Below, piece after piece: positions 1 through 64,000 of a stretch of DNA of 64,000 nt (its first letter is position 1; each line of letters opens with the position of its first letter). The translations under genes and the position numbers were made by a program. Origin of the DNA: Sabellastarte sp. h YS-2021 (lineage: Eukaryota; Annelida; Polychaeta; Sabellida; Sabellidae); contig OZ024940.1 of assembly GCA_964017235.1 (NCBI GenBank), positions 4,712,001 to 4,776,000 of the forward strand, read 5' to 3'. The notes beneath the pieces are model-generated. The model made no database searches. It was not told the origin of the DNA and worked only from the letters and a program-made list of their open reading frames with translations.

Positions 1-334
1 CATCAGGTGTTAAAGTCATGCTACCTCTTCATTTGACCCCTGGACTCAAGTACCCTTATGCACCTATTTATCCCCATGAGTTTGTCAAACGTTCATCTGT
101 AATGCTGTTACTTTGGCAGGATATCAACAGGGTGGCACTAACAAACATGGAACAGGTTTTAGCATTACATCTGGGTGCTAAAGTCATGTTACCTCTTGAC
201 CCCCGGACTCAAGTACATCTTGGATCTGGTATTAAAAACGGCTTAAATGTATCACAAAAATCACAAATCTACTGACAATGTCCTATAATTCTGAGTGACA
301 TCAGGGCCTTCCTTTAATTCATGCAATCACTTAC

Positions 335-417
335 GATCCCAGTTCATCGTCCTCTCCTGGATCCTGATCCATCACCTCCAGCTCAACCACCTGGCCGTGT
401 TTCTGATCAACCACTGC
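335..417 (-). CDS. E-Syt exon 10: C2A Ca2+-loop region, last exon in window
   Basis: The 83-nt exon encodes AVVDQKHGQVVELEVMDQDP then GEDDELG. It matches HPGQELEIELFDEDPDKDDFLG of E-Syt C2A, with the acidic loop-3 aspartates kept. The acceptor is tttgcag and the donor gtaagt. It ends in phase 2, and the following exon is outside the window. Confidence 0.92.
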
Positions 418-1676
418 CTGCAAATATTTTACATCAATCATCAATTTATTTATTAATATTTATTAACTTATACACTCATTTTTATTAATTTACTCATAAA
501 TATTTATTAATTGGCAAGGATGCTAATGCCCTTTCAAAACATGGCAAGATGAAGCCATTCTGTTCTGTAAATCAAACACACTAAGTTGGGGTTTGACATT
601 CCATGCCATGGCCCAGGCATAATTAAATACAAAGCAGCCTCATTTGTACAGGAAACCATATTTACATCTTATTGATTTAGCCAATCAGAATCAAGGATAC
701 ATCTGTGTCATTTTATGCAGCGTTCTTACCGGCCGTAAACACGACCTCACAGCCTGTAAATTGGTCAAGAACGGTCTCACAGGTGGTATAGACCACTAGT
801 GAGTTGGGTGCCTCCAGAGACTTTTCAAACTTTGACCTTCACCTCTAATGACAACAAAGATGCAGAATACATGTGCTTTCGTTATAAAAAACATGTTAAA
901 TAAAGTGATTCGTTACTCTGGATTTTGATAAATAACCTCAGAAAACGTCTAACAAATGAAATATATATCTTTTGCATGGTGGATAGCGAAATATTGTGAT
1001 TTTTTTTATTTCTTTCTCTTTGTGATTTCTGTTTGTTTACATCCACACAATCATAAACACAGGCGGTGAATTGTTAAGAGCGGTCAAACTTTCCACTGGT
1101 AGGTACCAACTCAAAGGTCGTGTGCACGGGCCTTCTGAACGCGACATTAGAATCCCCTGTTTCATAGTATGGAAAACTATTTGGTTCTCGTGTTTTGTTA
1201 AATAAGGGGCGGTTAACCGGTAACTGACCGGGAAGTAGAAGACGAGAAACCGGAAGGAAAAAATCGCTAGCATGGACCTTAGAGACCGACACAGAATTGG
1301 TATTAACAAACAAGCAATCAGTGATCGAATGAATCAGTCACATATCTAGGGACACGAGACAAGTTTGTTTTTATATTTATATAAATACTAAATAGTACAA
1401 GATAGATACAAATATTTATCCAAAATTATCTACTTGAAGGTTTTCAGCACTCACCTCAAAGTACTGGTTCCATTTTGGGTTCACCGTCTCTTTGATCACC
1501 TTTGTCTTGAACACCTGAGCACCCACTGTATGGAAAAAAAATATATCAACACTTTGTGGCTGAGGCAAAAACAAAGCGTCCCACATGCGGAGACTGAAGG
1601 TTTGTAAAATTAGTCAAAACATATATTTGACAAAGTTGAAGAACAATTACGTGAATAATCTGAAGAGTAAATGTAT

Positions 1677-1707
<31 letters not shown>

Positions 1708-4700
1708 CAGATTTTAAAAATAAATATTGATTTATTTAACCCTTTTTTAAAAAAAAATCAATAACTAGAAATCGGCCGCCCTGTTGATAGTAGATGCGAA
1801 TAGAAACAGGATAGCATAGAAGAACACACATTATCATGTGTAATGTCCACCCATGAACCTTTTGCCCAAATTGTACAGTAGTCTTACAAGACCCTGTTTC
1901 ATTTGTAAAATATATCAATGATGCTTAAATATTTGTTAGTGTAGATGTAAATTATTTCAGCTTCATGCCTTTTTGCATTGGTTGGGTTGAAAATTTTGAC
2001 GAAATCACTCTATCTGGCATGGTTAAGAAGATAGAAGCAAATTCCTGTTTTTCTATTTTTGGCAAAAATTTGAAAATTCAAAATGGCCGCCATTTTTGGG
2101 AAAAGGAAATTTTTTTGAAAATTGCCAAGAGTACATTTTCTAGATACCCTATGGGTCGAAAATTTCAACGAAATAACTCTATTTGGCACGGTTAAGGCCA
2201 GTTTGTGTTTTTCCATTTTGGGCAAAAATTCGAAAATTCAAAATGGCTGCCATTTTTGGGGAGGGGAAAATTTTTTGAAAATTGCAAAGATTACATTCCT
2301 TAGATACCCCGTGGGTTGAAAATTTCGACGAAATCGCTCTATCTCGCATGGTTAAGGAGATAGAAGCAAATTTGTGTTTTGCCATTTTTGACAAAAATTT
2401 GAAAATTCAAAATGGCCGCCATTTTAGGGGACGGGAAATTTTTTTTTAAATTGCCAAGAATACAATGCTGAAATACCTGTGGGTCGAAAATTTTGCCGAA
2501 ATCGCTCTATCTCGCACGGTTAAGGAGATAGAAGCAAATTTGTGTTTTGCCATTTTTGGCAAAAATTCGAAAATTCAAAATGGCCGCCATTTTTGGGGAG
2601 GGGAAATTTTTTTGGAAAATTGCAAAGATTGCATTCCTTAGATACCCTGTGGGTCGAAAATTTCGACGAAATCGCTCTATCTCGCACGGTTAAGGAGATA
2701 GAAGCAAATTTGTGTTTTGCCATTTTTGGGAAAAATTCGAAAATTCAAAATGGCCGCCATTTTTGGGGAGGGGAAAATTTTTGGAAAATTGCAAAGATTG
2801 CATTCCTTAGATACCCTGTGGGTCGAAAATTTCGACGAAATCACTCTATCTCGCACGGTTAAGGAGATAGAAGCAAATTAGTGTTTTGCCATTTTTGGCA
2901 AAAATTCGAAAATTCAAAATGGCCGCCATTTTTGGGGAGGGGAAAATTTTTTAAAAATTACCAAGAGTACAATGCTCAGATACCCTGTGGGTCGAAAATT
3001 TTGACGAAATCACTCTATCTGGCACGGTTAAGGAGATAGAAGGAAATTTGTGTTTTGCCATTTTTGGAAAAAATTCGAAAATTCAAAATGGCCGCCATTT
3101 TGGGGGAGGGGAAAATTTTTGGAAAATTGCAAAGATTGCATTCCTTAGATACCCTGTGGGTCGAAAATTTCGACGAAATCGCTCTATCTCGCACGGTTAA
3201 GGAGATAGAAGGAAATTTGTGTTTTGCCATTTTTGGCAAAAATTCGAAAATTCAAAATGGCCGCCATTTTTGGGGAGGGGAAAATTTTTGGAAAATTGCA
3301 AAGATTACATTCCTTAGGTACCCTGTGGGTCGAAAATTTCGACGAAATCGCTCTATCTCGCACGGTTAAGGAGATAGAAGCAAATTAGTGTTTTGCCATT
3401 TTTGGCAAAAATTCGAAAATTCAAAATGGCCGCCATTTTTGGGGAGGGGAAAATTTTTGGAAAAATTACCAAGAGCACAATGCTCAGATACCCTGTGGGT
3501 CGAAAATTTTGACGAAATCGCTCTATCTGGCACGGTTAAGGAGATAGAAGCAAATTGGTGTTTTGCCATTTTTGGCAAAAATTCGAAAATTCAAAATGGC
3601 CGCCATTTTTGGGGAGGGGAAAATTTTTTGAAAATTGCAAAGATTGCATTCCTTAGATACCCTGTGGGTCGAAAATTTCGACGAAATCGCTCTATCTCGC
3701 ACGGTTAAGGAGATAGAAGCAAATTAGTGTTTTGCCATTTTTGGCAAAAATTCGAAAATTCAAAATGGCCGCCATTTTTGGGGAGGGGAAAATTTTGTTA
3801 AAATTACCAAGAGTACAATGCTCAGATACCCTGTGGGTCGAAAATTTTGACGAAATCGCTCTATCTGGCACGGTTATGGAGATAGAAGCAAATTTGTGTT
3901 TTGCCATTTTTGGCAAAAATTCGAAAATTCAAAATGGCCGCCATTTTTGGGGAGGGGAAAATTTTGTTAAAATTACCAAGAGCACAATGCTCAGATACCC
4001 TGTGGGTCGAAAATTTTGACGAAATCGCTCTATCTGGCACGGTTAAGGAGATAGAAGCAAATTTGTGTTTTGCCATTTTTGGCAAAAATTCGAAAATTCA
4101 AAATGGCCGCCATTTTTGGGGAGGGGAAAATTTTTTGAAAATTGCAAAGATTGCATTCCTTAGATACCCTGTGGGTCGAAAATTTCGACGAAATCACTCT
4201 ATCTCGCACGGTTAAGGAGATAGAAGCAAATTAGTGTTTTGCCATTTTTGGCAAAAATTCGAAAATTCAAAATGGCCGCCATTTTTGGGGAGGGGAAAAT
4301 TTTTTAAAAATTACCAAGAGTATAATGCTCAGATACCCTGTGGGTCGAAAATTTTGACGAAATCACTCTATCTGGCACGGTTAAGGAGATAGAAGGAAAT
4401 TTGTGTTTTGCCATTTTTGGCAAAAATTCGAAAATTCAAAATGGCCGCCATTTTGGGGGAGGGGAAAATTTTTGGAAAATTGCAAAGATTGCATTCCTTA
4501 GATACCCTGTGGGTCGAAAATTTCGACGAAATCGCTCTATCTCGCACGGTTAAGGAGATAGAAGGAAATTTGTGTTTTGCCATTTTTGGCAAAAATTCGA
4601 AAATTCAAAATGGCCGCCATTTTTGGGGAGGGGAAAATTTTTGGAAAATTGCAAAGATTACATTCCTTAGATACCCTGTGGGTCGAAAATTTCGACGAAA

Positions 4701-7700
4701 TCGCTCTATCTCGCACGGTTAAGGAGATAGAAGCAAATTGGTGTTTTGCCATTTTTGGCAAAAATTCGAAAATTCAAAATGGCCGCCATTTTTGGGGAGG
4801 GGAAAATTTTTTGAAAATTGCAAAGATTGCATTCCTTAGATACCCTGTGGGTCGAAAATTTCGACGAAATCGCTCTATCTCGCACGGTTAAGGAGATAGA
4901 AGCAAATTTGTGTTTTGCCATTTTTGGCAAAAATTCGAAAATTCAAAATGGCCGCCATTTTTGGGGAGGGGAAAATTTTTTGAAAATTGCAAATATTACA
5001 TTCCTTAGATACCCTGTGGGTCGAAAATTTCGACGAAATCGCTCTATCTCGCACGGTTAAGGAGATAGAAGCAAATTAGTGTTTTGCCATTTTTGGCAAA
5101 AATTCGAAAATTCAAAATGGCCGCCATTTTTGGGGAGGGGAAAATTTTTTAAAAATTACCAAGAGTACAATGCTCAGATACCCAGTGGGTCGAAAATTTT
5201 GACGAAATCGCTCTATCTGGCACGGTTAAGGAGATAGAAGCAAATTTGTGTTTTGCCATTTTTGGCGAAAATTCAAAATGGCCGCCATTTTTGGGGAGGG
5301 GAAAATTTTTGGAAAATTGCAAAGATTGCATTCCTTAGATACCCTGTGGGTCGAAAATTTCGACGAAATCACTCTATCTCGCACGGTTAAGGAGATAGAA
5401 GCAAATTAGTGTTTTGCCATTTTTGGCAAAAATTCGAAAATTCAAAATGGCCGCCATTTTTGGGGAGGGGAAAATTTTTGGAAAATTGTAGATTGCATTC
5501 CTTAAATACCCTGTGGGTCGAAAATTTCGACGAAATCGCTCTATCTCACACGGTTAAGGAGATAGAAGCAAATTTGTGTTTTGCCATTTTTGGCAAAAAT
5601 TCGAAAATTCAAAATGGCCGCCATTTTTGGGGAGGGGAAAATTTTTTGAAAATTGCAAATATTACATTCCTTAGATACCCTGTGGGTCGAAAATTTCGAC
5701 GAAATCGCTCTATCTCTTACGGTTTCTGAGATATTAGCAAATTACTCAAAAGTAGTACTGAAAATACACAATGAAGTACCTAAATGGCTATTACTCATGT
5801 ACTGACAAAGCTATCAGTCCCAAATGCAATACCAAGCGAGCTATGGACATAACAATCTTGTATTCAAAATTGTAGTAAAATATCTTTAATTATTTTGGCT
5901 TAAATGCACGGAAACCAATGGGTACTGAAAATAGCTGTACTTAAGTATTACTCAGTAAGCAAAAGAGGTACAACAGCCAAAAGCAATCCCAAGCAAGCTA
6001 CTGACCCAATAAGCCTGCATACCAAATTTGGTGACAATAGCTCTAATACTTTTCCTTTAAATGAGCGGAAACCATGCGTGACGCCGGACATCGGACGCCG
6101 GACGCCGGACGCCGGACATCGGACATCGGACAGCGAAAAAAGCAAAAATAATATATCCACCCCCCAGGGGGGTGGACATAAAAATGGATTGCATTATTTC
6201 ATTTTCAATCATTTTGTAAAGATAACTGCATTCAATATAACTTCTTTTTAATTACCTTACATTTCTTGAAATAATCTCAATATATCACTGCAAATGAATT
6301 AGCCTATGAAAATCTTTCCTGTAATGTAGAAATATAACAAAGCTTTCTTGAAAGGGTTCCGGCAGATTTTGATTCAGAAGTTTAAACACTACACAATTGT
6401 CTAAATATTGTTTTTCCTATTTTGAAAAACCGAAATGAAGATGTCTCTGAAAATTTAACTTTAACTTTACTGATTTCAAAATAAATTTTCTCTTCTTCAA
6501 ATAAACAGTAAACTTAAACTCAGTCAAAGAATATTTTTATTGCATAAAAACGTACTTACATATATGTAAGTATTTTTATTTATAAAAATTCCAATTACAA
6601 TAAAATTAACCAAATTTACAAGAATTTCTCTTCAAAAGGTGACCCCTGGTGAATTGAAGCACCAAGATACTCACAAAAGTAAGGTTACGGGTAAATACCA
6701 ATGAAAAAGGCTTCTTTACGGACCTGCTATTTAGTTCAACTGCATAGCGTTTGCCATTTTATCAAAAAGAAATCCCAGTGATGTTAAAGCATTATCTCTC
6801 GTGTTTTGCAATGCAAAATTTGACAAATTTGACACTGTTAAACAGCATGAATATATACACTTTGGCAATGTGATAAATCCATTTATTATCCACCGCGCAT
6901 TGAATTTGACCCTTATAGGGGGATATACAGAGTAGGATATATTATTTTTTGTATACAACGGCACCCCGGTACCATGGATAATTAGTGTCAATAACTTCCA
7001 CTTTTCCACTTATATCTCTGAAACTATGTAACCTACAAATATGTATTATACATCATTAGAAAGGTATTTTTATAGTGCTTCTACTCTTTTGCATTGCATA
7101 AAAATCCATGCAGAAATGGCTGAGAAATCGGAAGTTAAAGACTGAGGGGTTATATAAACTGGTGTCTCTGTATATATGATATCCCTTTCCACATTCTCTC
7201 TTTAAATATGGATTTATTTAAGTCATAAAGCGGACCAAATGGTGGATAATAAAAGTAAAACATCCCTTGTTAGACATATACAGAAAAATATATCACTCAT
7301 GAAGGTTACCAATACAATACTCGTGCTATGCACTTGTATGATACTGTTATCTTCATTCACGATATATTTTTTCTGTTCATGTGATCCGGGAAGTTTTCCT
7401 ATTGTATAATACACCAGTTACCAGTTGTTACCTCCACCAAGCAGGTCATGTTTTCAGGTGCGTTCATCTGTTTGTCTGTGTTCATGATAACTCTACAGTT
7501 AATGTACAGATCTTTCATTATGTGTGGAGTGTATTACCCACAAGCCACAGGGGCATTTTCATAAATTTTTCTGGAATTTTCCCACAATTTACAGCCAGAT
7601 AGGGATTTCTTCATTTTTCACTGTAAACACACTCACCGTATACACAACAGTAGGGGTCGGACTTTCCTTTGCCGATGATTTTAATGTCTGCAGCCTTCAA

Positions 7701-10700
7701 CTCTCGGCCAGCCACCACGTTAAGCCGCAGCACCCCCTGGCAGGCAAAAACAGAACAGTAACCACCATGCATACACATTATTAGTTAAGAAAGAATACAC
7801 ATGGCATTAATGGCAAGGTCACACCTGTCCATGACGTCGTTTCTGTATCGTATTTGCAAGTGACACCCTGATGCTTAAGCAACCGAAAAAAGGCCTTGTC
7901 TCTGGCTAGTAAATGTTGAACAACGAGCCGTCAAATGTAAGTCCATCCGACACCCACTTCACCCCCCCCCCACCCACCCACCCCCATTATGAAGACAAGA
8001 AGTGCGCAGACTATCTGAAACAAAGCAGTGCGCATGTTTCTGCATACTTTAATCTGAAGCAATAAATGGACAATCGTCGATTATAAAGGGCTAAATGATA
8101 CAGACAAAATATGGTACGCCACAGAATGTACGTAAAAATATTATATTTATAATAATATTGAATCGTCAATAATAATAATAATACTGAACCGATCTTCTTA
8201 TATTGAACCGGTTGGTACTGTACAACGATCCACAAAGGCAGAAGAGGTCATTTGGTTGTAGTTTATGACCCGAGCCTGGACAGGTGTGACCTAGAGTGTA
8301 ATGTTGTTAAGTACACACCGACAGCTCCACCTAGCAGATAAAAAGAAGACTAAGAGGCTGTTCAACTTCACAGCATCAGGATTGAAAGAGGATTCCGAGC
8401 TGGTTTTCAGAGAATTTTGGAGTATGTTTATGACAACCATGTGTATTCAGCATGGCATTCCATCCTTCCATTCACTACTCCCAAAAAACTGTTGAAAATG
8501 GCAGCAGTTTCCGCAAGTCGCCATCTTACAAGTGTATTCTTCTTAGGAGCCTATGCCATTTATAAAGTTTGTATGTTTGTAAGTCAATCGTTATTGATTA
8601 TTGTTATCACAGGACATTCATTAGGGTTCCTTATCCTAACTCTGATGGTCTTTTCGCAGCAGTTGCATTGAAGAATAAACACTGTTACATTAAACAGCCA
8701 CTCAAACAGATGACCTTATACATGGACACACCATCCTTTAAGAAGCATCAATATCTGGTAGGCACAATATATTGAAGGTAAGTGAGTGCACTCAGTGTGT
8801 GAAATTAACACCTACCCCTCTGTCCAAGACTGGTAGAGTAAGAAATCTAAAATTCGCCAGGAATCTAAAATTCGCCACCTCTAAAACCTTCGTTAATTTT
8901 ATGAAGAAAATGATGTTTTTGTCTAAAAATTGGTATTTTTCAGTTCAAAAAGCCTTAATTTACTATACAGTCAACAAATCTCACCACAATTCATTTATTT
9001 TAGTAGTATTTTCACCTGTGGCGAATTTCAGATATGTGGCAAATTTTAGATGTCTTACTCTAACCATTCCCACTGACCTGTTCCTTTTCTCATTACAAGT
9101 CTGGCTCGCCAAAATTGAAGACATTTTTAGCATTTTCCAACTATAGAACATAACATCACACTATTAATTCTTTGCCACTTGGTCAATTTTGAAACTCAAT
9201 ATTGATTTAATCAACATTGAAATACAGACTGGCAATTTTTGCTATGGACCTGTAACATTTTTGAGTTGCAGGTCTGGTGGTCTTTGAAAGTTGATACTTT
9301 ATTAAAGTAGTATTTTCATATTTTTTTTTTTCAATCTGAAATGTGTCTGGACATAGGGGTCTGTAAATTAGACTGGGTTAGGTATTGGAGGATAAACACA
9401 GGGAAAACTCATATACAGTAAACTCTGTGTAACTACTGACTTTTTTATTATCCACCGCGAGCCTTATATGACCTGTTTCATGAATATAGAGAGGCGGATA
9501 TACAAACTTCGTCTGCCGTTGTGTCCATCTTCATGTTATTGACCACACCCAAAACCACAACTGAAGGCTCAGCCTTTCCAATAAAACACGGTCCAAAGAG
9601 TGAACGACTTATTGTGACAGGCCTGTAGCAGTAGTCACCCCATTATAAGCATTATCAGAATTAATGGCTAGCACAGTAAAGCACAAGACTTTTGAGCAAC
9701 ACAGATGCTTCTTTTCGAAGAACACTTTTGAACAGCTCATGTTTATCAGATCGAATATTCACATCTTGGAGAACTAAACATGAACTGTTGTCAAATATGA
9801 CTATCATTTACTCAGTTGTGCTTAAATGTTTTTATAGTTTATTCGAAAAGTGAATATTTTAAAAATATTGATGTTAGAATATATTTCTTTGGTTTAGTTA
9901 AAAAGCATTCGTAAGTGTATTCAAAAACTTTTCAAATGCATACTTTGAAATTATTGTCTTCAAATTCATATTCATGGAAATGATTCTTCTTCAATAATCC
10001 ACTTGCTAACCATATAGATGTTGGATTTTGGGTATCCAAACTTTTCGATTATCCGCTCTGATGGCAGATCCCCCAACGAGTTGGGATAATAGAGGTTCTA
10101 CTGTATTTGGTACAAGTACTGGCTGACAGTCCACTCATCCCTTATTAATAATATTTCCTGATGTTCAGAGCTTTAGTTCCAGTTATGTCTAAACTCGAGT
10201 GACACTCTTTCTAGTTACACAGACACTACTGTATTTGAGCAAGTAGAGAATTAAGACTTTGATATACAATTCCGGTATTACAATGGCATCAGCTGGAATG
10301 GACTATATACCTGGGTTGGTATTTCATAAAAATATCTCAAACTGAAATACATTTCCTTGAATTTAGGGGATAGACCATTACATTGAGTACATTAGAGTAC
10401 ATAACTCAACTGTAAACTCAACTATTATATTTTAAAGTAAGTATACCCTTAAACTCAGTCTCAAGCTTAGGGGTTAGGGTCTTGAGATTTTAGCCCTATA
10501 TTTAGAGATTATATTCAAGTTTGCATGGCAGGAGTCTTAAATATTTGCGTACATACAAAGATGGCTGCATTAGAAATTTTGTTTGATCACATTATTACTT
10601 TACATTTAGCAACAAACTACTTGGGTAGGATTTCATTTGCAAGATTGACTTTGAGTGTACAATAACCGTGATTTTGAGTGTGAGATATGTTATGAATACC

Positions 10701-13700
10701 AAACCAGGGAACTCTCAAGTGTTAGTAAAGCTGACAGGTGTTAAAATGTCTACTACTCCCTGACATAATTTGGCATATACCTCCAACTGGCACAAAAGCT
10801 AATACAGAACACCAGTCTAGAGTTGATTGACATTAGCAACCATCATTCATTTTACAGGAAGTGACCATACCAAATAAGGCAGGGGGATGGTGGCCAAAGT
10901 GACCACAGACATTTCTTGTTTTCAGAAACTTCTGTATGCAGATTCTGAGTTCTGGGGGGTACTGATATTGTTTCAAGCATCAACAATATGACCCCAATAT
11001 TTTGCAGACACACAAATGGACAATTACATAACCTCCCTGACAAAGGTAACAGTGGCAAGCAAGGTTTTTTTAATGTTGGAAGTTCTGCCAAGACTTGGCA
11101 GGGAGTTATGTGTTAACAGTACCATAAACTACACAGTAAGGGTCGCTGTGCTTTTTCCCTCTCAGACTGATGTCTGCGGCCTTCAGCTCCTTGGCTGCCA
11201 CAATGTGAAGCTGTAAAGCTCCCTTAAACACACACGTACACAATGACTGTAACAACTGCACTTAGGCCTCGCTTATTCAACATTCTGTTATCCCAATATA
11301 TATATATATATATATTTATTTATTTATTTATTTGGGTTTTAACATTGCTTTCAACACTGTACAGGTCATATCACAAGTGGCAGTTTTATGGGGAGAGGAA
11401 ACCAGTACATACAGTTGGTCAAGGTTCTGTGCTGTAAACTGCAGACCATCGGTAGGTAACGACCAGTTTTGCCATATAAGGTCTGGTATTTGACGAGTAG
11501 TTTTATGGGCAGAGGAAACCAGTACATACAGGTGGTCAAAGTTCTATACTGTAAACTGCCAACCAGTGGCAAGCAACTACCAGCTTTCCCACTTGAGGTC
11601 AGGCCAGGATTCAAACTCTGATCTCAGAGGTGGAAGGCAAGTGTGTTTCATTTGGGGTGTGAGCAAGTAGTCGAGGCTCATTAAACCAGGTAAATTTCAT
11701 CAAAAGTCAATCCCAATTTTCAGGGTAGACTGCTGCATTTATAAAAATACCATATTGAACTGGTTTACGTGTTTATGTACTAAAACATAAATAAGACATC
11801 CTCCTTACATTAAATCACCTAATTCTCCATTTTTAACGTGACATTCACTATTTTGCATGGTGATATCAGCTAATTCCAACGATTTATGGCTTTTTACCTT
11901 TATCTTTTTTCATTTAAGGGAGCTGCCATATTGTATGTTGTTTCCTGTCAAGGTGCATACTAAACACTTTGAGGACTCGATGTCGAGCCGAAATTTCATC
12001 CGCAAGGAATCAACCCCAATTATTTGTACTCATCATACTCTAAAATTTCACAAGTCAAACGTCTTCTATATCTGTGACGAAATTAATTTCCCTTACCATA
12101 CAAACTCTATTTCATCTGCCTCACCATACAACATACGCATTGTTTGTATATTTTACTTGATTTTAAGTGGGTTTTCTTATCACATGAGGAAACAGGATAC
12201 TCGAGAGACACAGTGTCTGTTAATTAAACCATATTAAACCCCATTTAGAACCATTCATGTTACTACAGAATTTCACACTGAAGTGAAATATAGTGTCAGG
12301 TTTTACCAGATTTTACCCATTTTCTGTGGCTTGTATTAAATGTGGCATGGGGTCCTTGAGAGATGCAAGGACAACAATGTCTAACAACTAAACAAGGTGT
12401 TAAAATAAGCCCATTTATAACCATTTATGCTAACAGAGTTCTCATCACAGAATTCAGATATAATTTTCTTCTTTTTTTAACAAAGACCTGAAGCATGGGG
12501 TACTTCAAAGGGGTCCGGTTACCAGCCAAATAGTGTATAAGCTCCGCCTGAAACCATTTATTTTAAAAGAGTTTTCAGTTCTGAATTCATAAGCAAATGT
12601 CCGATTTTACTGATTCTACCCGATTTGATTGCTCGTTTTTGTTTTTTACCCGAGCCATGGGGTACTTCAGAGAGGCCAGGCTGCCAGCCAAATAGTATGT
12701 AAACCACCCCCTGAAACCATTTATTTTAAAAGAGTTTTCAGTGCTGAATTCATAAGCAAATATCCAATTCCACCTGATTCTACCTGATTTGATGGCTCGT
12801 TTTTATTCTTACCTGAGGCATGGGGTACTTGAGAGAGGCCAGGCTGACGGTATCCGCGAGTTGTATGGGGATCTTGTTTGGCAGCACCATGTAGTAGTTG
12901 ATCTGGTCCTGTACCACTCCACGCAGGGTGTTACTGAAACACGCGTGTGCAGTTAGATAGAGTGCAAGCCTCCGCTAAGGCAGCGGACTATCTCCATGTA
13001 CCGCCATTTTACCAAAATATTGCATTATTATTATTATTATTGGAGTAATATCAAAACCACAAGCCCAATATCACTGAAAATACAACTGTTAAATATTCAG
13101 GATTTTTTTTTTCTTTTTTTAGTACCCAGTTTCAAATCTTTCACAAAATTTTATCCTACCTTCCTTTGGTCAGGCCAAACTGATCTCTTATATTGCCAAT
13201 GAATATAAACAAAATATATAGACAAAAAAACTAGTATCAGAGATGCCCATACCCCACAGCCTGGGGAAATAGCTGAGCTATAGAAGAAGGGACAGAATAC
13301 AAAGATCGGGAGATGTTGCACTCCTAACTAATGTTAAAACTTCCTATACCTTACTGTTTCCAAAATATACAAGATTTTAAAGGTCAATGTCATTATGGCA
13401 AGGTCAAAGGTCAAATCAAAGTCACACCATGATGTTGCACACCTACAGCCCCTAACCAATGTCCCTACCAAGTATCAACTTCTTATACCTTACAGTTTCT
13501 GAGATATAGCCCAGATAAAAGATAAAGATCAAGGTTACTCCAGCAAGGTCGAAGGTCAAATTAAGGTCAAACCATGATGTTACACACCTACACCCCATAA
13601 CCAATGTCAGTACCAAGTATCAACTTCCTATACCTTACAATGTCTGAGATATAGCCCGGACAAGATTTTAAAGTTCAAGGTCACTACAGCAAGGTCAAAG

Positions 13701-16700
13701 GTCAAATCAAGATCACACAATGATGCTGCACACCCACACCCCCTAACCAATGATCCTACAAAGTATCAACTTCCTACACCTTACAGTTTTTTTTTAGATA
13801 TAGCCTGGACAAACTTTTTTCCAATGCCCGCTTGCCCATCCGGACATGGGTGAAAACAATACCCCAACAGCCCTTCAAGGCTGTGGGGTAAAAAAAAATA
13901 AAGACAATAAAAACACTGCTTTAACAGCAGTAATATCAGAGAACCTGATGGCATTTATAAGATTTTAAATCAAACTTCTTGACTTTTTACACCAACTTTT
14001 GAAACAAAAGAAATTGATAAGTTACTTACCTGAGTACTGGCACATCTAGAATGTTGGCCGTGTTGGTCAGATCAAAGTCCACATTCTGTACAATGAAAAG
14101 AGACATTAAGAGATGATACAGAAGGCAAGTACTCAGTGACCGACAGGCACATCCAGAATGTTGGACATGTTGGTCAGATCAAAGTCCACATTCTGTACAA
14201 TGAACAGAGACATTTAGAGATGATAGAGAAGGCAAGTATTCAGTGACCGACAAGCACATCCAGAATGTTGGACATATTGGTCAGATCAAAGTCCACATTC
14301 TGTACAATGAAAAGAGACATTAAGAGATGATACAGAAGGCAAGTACTCAGTGACCGACAGGCACATCCAGAATGTTGGACATGTTGGTCAGATCAAAGTC
14401 CACATTCTGTACAATGAACAGAGACATTTAGAGATGATAGAGAAGGCAAGTATTCAGTGACCGACAAGCACATCCAGAATGTTGGACATATTGGTCAGAT
14501 CAAAGTCCACATTCTGTACAATGAAAAGAGACATTAAGAGATGATACAGAAGGCAAGTATTCAGTGATACTTGTTGGGAGAAGGAACTGAACCCTAGTTC
14601 TGCGACAATGTTTGTAGAAGTTTGATAGTTCACTCGTTTACTGCCCCAAATTTGAAGTTTGGTTCAAATGTATGAAATTCGGACTTTTGCAAAATGTTTA
14701 CAAATCACCAACATCCCACCACATCCCAAAGGTTCCTATTTTCTTCTGTCTAAATAACCTGAATTTTAATGATTTATTTATTTATTTGGGGTTTTACGTC
14801 GCTTTCAACACTGTACAGGTCATATCACGATGGGTGGTTGGAAGGGCAGACCTGTTTGACCTCGAAGGAGGGGCCCAAGGTCAAGTCTGACCCTATCAGA
14901 AGATTCCTAGCCCATGATTTCCTATAAGTTAGTTTCATATTGCAAACCTCTAGGGTCAATAATAAGTGAGTTATAAGCACTTTTAAGTTTGGCTATCCTT
15001 GTTTGACCTTGAAGGGTCAAATCTGACCACATCAGAAGATGCCCAGGTCATGATTTCCTATAGGTTGGTTTCACATACCAAACCTCCAATAATAAGGGAG
15101 ATGTAGGCACTCTTAAAGTCCGTTACATGGGGTGCTTTGGCACTCTGTGGATGACCTTGAATGAAGAGCTTCAAAGTCAAATGTGTGCAAGCTTATAGAG
15201 GACATGTATATCTGTTATACATATCACCTATGAAGAGATTCGACCTTCTACTTATGAAAGAAATACCCAGGGCGGCCATCTTGTCTTTCAGAATCAGGCT
15301 AATTTCAGTCCCAAAGAAGCTTACCTCGTAATTAAGATATCCTGCAAATTTGGTGATGCTACTGATTAAGTTTTCCACTTAGAGCGTTAACATTGAAAAT
15401 CTCTCTACACGTGGCAGTCGCGGCGGCATACTGAACGCTAAACTGGTGGATCCAATGATTCCACATAATTCTTACACTTCGAAATTCATCCAAAAACACA
15501 GCAACCCCAGTATGTTATCAGTATTTCATAATCTACCAGTAATTCACTCTCTACTCAAATGACAACTGTTCTGTGATTTTGCTGTGACTTGCTGACTTAC
15601 CGGGGTGTTGAGGAAGAAGACATTGAGGCCTCCAATGATTGGAATCACTTTCACCAGGGGGCGCATCTGTACACGCAGCGTGCCCTGGATCTGAAAATTA
15701 AAAAAAAAATAAATCACACTACATGTCATGAAATGTATTGACACAAAATAAACTGTACACTTCAGCCATCTTGGAAGAAATCCACTGGGAACATGAATGA
15801 GCTTTATTATTTTTTCACTAGAGCACTTTCTGCCATAACTTTACCCTTGAAAGAGTTACCCTTGAAATTCTTACTGTAAAAAATTCATATTATTTTCATT
15901 TTGAAGACAGACTAAGTTGAGGTCAGTCTCAGAATAATATTAACACAGCTTTTGGATGACTTTATGATACCAAATAAGAAGCAAGATTACTCTTTCTATT
16001 CCAAATAATTCATTGTTTTATTCTTTTGTGAGCAAATTACTCTTTATAACCCTACTACAACCTCTAGTGTTAATGTTTTTATTTTCTTTTTATCCCATAC
16101 AGGAGTTAGTTATATGTATATGTTACTATCTTTTTTTTCTTTAATTAATCATTGTGGGAAATACACAACCTAACCATTCCAATGGAAAAATTCATAATTA
16201 TTTTGGCATTCACTTCATCAAAAAGACTATTTTGCCCATTTCATCCAAAGGACAGAAGAGTTGAAAATTAAATGAAATGGACAATTTTAGAGCTGGGTCA
16301 GAACATATACAAAGTTCAGGGTCTTATGTCTTGCTCAACAATCAGGGTCCTATAGGGACAGGCCCGCAGCATTCTCACTTGTGGGGGACAAACCCACACA
16401 CAGAGGTGACAGACTGGGATTAGATACCAAACTTGCTAACCCACTAGGCCACCGAGAACCTCTCTCCAATAGACAGAAACACTGCAACTATATAACCATG
16501 AAATGTGACCCATATAACCACATAATTAAGAAATAACCACATATTTAAATAACCAGATGCCTAACTTGCTAACCCACTAGGCCACCGAGGACTTCAGTTA
16601 TACATGCAGACTTGGCTGAATGTGTTAAGAAGAAATCAGTCACTTCTTCTACTGTGGAATGTCAGTCTGTTCTGCATATATTAACGTCCAAATGGAGCGT

Positions 16701-19700
16701 GTAGATTTACTGAAAGGCAAATTTCTCAAGGTCTCAGGAATACACAAACACATACCATACTTATCCGTATAAACACTCCCACCCTATTAAATGCCCCCAC
16801 CCCAGCCAGCACCTTTGCGATTCGGTGATTCTGAAAAACAGATGCCTTTTACTACTTCCTGAATCAAATTACCATTAACGGGAAACAAAGGAAATGGAAA
16901 CAAAACTTTTGCAGTTTTGATCATACAGTACAAATAAAATCTACAAAACTATGAGATAAATGGTCATAATTTCTTTAGATTTAAGATTTGTTTCCAATAT
17001 TTAATGTTCTCTGCTGTCAATCGAGAGGAAGTCTGGAAACTGTCCATTATCGCCCACAGCAGCTGGTCTCGAGAGCTGTTTTGTTGTGCCATTAATAGCC
17101 CCTCCTCCCCCCTGACAAAAATGCATCGCCCTGGGACATTTATACGAATAAATACGGTACTTGTACATCTGTGTACTTAACCTTGTCAGTGGCATTGGCT
17201 AGTCCATATTGTGATCTATTTATTGTGAGTGTTTACCTTTACAAATATGCATGGCAGTATATAATTTAATAATTTGATTTCTAAAGAGTTCATTTGGCTC
17301 TTTCTTGTACAATATTCCTAGTGGCTCATAATTCTGTTCAGCCTTCAGCATACTTTGTACTTTTTTTTTTAAGTTTAACTTGGAAGCTGTTAATTTTACT
17401 TTCCTAATTTACTTATTATTCTAGGTTTTATTTGGAACTGTTACTCGATCAAACCTCAAAGTCAAAGTTTAAGATTTCTTTTTATTATTCTGTCATATTC
17501 TTACATTCTTCGACCATTACTGTAATCACAAAATTCCCCTTTGTTTTGACAGACACTCACACTATCACAGTTTTATTTCACCATGAGTGAGTCTTATTAT
17601 AAGGGATCCTGATAATTAATTCCAATTAAAAAAAATTCACTGTGTAATTTTTTCTTGTTTATTTTTTTCAATGGACTTTCATAACTTGTGACATAGCATG
17701 ATGAGTACTATTGAATGCAATGGGCTACATTAGTACTTGGATGGGTGACTGTCTGAGTTCTAAGTCAAGTATCGGATGTATCTGAATTGGTTTCTGTCAC
17801 CCAACTTTCAAAAATTCTAGTGCCTTCCGAGATCTGCTGTCAGTGTCCCACCACTGATGCCTTTGCAGCTCACACCAGCAGATCAAAAGACTTTTTCAGC
17901 CTTGTTTTCTTTTTCAATATTCTCATGAGGGACAGGGTGGTCTAGTGGAGCAGCACACTTCCCTCCCACTCCTTAGGTTCGGGGTTTGATCCTCAGCCAA
18001 AACCCTAAAGTGGGAAAGCCGATAGTTGCTTGCCAGAGCTCAATGGTATTCAGTGCAGAATCTTGAACAGTAACAAGTATCCTCTGCTTCCCTCTATCCC
18101 CTCAACTAGCCGCTGTGACATAACCCTACAGAGTGTGTTGAAAGTGGAGTTATAAACCCAAAAAGAATCAGTGGAGAATTGAATCCTACATATATAGATA
18201 ATATATAAAATTGGCTGACATTTATACAAACACCCTTTTATTGCTGGTTAGCTGTTGTGTTATTGCCGAGTTGGCTGCACATTTATGTGTGGCATTAAGT
18301 GGATTGCTCCCCAGTGTGAAGTCAGATGGGATCTGTCTGTCGCCTGACAAGCCTTGTAGTTTGTTATTATAGTTTTTGTGGCAGCCATTTCATTCAGCTG
18401 TTTAATGATTTACGAGTCTGGTTGATAGGAATATCAATTGCTCATAAGCTCTTTATTGTCACCATTACGAGCAGTAGGTTATATTACAAAACAGGCAATA
18501 TTCGAGGGTTGTACATGAAAGGATGTTCTGAACATGTAAAATTCTATATTTCCCTCAGCTGTTGTATGATTTACAACGCCAATTTATGGCCACATCCACT
18601 TGCTCATTTGTGTTTTTTTTTCATAGAAATAGTGACTTGTCATACACAACAAGAGCATTCAAAGAGCACATACTAGTACTTAGGCCCAACACATCCAATA
18701 TTTCTCATCAGTGCAAGTAAGGAAAGTTATATGGAGTATGAATATAAAGTAATCAGATTTGAACATTTGACTTACTATTGGGTTTAAGAGACTTAAATTT
18801 CCTCAGAATGACATATCAGCAGTTTATTGGTCATAATGTGAGATCATTGCAGGGAGGGGGGCGTCTACAAAAACATGGGTGAAACAGATCATGATACTGG
18901 TAATTCTACCTGTAATCGTGGGCTAAAGGTCAAAGTTGGGGACAAGTTCTCAGCTTGAACCCACACAGAGGTGACAGCCTGTGATTAGATGCTGTTATCA
19001 TTGAGAAAAAATAGTAATCTGACCAGTAAAGACGTGTTGTCAGCCAAAGCAGTTTTAGGAGATGGTTGAAGCGTGACATACAGAGTATTTCAAGCCATAT
19101 AAGGTCAAATCTGACCACACCAAAAGATTCCCAGCCCATGATTTCCTATATGTTGGTTTACCACCCCAAACCTCTAGGACCAATAATAAGGGAGTTATAA
19201 GCACTTTTAGTTTGGCTTTCCCCATTTAACCTTGAAGGAGAGGTCCAAGGTCAAATCTTACCACATCAGAAGATTCACAGCACATGATTTCCTATAGGTT
19301 GGTTTCACATGGCAAACCTCTAGGACCAATAATAAGGGAGATATAGGCACTTTTAAAGTCTGCCATGTGGGGTACTTTGGCACTCTGTGAATGACCTTGA
19401 ATTAAGAGCTTCAAGGTCAAATGTCTGCAAGGTTGTAGAGGACATGTATATCTGTTATACATATGACCTATGAAGAGATTAAAAAATTTTACCTATGAGA
19501 AACAGCCAGTAGAAAAATGTAGATACTTTTCAAAGAAATGTCTGCGGCGGCCATCTTGTTTTTCAGAATGAGTCTAATTTCAGTCTCTGAGAAGCTTACC
19601 CCCCAATGAAGACATCCTAAAAATTTGGTGAACGTAGTTGGTGTAGTTTTCCTCTGAGAGTGTTAACACCAAAAATCTCTCTAAAAATGACCTTGGTGAG

Positions 19701-22700
19701 GTACTTTGGATGACCTCTGGATGACTTTCAATGAAGAGCTTCAAGGTCAAATTTTTGCATGCTTACAGAGGACATATATATGTATTACATATACCAGCCA
19801 TAGGACTTTCTGTATATGAGAACTGCGCCAAAATGTGAAAAAATGGCCAAAATCTGACCTTTAAGACCCCACCAGTGACCTTGAAATTGAAGGTCAAGGT
19901 CATAAAAAATAGCGTTCGTTTCAATGCCCATATGTACCCATATACCAACTTTGAAAGTTCTAACTAAAATATTTTTTAAGTTATCACGTCCAAAAGGAAA
20001 TCTCTGCGGCAGCAGCAACGGCATGACTGTACTGAATCCTCAGTATCTCCGAATTCCGTCCGGGGATACAATAATTCATTACTCTGTTCAGTTCCACAAA
20101 CCTGGAGATCCTTGATGCCAGCAGTGATGCCTCTCACAGCCACCTTGATATCCGAGTCACTCATGTAACTGGAGACAGAGAGAAAGAAAACAGGAAAAAG
20201 TACAGACTCAAAGTACACCACAACACAACAGAGAGAAACAGACTGGGGGAGTGGGGGACAAAAAGGTATTCAACTGAAAAATATGTACATCACTGAAACA
20301 AGAGGAGAGTGCCCGTGAACGGGCACTGTGTCAGCTGACTGAGTGTTTTTGATTTGTGAAGGTGATTAGAGGACAGAATAATTATCAGGAAAAGGGCTGT
20401 ACAGAAATACAGTAAATGGTAACTGAACAGCAAGTTCGAAAGAAATTCCGAAGCTGACAGAAGAAAAGGATAAAAAAGTTGTGCCCTGTAAATGGTATTA
20501 TGAAGGAAAATAACAAGGTAATTGTTTAAGTGTAAAAAATAGGTTAAAACATATTTAAAGAAATACTACAAATGCAATATCCTCGTTCGACCTTGAAGAA
20601 GGGGTCCAAGGTCAAATCTAACCACACAAATACATTCCCAGCCCATGATTTCCTATGGTTTACCATTCCAAACCTCTAGGACCAATTATAAATGAGTTAT
20701 AAGCACTTTTAAGCTTGGCTGTCCTCATTTGACCTTGAAGGATGGGTCCAAAGGTCAAATCTGACCATACCAAAAGATTCCGAGCCAATGATTTCCTATG
20801 GGATGGTTTACCCTCCCAAATCTCTGTCACCAATAATAAGCGAGTTGTAGGCACTTTCAATTTTCGCTATCCTCATTTGACCTTGAAGGAGGGTTCCAAG
20901 GTCAAATCGGACCATATCAACAGATTCACAGCCCATGATTTCCTACAGGTCGGTTTATCATCCCAAACCTCTGGGACCAATAATAAGCGAGTTATAAGCA
21001 CTTTTAAGTTTGGCTATCCTTGTTTGACCTTGAAGGAGGGGTCATTGAAGGTCAAATCTGACCACACCAAAAGATTCCCACCCCATGATATCCTACAGGT
21101 CGGTTTATCATCCCAAACCTCTAGGATCAATAATAAGGGAGATATAAGCACTTTTCATGACTGACAAAAAACACCTGTGGCGGCCATCTTGTTTCTCAAA
21201 ATGAGGCCAAAAATATTCCCAGACAACATTTTATGGTTATTAATATATACTGCAAACTTAAGAAAGCTAGCTATAATATTTTTTTTCATCAGAGCAGTAA
21301 TGGTGAAATCTCTCTCTACACACTGCTGCTATCCAGTGGATACAATGATTTACTAAACAGTGAGAACCTGAAAGTAGCTATTGCTCAGCTATGCCATGAC
21401 ATAGAGGTCTGCAATTTCACTATGTTATAGCTGACCAAAAATTCTGTGAATAACATATTTAACAAATTACTCTAAATGTAATAGTTTTCAAGTTACAACT
21501 GATTTACTCAACAGTGAGAACCTCAAAGGAACTATTACTCAGCTATGCAATGAGCTACATGTCTGAAATTTTACTATGTTATAGCTAACCCAAAAGTAGG
21601 TGAACAACATATTTAAGCAAACTACTGTAAATGCAATAGTTTTCAAGCTACAACTGATTTACTCAATATGTGAGAACCTGAAAATAGCTATTGCTCCGCT
21701 ATGCCATGAGCTATAGGTCTGTAATTTCACTATGTTATAGCTGACCCAAAAGTAGGTGAACAATATATTTTAACAAAATACTCCAAATGCAATATTTTTC
21801 AAGTTATAGCTGATTTACTCAACAGTCAGTACCTGAGAATAGCTATTGCTCAGTTGTGCCATGAGCTATAGGTCTACAATTTCACTATGTTATAGCTGAC
21901 CCAAAAGTAGCTGAATAACATATTTGCATAAATTTCTGTAAATGCAATAGTTTTCCAATTATAACTGATTTACTCAACAGTGAGAACTTCAAAGTAGCTA
22001 CTACTCAGCTATGAAATGAGCCACAGGTCTGAAACTTCACTATGTTATAGCTGACCCCAAAATAGGTGAATAACATATTGAAACAAAATACTCTAAATGC
22101 AATAGTTTTCAAGTTATAAGTGATTTACTCAACAGTGATAACCTAAAAGTAGCTATTACTCAGCTATGCTATGAGCTACAGGTCTGAAATTTTACTATGT
22201 TATAGCTGGCCCGAAAGTAGCTGAATAACATATTTATACGAAATTCTCTAAATGCAATAGTTTTTAAGTTACAAGTGATTTTACTCATGATGGAAGTTAC
22301 TGAAAAGCCCAAAAGTAGCTATTACTCACTTAGCTATTGAGACAGACACCCAACTTACTCACCATATTGTAGCTATGAAAAAAGTAGCTGAATAACATAT
22401 TTTAACAAAATGCTCTAAATGCAACACTTTTCAAGTTATAAGTGATTTACTCAACAGTGATAACCTAAAAGTAGCTATTACTCAGCTATGCCATGAGCTA
22501 CAGGTCTGAAATTTTACTATGTTATAGCTGACCCAAAAGTAGCTGAATAACATATTTATACGAAATTCTCTAAATGCAATAGTTTTCAAGTTATAAGCGA
22601 TTTACTCAACAGTGATAACCTAAAAGTAGCTATTACTCAGCTATGCCATGAGCTACAGGTCTGAAATTTCACTATGTTATAGCTGGCCCAAAAGTAGCTG

Positions 22701-25700
22701 AATAAGATATTTATACGAAATTCTCTAAATGCAATAGTTTTTAAGTTACAAGTGATTTTACTCATAATGGAAGTTACTGAAAAGCCCAAAAGTAGCTATT
22801 ACTCACTTAGCTATTGAGACAGACACCCAACTTACTCACCATATTGTAGCTATGAAAAAAGTAGCTGAACAACATATTTTCACAAAATGCTGTAAATGCA
22901 ACACTTTTGAAGTTATAAGTGATTTAGTACATGATTTCATGAATTTTAATGCATTAAAAATTATTAAAAAAATTTATTAAAAAAAAAGTAAGACAGATCC
23001 AGGTCTCATACTCACACAAGAGAATCTACCTCTGGCCTAGTACATATATGCAAGATATGAGAGAAATCCCTGCAATAGTCGCTGAGAAAATTGTGATAAA
23101 AAGTTGAAATTTTCACACTTTTGGTGGGGGTACCCCTCTTGTAATGTCTCTAGCAAACAGACGAACACACAGATTTGCATGCCTTGAACAATTTTTCATC
23201 CTCGATAGATAAGGTATCTTTTAAAAAAAAAAGCACGTCTCTAGGCCTTGTAGTTTTGGAGAAGAAGTTGTTCACGCGGACGCGGACGCCCACGCCGCAC
23301 AGTGATGACATAATGTCAGCTGACTGACAAGTCAGCTGACATAAAAACAGAGTGAAGTATCTACACTAGACATGATCGGAGAAAATAAAATGTAGTTAGT
23401 AGTGCAGTGGCACGGCCGTTTGTACAGACTCGATTATCACCCACCTTGGAGCGATTAATCATTTGATTTAACTTACAGGGATTTCTGAGCAATATTTTAT
23501 TATAGAATATCCAAATTAGAAAATGCGAGGTCACTGAATTCTGTGGGATTTCCTAGCAATATTTTAACATAGAATATGAAATTTAGATTTCCGCTGGATT
23601 TCCTGTAAGATTTCCTTGGCCAGTGAGCAGTCAAAACATCTGTATACATGCATCTATTATGTACATCGGAAATGTTTTGAATGGTTGCCATGATGAGTGA
23701 TAATATAAGCTAGCAAATAGAGGTGAAATCTGGAAAAAAAATGGCGAGTTTTTATTATACTTTCTTTAAAATTAATGAATTCTACATGTTGTAAAGTATT
23801 TTATTTTACTAGTGGCGTGAAAATAGGGGTTTAACTTGGGGAGTGATTCCATGTGGTTAGACTCGATGCATCAAAGGTGATGCCACCATCGATCAATGCA
23901 TCGAACAGACCACTAATCATCCCAGCTATAGTAGTTCTGGCTAACTTCCTTATGTACAGTACATCATACATAAGTAGTAACTAGAACCTCCAAGATCCAC
24001 TCTAAAATATTTCATTTCTCTGGCTGGATCAATGACCTTGTGAAGGGAAAGGTCAAAACTTGAAGTTCTGATAAATACTCAAAAGACTGGTTTCTGCTAT
24101 GATAACTGACAAGACCTCGTGAAAGGTCAAATTAACTGTGAACTTACCTGATTTCCAAATCCATGATGATTTCGTCTCTTTTCACATTGTCAATGTACAC
24201 TTTCACTCCTCCAATCCTTGGCGGCTGTAACCATAGAAACAAGTGTGTAAAATTACACATCAGAAATCTGATGGACTTGAACAGAGATGCTGAAAAAGTA
24301 TGTCCGGGTAACACCTAAAATGGAAAAACTGGAAATCTCATTTTACTTAAGCAGAACCCAATTTGTTCACTGTTGAGTACCTCAGGGGCCGTATTCACAA
24401 AAGGGATCAACCTCAAGTTGAGCTGAACATCAGCTCAAGTTTACTATAAACAGCTGTAAACTTGAACTGATTTTTTGGCTCAACTTGAGCTCGATCCCTT
24501 TTGTTGAATACCAACCCAGTGGCCTAGTGCTTGGCAAGTTTGGTTATCACCTCGATGTGGGCTCAACTCCCACAAGTGGCAATTCTGAGGGATTGTCCCA
24601 ATATGACCCTGGCTCTTGAACAGGATGCAAAACCCCATCTTTGGGAGATGGAGACTGTGGTTGGATAATGGAAGATTAGTAATAATAATTGCGGTAGGGA
24701 AATACAAATTTGGAACAGTGGAAATGAGTTCACAAAACTGACAACATGGATAATACAAGGTTGGATAACAGAGGTTGCATTGTATTAGATACGAATTTGG
24801 GAGATTTGAAATGACTTTTATAAAATCGACCATATATGGATTACAGAGTCAGAAATTCCATTATGGTTTGTCTTGTGTGTATTAAGTTGGTTTTATTTAA
24901 AGACATATGGTACGTCCACCCACATAAGTCATTTATATTCTAAAGTGGAATGTGAACTCAAACATAGGCTCAGGCGTAAACAAAGTATACAAGAAGGGGT
25001 TCACTATGTTTGTTTTGTTGTTGTTTTTTTTTTGCATAGAATTTGATAGAAAGTAAAAACGTCAACTGTCATAAGACACACTATGTACCGTAAAACAGTA
25101 TTTAAAGCTTAACCCTTGTCACTAAGATTTATTTGCTGTTTTATGGGGCATTCCACAGCCAGGGTCATATTGTGATGGGTAGTTTACGGGTGGAGGAACC
25201 AGAGCATACTAATTGGTCAAGATTCTGCACTGTAAACCACCGGGCATCGGCAAGTAACTACCAACTTTCCAACATGAAGCGCCCGGGCAGAGATTCGAAC
25301 TGGCGACCCTAGAAGTTGAAGGAGAGAATATTACAGTAAAACATGCAAGCAAGCTATATATCCATCTTTAGACTGTTACGATTCTAGACCAAAAGAAACA
25401 TTTTAAAACCTTATTTAGTTCCCTATATACTCTTCATGAGAGCTGGCACAATAACTTGGCGAAATAATTCATAATTTTACGGATAAAAATCAGTTTTGCC
25501 CAGGAGTGTAACTTCCTAAATCAAGTGAATTTAACATGGAGTCTGACTGGTTTTATTGTAGATGTTTGTTTACTTGTACCCTTGAGACACAGAGAATAGT
25601 ATGACTGTAGGAGTGACATGCTGCCTTTTTTTAACACAAGCCTATCACATGACTTTGGTGAATAAAAACCAATTATCTTCAATTGGAAAAAAAAATCAAA

Positions 25701-28700
25701 ACAGAAAGACTTACCAAAATATAATTGTTTTATGTTTTTCAAACATGAGTGAAAAAGATTAACTAGAGGATCGCTCGCAAAAAAAAAAGATAATGTTTTT
25801 GCATAGCAAAAACAAAGCGTCCCGAAAAGGATATAAAGGTGAGTGCTAAAGTATTAAGAAAATGCTTCGTTTCTAGCCTTATACTGTTGTGGCAACCAAA
25901 GTCAGCGCAGTCTGCTCTATCTAGCACGGTTTTCACGATATAAGCATTTTTGTGTTTTGCAAAAAATAAAAAAATTAAAAATGTCCGCTATATTTGGCGA
26001 GACAAAAATATTTTGAAAATTGGCATGGCTACTCTGCACAGATACCCAGCAGGTCCAAAATTTTGTTGAGTTCGCTCCATATAGCACAGTTTTCGAGATA
26101 TAAGCATTTTTGTGTTTTGCAAAAACTTTGAAAATTCAAAATGGCCACCATTTTTGGGGAGACAAAAATTTTTGTCAAGACCACTGCCGTGGTGTGTATC
26201 TCCCGCCGAGCATTAAAGCAGAAGAAATAGCTTTTCCGAGATATTCACAATTTTTCATTTTCGTGTGTGAAAGGTCTTCCAAAAGTAGGTGAATGAGTTA
26301 TTTGAGAAAAATTGGCTATCTGCAATACTATTAAGAGATAATTCACATTTACTCATTTTGAGTAGGTGAGTAATTATCTATGGGTCTGAAACTTCACCAA
26401 GTGAAAGCTCTCCTAAAAGTAGGTGAATGAGTTATTTGAGAAAAATTGGCTATCTGCAATACTTTTAGAGATAATTCGCATTTACTCATTTTGAGTAGGT
26501 GAGTAATTAGATATGGGTCTGAAACTTCACCATGTGAAAGCTCTCCCACAAGTAGATGAATGAGTATTTGATAAAAATTGGGTATCCGCAATACTTTTAC
26601 AGATAATTAGCATTTACTCATTTTGAGTAGGTGAATAAATAGCTATGGGTCCGAAACTTCACAGAGTGAAAGCTCTGCCAAAAGTAGGTGAATGAGTTAT
26701 TTGAGAAAAATTGGCTATCTGCAATACTTTTAGAGATAATTCGCATTTACTCATTTTGAGTAGACGAGTAATTAGCTATGGGTCTGAAACTTCACCAAGT
26801 GAAAGCTCTCCCAAAAGTAGGTGAATGATTAATTTGAGAAAAATTGGCTATCTGCAATACTTTTAGAGATAATTCGCATTTACTCATTTTGAGTAGGTGA
26901 GTAATTAGCTATGGGTCTGAAACTTCACCAAGTGAAAGCTCTCCCAAAAGTAGGTGAATGAGTTATTTGAGAAAAATTGGCTATCTGCAATACTTTTACA
27001 GATAATTCGCATTTACTCATTTTGAGTAGGTGAGTAATTAGCTATGGGTCTGAAACTTCACCAAGTGAAAGCTCTCCCAAAAGTAGGTGAATGATTAATT
27101 TGACAAAAATTGGCTATCTGCAATACTTTATGAGATAATTCGCATTTACTCATTTTGAGTAGGTGAGTAATTAGCTATGGGTCTGAAACTTCACCAAGTG
27201 AAAGCTCTCCCAAAAGTAGGTGAATGAGTTATTTGAGAAAAATTGGCTATCTGCAATACTTTTAGAGATAATTCACATTTACTCATTTTGAGTAGGTGAA
27301 TAATTAGCTATGGGTCTGAAACTTCACCAAGTGAAAGCTCTCCCAAAAGTAGGTGAATGAGTTATTTTAGAAAAATTGGCTATCTGCAATACTTTTAGAG
27401 ATAATTCGCATTTACTCATTTTGAGTAGGTGAGTAATTAGCTATGGGTCTGAAACTTCACCAAGTGAAAGCTCTCCCAAAAGTAGGTGAATGAGTTATTT
27501 GAGAAAAATTGGCTATCTGCAATACTTTTAGAGATAATTCGCATTTACTCATTTTGAGTAGTTGAGTAATTAGCTATGGGTCTGAAACTTCACGAAGTGA
27601 AAGCTCTCCCAAAAGTAGGTGAATGAGTTATTTGAGAAAAATTGGCTATCTGCAATACTTTTAGAGATAATTCGCATTTACTCATTTTGAGTAGGTGAGT
27701 AATTAGCTATGGGTCTGAAACTTCACAGAGTGAAAGCTCTCCCAAAAGTAGGTGATGGAGTTATTTGAGAAAAATTGGCTATCTGCAATACTTTTAGAGA
27801 TAATTCGCATTTACTCATTTTGAGTAGGTGAGTAATTAGCTATGGGTCTGAAACTTCACCAAGTGAAAGCTCTCCCAAAAGTTGGTGAATGATTAATTTG
27901 ACAAAAATTGGCTATCTGCAATACTTTATGAGATAATTCACATTTACTCATTTTGAGTAGGTGAGTAATTAGCTATGGGTCTGAAACTTCACCAAGTGAA
28001 AGCTCTCCCAAAAGTAGGTGAATGAGTTATTTGAGAAAAATTGGCTATCTGCAATACTTTTAGAGATAATTCGCATTTACTCATTTTGAGTAGGTGAGTA
28101 ATTAGCTATGGGTCTGAAACTTCACCAAGTGAAAGCTCTCCCAAAAGTAGGTGAATGAGTTATTTGAGAAAAATTGGCTATCTGCAATACTTTTAGAGAT
28201 AATTCGCATTTACTCATTTTGAGTAGGTGAGTAATTAGCTATGGGTCTGAAACTTCACCAAGTGAAAGCTCTCCCAAAAGTAGGTGAATGAGTTATTTGA
28301 GAAAAATTGGCTATCTGCAATACTTTTAGAGATAATTCGCATTTACTCATTTTGAGTAGGTGAGTAATTAGCTATGGGTCTGAAACTTCACCATGTGAAA
28401 GCTCTCCCACAAGTAGATGAATGAGTTATTTGATAAAAATTGGGTATCCACAATACTTTTACAGATAATTAGCATTTACTCATTTTGAGTAGGTAAATAA
28501 TTAGCTATGGGTCTGAAACTTCACCATGTGAAAGCTCTCCCAAAAGTAGGTGAATGAGTTATTTGAGAAAAATTGGCTATCTGCAATACTTTTAGAAATA
28601 ATTCACATTTACTCATTTTGAGTAGGTGAATAATTGGCTATGGGTCTGAAACTTCACCATGTGAAAGCTCTTCCAAAAGTAGGTGAATGAGTTATTTGAG

Positions 28701-31700
28701 AAAAATTGGCCATCTGCAATACTTTCAGAGGTAATTCGCATTTACTCTTTTTGAGTAGGTGAGCAATTAGCTATGGGTCTGAAACTTCACCAAGTGAAAG
28801 CTCTTTGGGATAGCTGCTCTGCAGAGATACCCTGAAGATAAAAAATTTCGTCGAAATCGCTCTATGTAGCACGGTTTTCGAAATATAAGCATTTTTGTGT
28901 TTTGCAATTTTTACGCAAAAATTCGAAAATTCAAAATGGCCGCCATTTTTGGCAAGATAAAATTTTTTTGAAAATTGGCATGGCTACTCTGCAGAGATAC
29001 CCTGTGGGTCAAAAATTTCGTCGAAATCGCTCTATCTAGCACGGTTTTCGAGATATAAGCATTTTTGTGTTTTGCAATTTTGCGAAAAATTTGAAAATTC
29101 AAAATGGCCGCCATTTTTTGCGAGAAATTTTTTGTTTGAAAATTGGCATGGCTACTCTGCAGAGATACCCTGCGGGTCAAAAATTTCGTCGAAATCGCTC
29201 TATCTAGCAGGGTTTTTGAGATATAAGCATTTTTATGTTTTGCAATTTTTGCGAAAAATTCGAAAATTCAAAATGGCCGCCATTTTTGGCGAGATAAAAT
29301 TTTTCTCAAAATTGGGATAACTACTCTGCAGAGATACCCTGAGGGTCAAAAATTTCGTCGAAATCGCTCTATCTAGCACGGTTTTCGAGATATAAGCATT
29401 TTTGTGTTTTGCAATTTTTGCGAAAATTTCGAAAATTCAAAATGGCCGCCATTTTTGGCGAGACAAAAATATTTTGAAAATTGGGAAAAGTACTCCGCAG
29501 AGATATCCTGCGGGTCAAAAATTTTGTCGAAATTGCTCTATCTAGCACGGTTTTTGAGATATAAGCATTTTTGTGTTTTGCAATTTTTGCGAAAATTTCG
29601 AAAATTCAAAATGGCCGCCATTTTGGGCGAGACAAAAATTTTTTGAAAATTGGGAAAACTACTCCGCAGAGACACCCTGCGGGTCAAAAATTTCGTCGAA
29701 ATCGCTCTATCTAGCACGGTTTTCGAGATATAAGCATTTTTGTGTTTTCCTTATTTGGAAAATTCGTAATGATTAATTAATCATTAATTACTCGGCCATT
29801 TCTTGACCAATCAATGTCAAAATCTAATGATTTCCAGATTTTAATAGAATGAATGTATTTGCCAAGTTTCAGGTGAATTGATAAAATTCCTTTCAAGTTA
29901 TCATCCGGACAAGCTTCCCCATCGAAAAAAGACATTTTTGGTCATGTGACCTCTCTGATTGGTTGAAATGTCACTGCAGCATATTCAAAAAAATTCCCCA
30001 GGGCTACTGCCTAAACCTGCCAAATTTGAAAAGAATCCGCCTAACGGTTACAGAGTTATAAGGAAAACAAAATGCGGAGCCGGCGGAGCCGGCGGAGCCG
30101 GCGGAGCCAGAAGCTCTCCCATACACAAACAAGCGTCCCTTGTGGGACGCTTAAAAAGACTGTTTTACAACATCAGAATCAGGATAGCTATAATTAGATT
30201 ATTTGTTAGAATGTTTTATTCTGTGGCTTTGTTTTGGGTGTGTCCAATTTACAGATGTAAAGTCTGCATTATGGATTCAAAAACTAGGTCTGTAAAACTC
30301 CTGAACAAGATTAATGCTGGTTTTTCTATTCAATTTAGCCCGGGGACTCATTCTTTTAACAGGACAACTTGTGCAGATATGAAATACAGGGGCCATGGTG
30401 GTGCAGTGGTAACACACTCGCCTCCCACCTCTAAGGCCGGCAGTTCAAACCCTGGACTTTATGTGGGAAAGTTGGTAGTTGCTTACCAATGTTCGGTGGT
30501 TTACAGTTGAGAACCTTGACCAACTGTATGTACTGGTTTCCTCTGCCCACAAAACTAGTAAACTACCAGCCCTCATATGACCTGTACAGTGTTGAAAGCA
30601 GCATAAAACCCCAAGTAAAAAAGATATTAAATACAATTCCAATCTCAGTATCAAACCCTGCTTTTAGCTTTGCAAAGTGATCGATATTAAAATATCATTT
30701 TACACTCTAAAAGTGATCTGAATGCTTGGTATTTGAACATATTTTTAAAATTCTTTGAAGACTGAAAATTCAGACAACCCAGAAGCTGATTAATTCTTGT
30801 TTGTATGTTTTATTTGATCCAGGAACAAATATTTTTAACATAGGAATAGATCTCCTAAAGTTTCTAAAATATAACTCATGTATGTATCAGTTGATTGTTC
30901 CTGCTGTATAACACTCGCTGCTTCATATATTTTGTCTGTAATGCTATGTTCTGGTTTTTTTTTTGCAATTTTAATTTTTTTTAACAAGTCAACATATGTA
31001 GAAGTGACATTTCAGTCTTGTGACTTGAAATAAAACTTCTGACTTGCATACAGCATGTATACTCTGTTCACAGTGTTTCATTCTGGCCTTAACAGGTAGT
31101 GGTGTCACACTTATGCTGTAGGACAAAGTTTGCATAGGCCTAAAAAAGTAATGGTGAGACACTTAAGCTTTAGGACAAAGTTTGAACAGGTTCTAACAAT
31201 CCATGATGAGACATTAAAGCTATAGGACAAGTGTGGACAGGTTCTAACAAGCCATGGTCAGACATTAAAGCTGTAGGACAAGTATGGACAGGCCATAACA
31301 AGCCATGATGAGACACTTTAGCTATAGGACAAGTGTGGACAGGTTCTAACAAGCCATGATGAGACACTTTAGCTATAGGACAAGTGTGGACAGGCCCTAA
31401 CAAGCCATGATGAGATACTTTAGCTATAGGACAAGTGTGGACAGGCCCTAACAAGCCATGATGAGACACTTTAGCTATAGGACAAAGTTTGAATATGGGC
31501 CCTAACAAGCCATGATGAGACACTTTAGCTATAGGACAAGTGTGGACAGGCCCTAACAAGCCATGATGAGACACTTTAGCTATAGGACAAAGTTTGAATA
31601 TGGGCCCTAACAAGCCATGAGACATTTAAGTTTTAACCTATAGTACAAATGTGGATGGGCCCTAGCAAGCCATGATGAGACATTTAAGCTATAGGATAAA

Positions 31701-34700
31701 CTCTGAATGGGCCTTAACTAGCTATGATGAGACACTTAGCAATATGATCAGTGTAAACAGCCCCCAACTAGCAGTGTTTAAAGACACCTATACTATTGAG
31801 TAAGGTATGAACAGGCACAAGCAAACAATGGTGAGGCACTTATTGTAGTAAAAGTGTGAACAGTCCCTGAGAAGCGGTGGCGAGACATTGAATCTGTGAG
31901 TTATATGTTTATTGACGAACCCATTAAAGAGAGAGGAATAAAACTGCTGCAAGCAGGGCTCAGTGGCAACATCTTGGGTACATTTTTTTAAACATGCAGA
32001 ATTAGCGCACTGAGTTCCCCTTTATGGGGAAGATATTGTGCTTACAAAGCAGTAGATTAGATTAGAATTAAGTATGGAGTAGATGATGCAGCCTTAAAAA
32101 ATCTAATTTACTCTAATTATACTTTTACAGCCACTTCATCTCTGTACTATCACCCTGTACACTGTACAAGCAGAATCGATGCTCCAAATTGATAAAGCCA
32201 ATCGACATGCATGGATCAGTAGGGATGGGTTGGTATTAAAATATGTAGATTGGGACGCCACTAGGGTTCTTCCAAATGTACATTTATTGAGCTGAGACGT
32301 ACATATATTTTGAAAATCTAACAAAAGTATGTACTTTATCGTGTACTCCTACAAAGTAACATTCAAATGTTTGTCTTGATTATATTGACAGGTTAAACTT
32401 TTTCTGAAAGGCCTGAAACTGATGGAAGACATTTTTCCCAAAATATTCTTGCTTGCCAATTGAGAATCCTATCCACTGAAAAGTACAGTTAATGTGAAGC
32501 CTCAGAAAAGAAGCATGACTCATACATAACAACCCTGGTTTTTCATTTACGACCAGTTTGTGTCATATGTCTAGCAAAATTTTTTTCAGTCACATGCATA
32601 CTTACGTCTTAAGTACCCATATAATGAACCCATAAGGAAAAAACTAAAAACCCTACAGCTCATGTAAATATCAAGTGTATTGTACAGACATGCAGAGTTT
32701 CTAACAGTGTGTAGGCTCAAAATGTCAATGTCTCGTCTGTTCAAAGCAGTTTAAGCTGCATTCCCATACTGCTGATCCCTACTGCCGGATTTCTGATCCC
32801 GGTGTTTCCCCACAGCAGTTTATAAAATGGTACATGGATAATAGAAGTTGGTAAAAGCTGCAGAAAATGATGTCATTTGAGGTCAACTGACAGTTTTATG
32901 AAAATATTTTCAAAGCTGCTTGATATCAAACAAAGAACGATTACTTTGCTGCTTATTTGTACTCTTGATACTTCAAAGCTCTATACTTTAAAGGGTACTA
33001 TACAAATTTTGTGCTATATAAATGTTTCTATTATTATAAATTTATTATCACTGACGTCATCGTCACAACCCCACTGAATGGGATTAACTGCTACACTGAG
33101 AAACTTTCAAAGTCTGAAGTTTATATACCAACAACTCACAATGTCTCCCAGGTCGATCTTCTCAAACTTGAAGGGTGTGAGGCTTTTTGGCAGAGAGTTT
33201 TGGACCTGTGGCTCTACAGATTTCCTGAGCAGGTCCTGTGTGTAGTCACCAATATACGGCCACATCTGCTTGATGATCTTATTCAGCCACTCCGCCTTCT
33301 CTATGTCAGGGAAGTACACCTGAAAGAATTGAAAATACACCTTAGTCAACCAATCAGTCTTCTCTATGTCAGGGAAGTACATCTGAATGAATTCAAAATG
33401 CACCTTAGTCAACCAATTAGTCTTCTCTATGTCAAGGAAGTACATCTGAATGAATTCAAAATATACCCGAGGGAAAAAAGTAGGTGGAAATGCCAAAAAA
33501 TAACCAGAGGCCAAACAGTGTGGCAGGAGGCTGGAGAAACACTGCTGTCATGAATCCAGATTATCACCTTGGGTGTTGCAAGGCGGGAAATAGAAAGTTG
33601 GCCTCCTAGAAAAATTGGCTTGGAAAACTGGCCTCCAAAAACAAAAAAAGCAAATTGGTTTACCCTCAAATTTGTTGGGATTGAAAATTGGCCTGACTGA
33701 AGTTTACTTTTAACGATCATAAATAATACTTTAGGCATAAATTAAGACTAAATAAAAAAGCTAAAAGCAGGAACAAATTTGTTTGCGTATAACTTGTATA
33801 CATTGAATGTTTCTGGAAAAGTCATGTTTATATTTTTTAACCTAAAAATCTTTTTTCACACTCAGTAACATCCAAAGACCAATGGTAAAGCATGACAATT
33901 AAAGCTTCCTGATAAACATTTGTGCTGCAGAGAATTGGGGTTCAAAACATGTGTGGAGCTTTGTGTGGGTTGTGCTCAATCAATGCTCTGTAGACTGGGC
34001 ATCACCAGCAAGCCAACATAGCCACAGGTGTACATGGTATTGTTGGGTTTCACTGGTAATTGTTCCAGTTTTATTATACAATGTGACTACTCATGTCTTT
34101 TCCAGGACTATATACCATTGACCGATTACCATTGTTGTAGACAGTTTTTGTTGTAACAAATATTCACAACAGCAAAAAAAATAAATAAATAAATAAATAA
34201 ATACATAGAAATTGCTGCAGAGAACTAGGGTTCAATAGATTTGTGGTCACTATTGTAATAAATCAGTGACTTATTTTAAAGTAAACTTTTGCAATAGATG
34301 TTATCTGACAGGTGTTTATAACTTCCTTTATTGTATACATTACACAGAAAATGTATTATTTTAACCAATAAATATCAATGAATGATATGGCTTTCTGTGA
34401 GTCGATTTTTAATGATTTTACACCATTGAGCATAGATACTGGTCATGTAAAAAGCTTTCAGACTTTTTGCAAATTCATAATTCTGCCATTCAAAGGTTAC
34501 TTTTTAACAAAGCAACCACTGGCTACTTATGCATAACAGGGATTAGGACCTTGCATATGTGGGGGGCAGTACAACTATTTACCTAAGAGGGAGTTTTATG
34601 CCACCTTTCAGACTGCAATGTGTGGCATATTTAATAATCCAAGTTCATGACACACACGGTACTTGGTTAAGTAATACTTAAACCAAGTCAATTTCAGAAA

Positions 34701-37700
34701 ACAATCAAACAAGAATCAACTCAGTACTCCCATGCTAAATATACCCTTACTGGCTCTGTTGCTGATATTATATATTTGGCACAAACATATTTACCAAAAT
34801 CGATTTTTTTTCTTCTAAATCTTCCTTCTTTAAGTACTTTCAACCCTCCACCCTGTCACTTCAAAAGGCCATTGTTATATCATTTGTTTTATGCTGGATG
34901 AACAAGTCATGCTATTGCTTTTAAGGATGACCAAAAGGGGATGATAAAATGTGATCCCAAAAGAGGATGACAAAATGTGATACCAAAAGAGGATGACAAA
35001 ATGTGATACCAAAAGAGGATGACAAAATGTGATACCAAAAGAGGATGACAAAATGTGATACCAAAAGAGGATGACCATCAGTGAAGTTTTTGTTGGAAAA
35101 GTCAGCGGTTAAAGAACAAAAGTAAAGAAAAAAGTAAATGTTATTAGTATCGTTATCTGTCAAACTCAGACCGCTTATATCTGAAAGCAGTTTTACAATT
35201 CTTCTGTTTCTGACTTATTTTTTGGAAGTTCCACAAATGTGTGAAATGGCCTTAAGAAATTTGAAATTCACTACTTCAATAATCCGCTATAATTAATTTA
35301 CTTGGATTTATAAGTATCTTCTTATGAAAATTAATATTTCTCTGGCAGTATCATTTAGAGTAAGAAATCTAAAATTCGCCACATATCTGAAATTCGTCAC
35401 ATGTCAAAATACTAATAAAATAACTGAATTGTGGTGAGATTTGTTGACTGTATAGTAAATTAAGGCTTTTTGAACTGAAAAATACCAATTTTTAGACAAA
35501 GACATCATTTTCTTCATAAAACTAACTAAGATTTTAGAGGTGGCGAATTTTAGATTCCTGGCGAATTTTAGATTTCTTACTCTATGTATTTGCAGATTTT
35601 TAATTGACTTAGCCTCTTCCACCTATGTTTTAATGGGTTATCAAAGTGATAAATTTCATATGTTGTAGTGAAATCAACATGTCTTAGTTCATTTCCTTTT
35701 CCTTCTGTTTCAATAAAATTACTATACATTCCAAAGACTGCAACATGGCAGATAGCGGCACTTGATAATAGAAGTGTGCACACACAGGCCTGTGATAAAG
35801 TCTGCATATAAAAGCCAGACTGATAACACTAGTAGCAGCAATAGAGAACCTAGCCTCAACAAACTGTATTATAACCAAAACCAACACAAAGGAAGCCCCT
35901 GTTTCCACAGCATCAAGCCCTGATGCTGCTTTATCTGTTTCCCAGTACCCTTGTCTCTAGCAAGTACTTTTTCAGTGTTGCCGATATATACAGAGTTCCC
36001 AGAACTCCATTCTTTTGTGAAAAAGTTGACCAAAAAAAACGCAATTGTGAGTCCCTGTCATGTAACATTTATGGATTATTCATCCGAGACACAAAACCTG
36101 CTTCCACTATAAGCAGTCGCCATACTCATTTTTGCTTGCGATGTTAAACCACATTGAATTCAAGATACTCCGAACCTTTAATTGCTGTCCCTTTAACAGC
36201 TCAAACAGAAAATTGATCTTTGATACCTTCGGTATAGAAACAATACCCCCTCCCCCGGGGGAGTATATCAAAACTGACCCTGCCTGGGTGGGGGAGGATT
36301 TGCTTGTTGGGCGCCAGTGTCATTTGTTTCAATCAGTTCCCCTTGCTTACAAGGGATTAAGGTGGATATAGACACACAAGTATTAGGTTAAGCAATTGCT
36401 ACAAAGGCCAACGAGTCAAGTGTTAACAGTACCAGTACACTCAACTCTTTGTCACTGCAGATTGAGAGGGTTCACACTACCATGGGGTTAGAACCAATCC
36501 ACCTCTTGAGCTGGGTTGGGATTTATCCATGTCAACCTCAACTGAGAATGTTCACGCCTAATTCCCTATCCATGTTAACCTGAGCTGAATCACTAGGTTG
36601 AATGCCTGGATAGTCAGAATTGAGGAAACATAACCAAAGTAGTCTATCTAGTGGTACAGGAAAAACCTGTCTGAAGACCATAATATGCAATAGCTACTAC
36701 TTATGTAAGCCTAAGTTCCAGCTACTTAATATTCTATTGCATGAAAGCAAATAGACACAACACTGAATATCAAACACTAAGCAATCAATTCAAGGTACTT
36801 CTTGTATAAATAATGCAAAAAAGGGTTACTGTCTGGTCAACAAGCAAAGTTTTACAAATTACAATTCAGGTTTTGTTTTGTCCAAATTCAATTTGGAGTT
36901 TTGTTAAGATAATAGCCTTCTCTTGGCTAACTGTCTGAAACAAACTTCCCAGTTTGTAGGTACAAAATAACTGCTTTAATTCAATATTCTCAATGATACT
37001 GCAATAATAAAGACCCAGTAGTTTTTCGAGTGTAAATTTGAATACTAAAACTCTGCATATGTGTGTACTTCGAATATTAGGAAATATGCTCCAAAAAGTT
37101 GCAAAAACTGCTCAATTTATTGGGTGTACTGTATTTCATGTTATGTTAATACTAGAATTCTGTACACATGTCTATTTTAGAACATTCACAAAGCATTAAT
37201 AGAATTTAATCATTTTATTATTGATGGAATCTCTGCTGAATCACACCTGGCACCCCATCAACAAACCCAGATGTTTTACAATTAAGCAGCAATTAAAACT
37301 ATAGATTTTTCACACATTAATGTTGAATACAAATATGAAATAGAAAATAATATCAAACAGAAATCTTGATTCCTGCTGTATCTTTTACTTCCAAAAAAAA
37401 AGGGGGGGGGTGTCCATATGTTTTCAAAATTGTTCTGACGAGTCTATACAATTCTACATTTGGCATATCTTAAAGAATCTAGTACAACTCAAATAAGGTT
37501 ACACTGTATCAGGGCCCACCATTTTAAATCATAAATATAGTACATTTAATGTACACAAAATTTGGTTTAAAAAATCTAGAAATTGAAAAAGAGTACAAAA
37601 GGTATTACAATGGCAACATTTGTTGCCAGGTTTTGGCAAAAATCTTATAAGTAATAAAAAAAGTTATAAGTAAATAAAGTAATAAAAAAAAACAACAAAA

Positions 37701-40299
37701 ATTGGTTAGATTAACTAAAAATCATGTGTCACCAGTTTTACAGATATCAACACCACTTTAATAATTTTACATGTATGGACCTGGTTCTCTTGCTTCTCAA
37801 AATAAGCATGTTTTCAAATACCCTGTGATTCTGTTACATTTTATGGTATTAACTTTTGTTAGACATATCCCATTATATCCCCTCCTAATGAGGTGCTGAC
37901 TAGACACACTGAATAATATAATCTGATTTGTCCTTCAAACAATGGACATTCCATTGAGTAAGCATGTAACTAAAAACAACGGTAATCCTTACATACAATG
38001 CATTTTAGCATACAGCTTTTGTCCTACCATCTGCTTTAAACATTTGGCCATCCTGATTTACTCCCGTAAACAATGACCACTGCATTTGTCTATTCAAAAC
38101 CTAGGAATTGTTCAGCACATGCCAGGAAACAAACCATTTTGGCCGGCATTCAATAGTACTGTGGTCAGTGGAACCTCTATAGTGTAACCATGCTGAGAGG
38201 AGTGAGATTTTGGTTGAATAACAGAAGGCTAAAACTGAAGGGAGATGAAATTTTGGAATTGGGAAAACGAGTTCATGAAATCAAACAATTTTACAATTGA
38301 GGTTTTAATGTCATTAAAACTTTGTGTTTTCAAAAATGCTACAAAAAACCCTCAGTCCTTACACACAACATTTTACTTTGAAGGTCTGTGCTATTTAGTA
38401 AGTTGATCATTAATTACCTAAATTGAGATTTTTTCAGCCACCATGCAAACATCATATGACTCCACTCTACATATTTTATCAAATACAACTAAATAAATCT
38501 AAAAATATGTCTACAGCTACAAATATTTTGAATATGTAACAAAAGGAAATGTCCCCGTTTATTTTGCCTTTGCTTCTTCTGTATAGGAGACCTCATAATC
38601 TTCTAAATTCCCTTTTTAATACAATTATTTTTCATATACCATAGAAGCATTTATAAATCTTAATAAAAAAAATTTTAAAATTCACGAAAAACGACAAAAA
38701 TGTCCACTTACATTTTCTAAAATGAGCTTTTTCTTTCCTTCTGAATATAATTTAAGTAAAATGATTCTGTCTTACACCTGTTATTTGTTAAACTTGTCAG
38801 CATTACACTTTTTGTTACTTTTATAAGGCTTTGATTTGAGTCAGTGTAATAAAAACAGTGATAACACAACTAAAAATATTTTCTATCTCATCTCATAAAT
38901 ATTTTAGAAAAGCATGGACTTCTGCTTATGACTAATGAAACATCTATAAGGGGTTTGCTATGCTAGTAAAATGTTTTGCAATGTCACTTACTTCAGTACT
39001 AAAATAGTTGAATGTTTTATAAGCCCCAATGAGGCTGATTTTGTTGCAAAAATGCAAAAAGTATCAACTTTCACCCTTTCAAAGGGTGAGAGTGTTGTTA
39101 TCGGTCTGTCTAGTTTGTCTCTCTATGCACACAATTTATTGGGTCTGGGTTTTATTGTCATATCTCATGCAGTTCTACCTATAGCTCAGTTCCTCAAAGT
39201 TGATAAAGATCAAGTCTTTGTAATTTTTTTCTTTTTCTTTTCTAAAAAAAACACACACACAACTGGAAGGCGAGGCCAGGATTTTGCAGTTTTGGGTGTT
39301 GCCTGCTGTCATTGTTACTTACAAAAAATAATACAAAACAAACCCTACAATAAATGGCAAGCCTTTCCAATAATATTCCACACTTACAGTGGGCTTTATT
39401 ATACCAAAGTGACTCCTGTCACGGCATCGTGGTGTTAATATTCTGTCTAAAGTCACGGTATCCCCAAAAAAGTCAAAGTCAAGACACTCAGTCAATTTAT
39501 TTGTGGTGTATTTGCTTGATAATAAAATATGAGGTCATATAATTTCGTGGGGTTTCCCAAAACAATATTTTCTACTTCAAGATTAAATACTTCAAATTTG
39601 AGGATGAACAGCACAACACATGAATATATTCATGTATCTGTACAATAAATTTGACAATTCTATGGGATTTCTTAACACTATTTTACTTGAAGATCAAAAT
39701 ACATGGACAACTCATTAATATTTATGAGGTACAGAAGTCTGTGAGATTTCCCTAGAATTTCATGCTGGTGTTTCTTAACAATACTGTACTCGAAGATCAA
39801 AATTCTGTGAAGGACAACTCATTAATATTCATGAGGTCACGGTATTCTGTGGAGTCCCTTACATATTTTATTGGCAGAGCATGCGACTATTTGTGTGCAT
39901 TGAGTTTATATGGTTAAATTTGCGATGCCGTGACTTAAAACCATGATACCATGACAGGAGTCACTTCGTTATTATACATGCCCAACTCACCCAAGCTGGC
40001 AGCTCTTCCACTCGAGCTAAGATTGCCTCCTTTTCATTGAGAGCTGCATGCCTGGCGAAGGCCTTCTTGGAGTCTTTCACCTTCCTGTACTCCTCATTAC
40101 TCATGTACATAAACAGGCCGATCATGACCCAGGCCGTGCTGAAGCCGAAATAGCCGAGAATCCAAACCGCCAACAGAGCTCCCACGTATTTGAAGTATCG
40201 AACAAGCAGGGGCAGCAACTGAACTCCCATCTGCGTCCTAGCCCCGTTTGTCGGAGACTTCTGGGTTGGCGAGGGGGGAGCTGAAGATTTCTGCTCCAT
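335..40299 (-). CDS. ESYT: Extended synaptotagmin (E-Syt) gene, 5' part: hairpin, SMP and start of C2A
   Basis: E-Syts tether the ER to the plasma membrane. The SMP domain carries glycerolipids between the membranes and the C2 domains bind membrane and Ca2+. Eleven coding exons are read on the minus strand: 40299-39991, 33319-33140, 24224-24148, 20168-20102, 15690-15601, 14085-14030, 12933-12813, 11222-11123 or 7736-7637 (alternatives), 1525-1455 and 417-335. Phases agree at every junction and give about 384 residues in the window. Diagnostic stretches are a hydrophobic hairpin in exon 1, then LPAW joined to VYFPDIEKAEWLNK, PPRIGGVKVY, GTLRV and YYMVLPNKI in the SMP domain, and GKSDPY plus ELEVMDQDPGEDDELG in C2A. 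The remaining C2 domains and the stop lie left of position 1. Family assignment is very secure; paralogue (ESYT1, 2 or 3) is not assignable, since invertebrates usually have one gene. Confidence 0.95.
418..1454. other. E-Syt intron 9, unassigned
   Basis: No exon or clear repeat is visible. A SINE-core-like gttggggtttgacattccat occurs near 585. Positions 1-54 and 168-215, beyond the exon, form a two-copy repeat (taaagtcatg…ggactcaagtac). Confidence 0.4.
1455..1525 (-). CDS. E-Syt exon 9: C2A middle
   Basis: The 71-nt exon encodes GAQVFKTKVIKETVNPKWNQ then YFE, the C2 strand pair with the family NPxWN motif. The acceptor is atacag and the donor gtgagt. It enters in phase 1 and leaves in phase 0. 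Confidence 0.92.
1843..6179. mobile_element. Element 1: hairpin-ended, tandem-array (pearl/Helentron-like) non-autonomous element
   Basis: The left end atgtccaccc (1843-1852) is the exact inverse of gggtggacat (6170-6179). The right end is a near-perfect palindrome (6156-6176) with arms tccacccccc/ggggggtgga. Inside are about 22 tandem units of roughly 169 bp (1965-5730), then a unique 3' segment and a GC-rich gccggac/atcggac microsatellite (6080-6130) just before the hairpin. This order (short inverted ends, core array, microsatellite, 3' hairpin) is that of pearl/HINE elements. No transposase is encoded. It lies in the E-Syt intron between exons 8a and 9. Confidence 0.7.
1965..5730. repeat. 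169-bp tandem array, about 22 copies
   Basis: Units share cgaaaattcaaaatggc and the dyad AAATGGCCGCCATTT, gataccctgtgggtcgaaaa and gaaatcgctctatct. Later units are nearly identical while the first three or four (1965-2500) and the final one are diverged, as expected for unequal exchange in the array centre. Open frames of about 100 codons on both strands arise because stops are periodically missing; they are not genes. Confidence 0.95.
6882..7253. mobile_element. 372-bp TIR element (MITE)
   Basis: The left end TTTATTATCCACC (6882-6894) and right end GGTGGATAATAAA (7241-7253) are perfect 13-bp inverted repeats. There is no coding capacity. A second left end of the same family, with tatccaccgcg and ggcggatatac, occurs at 9447-9500 without an obvious right end. 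Confidence 0.65.
7637..7736 (-). CDS. E-Syt alternative exon 8a: first part of C2A
   Basis: The 100-nt exon encodes GVLRLNVVAGRELKAADIKI then IGKGKSDPYCCVY plus one base, which completes a Val codon with exon 9 (VGAQVFKTKV). It fits the E-Syt C2A start GVLRIxxxEAxxL...GKSDPY. The acceptor is tgccag and the donor gtgagt, both stronger than those of exon 8b. Confidence 0.9.
8836..9060 (+). mobile_element. 225-bp TA-flanked MITE, copy 1
   Basis: The ends GAGTAAGAAATCTAAAATT and the inverse (…GATGTCTTACTC) are flanked on both sides by TA, as for Tc1/mariner-type insertions. Each end holds two direct copies of a tctaaaattcgcca block, giving a compound inverted terminus. It is non-coding and lies in E-Syt intron 8. 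Confidence 0.85.
9061..9415. other. E-Syt intron stretch right of the MITE, no feature
   Basis: AT-rich, no motif or repeat identified up to the TIR remnant at 9416; likewise 10232-11122, apart from possible regulatory sequence near exon 8b. Confidence 0.4.
9416..10231. mobile_element. Possible Tc1/pogo-like TIR remnant with nested fragments
   Basis: The left end CAGTAAACTCTGTGTAACTA and right end (inverse of CAGTAGTGTCTGTGTAACTA) are flanked by TA. The interior holds the partial 9447 element and another terminus-like stretch ending gaggttctactgta (10089-10102). It has no transposase frame. The ends are imperfect, so the call is tentative. Confidence 0.4.
11123..11222 (-). CDS. E-Syt alternative exon 8b: first part of C2A
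   Basis: The 100-nt open exon encodes GALQLHIVAAKELKAADISL then RGKKHSDPYCVVY plus one base. It has exactly the length and phase (0 in, 1 out) of exon 8a at 7736-7637, and 21 of 33 residues are the same, including the loop-1 Asp of KAAD and the SDPY motif. Its acceptor is preceded by a TG-rich tract (tgtgtgtttaag). Its donor, gtactg, is weak. Because 100 is not a multiple of 3, including both exons would shift the frame. A functional alternative exon is the likeliest reading; a recently silenced duplicate is possible. Confidence 0.78.
11310..11640 (-). mobile_element. SINE family A with internally duplicated body
   Basis: On the minus strand the body gtatgtactggtttcctctg…cagtttacag occurs twice (11356-11460 and 11490-11585), followed by a tail of acctgtacagtgttgaaagc and a TTTA-type repeat (11300-11335). 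The head side ends near 11640. Confidence 0.7.
12180..12840. repeat. Degenerate 163-bp tandem array containing the donor end of E-Syt exon 7
   Basis: The exon-end block catggggtact(t)(g/c)agag recurs at about 12183, 12346, 12494, 12656 and 12819; only the last is the real exon. Shared flanks include gaaaccatttattttaaaag and gttttcag(t)gctgaattca. The copies keep remnants of the exon 3' end and a weakened donor. Confidence 0.75.
12813..12933 (-). CDS. E-Syt exon 7: end of SMP domain
   Basis: The 121-nt exon encodes NTLRGVVQDQINYYMVLPNK, then IPIQLADTVSLASLKYPMPQ. This matches the E-Syt SMP-C2A junction (ISNYLVLPNRI...LRFPVPKG). The acceptor is tttcag and the donor gtaaga. It ends in phase 0, so either 100-nt C2A exon can follow. 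The donor end lies in a degenerate tandem array of about 163 bp. Confidence 0.93.
13250..13890. mobile_element. Element 4: small hairpin-ended tandem-repeat element
   Basis: The left end taccccacagcc (13250-13261) is the inverse of ggctgtggggta (13879-13890). The right end forms a hairpin with taccccaacagcc (13860-13872). Inside are four units of about 145 bp (aaggtcaaaggtcaaatcaa…cctacaccccctaaccaatg…). It has the same architecture as element 1 in 641 bp. Confidence 0.65.
14030..14085 (-). CDS. E-Syt exon 6: SMP domain; first unit of a tandem exon array
   Basis: The 56-nt exon encodes NVDFDLTNTANILDVPVL plus two bases of the next Ser codon, equivalent to the LTNLLDxPG region of other E-Syts. 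The acceptor is tgtacag and the donor a strong gtaagt. Four further copies follow upstream in transcription sense, in 107-bp steps. Only this unit has a good donor. Confidence 0.92.
14030..14565. repeat. 107-bp tandem array of E-Syt exon 6, five units
   Basis: The acceptor-proximal ttctgtaca recurs at 14084, 14191, 14298, 14405 and 14512, exactly 107 bp apart. Units 2-5 keep the acceptor and a conceptual NVDFDLTNMSNILDVPV but lack a donor and run into a TGA. Units alternate between two subtypes (aaaagagacattaagag versus aacagagacatttagag), showing a two-unit duplication. Confidence 0.9.
14776..14850 (-). mobile_element. SINE fragment (family A tail)
   Basis: The sequence atttatttatttggggtttt then cgctttcaacactgtacagg is the reverse complement of the 3' tail of the family A SINEs at 11310 and 30390. 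The head is missing. Confidence 0.6.
14850..15375. repeat. 'gaccttgaagg' repeat block (about 146-bp period)
   Basis: Units contain gaccttgaaggaggggtc, aggtcaaatctgaccac, agattcccagcccatgattt and ttataagcacttttaa. The block ends with a segment carrying gcggccatcttgt (15273). The same family recurs at 19085-20030, 20580-21200 and 60020-60800. Confidence 0.8.
15601..15690 (-). CDS. E-Syt exon 5: SMP domain
   Basis: The 90-nt, phase 0-0 exon encodes IQGTLRVQMRPLVKVIPI then IGGLNVFFLNTP, which is the conserved GxLRVxLEPLIxxxPxxGxxxxFFxxxP signature of E-Syt SMP domains. The acceptor is attttcag and the donor gtaagt. Confidence 0.94.
15691..16319. other. E-Syt intron 4 stretch, no feature
   Basis: AT-rich with poly-T tracts; nothing recognisable before the SINE at 16320. 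The interval 16600-17680 is similarly empty. Confidence 0.4.
16320..16600 (-). mobile_element. SINE family B, tRNA-headed, plus second fragment
   Basis: On the minus strand ggtggcctagtgggttagca resembles a Pol III A box. A body follows with ctgtcacctctgtgtgtggg. A second head fragment lies at 16560-16597. Related copies occur at 18920-18995 (-), 24510-24640 (+) and 53650-53760 (+). Confidence 0.6.
17680..17780 (+). repeat. 5S rRNA-like repeat fragment
   Basis: The stretch gggctacattagtacttgga then tgggtgac matches the 3' half of 5S rRNA, and upstream actttcataacttgtgacat is shared with the copy at 40805-40905. A 5S-headed SINE (SINE3-like) remnant is the likely origin. It is too short and diverged to be a gene. 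Confidence 0.6.
17930..18175 (+). mobile_element. SINE family A
   Basis: The A-box-like gggtggtctagtgg and B-box-like ggttcggggtttgatcc are followed by a body (gggaaagccgatagttgctt) and a tail (cagagtgtgttgaaagtgga). This is a tRNA-derived SINE, not a tRNA gene. Confidence 0.75.
18200..18920. other. E-Syt intron 4 stretch without recognised content
   Basis: An open frame of 116 codons (18326-18676, plus) has no recognisable motif and reads like chance intronic sequence. No repeat family was identified here. Confidence 0.4.
19085..20030. repeat. 'gaccttgaagg' repeat block, longest copy
   Basis: Several units of the same family as 14850-15375 end in a distinctive 3' module: gaagagcttcaaggtcaaat, a gaccttgaaattgaaggtca pair, tgcccatatgtacccatata and agttatcacgtcc. 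The same module is seen at 60530-60790, so two copies define a longer element end. It stops about 70 bp from E-Syt exon 4. Confidence 0.75.
20102..20168 (-). CDS. E-Syt exon 4: SMP domain
   Basis: The 67-nt exon encodes YMSDSDIKVAVRG then ITAGIKDLQ, the SMP segment with the conserved AGIKxIQ motif. The acceptor is tctccag. The donor is gtttgt, weaker than its neighbours. It starts with one base completing the split codon from exon 3 and ends in phase 0. Confidence 0.9.
20329..23341. mobile_element. Element 3: hairpin-ended tandem-array element
   Basis: The left end TGTCAGCTGAC (20329-20339) is the inverse of GTCAGCTGACA (23331-23341). The right end is a hairpin with arms at 23314-23324 and 23331-23341, preceded by a gcggac microsatellite (23277-23300). 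A second hairpin, AGTGCCCG-TGAA-CGGGCACT (20308-20327), abuts the left end. Inside are a 'gaccttgaagg' block (20580-21200) and a 155-bp array (21340-22935). Confidence 0.65.
21340..22935. repeat. 155/167-bp tandem array with higher-order structure
   Basis: The gattt marker spacing runs 153, 155, 156, 155, 155, 155, 167, 155, 155, 167. The 167-bp units (ending at 22444 and 22921) carry a variant block aactta ctcaccatattgtagc. The last six units form two 477-bp higher-order repeats. Confidence 0.85.
23342..24147. other. E-Syt intron 3, mostly unassigned
   Basis: Positions 23470-23610 contain two or three copies of a gggatttcctagcaatattt motif related to the inside of the TIR element at 39405. 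The rest shows nothing recognisable. Confidence 0.4.
24148..24224 (-). CDS. E-Syt exon 3: SMP domain
   Basis: The 77-nt exon reads PPRIGGVKVYIDNVKRDEI then IMDLEI and matches the SMP strand region (PxRIxGVKVYTENV) of E-Syts. The acceptor is gttacag and the donor gtaagt. It ends in phase 2 and joins exon 4 to complete a serine codon. Confidence 0.93.
24510..24640 (+). mobile_element. SINE family B
   Basis: The sequence cagtggcctagtgcttggca then cgatgtgggctcaactccca gives A- and B-box-like tRNA features, followed by gattgtcccaatatgaccct as in the copy at 16320 (reverse). Confidence 0.55.
25130..25330 (-). mobile_element. SINE family A
   Basis: It is the reverse complement of the family A body: gttttatggggcattccac, catattgtgatgggtagttt, ggtcaagattctgcactgta and gcgcccgggcagagattcga (B box side). 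Confidence 0.65.
26290..28805. repeat. 133-bp tandem array, about 19 copies
   Basis: The marker tgggtctgaaact recurs at 26381, 26514, 26646, 26779, 26912, 27045 and so on. Units contain aaaagtaggtgaatgagtta, aaaaattggctatctgcaat and tttactcattttgagtaggt. The array is flanked on both sides by the 169-bp family. Confidence 0.95.
28805..29755. repeat. 169-bp-family array, about six copies (second site)
   Basis: Units share gaaaattcaaaatggccgcc, gaaatcgctctatctagcac and ggttttcgagatataagcat with the array at 1965-5730 but form a separate subfamily (ggcgagacaaaaat instead of ggggaggggaaaat). Two further units lie at 25905-26170. Confidence 0.92.
30390..30630 (+). mobile_element. SINE family A, best-preserved copy
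   Basis: A tRNA-like head (catggtggtgcagtggtaac, ccggcagttcaaaccctgg) leads to a body with ggaaagttggtagttgctta and ctgtatgtactggtttcctc, and the tail acctgtacagtgttgaaagc then aaaccccaagtaaaaaag. It can serve as reference for the family. Confidence 0.8.
31090..31900. repeat. 51-bp minisatellite, about 14 copies
   Basis: Units read taacaagccatgatgagaca then tttagctataggacaagtgt ggacaggcc. The period of 51 (some 54) is a multiple of three, so a 151-codon open frame with 17-residue repeats appears on the minus strand. It has no start context or splice support. Confidence 0.9.
31900..32959. other. E-Syt intron 2 stretch, no feature
   Basis: No repeat or exon could be supported between the minisatellite and the LINE-tail fragment. 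Confidence 0.4.
32960..33050 (+). mobile_element. LINE 3'-end-like fragment
   Basis: The sequence taaagggtactatacaaatt then gtgctatataaatgtttcta and an att-rich tail resembles the 3' ends (gcgctatataaat + ATT repeats) of many invertebrate LINEs. Only the tail is present. Confidence 0.4.
33140..33319 (-). CDS. E-Syt exon 2: N-terminal SMP domain
   Basis: The 180-nt, phase 0-0 exon encodes 60 residues from VYFPDIEKAEWLNKII to KFEKIDLGDI. The match to the E-Syt consensus for the first SMP helix (PAWVxFPDxERAEWLNK...MWP) is close. The acceptor is ttcag and the donor gtgagt. The acceptor and first codons are triplicated in tandem just upstream (see 33311-33470), so longer in-frame isoforms are conceivable. 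Confidence 0.93.
33311..33470 (-). repeat. 63-bp triplication of the E-Syt exon 2 splice acceptor
   Basis: The block gaagtaca(c/t)ctgaa(a/t)g recurs at 33311, 33374 and 33437. Each unit carries the pyrimidine-rich acceptor and first codons of exon 2. The 63 bp equals 21 codons, and the frame stays open through all three (units read YFPDIEKTDWLTKVHFEFIQ-like). Confidence 0.9.
33471..34920. other. E-Syt intron 1 stretch, no feature
   Basis: Only an (AAAT)n microsatellite (34178-34203) stands out. A short open minus-strand frame at 33590-33730 has a repeated Gly-Gly-Gln pattern by chance of a small internal repeat (ttggcctcc/ttggcctga). Confidence 0.4.
34921..35075. repeat. 26-bp minisatellite, about six copies
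   Basis: The unit gatgacaaaatgtgatacca then aaagag repeats almost perfectly; open minus-strand frames here are by-products. Confidence 0.9.
35358..35582 (-). mobile_element. 225-bp TA-flanked MITE, copy 2 (inverted relative to copy 1)
   Basis: It has the same length, ends and TA flanks as the copy at 8836-9060 and is nearly identical over the whole length when reverse-complemented, so both insertions look recent. It lies in E-Syt intron 1. Confidence 0.85.
35583..39395. other. E-Syt intron 1 stretch, largely featureless
   Basis: It contains a palindrome ccccctcccccgggggagta (near 36245-36264) that resembles the terminal hairpins of elements 1-4 but has no partner end. The remainder is AT-rich unique-looking sequence with no exon or repeat I can support. 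Confidence 0.4.
39405..39968. mobile_element. 564-bp TIR element with 9-bp target duplication
   Basis: The ends are CAAAGTGACTCCTGTCA and the inverse of CGAAGTGACTCCTGTCA; similarity extends over about 34 bp with five mismatches. TTATTATAC flanks both sides (39396-39404 and 39969-39977). A 9-bp duplication is typical of Mutator-like elements. The interior has repeats of gtggggtttccca / gtgagatttccct and no coding sequence. Confidence 0.85.
39991..40299 (-). CDS. E-Syt exon 1: start codon, ER membrane hairpin, start of SMP linker
   Basis: The 309-nt exon encodes residues 1-103. The ATG complement is at 40297-40299 and begins MEQKSSAPPSPTQKSPT. A Ser/Pro-rich cytosolic N-terminus (1-24) is followed by a long hydrophobic stretch (about 27-66), the hairpin that anchors E-Syts in the ER. 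A basic/acidic linker then leads to LARVEELPAW. The donor is gtgagt (39990-39985), phase 0. A TIR element sits only 13 nt inside the intron. No TATA box or clear upstream exon is visible. Confidence 0.93.
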
Positions 40300-42629
40300 T
40301 TTTCAAGTAATTATTCCAAGAGTATACTCCGCTAGAGCTGATAATTTGCTCCTTTGCAAACTTTTTCCACGCCAGAACTGACTTCCTGAGAGAACCAAAA
40401 TAAAAACAATGTTTACAAACACCGAAACGGGACTTTATAAACCGAAAAATTGGTGCCAACTAGTTTTACCGAAATGTTGAGTTATCGGTACGGTATATTT
40501 TGGACAGCCAAATGTAATTTCTGAAAATTAAAATGAAATTTCTGTACTCTTTAGCAAGATTTATTATTATTGACCAGTATTGCTTTTTTGTGAGCTTTTA
40601 GTGAACAGTCATTTTCAATGTGTGAAAAATATGTTAAGGATAAGTACTGTATCCTTAAAGCTATGTTCTCAAAAAGGGGATAAAAAGGAAACGAAAATTG
40701 AGCATTAAAAGTGACAAAAATTCCACTCATGCGGAGCAAATGTAGAAAAACCTAAAAGCTAGGCCTGGGAACTTAAAAGATAAGATAATGCAATATACTT
40801 TATTAAAGTATTACCCATCCAAGTACTAATGTAGCCCATAGCCACTTAACTTCAGTGAGCAGACAAATGTTCATCATGCTGCGCCACAATTTATGAAAGT
40901 CCCGAGACAAAAAAAGAATAAAAAAAGTGATTCCTTAAAAATACATATTTTCAGTGAATTCACAATTTATTTTTTGTCAAAATTGTAGGTTGTGTTAAGT
41001 AACTTTTTATGAACTGTAAATTCCATGTCCAATCTCTGGCAATCTTCATGTGCAGTTACTTTGATCATCCAAGTTGTGATAAGTTCGAGGCAAAAGTTGG
41101 AGTGGATAATACTATGCTTTGATATAAACTTAAGTATGCTCATTAATCATCCAAAAATTCTGTGAAAGGTCCAAGGTGGGGTTTGACATTCCCTTCAATA
41201 GCTCCCCCAAAATCATGCCTTCAGATAATTATATTTAGTACATGTTCACAGTGCAATGTTGTGCATAGGTACACATGATTTGGGATTTTTCAGTTGATAC
41301 AAGACAAACCAACAATGTTTTGAGGTTCAGCTTGTAACAATAAAGCTGACATTATACATCCACAATATATCAATAGGAGTGTCTGTATTTTTCTAGAATG
41401 CTAGAAGAGTAACAGAAAATATTACTATTACTGTATCCATATTTATTATAATTATTTTTACATTTCATTGAATAACAACGGGGACTTTGAAACACAAAAG
41501 AGATAAGTGTGCCCAGTAGAGTTATGTGTATACTTCTTCGCCTGGTTATTTGGTAAATACCAAAATGAGGTACAAAAATGAGCTATGTATTGAATTCACA
41601 AATCTAGCCAATAAGGACAGCCTATACAAAATTACTACTTGAAAGCTGTATGTGGGGTGGTTAGGTCCCAATGTGGGGCACTGATTTCAAGTAGAAATTG
41701 TATTATCACCATTTTAAAAGTCCCTTTTGTAGTAAATTAGTGTGATATTTTGTGTGTAAACAACATGCACGTGTAACTTAGACCAGTATTAAAGCATGTC
41801 TGTTTCAATAGAGACTTACAATAATATATTCTAACTATGGCAATAGAAGGACTTTGTCTTCAAGCTATGTCAAATTAACAAAACCAACAGTAGTAATATG
41901 GTAATATTTTCCCCAACGTACCATATTTTAATGAATTTGGCTTAAATTTTGTGATTTGTAGCACAATGATAGGATTAGCTTATCAACTACAAATTAGTTT
42001 CAATACAACTAAAACTAAGTCAAAATCCAGTAATAGCAATAGTTTTTCTCATGATTTATTTTTAAAAATCAAGAAGCATGCCATAACAAGGATAGAGCTC
42101 CTTCACTTGCTGAAATGACATTTTCATCTGTCTGATGTCATTTTATCAGTACAATATAGAGTGGCCTCTGGCCAAATATCATCCAAGTCTTGACAAGGAA
42201 AAACTTGTATGGGTAAACTGTATGTTGACAGGTGATAAGTCTCGGCTGTGTCACCACACAAGTAGCAAACTGTGCAATTTTTTTTTTAATTTATACACCA
42301 CTTTTTTTTTATTCATACTGAGTGACATTTATTTACCCTATGAAATATTTTTATGTCAATCCATAATCATATCAGGTATTATTGCAAATCAGAAGATGAT
42401 CTGCAATTGGTTACACCTGATAACCTTTGAAAATGGTTTGCTTCAGCAGTAAAAATAATGTAGTCAAAAATAGACAGTGATGTTATTAGATTTTGCCAAT
42501 TGTGGTTGAATATTTAGCCCAATTAGGGTGATTTTCTCATTTCCAAAAGTTCATACTGACAGAACACAGATATTGTAAATTGTTTTTGCCAGCTGTGTGT
42601 GCAGAAATACAGAGCTAAGCTGGAGTTTG
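40300..42629. other. Intergenic region between SLC17 (upstream) and E-Syt
   Basis: This 2.3-kb interval should hold the SLC17 3' UTR and the E-Syt promoter. A 5S-like repeat lies at 40805-40905. No TATA box, CpG-rich block or further exon was identified. A SINE-core-like gtggggtttgacattccctt occurs near 41175. Confidence 0.5.
40805..40905 (-). repeat. 5S rRNA-like repeat fragment, second copy
   Basis: On the minus strand tcactgaagttaagtggcta then ctacattagtacttggatgg corresponds to the internal part of 5S rRNA. The head actttcataaattgtggc is shared with the copy at 17680. Confidence 0.6.
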
Positions 42630-42776
42630 TTAAAGTTTTGTAGTGCTGGTCCAGATATCATTATTGTGTTGGGAATTATGAAGTTTCTCATCCACTGGTG
42701 AGAGCTCTGACTTCACATCCAAGGCCAAATTGTGGTTCCCTTCCTGTGGAATTTTGACGATGTCCATTTTCAACAG
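42630..42776 (-). CDS. SLC17 exon 12: cytosolic C-terminus and stop
   Basis: The 147-nt last coding exon encodes a hydrophilic tail from [20 protein letters not shown] to a TAA stop whose complement is at 42630-42632. The acceptor is ctttcag. The tail lacks family conservation, so it is assigned by phase and the open frame. No AATAAA signal was found close downstream; the nearest seen is near 42055. Confidence 0.8.
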   Translation of the reverse strand: MLKMDIVKIPQEGNHNLALDVKSELSPVDEKLHNSQHNNDIWTSTTKL

Positions 42777-45700
42777 CTGAAAGGAAACAATGACTACTTA
42801 ACTAACAGTCCTAAGTACGTAACTGAAATTCAACAAAAAGCACAAAATTCAGTAGTGGAATTCTTGATGTAATTTAACCTGTCTTGATAACATTATTTTG
42901 CTTAAACTAAGGGGCAATACTTAACTGAAATTCCTATACAATTTATGAAATTCCAGTATGGGATTTCTTAATTGCATTTAACCAACTTTATTTTGCCTGA
43001 ACTAACTCACCCAAATTCAAATGGAAATTTACAAAACTATTGTTTTAAACTTGTTTTAACATTATTTACAATAAACTAACAGGCCAGAACAATGTGATTG
43101 GTTATTATAAACCTGTTTCAATAATATTATTATGTCCAATAAAACTTTTTTTCTAGGAGCTCCATTAGTTTCCACAAAAAAACAATGACATACCTTAGCT
43201 GATAGTGGTCACCAGGTTGCTTAATTAATACTTAACTAATTGTTTTACAGGTGCATTTATGAAGGTATTTATAGTATTTGAGTTTCATGTCACTGTTAAC
43301 ACACTGTACTGGCCATACCACAACAGGTACATGTAGTTGAGTTGGCTGGGAATTAGTTACAGTGACCCCTCTCTCACCATACCCTGGTGGGTGATAGAAG
43401 ATTCATCAAATAGAAGAGGTAGATCAGCATAGAATAACAGGGAAACACATACTTGGGAGGATAGTTGTGAGGAGGGTTATAAAATCAAATACTCAGGTAT
43501 TGTAGGGTAGAATTATAAAGGTTCTCCTGTGTTTTATGGAAATCATAAATGAACATCCTTTGAATTGGGTGTGCAAAGCCTTTCCACTCATTGTCTCAGT
43601 GGCTATATCACCACAGAAATTTTGGAAGGTGAAATAGCAAAGTCCCAGTGAGTCCAGATTCTTCTCTGGTAAACCAACTCAGCATCAGCGAGCCACTACC
43701 AACCTTTCCCTTTTGGCCCTGGGGTCCAATTCAAACCCACACTATCAAGAGGGCTGAAGTCAGGGTGTTACCAGCATGCAATGCCAAGCCTTGTTAGATG
43801 TAAATACAAGCTCTACCCACTTACCACGTCACTGATATAAGGCTTGGCCCACTCCTGCACTTCTCCCTGGGCAAAGATGATGTAAAAGAAGGCGCCTGCT
43901 GCATAGATGGCTGCCGAGATGTAGAACACTGTACGCCACTGGCTAGCAGTTTGCTGGAAAAGTCAAAGATGTGTTTTTAATTTATCACCCTTTTATCAGC
44001 TAAAGTTTCAAGGCAATTTTGACCCAAAAGGATACTCAAAGAATTCTAGGATTTAGTATCAAAATTTTTTACTTTTAATGATGTACATCTTGTTTAAACC
44101 TTTAAACCATCCTGACAACAATAAGAGACAGTGATTTTTAAGTATCTTTCAATTGAAGAGGATGCTCAAACATTCTGTTTTCATAAAAAAAATTCAAGTT
44201 CTATGAATTTTTCTTCCATTACAATAAAGAATAGTTGGCAAGGGTAGCATTCAAATGGACCACCAACAGGAGACAGCAGAGTGATTAAATACCAAACATG
44301 TTAAATGTTCAGTGACTTGGGCTGTTAATGATTAATGTTGTGCTGCTAAAAACCTATAACACCCTACAAAATAACATTATTGTACTATTATTTGTAAATA
44401 ATATAGACTTGCCTCTGAAGTGATGACACCCACTATGTATGGAGCCACTATTCCTGGGATTGTGGCCGCAGTGTTGGAAATACCAAAGAGAATGCCAGAG
44501 AATGGCGGTGCAATGTCCACATGGTTCACTATGCATCCTGAACAAACAAGAAGAACATCCCTTTAAAAAGACAGGTTTAAGAGAATTGATTAGGATTAAG
44601 TTGAACTCTGGTAAGTGGAATTTTCGGGGGATCAGAAAAAATGTCTACTTCACCAGGAATTCAGATAACAGGGTTGATTTCAATGAAAAACTCCAAAGCA
44701 AAAAAAAAAAAAAATCTTAACTTTACTTCCATTGTATAAAACATGAACCTAGAAAAGCACTGATACAGCTCAGACCTCCCACAGGATGTGCTTCCACAAA
44801 TTAAATTCAGGACATTTTCCCAAAATGCAATTATTTCTTCCTTTGGTTAGGCACCCATACCATATAAATCAGAAAGATCGACTCAGTACTTTTGGAGTTA
44901 TCGTGACCACACACACACAAAACAGACAAACAAATACAACCACAAACATAAGCCCCTGGTCCAGGTCTTAAGGTTATACCTGGCATCTAGACTGTCTGTA
45001 GGTAAATCTCAGGTGTAATGATATGGTGAATAACATTATTTGTCTAAGATATGGAACATTTCAGATTTGGAAATTACAATCACAATATCATGATAGAATA
45101 TATACTCATTATGATATCACACCCGATGACCATGTGACCAATATATTGCCAGATTTGCCTAACTGGTACTAAAAGCTGGGGCTTTTTTCACAAAAGGACT
45201 TAGCCTGAACTTAGGCTTAAAGTTAAGAGTTTTGTCTTAAACTCAGGATAAGTCTGTGGAGTTAGATGTAAATTTTTTTCCACTTCAAAATTTGAAATGG
45301 CTGAAAGTATGAATATATAGAACATCTTCCTGAATTCCTCTATGGAAATTTTAATATGGTTATGCAGTCTTCCATTGTAAATAGTATTTTTTAACATTAA
45401 ATGTGTCAAACAAGCGACACCAGTATTTATCACAACAGTTTATTTAGAGCTTAAATACATCATCACAATACATACTAAACCACTGGGGTTATTTGAGAAA
45501 TCAGCCTTATCTTGATCTTAGCTAAGTCACATTTTGTAAAGTCCATTTACACCTAACACTTAGCCAAGAGAAAAGGCTTTAAGTGCCTACTTTAGTCTAA
45601 TTCTGGCTTAGTCTAAGACACTTTGTGAAATTGGCCTCCCAGTAAATATAAAAACGTGAGGGCCCACGTCCGGGATAGTTAAATACTAATATATAACACA

Positions 45701-48700
45701 CCAACTTGTTTTACTGCACACCCATTTTGTCAACCTACCTCCATACTGCAGACCACAGCAACCCACTGCAATGGCCAGCACAGCCACAGCCACGTAGGGC
45801 AGAGTACAGGGAATGAACCCAGTCACCACCAGAAACAGGCCGGGCAGAAACATCCCTAGTGAAAGAAAATACACAGTACAAGAAACTTTACACTGCCAAA
45901 CTATGTTGAATGTCAACTCTTTCCAAATTCAAGTGAGGATTGTTAAGGAATCTCTGAAGCAATTTAGTTCTCTCAGCCTGCAATATTTCCATTTGAAACA
46001 CAGGGTTCATACTAAACACTGGAGGATTTTGATGGCTAGTGCATTAATATGTATATCCATCCTTAAGACAAGTGCAACTTAAAACTTAGTAACAATCTTC
46101 CAGTGACAGACAAAGGTCAAAGTTGGGGTTTTACGTCCCGTTCAACAGCCAGCCCAGTGACAGAAGTCAGTCATTTAACTGATCAACAGTCTTTTTGTCT
46201 CATGAGCTGAAATTTATGATTCTTGAGCTTCAACAAAAAAAAAATTTAAAAAAAAATTTCATCTTCACCAGTCCTTTTTAATGATAGTTCTTGTTGTCAT
46301 ATTACTTACCCAGTGCCTGCATGATTTTCCTAACGAGCTTGGTGTGCCAGCCCTTACTACGGAGGTAGTCAGCAAGCCAGCCAGCAACATTGATCATCAG
46401 CCAGAAGAGGATATATGGTATGGCTGACAGGAAGCCATTCTGTAACAAAGAGGAAGCCAGTCTGTGGATCAGATACAGAAGCCATTCTTAAGAAAAAAAG
46501 TGTATAAGGAGATTTAGTAGATGCAAATATCAATACGCAATAAATATCAACTTGACAAGAAGCCATTCTGTAACAAAGAGGAGGCCAGTCTGTGGATTAC
46601 TGAGAAATCCATTCTTTGGGACTAAATGTGGACCAAAATGATGGATAAGACAGGATTAACAGCAAGTCATTCGTAGTGATGTTGAATTGAAAAAAATGGT
46701 CTTTTGTTTAAACCAGGAAGCCGTTCTGTTGAATGCAAGTACTGATATAATATGGTCATCTTCATTCATGATATATAAGTGTTTTGTTTATGTCATTTGG
46801 GGAAGATTATCATTTAAAATCATTTAGATACAGTTATAATATAATAAGGAAGCTAAGACAAGAAGTATTTGACAAAATTATTCTTTGCATCCAGGTATAT
46901 AACCTGCAATAAGTAAGTTGACTGTGCAAGTATTATTGATTAACTGGTGTAACAGAATACACCTACTGACCGTTTTGATGTCAAACTTGAGGACCTCCAT
47001 CATGTAAGTGGGTATATTGGTGAGCAGGGTGTACGTGCCCCAGTTTGAAAACGTGTGTGCCACCACGATGGCCCACACTGCTGGCGAACTGAAGATACTG
47101 CCCCACGGAGTGCCCTGGGCCTGAAAATACAGTAGATATCTGAAATATGTGGACGTTTGACCAACCAGTATGCATCATTTTCCTCCACCCCCTTCAACTA
47201 CTCCTCGTGATATGACCTTGTACAATGTGTTGATAGCAACACTGAAAGTCAATTAACCTTGTACAGTCTTGACCAATTAGTGTGTACTGCTTTAACCCAT
47301 CAACTTCAGCCACCCGTCGTGATGTGACCCAGGATGCTGAGAGTGATACGAAACCAAAACACAATCAAACCATGACAGATCACTGTCTCATGAGATATAA
47401 AACATGTAAAACAGAATTTAAAGGATTTTAGTTGGGTTTTTAAAGTTTCTCTCATATGTGGTAATTCTGAGGGCTTAGAACAAAACACTGTGAGTTTTCC
47501 TAGGTTATCATTATTATCCATTAGAATGGTAAACTTGAAGCTGATTTGATTGAGTAATCTCTGGAACCTTACTGTTACTATAAAGTTGACATCTTTCTGG
47601 TGTCCAAGTACACCCACAAACTAAATATTATTCTAATTGTAATAGTACTTCTATAGTGCTTAATCTCTCATCTATTGACAGACTGTAAGCACGTCATGCC
47701 AGAAATCAGAGATCGTCATCGTTAAATCAAAAACATTGCACTAGTCGGCACCACGGTGAAAGACTGAGACAAGACCAGAAAAACCAAGGTGGGTAAGCTA
47801 TTGCAAAGAGATAGGTTTTCAACTTTTTCCTGAATGAAGACAGAGATTTGGCTGAGCGTACATCATCAGGCAGATCATTCCAAATCCTTGGGGCATCACA
47901 TGCAAAGCTGAGGCCAAAATATAAATGAAATCTACCTCGTAATTTTTGGTCTCTAGACCAGTGGGCCAATACCAGATAATATAAATGCCAAAATATCATT
48001 TCTTGCTTTGCGTGACAGTTCTTGTTGTGATATTACTACCTAATGCCTGCATGATCTTCGTGACGAGCTTAATTCTGTTTCTCCTTGTTGTGAAGCAGAT
48101 ATCCCACAGCAAACGCCACAAGACATACACGAGATGAACATGACATAAATGGAATAAAGTTGACCTACCACTTATTTACAACATCCCTGTTGCACCTGAG
48201 AGAAACATAAGTTTTTTAAAAACAAACATGAATGGTCAAGTATTTATTTTCCAATAATATACAGGTAACCGCTACTACCAATGGAATAGTACAGAATAGT
48301 ACCTTCCTGATGGCCAATTCATGCTCCCTGTTAGCGCCGAGACTTGTCTCAATGTAATCCCTCTCTTCTGTCATGATGCGGCGGTGTGAGGAGGGACTGT
48401 CAGCAACCATCAGCAACCAGCATATAAACCACAGCATACCCAGACTACCTACAATACATACTCAACTATATACGGTTTGTCTCCACTGTCTCTCTTCTGT
48501 TTCAGGCGGGAGTGTCAGCAACATTCAGCATATAAACCAGCCGTTGGTCACCAATTTACAGAATGGAACCTTGACCAACTGTATGTACCTTAAGGATATG
48601 TCTGGGGTAAGTCAGTACAAGTGACTGATATATATTGCTGATTATTTTTAGCACATACTTCGACCCCCTTGGGTTAGAGTATGGTCTCATCAGAGGCTGA

Positions 48701-51700
48701 GGTAATCATTGATCTGACCCCCTAAGGCACTGAATATAGCTCCGGCAGGCTCCATCTTTGTAGAGCCCCTCAAAGTGCAGTTTATTGATTTTCAATAACC
48801 ATTTGATAGCCAAGTCTTATTGTTGGTAATCTTTGACTGACTCAGCATTTTTAACTTGGTTGGTAAATAATCTGATATGTACTGGTCTCCTCTGCCTTTT
48901 GTAACTACCCATCAAAATACAACCGATAAGGTACTAGGCATGACTTAAAACACTGAATAAATAAATGCAAAGTGATCCCACCCACCCCACCCCCAAGTGA
49001 TGTTTTTAGTGCTTTTTAGATATTGGATAAATTAAGGGTAAATTTCTTCCAGAAGCTAACAGAATTGGCAGTAAACATCTAACGATGACTAGCAGACAAG
49101 CAGCAAAACTGTCTATACTAGTAAGATTGAGCACACATACTCACCAAAGACATAGAAGATGGCTTCCCAGCCCACGCCATCACACAGAACACCGGACACT
49201 GGAAACGTGATGACATTCCCAATCTGAGCACCTGCAACGCAACAGCACCAAAGTTTAATCAGAAATAAGGTTCACAGGAAAAATGCTCAGAGTGAAAACA
49301 AATATACTAAGTAGTAAACAAATTCGAAAATTTTTAAATAAATGTAGCTTTTCATAAGGTACAAGCTTACCATCTCGGACTCAATGCTTATCTCAGATGG
49401 CAGAGCCCAAAATGGCCAACTCTCAAAAAAAAAGAGTTTTAATGGAGACATAATAGCCAAACTGGTTCCCTTAAATACAGTTTTTCAACCTTCTTACACA
49501 GAAATATAACATTAAGCTGATAGCCTTGACTGTAGTCACATGAAATTTAAGCATTAATAGAATGTATGGGACTTACATGAGACTTCTATCTTAGCTACGA
49601 ATGGGCTTAGATTAGCTAAAGTTAGCTGAGACATCAGTATTAGACTCCAGAAAGGATTTTAACTTCAGACTTTTGTTTTTATAGTGAGTCCAGCCCCAGA
49701 CACTCACCTGCGTAAGTGAAGCCGATGAGTTTACTGCGTTTGAGCGGCGGGGCCCAACGTGACCAGAGAGCATGTGTTGCGGGAAATACTACCCCCTGAA
49801 AACAAGAACATAAACAAGACAAAATAGAGAGGGCTCAGAGAGTACATGGCTCCGCCAAGGACCAACACCAATTAACAGTATCTGGGAATGCTGGTTTCAA
49901 ATTTTGAAACTCTTCTCTGACAGTATTTTCTAACTGCATAGTAACAACTAAGTAGATCATGTGACAACCAACTGAAAAAAAGCAATTGATACAATTTTGT
50001 AAAAAAAAAAAATAGATATAATAACTCTTATGAACTATAACATAATAATAATAATACTGGGGTCTTATATAGCACTTTTTCTATTATAAGCTCAAACGCT
50101 TCACACCGTATTACCCCAAGCAAGGATAGCTAGCCTTGGTAACCTTACCTATTGGTGCCATGCAAGGCGCAGAAGCCAGTATCCCTTAAAGCTGGGTACC
50201 CATATTTTCCCCTGGGTGGAGAGAGGAACAGACCAGGTTAACATCTTGCCCAAGGATGTTATCCCACATGAAACAGTTGGCATCACTGAGGATCGAACCC
50301 ACGACCCTTGGATTATAAGTCCAACACCCCACCAACTAAGCCACATGAGACCTAATACATACAAATATTTTCAGTGATTTTCCTAATACATACAAAGATT
50401 TTGGACCTCTCGGCAAGTTTACAATTTGTTTACACAAGGACAATTCGAGAGAGACTGGTTTCAGCTTGCTCTCAGCTGAGAACCTGTTTATGAATACAAA
50501 GTGAACTCTTGGGAACTATCAGAGCCTGATGAGTCTCTGGGACAAAGCTTTGCCTCTACTTCATCACATTTCAACTTAATATGACCTGTGAGGTCAGGAT
50601 AAAAAGCGTTCATAGCTCAATGGTAACCATGGTTTAAATTATTTGCTAAATCAATGTATACAACCCCAATTCTATGAAATCCAACATCACATATCAAAAT
50701 AATTCTAAAGTCCCCGAGTTACTCACCTCCCCTATTCCTTTCAACACCCTTAGTACAATCAGTAGGTATGGACTCAAACTCGCACCCACTGGTGTGAGTA
50801 AGGTCGCTACACCCGCCAGAGCCATAAACCAGCCAAACACCATCTTCCCTCCGAATCTCTCCGCCAGCCAGCCTCCGGGTATCTGGGTCAGGAGGTAGCC
50901 CCAGAAAAACGCACCCAGGATCAAACCCTGGGTCTCCTTGTCCCAAATAAAAGGGCCGTCAGTCATACTGCCACCATCAGAGCTCTGGCTGCAATCGTCA
51001 TCTATTTTCAGAAAGAGAAATTTACTTGACAATATTATTAATCAGCATCCACCTGCCAAGAGACAGTGACTGTGGTAAAAAGGCGAGTCTGAAAAGACTA
51101 GTCTTTAGTTTGTTTTTGTTCTCATAAGCTCAGCTGCAATACAAACTTGAAATGGAGAATTAATCTACAACAAAATACAGTGAGAAGACAAACTGCCAAT
51201 TAAACATGGAGTCTTGTCATAATTTAATGTGTTATAGTTTATATATTGCAGAAGACAACCTTTTTCTTTCTGCAGTGGTGTTGTCAAATTGAGATTGAGA
51301 TCATAAAGTTGGAGTTCTGTAAAGAATGGGTTTCACTATATAGTGTGGGCTTTAATGAGGATTTTAACAGTTTGGTTATATTTCATGGTTGACTTGGTTC
51401 TTCTTCATCCTGTGGTATGGTCATGTTCTTGGTTAAATGGGTAAGTTTTTGTTCAGTGAAGTTAATCCTATTCAATGTCTATTTGGCCAAATTTACAAGA
51501 AGAAACAAACCCAACCGTCTTCACTTTGGGCTTTAAGAATACTGAGATTGATATAAATGATAGTTTTCACTAAGCAGTTACCCCTATGGGTAGACAGACT
51601 TTCTGTCACTATAATAACATTTCTGCATGGATACTAATTGGCACATTATAGCAGCAGGAGTTTGGTTTGCCATTTGACAACAAGACCTCCCTTTAGTACA

Positions 51701-52294
51701 ATTTCCTCTTAAGTATTAATTTATGTCAGGTCCTTGGTACATTTTTCACATTAACATTTAATATGTTAGGTGAAATTTCTTTTTAAAAAGAAGAATACTT
51801 CTTGGTTTTATTTTAAAATAACAAACAATTACAGTCGCGCCATTCAAAGTGTCACAATTAATGAGAATGTAAAATTTGAATTTTAGTGGTTGATTACCTT
51901 CTTCTCCATCCGGTGACATAGTCGAATTCAGGGGATCATCATCAGCCTCTATTTCATCCAGTGCGGTCTGGTTGACCATGCAGATGATAGCTACGCTCAT
52001 GTTGACCCTCAGAGCATAGAGGTTCATAAACCCAAAGAATCCTATGATGGCCAGGGAAAAGCGGGTGGAACAAAGCAGTGGAGCTGCTGAAATGCATGAG
52101 AAAGAATGTTTTTGAAATTTTATAAAAAGGTATTATTCTCCAAGCCAAAGAATCTTGTTATTGTCAAGCAAGTGAGATGAGACAACAACAATGGTTTCAT
52201 GCAGTCACATAATTACATCAATGTTTTAGAAGAATATTTTTTAAAAAAAATGTGTATGTTTACCTTTTCTGTTAGCTGCCTTTTTGTCTTCCAT
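42630..52294 (-). CDS. SLC17-family (sialin-like) anion transporter, complete 12-exon gene
   Basis: This is a 537-residue major-facilitator transporter on the minus strand. Exons are 52294-52264, 52086-51898, 51001-50727, 49795-49708, 49231-49145, 48448-48303, 47120-46971, 46439-46310, 45855-45739, 44537-44413, 43953-43825 and 42776-42630; they sum to 1,614 nt with every phase matching. SLC17 proteins move organic anions, with H+ or Na+, across lysosomal, synaptic-vesicle or plasma membranes. Arg37 in TM1 ([10 protein letters not shown]), Arg158 and Glu165 in TM4 (RVLKGIGE) and [10 protein letters not shown] are family hallmarks. The TM2 histidine and TM7 arginine typical of vesicular glutamate transporters are absent ([17 protein letters not shown]), favouring a sialin/SLC17A5-type protein. 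Two N-glycosylation sites (Asn49, Asn64) lie in the TM1-2 loop. The substrate cannot be stated. It lies 2.3 kb upstream of E-Syt on the same strand. Confidence 0.95.
43825..43953 (-). CDS. SLC17 exon 11: TM12
   Basis: The 129-nt exon encodes [20 protein letters not shown] then [17 protein letters not shown]. The WRxVFYIxAAIxxxGAxFxxxFAxGExQxWA motif fits. The acceptor is ttccag and the donor gtaagt. Confidence 0.95.
44413..44537 (-). CDS. SLC17 exon 10: TM10-TM11
   Basis: The 125-nt exon encodes [20 protein letters not shown] then [20 protein letters not shown]. The NHxDIAPxxAGxLxGIxNTxATIPG motif is diagnostic. The acceptor is gttcag. The donor is gcaagt after gag, a GC-AG intron. Confidence 0.95.
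44538..45738. other. SLC17 intron 9
   Basis: A poly-A tract (44701-44714) and short CA tract are visible, with no recognised element or exon. Two open frames of 61-77 codons have no motif. Confidence 0.4.
45739..45855 (-). CDS. SLC17 exon 9: TM9 and TM10
   Basis: The 117-nt exon encodes [20 protein letters not shown] then [20 protein letters not shown], two hydrophobic spans. The acceptor is cactag and the donor gtaggt. Confidence 0.92.
46310..46439 (-). CDS. SLC17 exon 8: TM8
   Basis: The 130-nt exon encodes [20 protein letters not shown] then [10 protein letters not shown] and [13 protein letters not shown]. The family motif is NGFLSxLPYLxxWxxxxxxGxxAD. The acceptor is gttacag and the donor gtaagt. 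Its acceptor and first 15 or so bases recur about 127 bp upstream in transcription sense (46556-46585). Confidence 0.95.
46430..46735. repeat. Duplicated SLC17 exon 8 acceptor region
   Basis: The stretch gaagccattctgtaacaaag, which spans the real exon 8 acceptor at 46440, recurs at about 46561, with shorter versions at 46481 and 46719; aggccagtctgtggat follows in two of them. Confidence 0.75.
46971..47120 (-). CDS. SLC17 exon 7: TM7
   Basis: The 150-nt exon encodes [40 protein letters not shown] and [10 protein letters not shown], matching sialin PWxxIxxSxPxWAIVVAHxxxNW. Asn occupies the place of the VGLUT TM7 Arg. The acceptor is ttttcag and the donor gtcagt. Confidence 0.95.
47215..47360 (+). 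mobile_element. SINE family A-like fragment
   Basis: The sequence ttgtacagtcttgaccaatt then gtgtactgctttaacccatc parallels the family A body, and ctgagagtgatacgaaacca the tail. Diverged and headless. Confidence 0.4.
47620..47990 (-). mobile_element. LINE 3' end (ORF2 C-terminus and tail)
   Basis: On the minus strand [20 protein letters not shown] then [13 protein letters not shown] matches the conserved C-terminal end of many non-LTR retrotransposon ORF2 proteins. The tail contains aagcactatagaagtactat and an ATT-rich end. It is 5'-truncated, in SLC17 intron 6. Confidence 0.75.
48005..48080 (-). pseudogene. Degenerate copy of the SLC17 exon 8 donor end
   Basis: The stretch ttgttgtgatattactacct then aatgcctgcatgatcttcgt gacgagctt mirrors the real exon 8 end at 46285-46345, with the donor region changed. 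It is a duplicated exon fragment in intron 6, not usable as found. Confidence 0.7.
48303..48448 (-). CDS. SLC17 exon 6: TM6 and central cytosolic loop
   Basis: The 146-nt exon encodes [20 protein letters not shown] followed by the central loop [18 protein letters not shown]. The family motif (D(T/S)PxxHxxIxxxExxYI) is plain. The acceptor is ttgtag; the donor gtacta is weak. A degenerate copy of part of this exon lies just upstream in intron 5 (48489-48541). Confidence 0.93.
48489..48541 (-). pseudogene. Degenerate copy of part of SLC17 exon 6
   Basis: The stretch ctctcttctgtttcaggcgg then agtgtcagcaacattcagca tataaacca parallels the real exon (48359-48432), with a deletion of about 25 bp. 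It lies upstream of exon 6 in intron 5. Confidence 0.7.
48860..48966 (+). mobile_element. SINE family A fragment
   Basis: The sequence atatgtactggtctcctctg and ttaaaacactgaataaataa match the family A body and tail. Headless. Confidence 0.5.
49145..49231 (-). CDS. SLC17 exon 5: TM5 and start of TM6
   Basis: The 87-nt exon encodes [20 protein letters not shown] then GWEAIFYVF, aligned to the family GAQxGxVIxxPxSGxLC and W..VFY blocks. The acceptor is ttgcag and the donor gtgagt. Confidence 0.94.
49708..49795 (-). CDS. SLC17 exon 4: TM4-TM5 linker
   Basis: The 88-nt exon encodes [20 protein letters not shown] then SKLIGFTYA. The HAxWSxWAPPxERS pattern is the most conserved SLC17 segment and includes the His whose equivalent is mutated in human sialic acid storage disease. 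The acceptor is tttcag and the donor gtgagt. Confidence 0.95.
50041..50355 (-). mobile_element. tRNA-headed SINE with LINE-like tail
   Basis: On the minus strand atgtggcttagttggtgggg then ggacttataatccaagggtc and gtgggttcgatcc form a near-complete tRNA-like head with a TAT anticodon triplet. The 3' tail agtgctatataagaccccag + ATT repeats resembles the LINE 3' end at 47620. The head is part of a SINE, not a tRNA gene. Confidence 0.7.
50727..51001 (-). CDS. SLC17 exon 3: TM2 to TM4
   Basis: The 275-nt exon runs from [10 protein letters not shown] to [12 protein letters not shown]. It contains [36 protein letters not shown] and the TM4 Arg and Glu. The TQIPGG motif is a strong SLC17 signature. 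The acceptor is aaatag and the donor gtgagt. Confidence 0.95.
51898..52086 (-). CDS. SLC17 exon 2: TM1 and glycosylated loop
   Basis: The 189-nt exon encodes TM1 ([20 protein letters not shown] then MSVAIICMV) and an acidic lumenal loop with NQT and NST sequons. The acceptor is a tandem NAGNAG (tttcagcag), so one Ala may be optional. The donor is gtaatc. Confidence 0.93.
52264..52294 (-). CDS. SLC17 exon 1: start codon and cytosolic N-terminus
   Basis: The 31-nt exon encodes [10 protein letters not shown] plus one base. The ATG complement is at 52292-52294 and the donor is gtaaac. This start gives a short basic cytosolic tail before TM1, as expected for the family, but no family signature lies in this exon, so it is inferred mainly from phase and splice sites. 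Confidence 0.75.
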
Positions 52295-54039
52295 TTTGAA
52301 TAAATATTAATACAGCTTTTGGATTTTAGTTTATTTTACAGAAAATATTAAATTTAAACTGTCCCTCCATTGATCAAATGCAAGTCTCGAAAAAGAAATC
52401 AGCTAGCTTGTTTTACCATAATATTTTATCCAGATTTATCATTATATTTTATCCAGAGTTACCATTACATTTTATCCAGATTTTCAGGGGTTTTTTTTGT
52501 AAATATATATACTACTGTCAACTATCAAATTTACAAGTACTGAATTAACACTGCAGGATTAGTATAAAAACAACCAAACTAATTTATGTTTCATTTTTTT
52601 AATCTATGGGCAGGCTTTGAATGTCTTGATGTGTTCCTTAGTTAGAGCAGGTTACGTTAAGCTTTCAGGAATCTTGCATTTACACTGTCCTGAGATATAA
52701 AAACACAGGGAGATGTTGTTAGAATATAAAAAGGAGAGGACATTTTGTTTCTACAATCTTATGTTTTTTTTCCAGTTTTGATAACAAGACAATACATTCA
52801 CATTTTCTGGACATTGGACTCTACAGAAAATAAAAATTGAAAAAGTAGTGAAATTAAGGGATTCTTTTGTTTGTGACTTTGTGTCAATTTTATATCAAAG
52901 GATGTAGACTCTGACATCGTAACTGGTTATAGTGACAAAATGTGTTAATTAATGGATTTATGGACATCAGTCGTCCTTTTTGATAAGAAACTCTGCGCAG
53001 ATATACAAGCTGGTAAGCTTAAGAAAAATCTTAAACTTAAGTTTAACAGTTTTTTGTTTACTGTTCAAAACTTAATTTATCAATATTTGTTTGCAGTTGA
53101 ATTCAGCATAAAAGCCTCTGAATAAAATGAATGGCTGAAGTGAAGAAAGATGATTTTCTTGTCTGCCTGGTAAATTAGTGTTTTCTTGTTTTTGGCTGAT
53201 AATGAGAACATTTTGCGAAGCCAGCCACCAGAGTATGATACAGTCTGAAGATATCAGATGTCTCTACAAAACCAGCTGAAGATACAATTTGTCACACACC
53301 TTTGTCTGTTGATTTCTGACACCAGATAACATGTGTTCTTCTTGTCAGTTTATTTACAAGTAGAAACTCTATTATCCAATCTTTTTTATTATCTGTGAAG
53401 TTTTGTTTTAAACCTGCCCATAGTAACAACTGTTAATCAATTCTGTTCAGCCATTGGTATAGTACAGAAATCTACTGCCCAAATTTTATAGGAATATTTA
53501 TAACATTTACAATTTATTATATTTCAAACTAAAATGTCTCTCACACTGAAATGCTACTCAAAGTACATATCATCCAACAGAAATTTAAATGTCAAATATC
53601 AGATTTAAACACTGAACTACATAGATTTATATCTGAGATATTTTGTGAATACCAGTCTTGCTCACCTAGTGGATTAGTAAGTGTCAGATCTAATGCCAGG
53701 CTGTCACCTCTGTGTGGGTTTCGACATAAAACCCTAACTTTGATTAACTCTAAATACTTTGACTAACTCTGAAAACCATCCTTGTATCCTCCCCCCCCAT
53801 ATCCCCCTTCACTGTTTTTTCTTATTTCTCCTTGAATCTGAACCTTACGGGTCATTTGTCGGAGACGGAGGTTTGTGGAAGAAGTCATAAAGTACTCGTA
53901 TATTACACACAACAGACCAGAATGGACTTGGTGAAAGTCTACAGCGCATGTGGTAGCTTAAGCTTCAGCCTATACCCACAGATTTGAAAATACTTCCACT
54001 TGGACTGACATTCCACAAGTCCAGATAAGAAAGGTTCTG
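52295..54039. other. Divergent intergenic region SLC17 / serine protease
   Basis: It contains a 22-bp triplicate (attttatccaga, 52425-52485), a family B SINE at 53650-53760 and poly-C/T tracts. Promoters for both genes should lie in or near it, but only the GATA cluster at its right end stands out. Confidence 0.45.
53650..53760 (+). mobile_element. SINE family B
   Basis: The sequence ctcacctagtggattagtaa then caggctgtcacctctgtgtg ggttt parallels the family B copy at 16320 (reverse). The tail aaccctaactttgattaact is short. Confidence 0.55.
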
Positions 54040-54255
54040 CTGCATCGGATAAGGTAGCTCTATAAGATAAGATAAGATTCAGTCATCACACCTGCATGAT
54101 CCCACAGAAAAAGTGTGACAGTCTTTTAAGGTACTAGTTTCTGTCATGTTTAATATCTGAACTTTTATATTCTAACAATATCTCTGTGTGTTTTTATAAC
54201 TCAGGTTCTATTGTTTCAGATAAGGAACAGCTCTAGAGATTAGATCTTATCATAT
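54040..54255 (+). promoter_or_regulatory. GATA-motif cluster upstream of the serine protease
   Basis: About 100-300 bp before the protease ATG lie ggataagg (near 54046), two agataag motifs in a row (54067-54078), cagataagg (near 54219) and cttatc on the other strand (near 54247). Gut-expressed proteases of many animals depend on GATA factors, so this is a plausible enhancer or promoter. No unambiguous TATA box was found. Confidence 0.45.
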
Positions 54256-54343
54256 CGGCCTGTCTCTTCCCACTGGACACATAATGTAACAAAGCTTGTA
54301 GACACAGGCCATTCAGTTGAGTGAAGGAACACAAGAAAAGAAG

Positions 54344-54386
54344 ATGTGGCTGCGACTAGCAGTGTTTTCATTGGTCAGTTGCCTGG
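54344..54386 (+). CDS. Serine protease exon 1: signal peptide
   Basis: The 43-nt exon encodes [14 protein letters not shown] plus one base, a typical hydrophobic signal peptide. The ATG follows aagaag in purine-rich context. The donor is gtaagt, phase 1. The small separate signal exon is common in S1 proteases. Confidence 0.88.
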
Positions 54387-57300
54387 GTAAGTAGGTCAAA
54401 TTAATTAGGAAAATGCTTACATTCATTGGACTGATCCAGTTGTAAAACTTTTAATTGTATGTACCATTTTTTCCATTTTCTGCAACTTCATTGCATTTAA
54501 TCTGATATACACAATGTATGTATGATTAAGTTTGCTTCAAAGCTGTTGAAAAGATTGTTCAAACCAACAACCTCTATGGTGGAAGGTGAGATAATTTGAA
54601 ATGTTTTCCAGTAATGACGCAAGGGACACCCATACACCCTTCTGCTAAAAACTCACCCAGGAGTTCTTCTCTATGATCTTCAGCTGAAGGTCATTGACCA
54701 AGGTTATTCACTTCTTTAAGAGACCAACCTTCAGATAAAGGTCAGTAGCCCTGGGTATTTTCACTGGATGGACTCCTGTATCATCATCGGATGACCTTGA
54801 AGGTAAAGGTCATTGGGCCTGGGCACTTCAGCCCTACAGGCTACCATATCATTGGCAAATGACCTTCAAACTAAAGGTCATTCATCGTGTGTCAGTATAT
54901 TTTCAGCTCTCACCCTACCCACGGATAATTTTGATGATGATGAAGACTCATATATCATTGGAGGGCGACCTTCAGCCAAAGGTCGTTGGCCCTGGGTGGT
55001 GTCGCTGAGCCGATTCAGGCCAGAGGAGGGGATTTTCCGTCACACCTGCGGGGGAAGTCTGATCACACCAAACTGGGTGCTCACAGCCGCTCATTGTGTG
55101 GACGCAAGCAGGTGACAATATGGGAATAACCCCCGACCAAACCATGGTATATGTAGCATTTTACTATGGTTTGAGGTTACAAACCTAATGAATCTCTATG
55201 GTAATAGATAGCATTTCCCCTCTTTACCAGATGATTCAAATACTATTAAAGGCCAAGTATCAGTGTGTTTCTACAGTAACCCAATCACATCAGTACTCGA
55301 GTACACTTAACAGCCAAGTATATCTGTGTGTTTCTATATCAATCCAATCACATCAGTACTTGAGTACACTTAACAGCCAAGTATATCTGTGTGTTTCTAT
55401 ATCAATCCAATCACATCAGTACTTGAGTACACTTAACAGCCAAGTATATCTGTGTGTTTCTACAGCAACCCAATCACATCAGTACTCCAGTACTCTTAAC
55501 GGCCAATTATATCTGAGTGTTTCTATAGTAACCCAATCACATCAGTACCGGAGTACTCCTAAAGGCCAGGTATATCTGTGTGTTTCTATAGTAACTCAAC
55601 CAACTGAGTACTCGAGTACTCTTAAAGGCCAAGTATATCTGTGTATTTCTACAGTGACCCAGCAGACTATGAACTGTATGTGGGGGCGTTTGACATTTCT
55701 CAAGGTGACCAAGAAGACACAGTGAATATCAGGAGGATGATCCAGGTTAGTGATGTGTGTACACATGTGCATGGTTTGTGGGTGTGGCTTAACTACACAT
55801 CATTTAATTTTTCTTTTCTTGGTGAATAGATTAGCTTAAATGATTTTATCTTTCTAATTACAGCATGAGGATTACGACATTAACGGGGATGGCATACCTA
55901 ATGACATCGCAGTGTTGGAGTTGGAGCGTCCAGTAAACATCAGCAACCTCAACATCGGGCTGGCCAAACTGCCTCGCTATGGCGAGGACTTTGCAGGCAA
56001 CGAGAACTGCTGGGTGGCCGGCTGGGGCAGATACAGTAAGCGATGGTCTTCATGGCCAGTTGATAACATCGGGTCTCCAGTTGATCAAACAAGATCCACC
56101 CTGTAAAGATAGAAAGACGTCTGAATCTATATGGGTTTAGTATATTGCTTCAGTCATATCGCGATGCAGTTTTTTTTGGGCATTTGGCAGATTGTTTGGC
56201 TCCAAATCTGCTTTTGACACCCACATTTGAAAAAGGTACTGGATATACGTTAAAGCTGCACCAGAGTTTTGCTACATGTTTACATTTTTAGAAGTATTTA
56301 CAGCTGATAGGAATACGGTTAAATGAAGAATACAAAAATTTCTTTCAATGGTACAGAAGTTATAAATATGTGAAATTATAAAATTTTGTAATTTCAGACA
56401 TTTCCCCATTTAGCTGAAGTAATTTTATTTATTATTATTAATTTTTTTGGCAGTTTGAAGATGATTTATTCAATCTTTTGAACACGCTTTGAAATTAATT
56501 AAGCTACTCCGGGGGGTGGGGGGTGGGGGTGGGGGTGGGTGGGGGTGGGTGGGGGCAGCACACACACACACACACACACACCCCCCCACCATGAAGATTA
56601 TTATGTAATAATTTCAATCATAAGACAGTGTGACTAGACAAATACAACTGCAAAATTCTCTACAGAAGCTTTACACAAATATTCCTTTGGATATTTCAAA
56701 TATGCTTAGCCCTCTATAGCAACTAATTATTTTCCACTGAAAACTGCATTTTATATATTTTTTAAAATAACTAGAAGGATGTTTTAAGTACAGATTCCTT
56801 TTCGTTATAAAGATAAACTTATACCAACTTGTAAAGACTAGTGTAAAGCTACTTCTGTATAGTATGCCACATTGGTGAAGAAATATATTGTCACTGCCAT
56901 CAATTCTTAAATAATTCAATATAATTTCAACAGATCCACACCCAGAAAACTGGACGTCCAGCCCATTTCTGCGTGAAGTGAACACGGCGGTCCACACACT
57001 GGAAGACTGCCGCGAAATTTGGTACGAGTTTCTCAATGGCACCGAGGCTCCGATACTGGACCAGCACATCTGTGTGGGGCTTCCCGACAAAGGCGCCTGT
57101 CATGTGAGTTTTATTTCAAACTTCAACCGTATTAGTTAAAATGTGAAGGGACTTGTTTTATCTATATTATTATTTTTTTATCTGTGTTTTTTTAATTAAT
57201 TTATTTATTTTTTTTTACTGGAAGTGATATTAGGTAATACGATGAGTGGTATTAGGGGATTTGAGCCAAAGTCAAATTTAGGTCACAACACCGGTATTCA

Positions 57301-58614
57301 CCAAATTTCTCAAATATAAATCCCTATGGTTAGTGTTTAAATCTCATGTTTGACTTTTAACTCAAAGGCAAATTTCTGTTGGAGAATATATATATATATA
57401 CCTGCTAATGACAAGGCTACTGAGGACCTGACTTCAAAGCAATCAATGTATGAAAAAATAAGTTTGCTCAGGTTAGTGTCTTTGGTCTATCCAACATTTT
57501 AAATCAATATGAGCCAAGACACTGTCATATAATATTACAAATTTGATCTTGATGTGTGGCTGCATATACCGTATCCATCCGTATTAATGGCCCCTGTCTA
57601 TTAAATGCACCCCCTCCAATCTGTGATTACAGGATTCTGAAAAAAAGCATGCATTTTAGTACGTCCCCAGTTGAAAGACCACTAACAAATCATGCCAGTT
57701 TTGATCGAGAATTCCATAAAATCTACAAAAAACACAAAATCAGTTAATAATTTCTTCATACTTAGGGTTTCTTTCTGATATTTTACGTTCTCTCACAATT
57801 AGATGTCTTGACTATCAAGAAGCCAGTTGTAAAGTATGTAATTAATGCTCATTGCTCACAGAAACATGTTGAGTGGTTTCTTTATCTCAAATGGTCCCCC
57901 CCCCCCCCCCCCCCCCCCCACAACTCCCCCTAAACAAAAATAAATAAAAGCATCGTCCCAAGTATTTTGTTCTACTCATCCCAAACAGTCACTACAGATT
58001 ACATGAGATAAGGAATGTTGATAACCCAATCAGTTTCTGGTTTGTTGTTACCCAGTGCAGATGTGTTTTTCTCCAGAGTGTGTGTAGCCTTACTTTCAGT
58101 TGGATACAATATTCATTGGATATTCTGCTAATTGTGTTCCTTCTGAGGATATACTCTGTGATAAAAAACTTGTGGTTGGATACAATATTCATTGGATATT
58201 CTTGTTAATTTCAGTATTGCTTTGTTTCTTAATGGTTTTGTAGATCTGAGAAATGGCTAAGTTTCATGAACTTTAAAATGGACATCAAACATTTGAATGT
58301 TTGCCAAATACCACGACCAGATATTCCAATAATCAATTTCAACCTGAGTAAAATACTGAAAAAGCCACAACAATTAAAGCATATAATTCTATTGATTTCT
58401 TCACACACAAACACAGGGTGACAGCGGCTCACCAGCAAACTGCGATGTCACCAGCAATGGCGACTGGACGATCGTCGGACTCAACTCCTGGGGGACGGGG
58501 GACCGATGCTCCGCAGCCACCAACGCATTTGTGAGGATAACCTACTTCCTGGACTGGATCTACACTCAGGTGTCCGGGTTGCCTGGCAACAAGCCTGACC
58601 AGCCTCCTGAATAG
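54344..58614 (+). CDS. Secreted S1-family serine protease (chymotrypsin/elastase-like), complete
   Basis: Six exons (54344-54386, 54907-55111, 55655-55745, 55864-56035, 56934-57103, 58417-58614) give 292 residues with matching phases. There is a signal peptide (1-14), a short acidic propeptide, and IIGG at 31-34. The catalytic triad is His77 (LTAAHC), Asp127 (PNDIAVLEL) and Ser230 (GDSGSP). Cysteines allow all four core disulfides of the chymotrypsin fold. The S1 pocket position equal to 189 is Gly224, not Asp, so Arg/Lys (trypsin) specificity is unlikely. The peptide bond to be cut for activation follows Tyr30 rather than Arg or Lys. GDSGSP replaces GDSGGP. A digestive or secreted chymotrypsin/elastase-type enzyme is inferred. 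The gene is divergent from SLC17, with 2.05 kb between the start codons. Confidence 0.95.
54660..54900 (+). repeat. Degenerate copies of the serine protease exon 2 start
   Basis: The real exon has atatcattggagggcgacct then tcagccaaaggtcgttggcc ctgggtg (54951). Upstream are atatcattggcaaatgacct (54847), atcatcggatgaccttgaag (54783) with aaaggtcattgggcctggg, caaccttcagataaaggtca (54725) with tagccctgggt, and atcttcagctgaaggtcatt (54676). At least four diverged copies sit in intron 1. Confidence 0.7.
54907..55111 (+). CDS. Serine protease exon 2: propeptide, IIGG and catalytic His
   Basis: The 205-nt exon encodes an acidic propeptide ([10 protein letters not shown]), [19 protein letters not shown], and [19 protein letters not shown] with His77. 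The acceptor is ttttcag and the donor gtgaca, phase 2. Degenerate copies of its first half occur upstream in intron 1 (54660-54900). Confidence 0.94.
55205..55655 (+). repeat. 63-bp tandem array ending in the serine protease exon 3 acceptor
   Basis: The marker g(t/a)tttcta recurs at 55267, 55330, 55393, 55456, 55519, 55582 and 55645. Units read tatctgtgtgtttctacagt then aacccaatcacatcagtact. The last unit supplies the true acceptor tctacag and first exon bases. Several upstream units keep acceptor-like ctacag or ctatag. Confidence 0.92.
55655..55745 (+). CDS. Serine protease exon 3
   Basis: The 91-nt exon encodes [20 protein letters not shown] then [10 protein letters not shown], the strand region between the catalytic His and Asp. 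The acceptor tctacag is the last of a run of seven 63-bp repeats that fills intron 2. The donor is gttagt. Confidence 0.92.
55864..56035 (+). CDS. Serine protease exon 4: catalytic Asp
   Basis: The 172-nt exon encodes [20 protein letters not shown] with Asp127 and [11 protein letters not shown] with the Cys136 equivalent. The acceptor is ttacag and the donor gtaagc, phase 1. Confidence 0.95.
56510..56590. repeat. G-rich and CA microsatellites in protease intron 4
   Basis: A ggggtgggt tract (56512-56556), with runs able in principle to form a G-quadruplex, is followed directly by (CA)n and poly-C. Confidence 0.85.
56934..57103 (+). CDS. Serine protease exon 5
   Basis: The 170-nt exon encodes the variable loop region ([20 protein letters not shown]), LEDCREIW, and [13 protein letters not shown]. 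It carries the Cys pair 168/182 and Cys191, and places Gly at position 189. NWT and NGT are possible glycosylation sites. The donor is gtgagt, phase 0. Confidence 0.94.
57897..57920. repeat. Poly-C tract in protease intron 5
   Basis: A run of more than 20 C with no interruption; its length is likely uncertain in the assembly. Confidence 0.85.
58417..58614 (+). CDS. Serine protease exon 6: catalytic Ser and stop
   Basis: The 198-nt last exon opens with [20 protein letters not shown] and runs through [20 protein letters not shown] to a Pro-rich end and TAG at 58612-58614. Relative to chymotrypsin the loop after Trp215 is one residue longer, and the 226 position appears to be Ala, which would narrow the pocket. 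No AATAAA was found just downstream. Confidence 0.95.
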   Translation, partial: GDSGSPANCDVTSNGDWTIVGLNSWGTGDRCSAATNAFVRITYFLDWIYTQVSGLPGNKPDQPPE

Positions 58615-58834
58615 ACGGAGATTTGACAGATGATAAAGTTACACATATAAATACTATATGAATATACATTTGTAATGTATAGAATATAATTTATATATAC
58701 TCATATGAAGGTGATACTTCATATAAATATGAAGGTGTTTTCTGGCTTAATGCACCTGATAGTCTGTCAATAGGTAGAGATTAAGTGCTATAAAAGTACT
58801 ATTCGAATTAGAATTTGGTTTTTAACCTGTCTTT

Positions 58835-59200
58835 AGCCCAAACAGAGTCTAGATCTACTTTGGTTAGAAGACTGTGACTTTTGAAGACACATGGGATCGG
58901 GCAACCATTTGACACTAATAAGCAACCTGAATGACAGCAACCACATTCCGGTAGTAGCCAACCGCAAGTAGCAGTGAAGCCAATATTTGATTTTAACAAA
59001 TTTATCAAAACTAAAACACTAACTATCTATGAATATAAGCAAAAAGTATGTGGAAAAACTGATGTAAGATTTACTTTGGTAACAAGACTGACTTTTGAAG
59101 ACGCATGGGATTTGGCAACCATTTGACAATAGGCAACCTGAATGACAGCAACCACATTCCGGTAGTAGCCAAATGTGGAAAAACTGATGTAAGGCAGACC
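58835..59200. repeat. Tandem duplication 3' of the serine protease
   Basis: The stretch gcaacctgaatgacagcaac then cacattccggtagtagcca occurs at 58922 and 59132, with shared flanks (gacttttgaagac, gcaaccatttgaca, aaaaactgatgtaag). Unit about 215 bp. Confidence 0.8.
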
Positions 59201-59639
59201 AATGGGACTTAAAACTGAGGTTTAGCAAAGCAAAGTAAGGATATAAACTGTAGTTCAAAGTTTTCCCAGAGTATATCTGGTTTCCTACTTTTTACTCAAC
59301 AAAGTCTTCAACAAAGTCAGACCATTTTTAAGTAACCCATGATAGCCATATTTGGAAGTCAGTGTTAAGAAGACCCTTTGAATAAGCATTTACTCTGTAA
59401 TTTGGAAATACTGGCTAAGTAGCAGTATCTATCTGATCCCTTGAACGTTTCTCTATAAGGGATTCAACTGGTAGGCTTTTTGAAGTCTATCCTCCTTAGC
59501 ATCCTCTTCTCTGGTAGCGTTAACACTTTCTGATGCCGACTCCATGGACTTTTGACATTTTCCCTGTCCTTAGGATTTATTTAGATCAAAGTTATTCATC
59601 ATCATTCGTCATTCATATCTACAGCTCTACAGTTCATGT

Positions 59640-59940
59640 AATCTAAAGTTCATTTCAACAAGTGTTTGTCATATGATGCTCCAAAACTCTGGAATGATTT
59701 GCCACTGGAAATTCAAACTCCTACACTATCAAGTTTCAAAAGGTGACTTAAAACTTATCTGTTTCAGAAGTCTTTCCCTCCCTAGGTTTTCCTATTACCG
59801 GACACCAATGGTCCCCTTGGTGATGACCATTTTATGTTTTACGACTTCTGACTTATGTATTACGATTTGGATGGTGTGCCTTAGAATTCGTGAGTTCGGA
59901 GATTAAGTACATGGATACATGATACTTGATACTTCATTGC
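59640..59940 (+). mobile_element. LINE 3' end (ORF2 C-terminus, broken)
   Basis: In one frame SYDAPKLWNDLPLEIQTPTL then SSFKR, a stop, and LKTYLFQKSF gives the same ORF2 C-terminal motif as at 47620. The tail ends with short atgatacttgatact repeats typical of LINE 3' ends. It is 5'-truncated. Confidence 0.7.
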
Positions 59941-60019
59941 AAATTTACTATTTTGATTTACATTTAACAATGGATGAATGGTAAAATAACTCTTACGTAT
60001 TACAGATGTTCTTTCAGAT

Positions 60020-60800
60020 GTCCTTGAAGCAGGGGTCAAATATCAAATATGACCTGGCCAAAAGATTCACAGCCCATTATATGCAATACATTATTTTCAC
60101 AGTAAAAACCCAAGGGCCAGAAATAAGGGAGATAGTTTACATTTTCCACAAGCTGATCCTGATTGACCTTGAAGCAGAGGTCAAAGGTCACATAAACAAA
60201 GGCAATCAAGGTACTGGATATCAATACTTCCTGGTTACCTCGGATATCAAATCAATCATTACTTGTGTTATATTTACATTTTAGGAAGATCATGAAATTC
60301 ATGCTCAAATATTTCGTGAATTTTAAGAAATTACTCAGAATTTTAGGAATTTCTTGAAATTATTTTACCAAATCAGTAAATCACAAGAACATTCAGGAAT
60401 TTTGGGAAATTACTGGTTACATAACTTTACTCTAAGATACTTGTCTATAACAACAAGGCAAAATATGCCAAAACCTGGCTAGAAAGGGTTTCAGTCAAGA
60501 ACTAATGAGCTCATTGGGTGACCTTCAATGTAGAGATAAAAGGTCAAATTTCCACAGCTTTATACGGGGGGATATAAATCTAGTATACAAGTTAACCACA
60601 AGATGAGCCAAGGTACATGAGAATTACATCAAAATATTAAAAATTGGCTGGAAATATAGCTTTTCAAGGTTACCAATGACCTTGTAATTTAAAGTCAAGG
60701 TCACCAACAAACACAATTCAAGCCTTTGCCCATATAGACTATGAGCCACATCAAGTACTTTTCAAGTTATCGCATCTGAAATCAAATCTCTGTCGTATGC
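60020..60800. repeat. 'gaccttgaagg' repeat block with 3' module
   Basis: Diverged units (tgaagcaggggtcaaatatc, gattgaccttgaagcagagg) and the module gaccttgtaatttaaagtca, tgcccatatagac, agttatcgcatctgaaat correspond to 19085-20030. Confidence 0.7.
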
Positions 60801-61234
60801 CCCTGATACACTGACAACAAAAAACATGCCACACTGATCAATGTAGTGAATAGTTTATAATATCTAAAATGCATTTTCAAATGTTAATTGAGATAAATTG
60901 AGATAATAAATCAAAAAGTTCAATAGCAAGTCAATGGTGCGAAAAAAAGTTAATCTAGAAGAAAAAACCCAGAAAATATAACTATGGCTAATGTGTCATC
61001 TACACTTCATGAGTGAGGCTCACAGATGTTATCTATTGATTTGAACTTAGTATTTTGAAATAAAAGTGTTGATTTTATGACTTCTAAATTGAGACAACTC
61101 ACAATATCGAGACATGTAACTCAATAACGGCAAACATTGATTTATTGAACTTGTTAGAAGATCACTGGAGAATACAGAAAAAAGAGACCTGTTAAGTGTG
61201 TCCCCTTTTAGTAGTACAGAGCAGACTTTATCTT

Positions 61235-61320
61235 TCTTTGTGAGTAACACACTCACCTAGGAACACAGAGGACATGGGTTCAAGCCCAGGTACAGGCAGA
61301 TACATAGTGGCTCGAATGAC
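61235..61320 (+). mobile_element. tRNA-like SINE head fragment
   Basis: The sequence gtaacacactcacctaggaa then catgggttcaagcccaggta has B-box character. The left half is incomplete, so it is neither a tRNA gene nor a full SINE. Confidence 0.4.
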
Positions 61321-63430
61321 CGCTTAAAACAGCGGTCCTCTGTCATTGGGTCTTATCCCCACTTGCAGAACCTCAAGGACGATAGACTCAGCCAAACAAT
61401 GGAATTAGCAGCTTTGTGAAACCCTCTAAGTCTAGGACCACCGACTAAGTCTAAATTAAAGACAAAGATCTTAATGTTAAGTCTGGAAATACCACCTGTG
61501 CAGTGTGACTGTGGCATAAGCTCAATAAAAAGAATTCTACATAAACTTTTATATCATAAGTTTCTTATTTACCAACAGGTCTTGGCGACTCATTTTCACC
61601 ATGTTCTCAGTGCCCGCTACTAATAATGCCCATATATGGTAAAACTATGCATTTCCCTCTGCTGACCTAAATCATCAGTCGTAGCATGCTCTTCAACTGT
61701 GGCCCCTCATATAAAGTAGGGGATTGGCATTTGCGCGAATATGGGCAATATACACATATAAAATGTCCAGCAATGTAGCTCACAATATTACAGGATTAAG
61801 TGTTCAATTAAACAATCCATGCGCGAAATCCCAGTATTTGTTTTATAAAATAAATTCAAGACCTCACGAAAGGGACAACAGAATTAATGTATTGTATCCA
61901 TCAAAATTCATTCTCAGCCAGTCAAAATCCTATTTCAAAATTTGGTGTAAAATCTTAAGGTTAGGTATGTTTGTTCACGGTCTGGTCTTTGGGTGACATT
62001 TTGCTGGAAAGGGTGGGCGTTTACACTGATATTTCATTGCTTTGAGGATGGGCAATTAATGCAAATACAGGCGCTATCACAGACGACTTTGAGTACCAAT
62101 TCGTCAATTCTTACTGTTATTTTTGGACAAGCTTTACCATTCAAAAGGCGACAACAATAATGGTCACACCTGATTAGAGAAAAAAGGATAAAACTGGTGA
62201 GATCAGGACATCACCAGGGGGGGGTCGGTAATATGGAAACAACCTGTAAGTTTTCGAAAATTTTGCCACAGAACAAAAAGCAATCTACATTACCATGAAT
62301 TATGTGGGCTTTTTCCTGAGCATATTTATTCACATTATTTTTGTGACACTTTTTCCGAGCATTTGTGCAATATGTACTTTTGACTGCTGGATATTTTTAC
62401 AGGGTCGAGGGAGGGGGAGTGGGGGGGGGGGGGCTTGACACTTCACTAGACATATGCAGCATGTGGGAGAAAAGAAAAGGATAAAAAAAAAATAAAAAAA
62501 CAATCAAAAATAATGTTTTGCTCTTCTTTTTTTTTTTAAAAAAAACTGGGATAAGAAAAAAGTTTAAGTAAATGAAATTAATCATTCTGAAGTAACAGGC
62601 AGATCAATTTACCACAAGTAAGACAAAAGAGGCAAAAGAAAAGACGCTTTGAGCTTTAAACCAGACGCAAGAGCCCAAAATTTTGAAAGAATTCTCAGAT
62701 ATACAGAACTAAAGCTCTCCATTTGACTCGATGCATGATATATAATTGGATAGCCAAGCGCCTAATCTCTACACCAGCGGAATCTCAGACACAACATCGG
62801 GACACAAAAGGAAAAATGTGGTCTTTCGCTGACAAAAAGATGGTAACCATTGAGCCTTTGAGGTTCGGTATGGAGTTATTTATGTAGGAAGGCTTTGCCG
62901 AACAAAGTTTAATTTAAAAAAAAAACTTTTTCAAGAGGGGTAGCTGAGCGTAGGACAAAAGGCAAGTCTCGACCACGACTTGGGTGTATCCCAAGCAAAA
63001 ACAACTGTACAAACAGAACTTTTATCTGGTCCTATAAATAGTTGAAGGGCGAAACACTTGGGGGAGTGGTGCCTCAGGGGAGCCAGAAAACCCCTCCACA
63101 TTACCAGAAAGTCCAGATTACAAGGTTATAATGTCAACTGTAGAGGTCATCTGTTAATGGAGTAACTCTTACTGAAGAGGTGTTTAGATTGTTGTGGCTT
63201 AGATTCTGCCGAATGGAGATTAGGTGTTATATAAGATTAGATCACCTGACAGAAGAGTAGATCCTGTTGTCAATTCTGGAGAACAAGATCACAAAATAAA
63301 ATAAAAAATAATTTGCAATAAATAATACACAATAGAAGATCTGCTGAATAAACCTTCATTTCTACACTGGCAGATCCAGTTAACAGGATTCTACTTTAAA
63401 GGGGGGTGGAGTTCTACTGTGAGTTGAATT
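61320..63430. other. Intergenic region left of the last gene
   Basis: Mostly unique-looking sequence with poly-G (62219-62224, 62421-62433) and poly-A/T tracts. A TATA-like ttatataag lies near 63228, about 200 bp before the ATG at 63431. No exon could be supported. Confidence 0.4.
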
Positions 63431-63554
63431 ATGAGGAGGCTTCAGACATTCAACGGCTTCATCGACAATGGTAAACTAGCACAGTTCAAGAAAGTCGGCC
63501 TTATTGTGGCCGTCGTTGTTTTTCCTGTGTGGATATTTATCACCCTGAACACTG
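63431..63554 (+). CDS. Probable first exon of a single-pass membrane protein, continues past the window
   Basis: An ATG in purine-rich context opens MRRLQTFNGFIDNGKLAQFK, followed by a hydrophobic span (VGLIVAVVVFPVWIFITL, residues 23-40) and a strong donor, gtaagt, at 63555. A basic N-terminus before a TM segment suits a type II (signal-anchor) protein such as a Golgi enzyme, or a small mitochondrial membrane protein. I do not recognise the family, and no second exon is visible before the edge. Confidence 0.5.
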
Positions 63555-64000
63555 GTAAGTGGCGAGACTGTATCACTCCTTACCATCACAAGACATCCCT
63601 CATGTACTTTTGACTTCAAACAAAGCTGGTACGAATCTCAGAATCAGCATTTAGGAATTCCCAAAGTCAGTTAGTATTAATGCCTGGGTTCACTTTGGCT
63701 ACCACTGTTTTCACCTTATTACCTTATTTGGTATGGTCCATCCTGAGAGATGCATGAGAGTTGCCAACGGCAACCAACCATCAATCTATTTACTTTACTC
63801 TGATTTGTGACTGTTATTTTTTATTCTAGGGGGGGGGGGGATCACCCCAATATTTCCAAATTTTCACAATGATATAGCCTCTCACTTAAAACACTCGCGT
63901 TGTTTCTGTGGCATGAAATATTTATTATTACAAAAGGTCTAAAAATTTTTATGTAGGTAAGGCCAGACCAAAGGAAGAACTGACTAAATTTCAGGAAAGA

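Follow-up and report, generated by a model that had tools for sequence, protein, structure and literature searches.

The minus strand of the window, by which we mean the whole 64-kb stretch of DNA analysed here, carries, judged from its sequence, the portion of an extended synaptotagmin (E-Syt) gene that encodes the N-terminus. We consider it very likely that this gene carries a tandem-duplicated, mutually exclusive pair of exons, 8a and 8b, such that exon 7 would be joined to either 8a or 8b and then to exon 9, and that pair is probably functional. Exon pairs of this kind have already been reported in arthropods; what is new is the E-Syt pair in this lineage, together with its combination of weak splice sites at 8a and strong splice sites at 8b.

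To place the pair within its gene, we located the SMP and C2A exons by tblastn with pieces of human ESYT2, and then read the splice sites (Table 1). By this reading, exons 2 to 10 form a single open frame of 281 amino acids with either 8a or 8b, and exon 1 is joined to exon 2 in phase 0. Exon 1 contains, as judged by eye, a long hydrophobic stretch where the transmembrane hairpin is expected, and it ends in ELPAW. We found that both predicted forms matched the SMP_LBD family (PF17047) above the Pfam cut-off (E 6.8e-47 and 6.7e-47) and, directly after it, the C2 family (PF00168; 71.3 and 70.4 bits, E about 1e-19, with a cut-off of 22 bits). The best solved relative of both forms was human E-Syt2 (4p42), with 268.4 bits for the 8a form and 267.7 bits for the 8b form, in an alignment that reached residue 282; searched alone, 8b gave weak matches to solved structures (best E 0.66). 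Human E-Syt2 (PDB 4p42, 4npj, 4npk) likewise has SMP followed by C2A, and nearly all of the loop Asp residues were aligned, but its loop-1 region is two residues longer than that of 8a or 8b. The E-Syt gene extends past the start of the window: with the human ESYT2 query, the end of C2A and the C2B exons were matched by tblastn in the genome sequence beyond it, and the C-terminal C2 domain was not found in 40 kb of adjoining sequence.

Table 1. Features placed in the E-Syt gene; positions are those of the window.
Feature	Positions	Strand	Remarks
Exon 1 (coding)	39991..40299	-	ORF, 309 nt; donor TGG/GTGAGT; Met start, ends ...EELPAW
Exon 2, SMP domain start	33140..33319	-	180 nt; tblastn
Exon 3, SMP	24148..24224	-	77 nt
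Exon 4, SMP	20102..20168	-	67 nt
Exon 5, SMP	15601..15690	-	90 nt
Exon 6, SMP	14030..14085	-	56 nt
Exon 7, SMP end, constitutive neighbour upstream of the pair	12813..12933	-	121 nt, ends in phase 0
Exon 8a, predicted alternative C2A segment GALQLHIVAAKELKAADISLRGKKHSDPYCVVY	11123..11222	-	weak acceptor and donor
Exon 8b, predicted alternative C2A segment GVLRLNVVAGRELKAADIKIIGKGKSDPYCCVY	7637..7736	-	strong acceptor and donor
Exon 9, C2A, constitutive neighbour downstream of the pair	1455..1525	-	71 nt, starts in phase 1, ends in phase 0
Exon 10, C2A with loop MDQDPGEDD	335..417	-	83 nt
TGCATG	7766..7771	-	some 30 nt upstream of the acceptor of 8b

The original prediction described 8a and 8b as two C2A exons of 100 nt each, both with phases 0 and 1 and with 21 of 33 residues identical, and each of these statements, including the minus-strand positions, agrees with what we found. 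The two are neighbouring homologous exons of like length, each with its own AG and GT splice sites. At the nucleotide level, 63 of 100 bases are identical, distributed over the codon positions as 23/33 (first), 24/33 (second) and 15/33 (third). When the 64-kb window was searched by tblastn, 8a and 8b matched strongly only each other (E 1.9e-11); the next-best match in the window had an E of 2.1 with 8b as query and 0.29 with 8a. The organism's own genome (1,785,957,881 bases in 647 contigs), in which the window occupies C21:4712001-4776000, was also searched with the protein segment encoded by 8a, under an E limit of 10 and with the best candidates scored; the two matches were 8a and 8b. Thus, no third copy of the exon was found in the window, nor among the best genome-wide candidates scored with the 8a query. 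The 100-nt intron flanks of 8a and 8b are identical at 18/100 and 23/100 positions (ungapped), which is chance level. That the flanking introns are alike only at this level, while the exons remain alike, indicates that the duplication is old.

The prediction that including both exons, or skipping both, breaks the reading frame was borne out, as a stop codon follows within ten codons in both cases. Specifically, with 8a and 8b together the message reads VYGGAAA and then a stop, and with both skipped it reads WVLRCSRQR and then a stop, whereas 8a alone or 8b alone keeps the frame from exon 7 into exon 9. Because exons of 100 nt with phases 0 and 1 preserve the frame only when one of the two is included, productive messages must contain exactly one of them. 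We propose that exon 7 is spliced to one member of the pair, which is in turn spliced to exon 9, and that double inclusion or skipping, by introducing an early stop, would lead to removal of the message, presumably by nonsense-mediated decay. The distance between 8a and 8b is 3386 nt, too great for steric hindrance of the spliceosome.

The choice of exon could be set by competing long-range RNA pairing between docking and selector sequences, as it is in insect Dscam or Mhc. We found that 14 nt of intron 9, at 7254-7241, have two alternative pairing partners: 9456-9443 in intron 8, a pairing that loops out 8b, and 6896-6882, also in intron 9 (duplex energies of -21.8 and -21.2). None of 200 shuffles produced such a triple. 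In addition, intron 8 contains a perfect 16-bp inverted repeat, 8292-8277 with 7831-7816, which had no equal in 100 shuffles. This layout around 8b was convincing when set against shuffled sequences, but the intron-9 partner was then found to be a dispersed repeat: the stretch 6870-7270 was matched by 40/40 of the best candidates scored out of 6340 first-look candidates in the genome, and these copies, itself excluded, are 80-86% identical and cover nearly the same span. The docking/selector-like pairing arises from the inverted ends of this repeat, and shuffled controls do not preserve repeats. Sequences with 3 mismatches to the 16-mer are present at 3 other sites in the window, and the introns before 8a and 8b contain no outstanding common stretch (best 13 nt, E 0.066). 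Given that the pairing traces back to a dispersed repeat and its inverted ends, we consider selection of the exons by competing pairing highly improbable.

We next consider the splice sites themselves, which were scored with approximate matrices against a background of all AG or GT dinucleotides on the minus strand of the window. The acceptor of 8b scored 7.37, a value reached by 0.25% of AG, and its donor 6.49, reached by 0.27% of GT. The acceptor of 8a (TAAG) scored -1.46, which 20.8% of AG reach, and its donor (ATG/GTACTG) scored -1.41, which 18.6% of GT reach; of the ten donors scored, this one ranked last. Given how weak these sites are by such a simple score, 8a might be rarely used. The acceptor of exon 10, however, scored below that of 8a (-2.11), and the acceptor of exon 7 not far above it (-0.63); a low acceptor score alone is therefore no mark of a dead exon in this gene. 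It is also a possibility that 8a uses another acceptor, an AG 24 nt upstream with a score of -1.04, which would add SLCTCVFK in frame.

The low scores of both 8a sites would be expected if 8a were a decaying or nearly unused copy and 8b alone were functional, and two features of human E-Syt2, the GVLR start and GKGKSDPY, are kept in 8b but not in 8a. Yet 8a is open, is exactly 100 nt long and contains both Asp residues, and it is as close to the human E-Syt2 segment as 8b is (BLOSUM62 scores of 74 for 8a and 73 for 8b). Codon models also speak against decay. In a pairwise model of 8a and 8b, with a base of 33 codons whose silent sites are saturated, omega was 0.137 (compared with omega 1, 2 delta lnL 13.4, p about 0.00025); the same model with equal frequencies gave an omega of 0.186 and a 2 delta lnL of 12.0. 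Furthermore, a model in which one copy was neutral throughout reached a lnL of -232.84, as opposed to -229.80 when both copies were constrained, a fit worse by 3.0 units with an equal number of parameters. The low omega indicates purifying selection on the two exon copies taken together. Together, the poorer fit of the one-neutral-copy model and the nearly equal similarity to the human segment argue that both 8a and 8b are used, and we regard decay of 8a as quite improbable.

If both copies are used, the contrast between strong sites at 8b and weak sites at 8a suggests 8b as the probable default, with 8a probably under regulation: 8b would be spliced by virtue of its strong sites, and 8a would be included only where a regulator aids 8a or silences 8b. 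A TGCATG motif precedes 8b (Table 1), which we take to be a possible RBFOX-type site. Intron 8 contains one such motif against about one expected (19 per 64 kb on the minus strand); because the motif is not enriched, we treat this site only as a lead.

How might the two exons affect the protein? As predicted, the loop Asp (within KAAD) and SDPY are present in both 8a and 8b, and the two exons differ at IKIIGKGK versus ISLRGKKH. Alignment with 4p42 revealed that both forms retain the loop-1 Asp, the SDPY Asp and 4 of the 5 Asp residues of human DEDPDKDD, the remaining one being replaced by Gly. Apart from that Gly, the Asp residues of C2A loops 1 and 3 are kept in both forms, with exon 10 supplying MDQDPGEDD, and charge is similar in 8a and 8b. 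The C2A domain of human E-Syt2 binds three Ca2+ ions via six Asp residues in two loops (PMC8093936), and in plant SYT1 the hydrophobic tip of C2A loop L1 inserts into the membrane (PMC8380656). As 8a and 8b differ at the tip of loop 1, we infer that altered membrane insertion is the likeliest consequence of the difference between them. The gene would then produce two C2A forms that retain the Ca2+-binding Asp residues and differ in the loop-1 tip and the neighbouring strand, and these forms could tune the Ca2+-dependent membrane binding of C2A beside the lipid-transfer module. For E-Syt1, C2A has been proposed to hold the adjoining lipid-transfer domain at the membrane in a Ca2+-dependent manner (PMC10023780). 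As long-separated natural versions of the first third of C2A, 8a and 8b offer a ready test of what loop 1 and the strand contribute.

The original prediction also knew of no description of the pair. The kind of arrangement, however, has been described: arthropod Esyt2 genes are reported in which mutually exclusive exons change the first C2 domain (Craxton 2010, PMC2823689), and D. melanogaster Esyt2 is listed with a cluster of three exons (Ivanov and Pervouchine 2018, PMC6071210). For this lineage, the literature matches listed, which were open-licence papers, included no description of an E-Syt exon pair. The exon-duplication studies PMC3303723 and PMC9013439 do not mention Esyt, and no ESYT was found in PMC9741552.

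Because exon 8 is the start of C2A, the choice predicted for the window pair would alter the first C2 domain; as described, the arthropod cluster resembles it in gene, in mutual exclusivity and in the domain that is changed. This coincidence of gene and domain (PMC2823689) would be explained if this pair and that of arthropods were one and the same, spliced exclusively and of a single ancient origin before the protostome split, and a protostome-wide exon pair is reported in Ca-alpha1T, which is C2-free (PMC9741552). The intron phases point the other way. The window pair consists of two 100-nt exons whose 3' end lies at a phase-1 intron, the only one among the introns placed in this gene, whereas the legend to Craxton's additional file 43, which covers the arthropod alternative exons and both of their neighbours, gives introns of phase 0 and +2 only. 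Judged from the phases in that legend, the exon boundaries probably differ between arthropods and the window; in that case, what is one exon in arthropods may correspond to exons 8 and 9 of the window gene. The difference in 3' phase thus hints at an independent origin. Moreover, Craxton's text names only arthropods, although Lottia, Capitella and Helobdella are in the set (PMC2823689). We therefore consider a single ancient origin unlikely.

A broader proposal is a serious possibility, if still short of probable: that a one-of-two choice at the same piece of C2A in E-Syt arose independently in arthropods and here, in this case with a weak, regulated 8a and a strong, default 8b, and that it sets the Ca2+ or lipid response of lipid transfer at contacts of ER and plasma membrane. 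If the pair did arise apart from the arthropod one, its having evolved more than once would suggest that tuning of this C2A site meets a real need; a need to tune C2 domains in general was suggested by Craxton (PMC2823689). Mutually exclusive exons that vary a portion of a C2 domain are also known from invertebrate Syt1 and Syt34 (Craxton 2010, PMC2823689), but these are other genes, and the part named as altered in Syt1 is the middle of C2B.

We found that exon 2 of the E-Syt gene, which encodes the start of the SMP domain, has its acceptor duplicated in three in-frame 63-bp units, each encoding 21 amino acids, with a single open frame running through all three. Because of this arrangement, the choice of exon 2 acceptor could, judging from the sequence, place 0, 21 or 42 extra residues ahead of the SMP domain.

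Exon 6, also within the SMP region, has its acceptor and start duplicated along an array of 107-bp units, giving five CATTGTACAG|AATGTGG sites. Copies 1-4 read NVDFDLTNMSNILDV(L/P)VGH and then meet a stop; the real exon 6 donor is reached from the last copy only. At exon 7, the 3' end and donor region recur as a degraded repeat downstream, within intron 7. For the alternative C2A exon 8a, use of a second possible acceptor upstream would be in frame and would add SLCTCVFK.

Repeats, duplicated splice-site regions and a second possible acceptor in the E-Syt gene
Feature	Position	Strand	Remark
Tandem array, 169-bp period, 22.4 copies	1983-5743		takes up most of intron 9
Dispersed repeat copy, ~385 bp	6881-7267	-	inverted ends
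Second possible acceptor of 8a	11246-11223	-	24 nt upstream of 8a
Array, 163-bp units, 2.2 copies	12486-12846	-	exon 7 3' end and donor region
Tandem array, 107-bp units, 4.9 copies	14039-14567	-	copies of exon 6 acceptor and start
Tandem array, 169-bp period, 5.6 copies	28805-29748
63-bp units, 3 copies	33278-33467	-	copies of exon 2 acceptor and start

For the dispersed repeat in intron 9, a genome search returned 6340 first-look candidates. Judged by eye, two further ORFs in the window resemble a trypsin-type protease (54813-55115, plus strand, with TAAHC) and a membrane transporter (50694-51032, minus strand).
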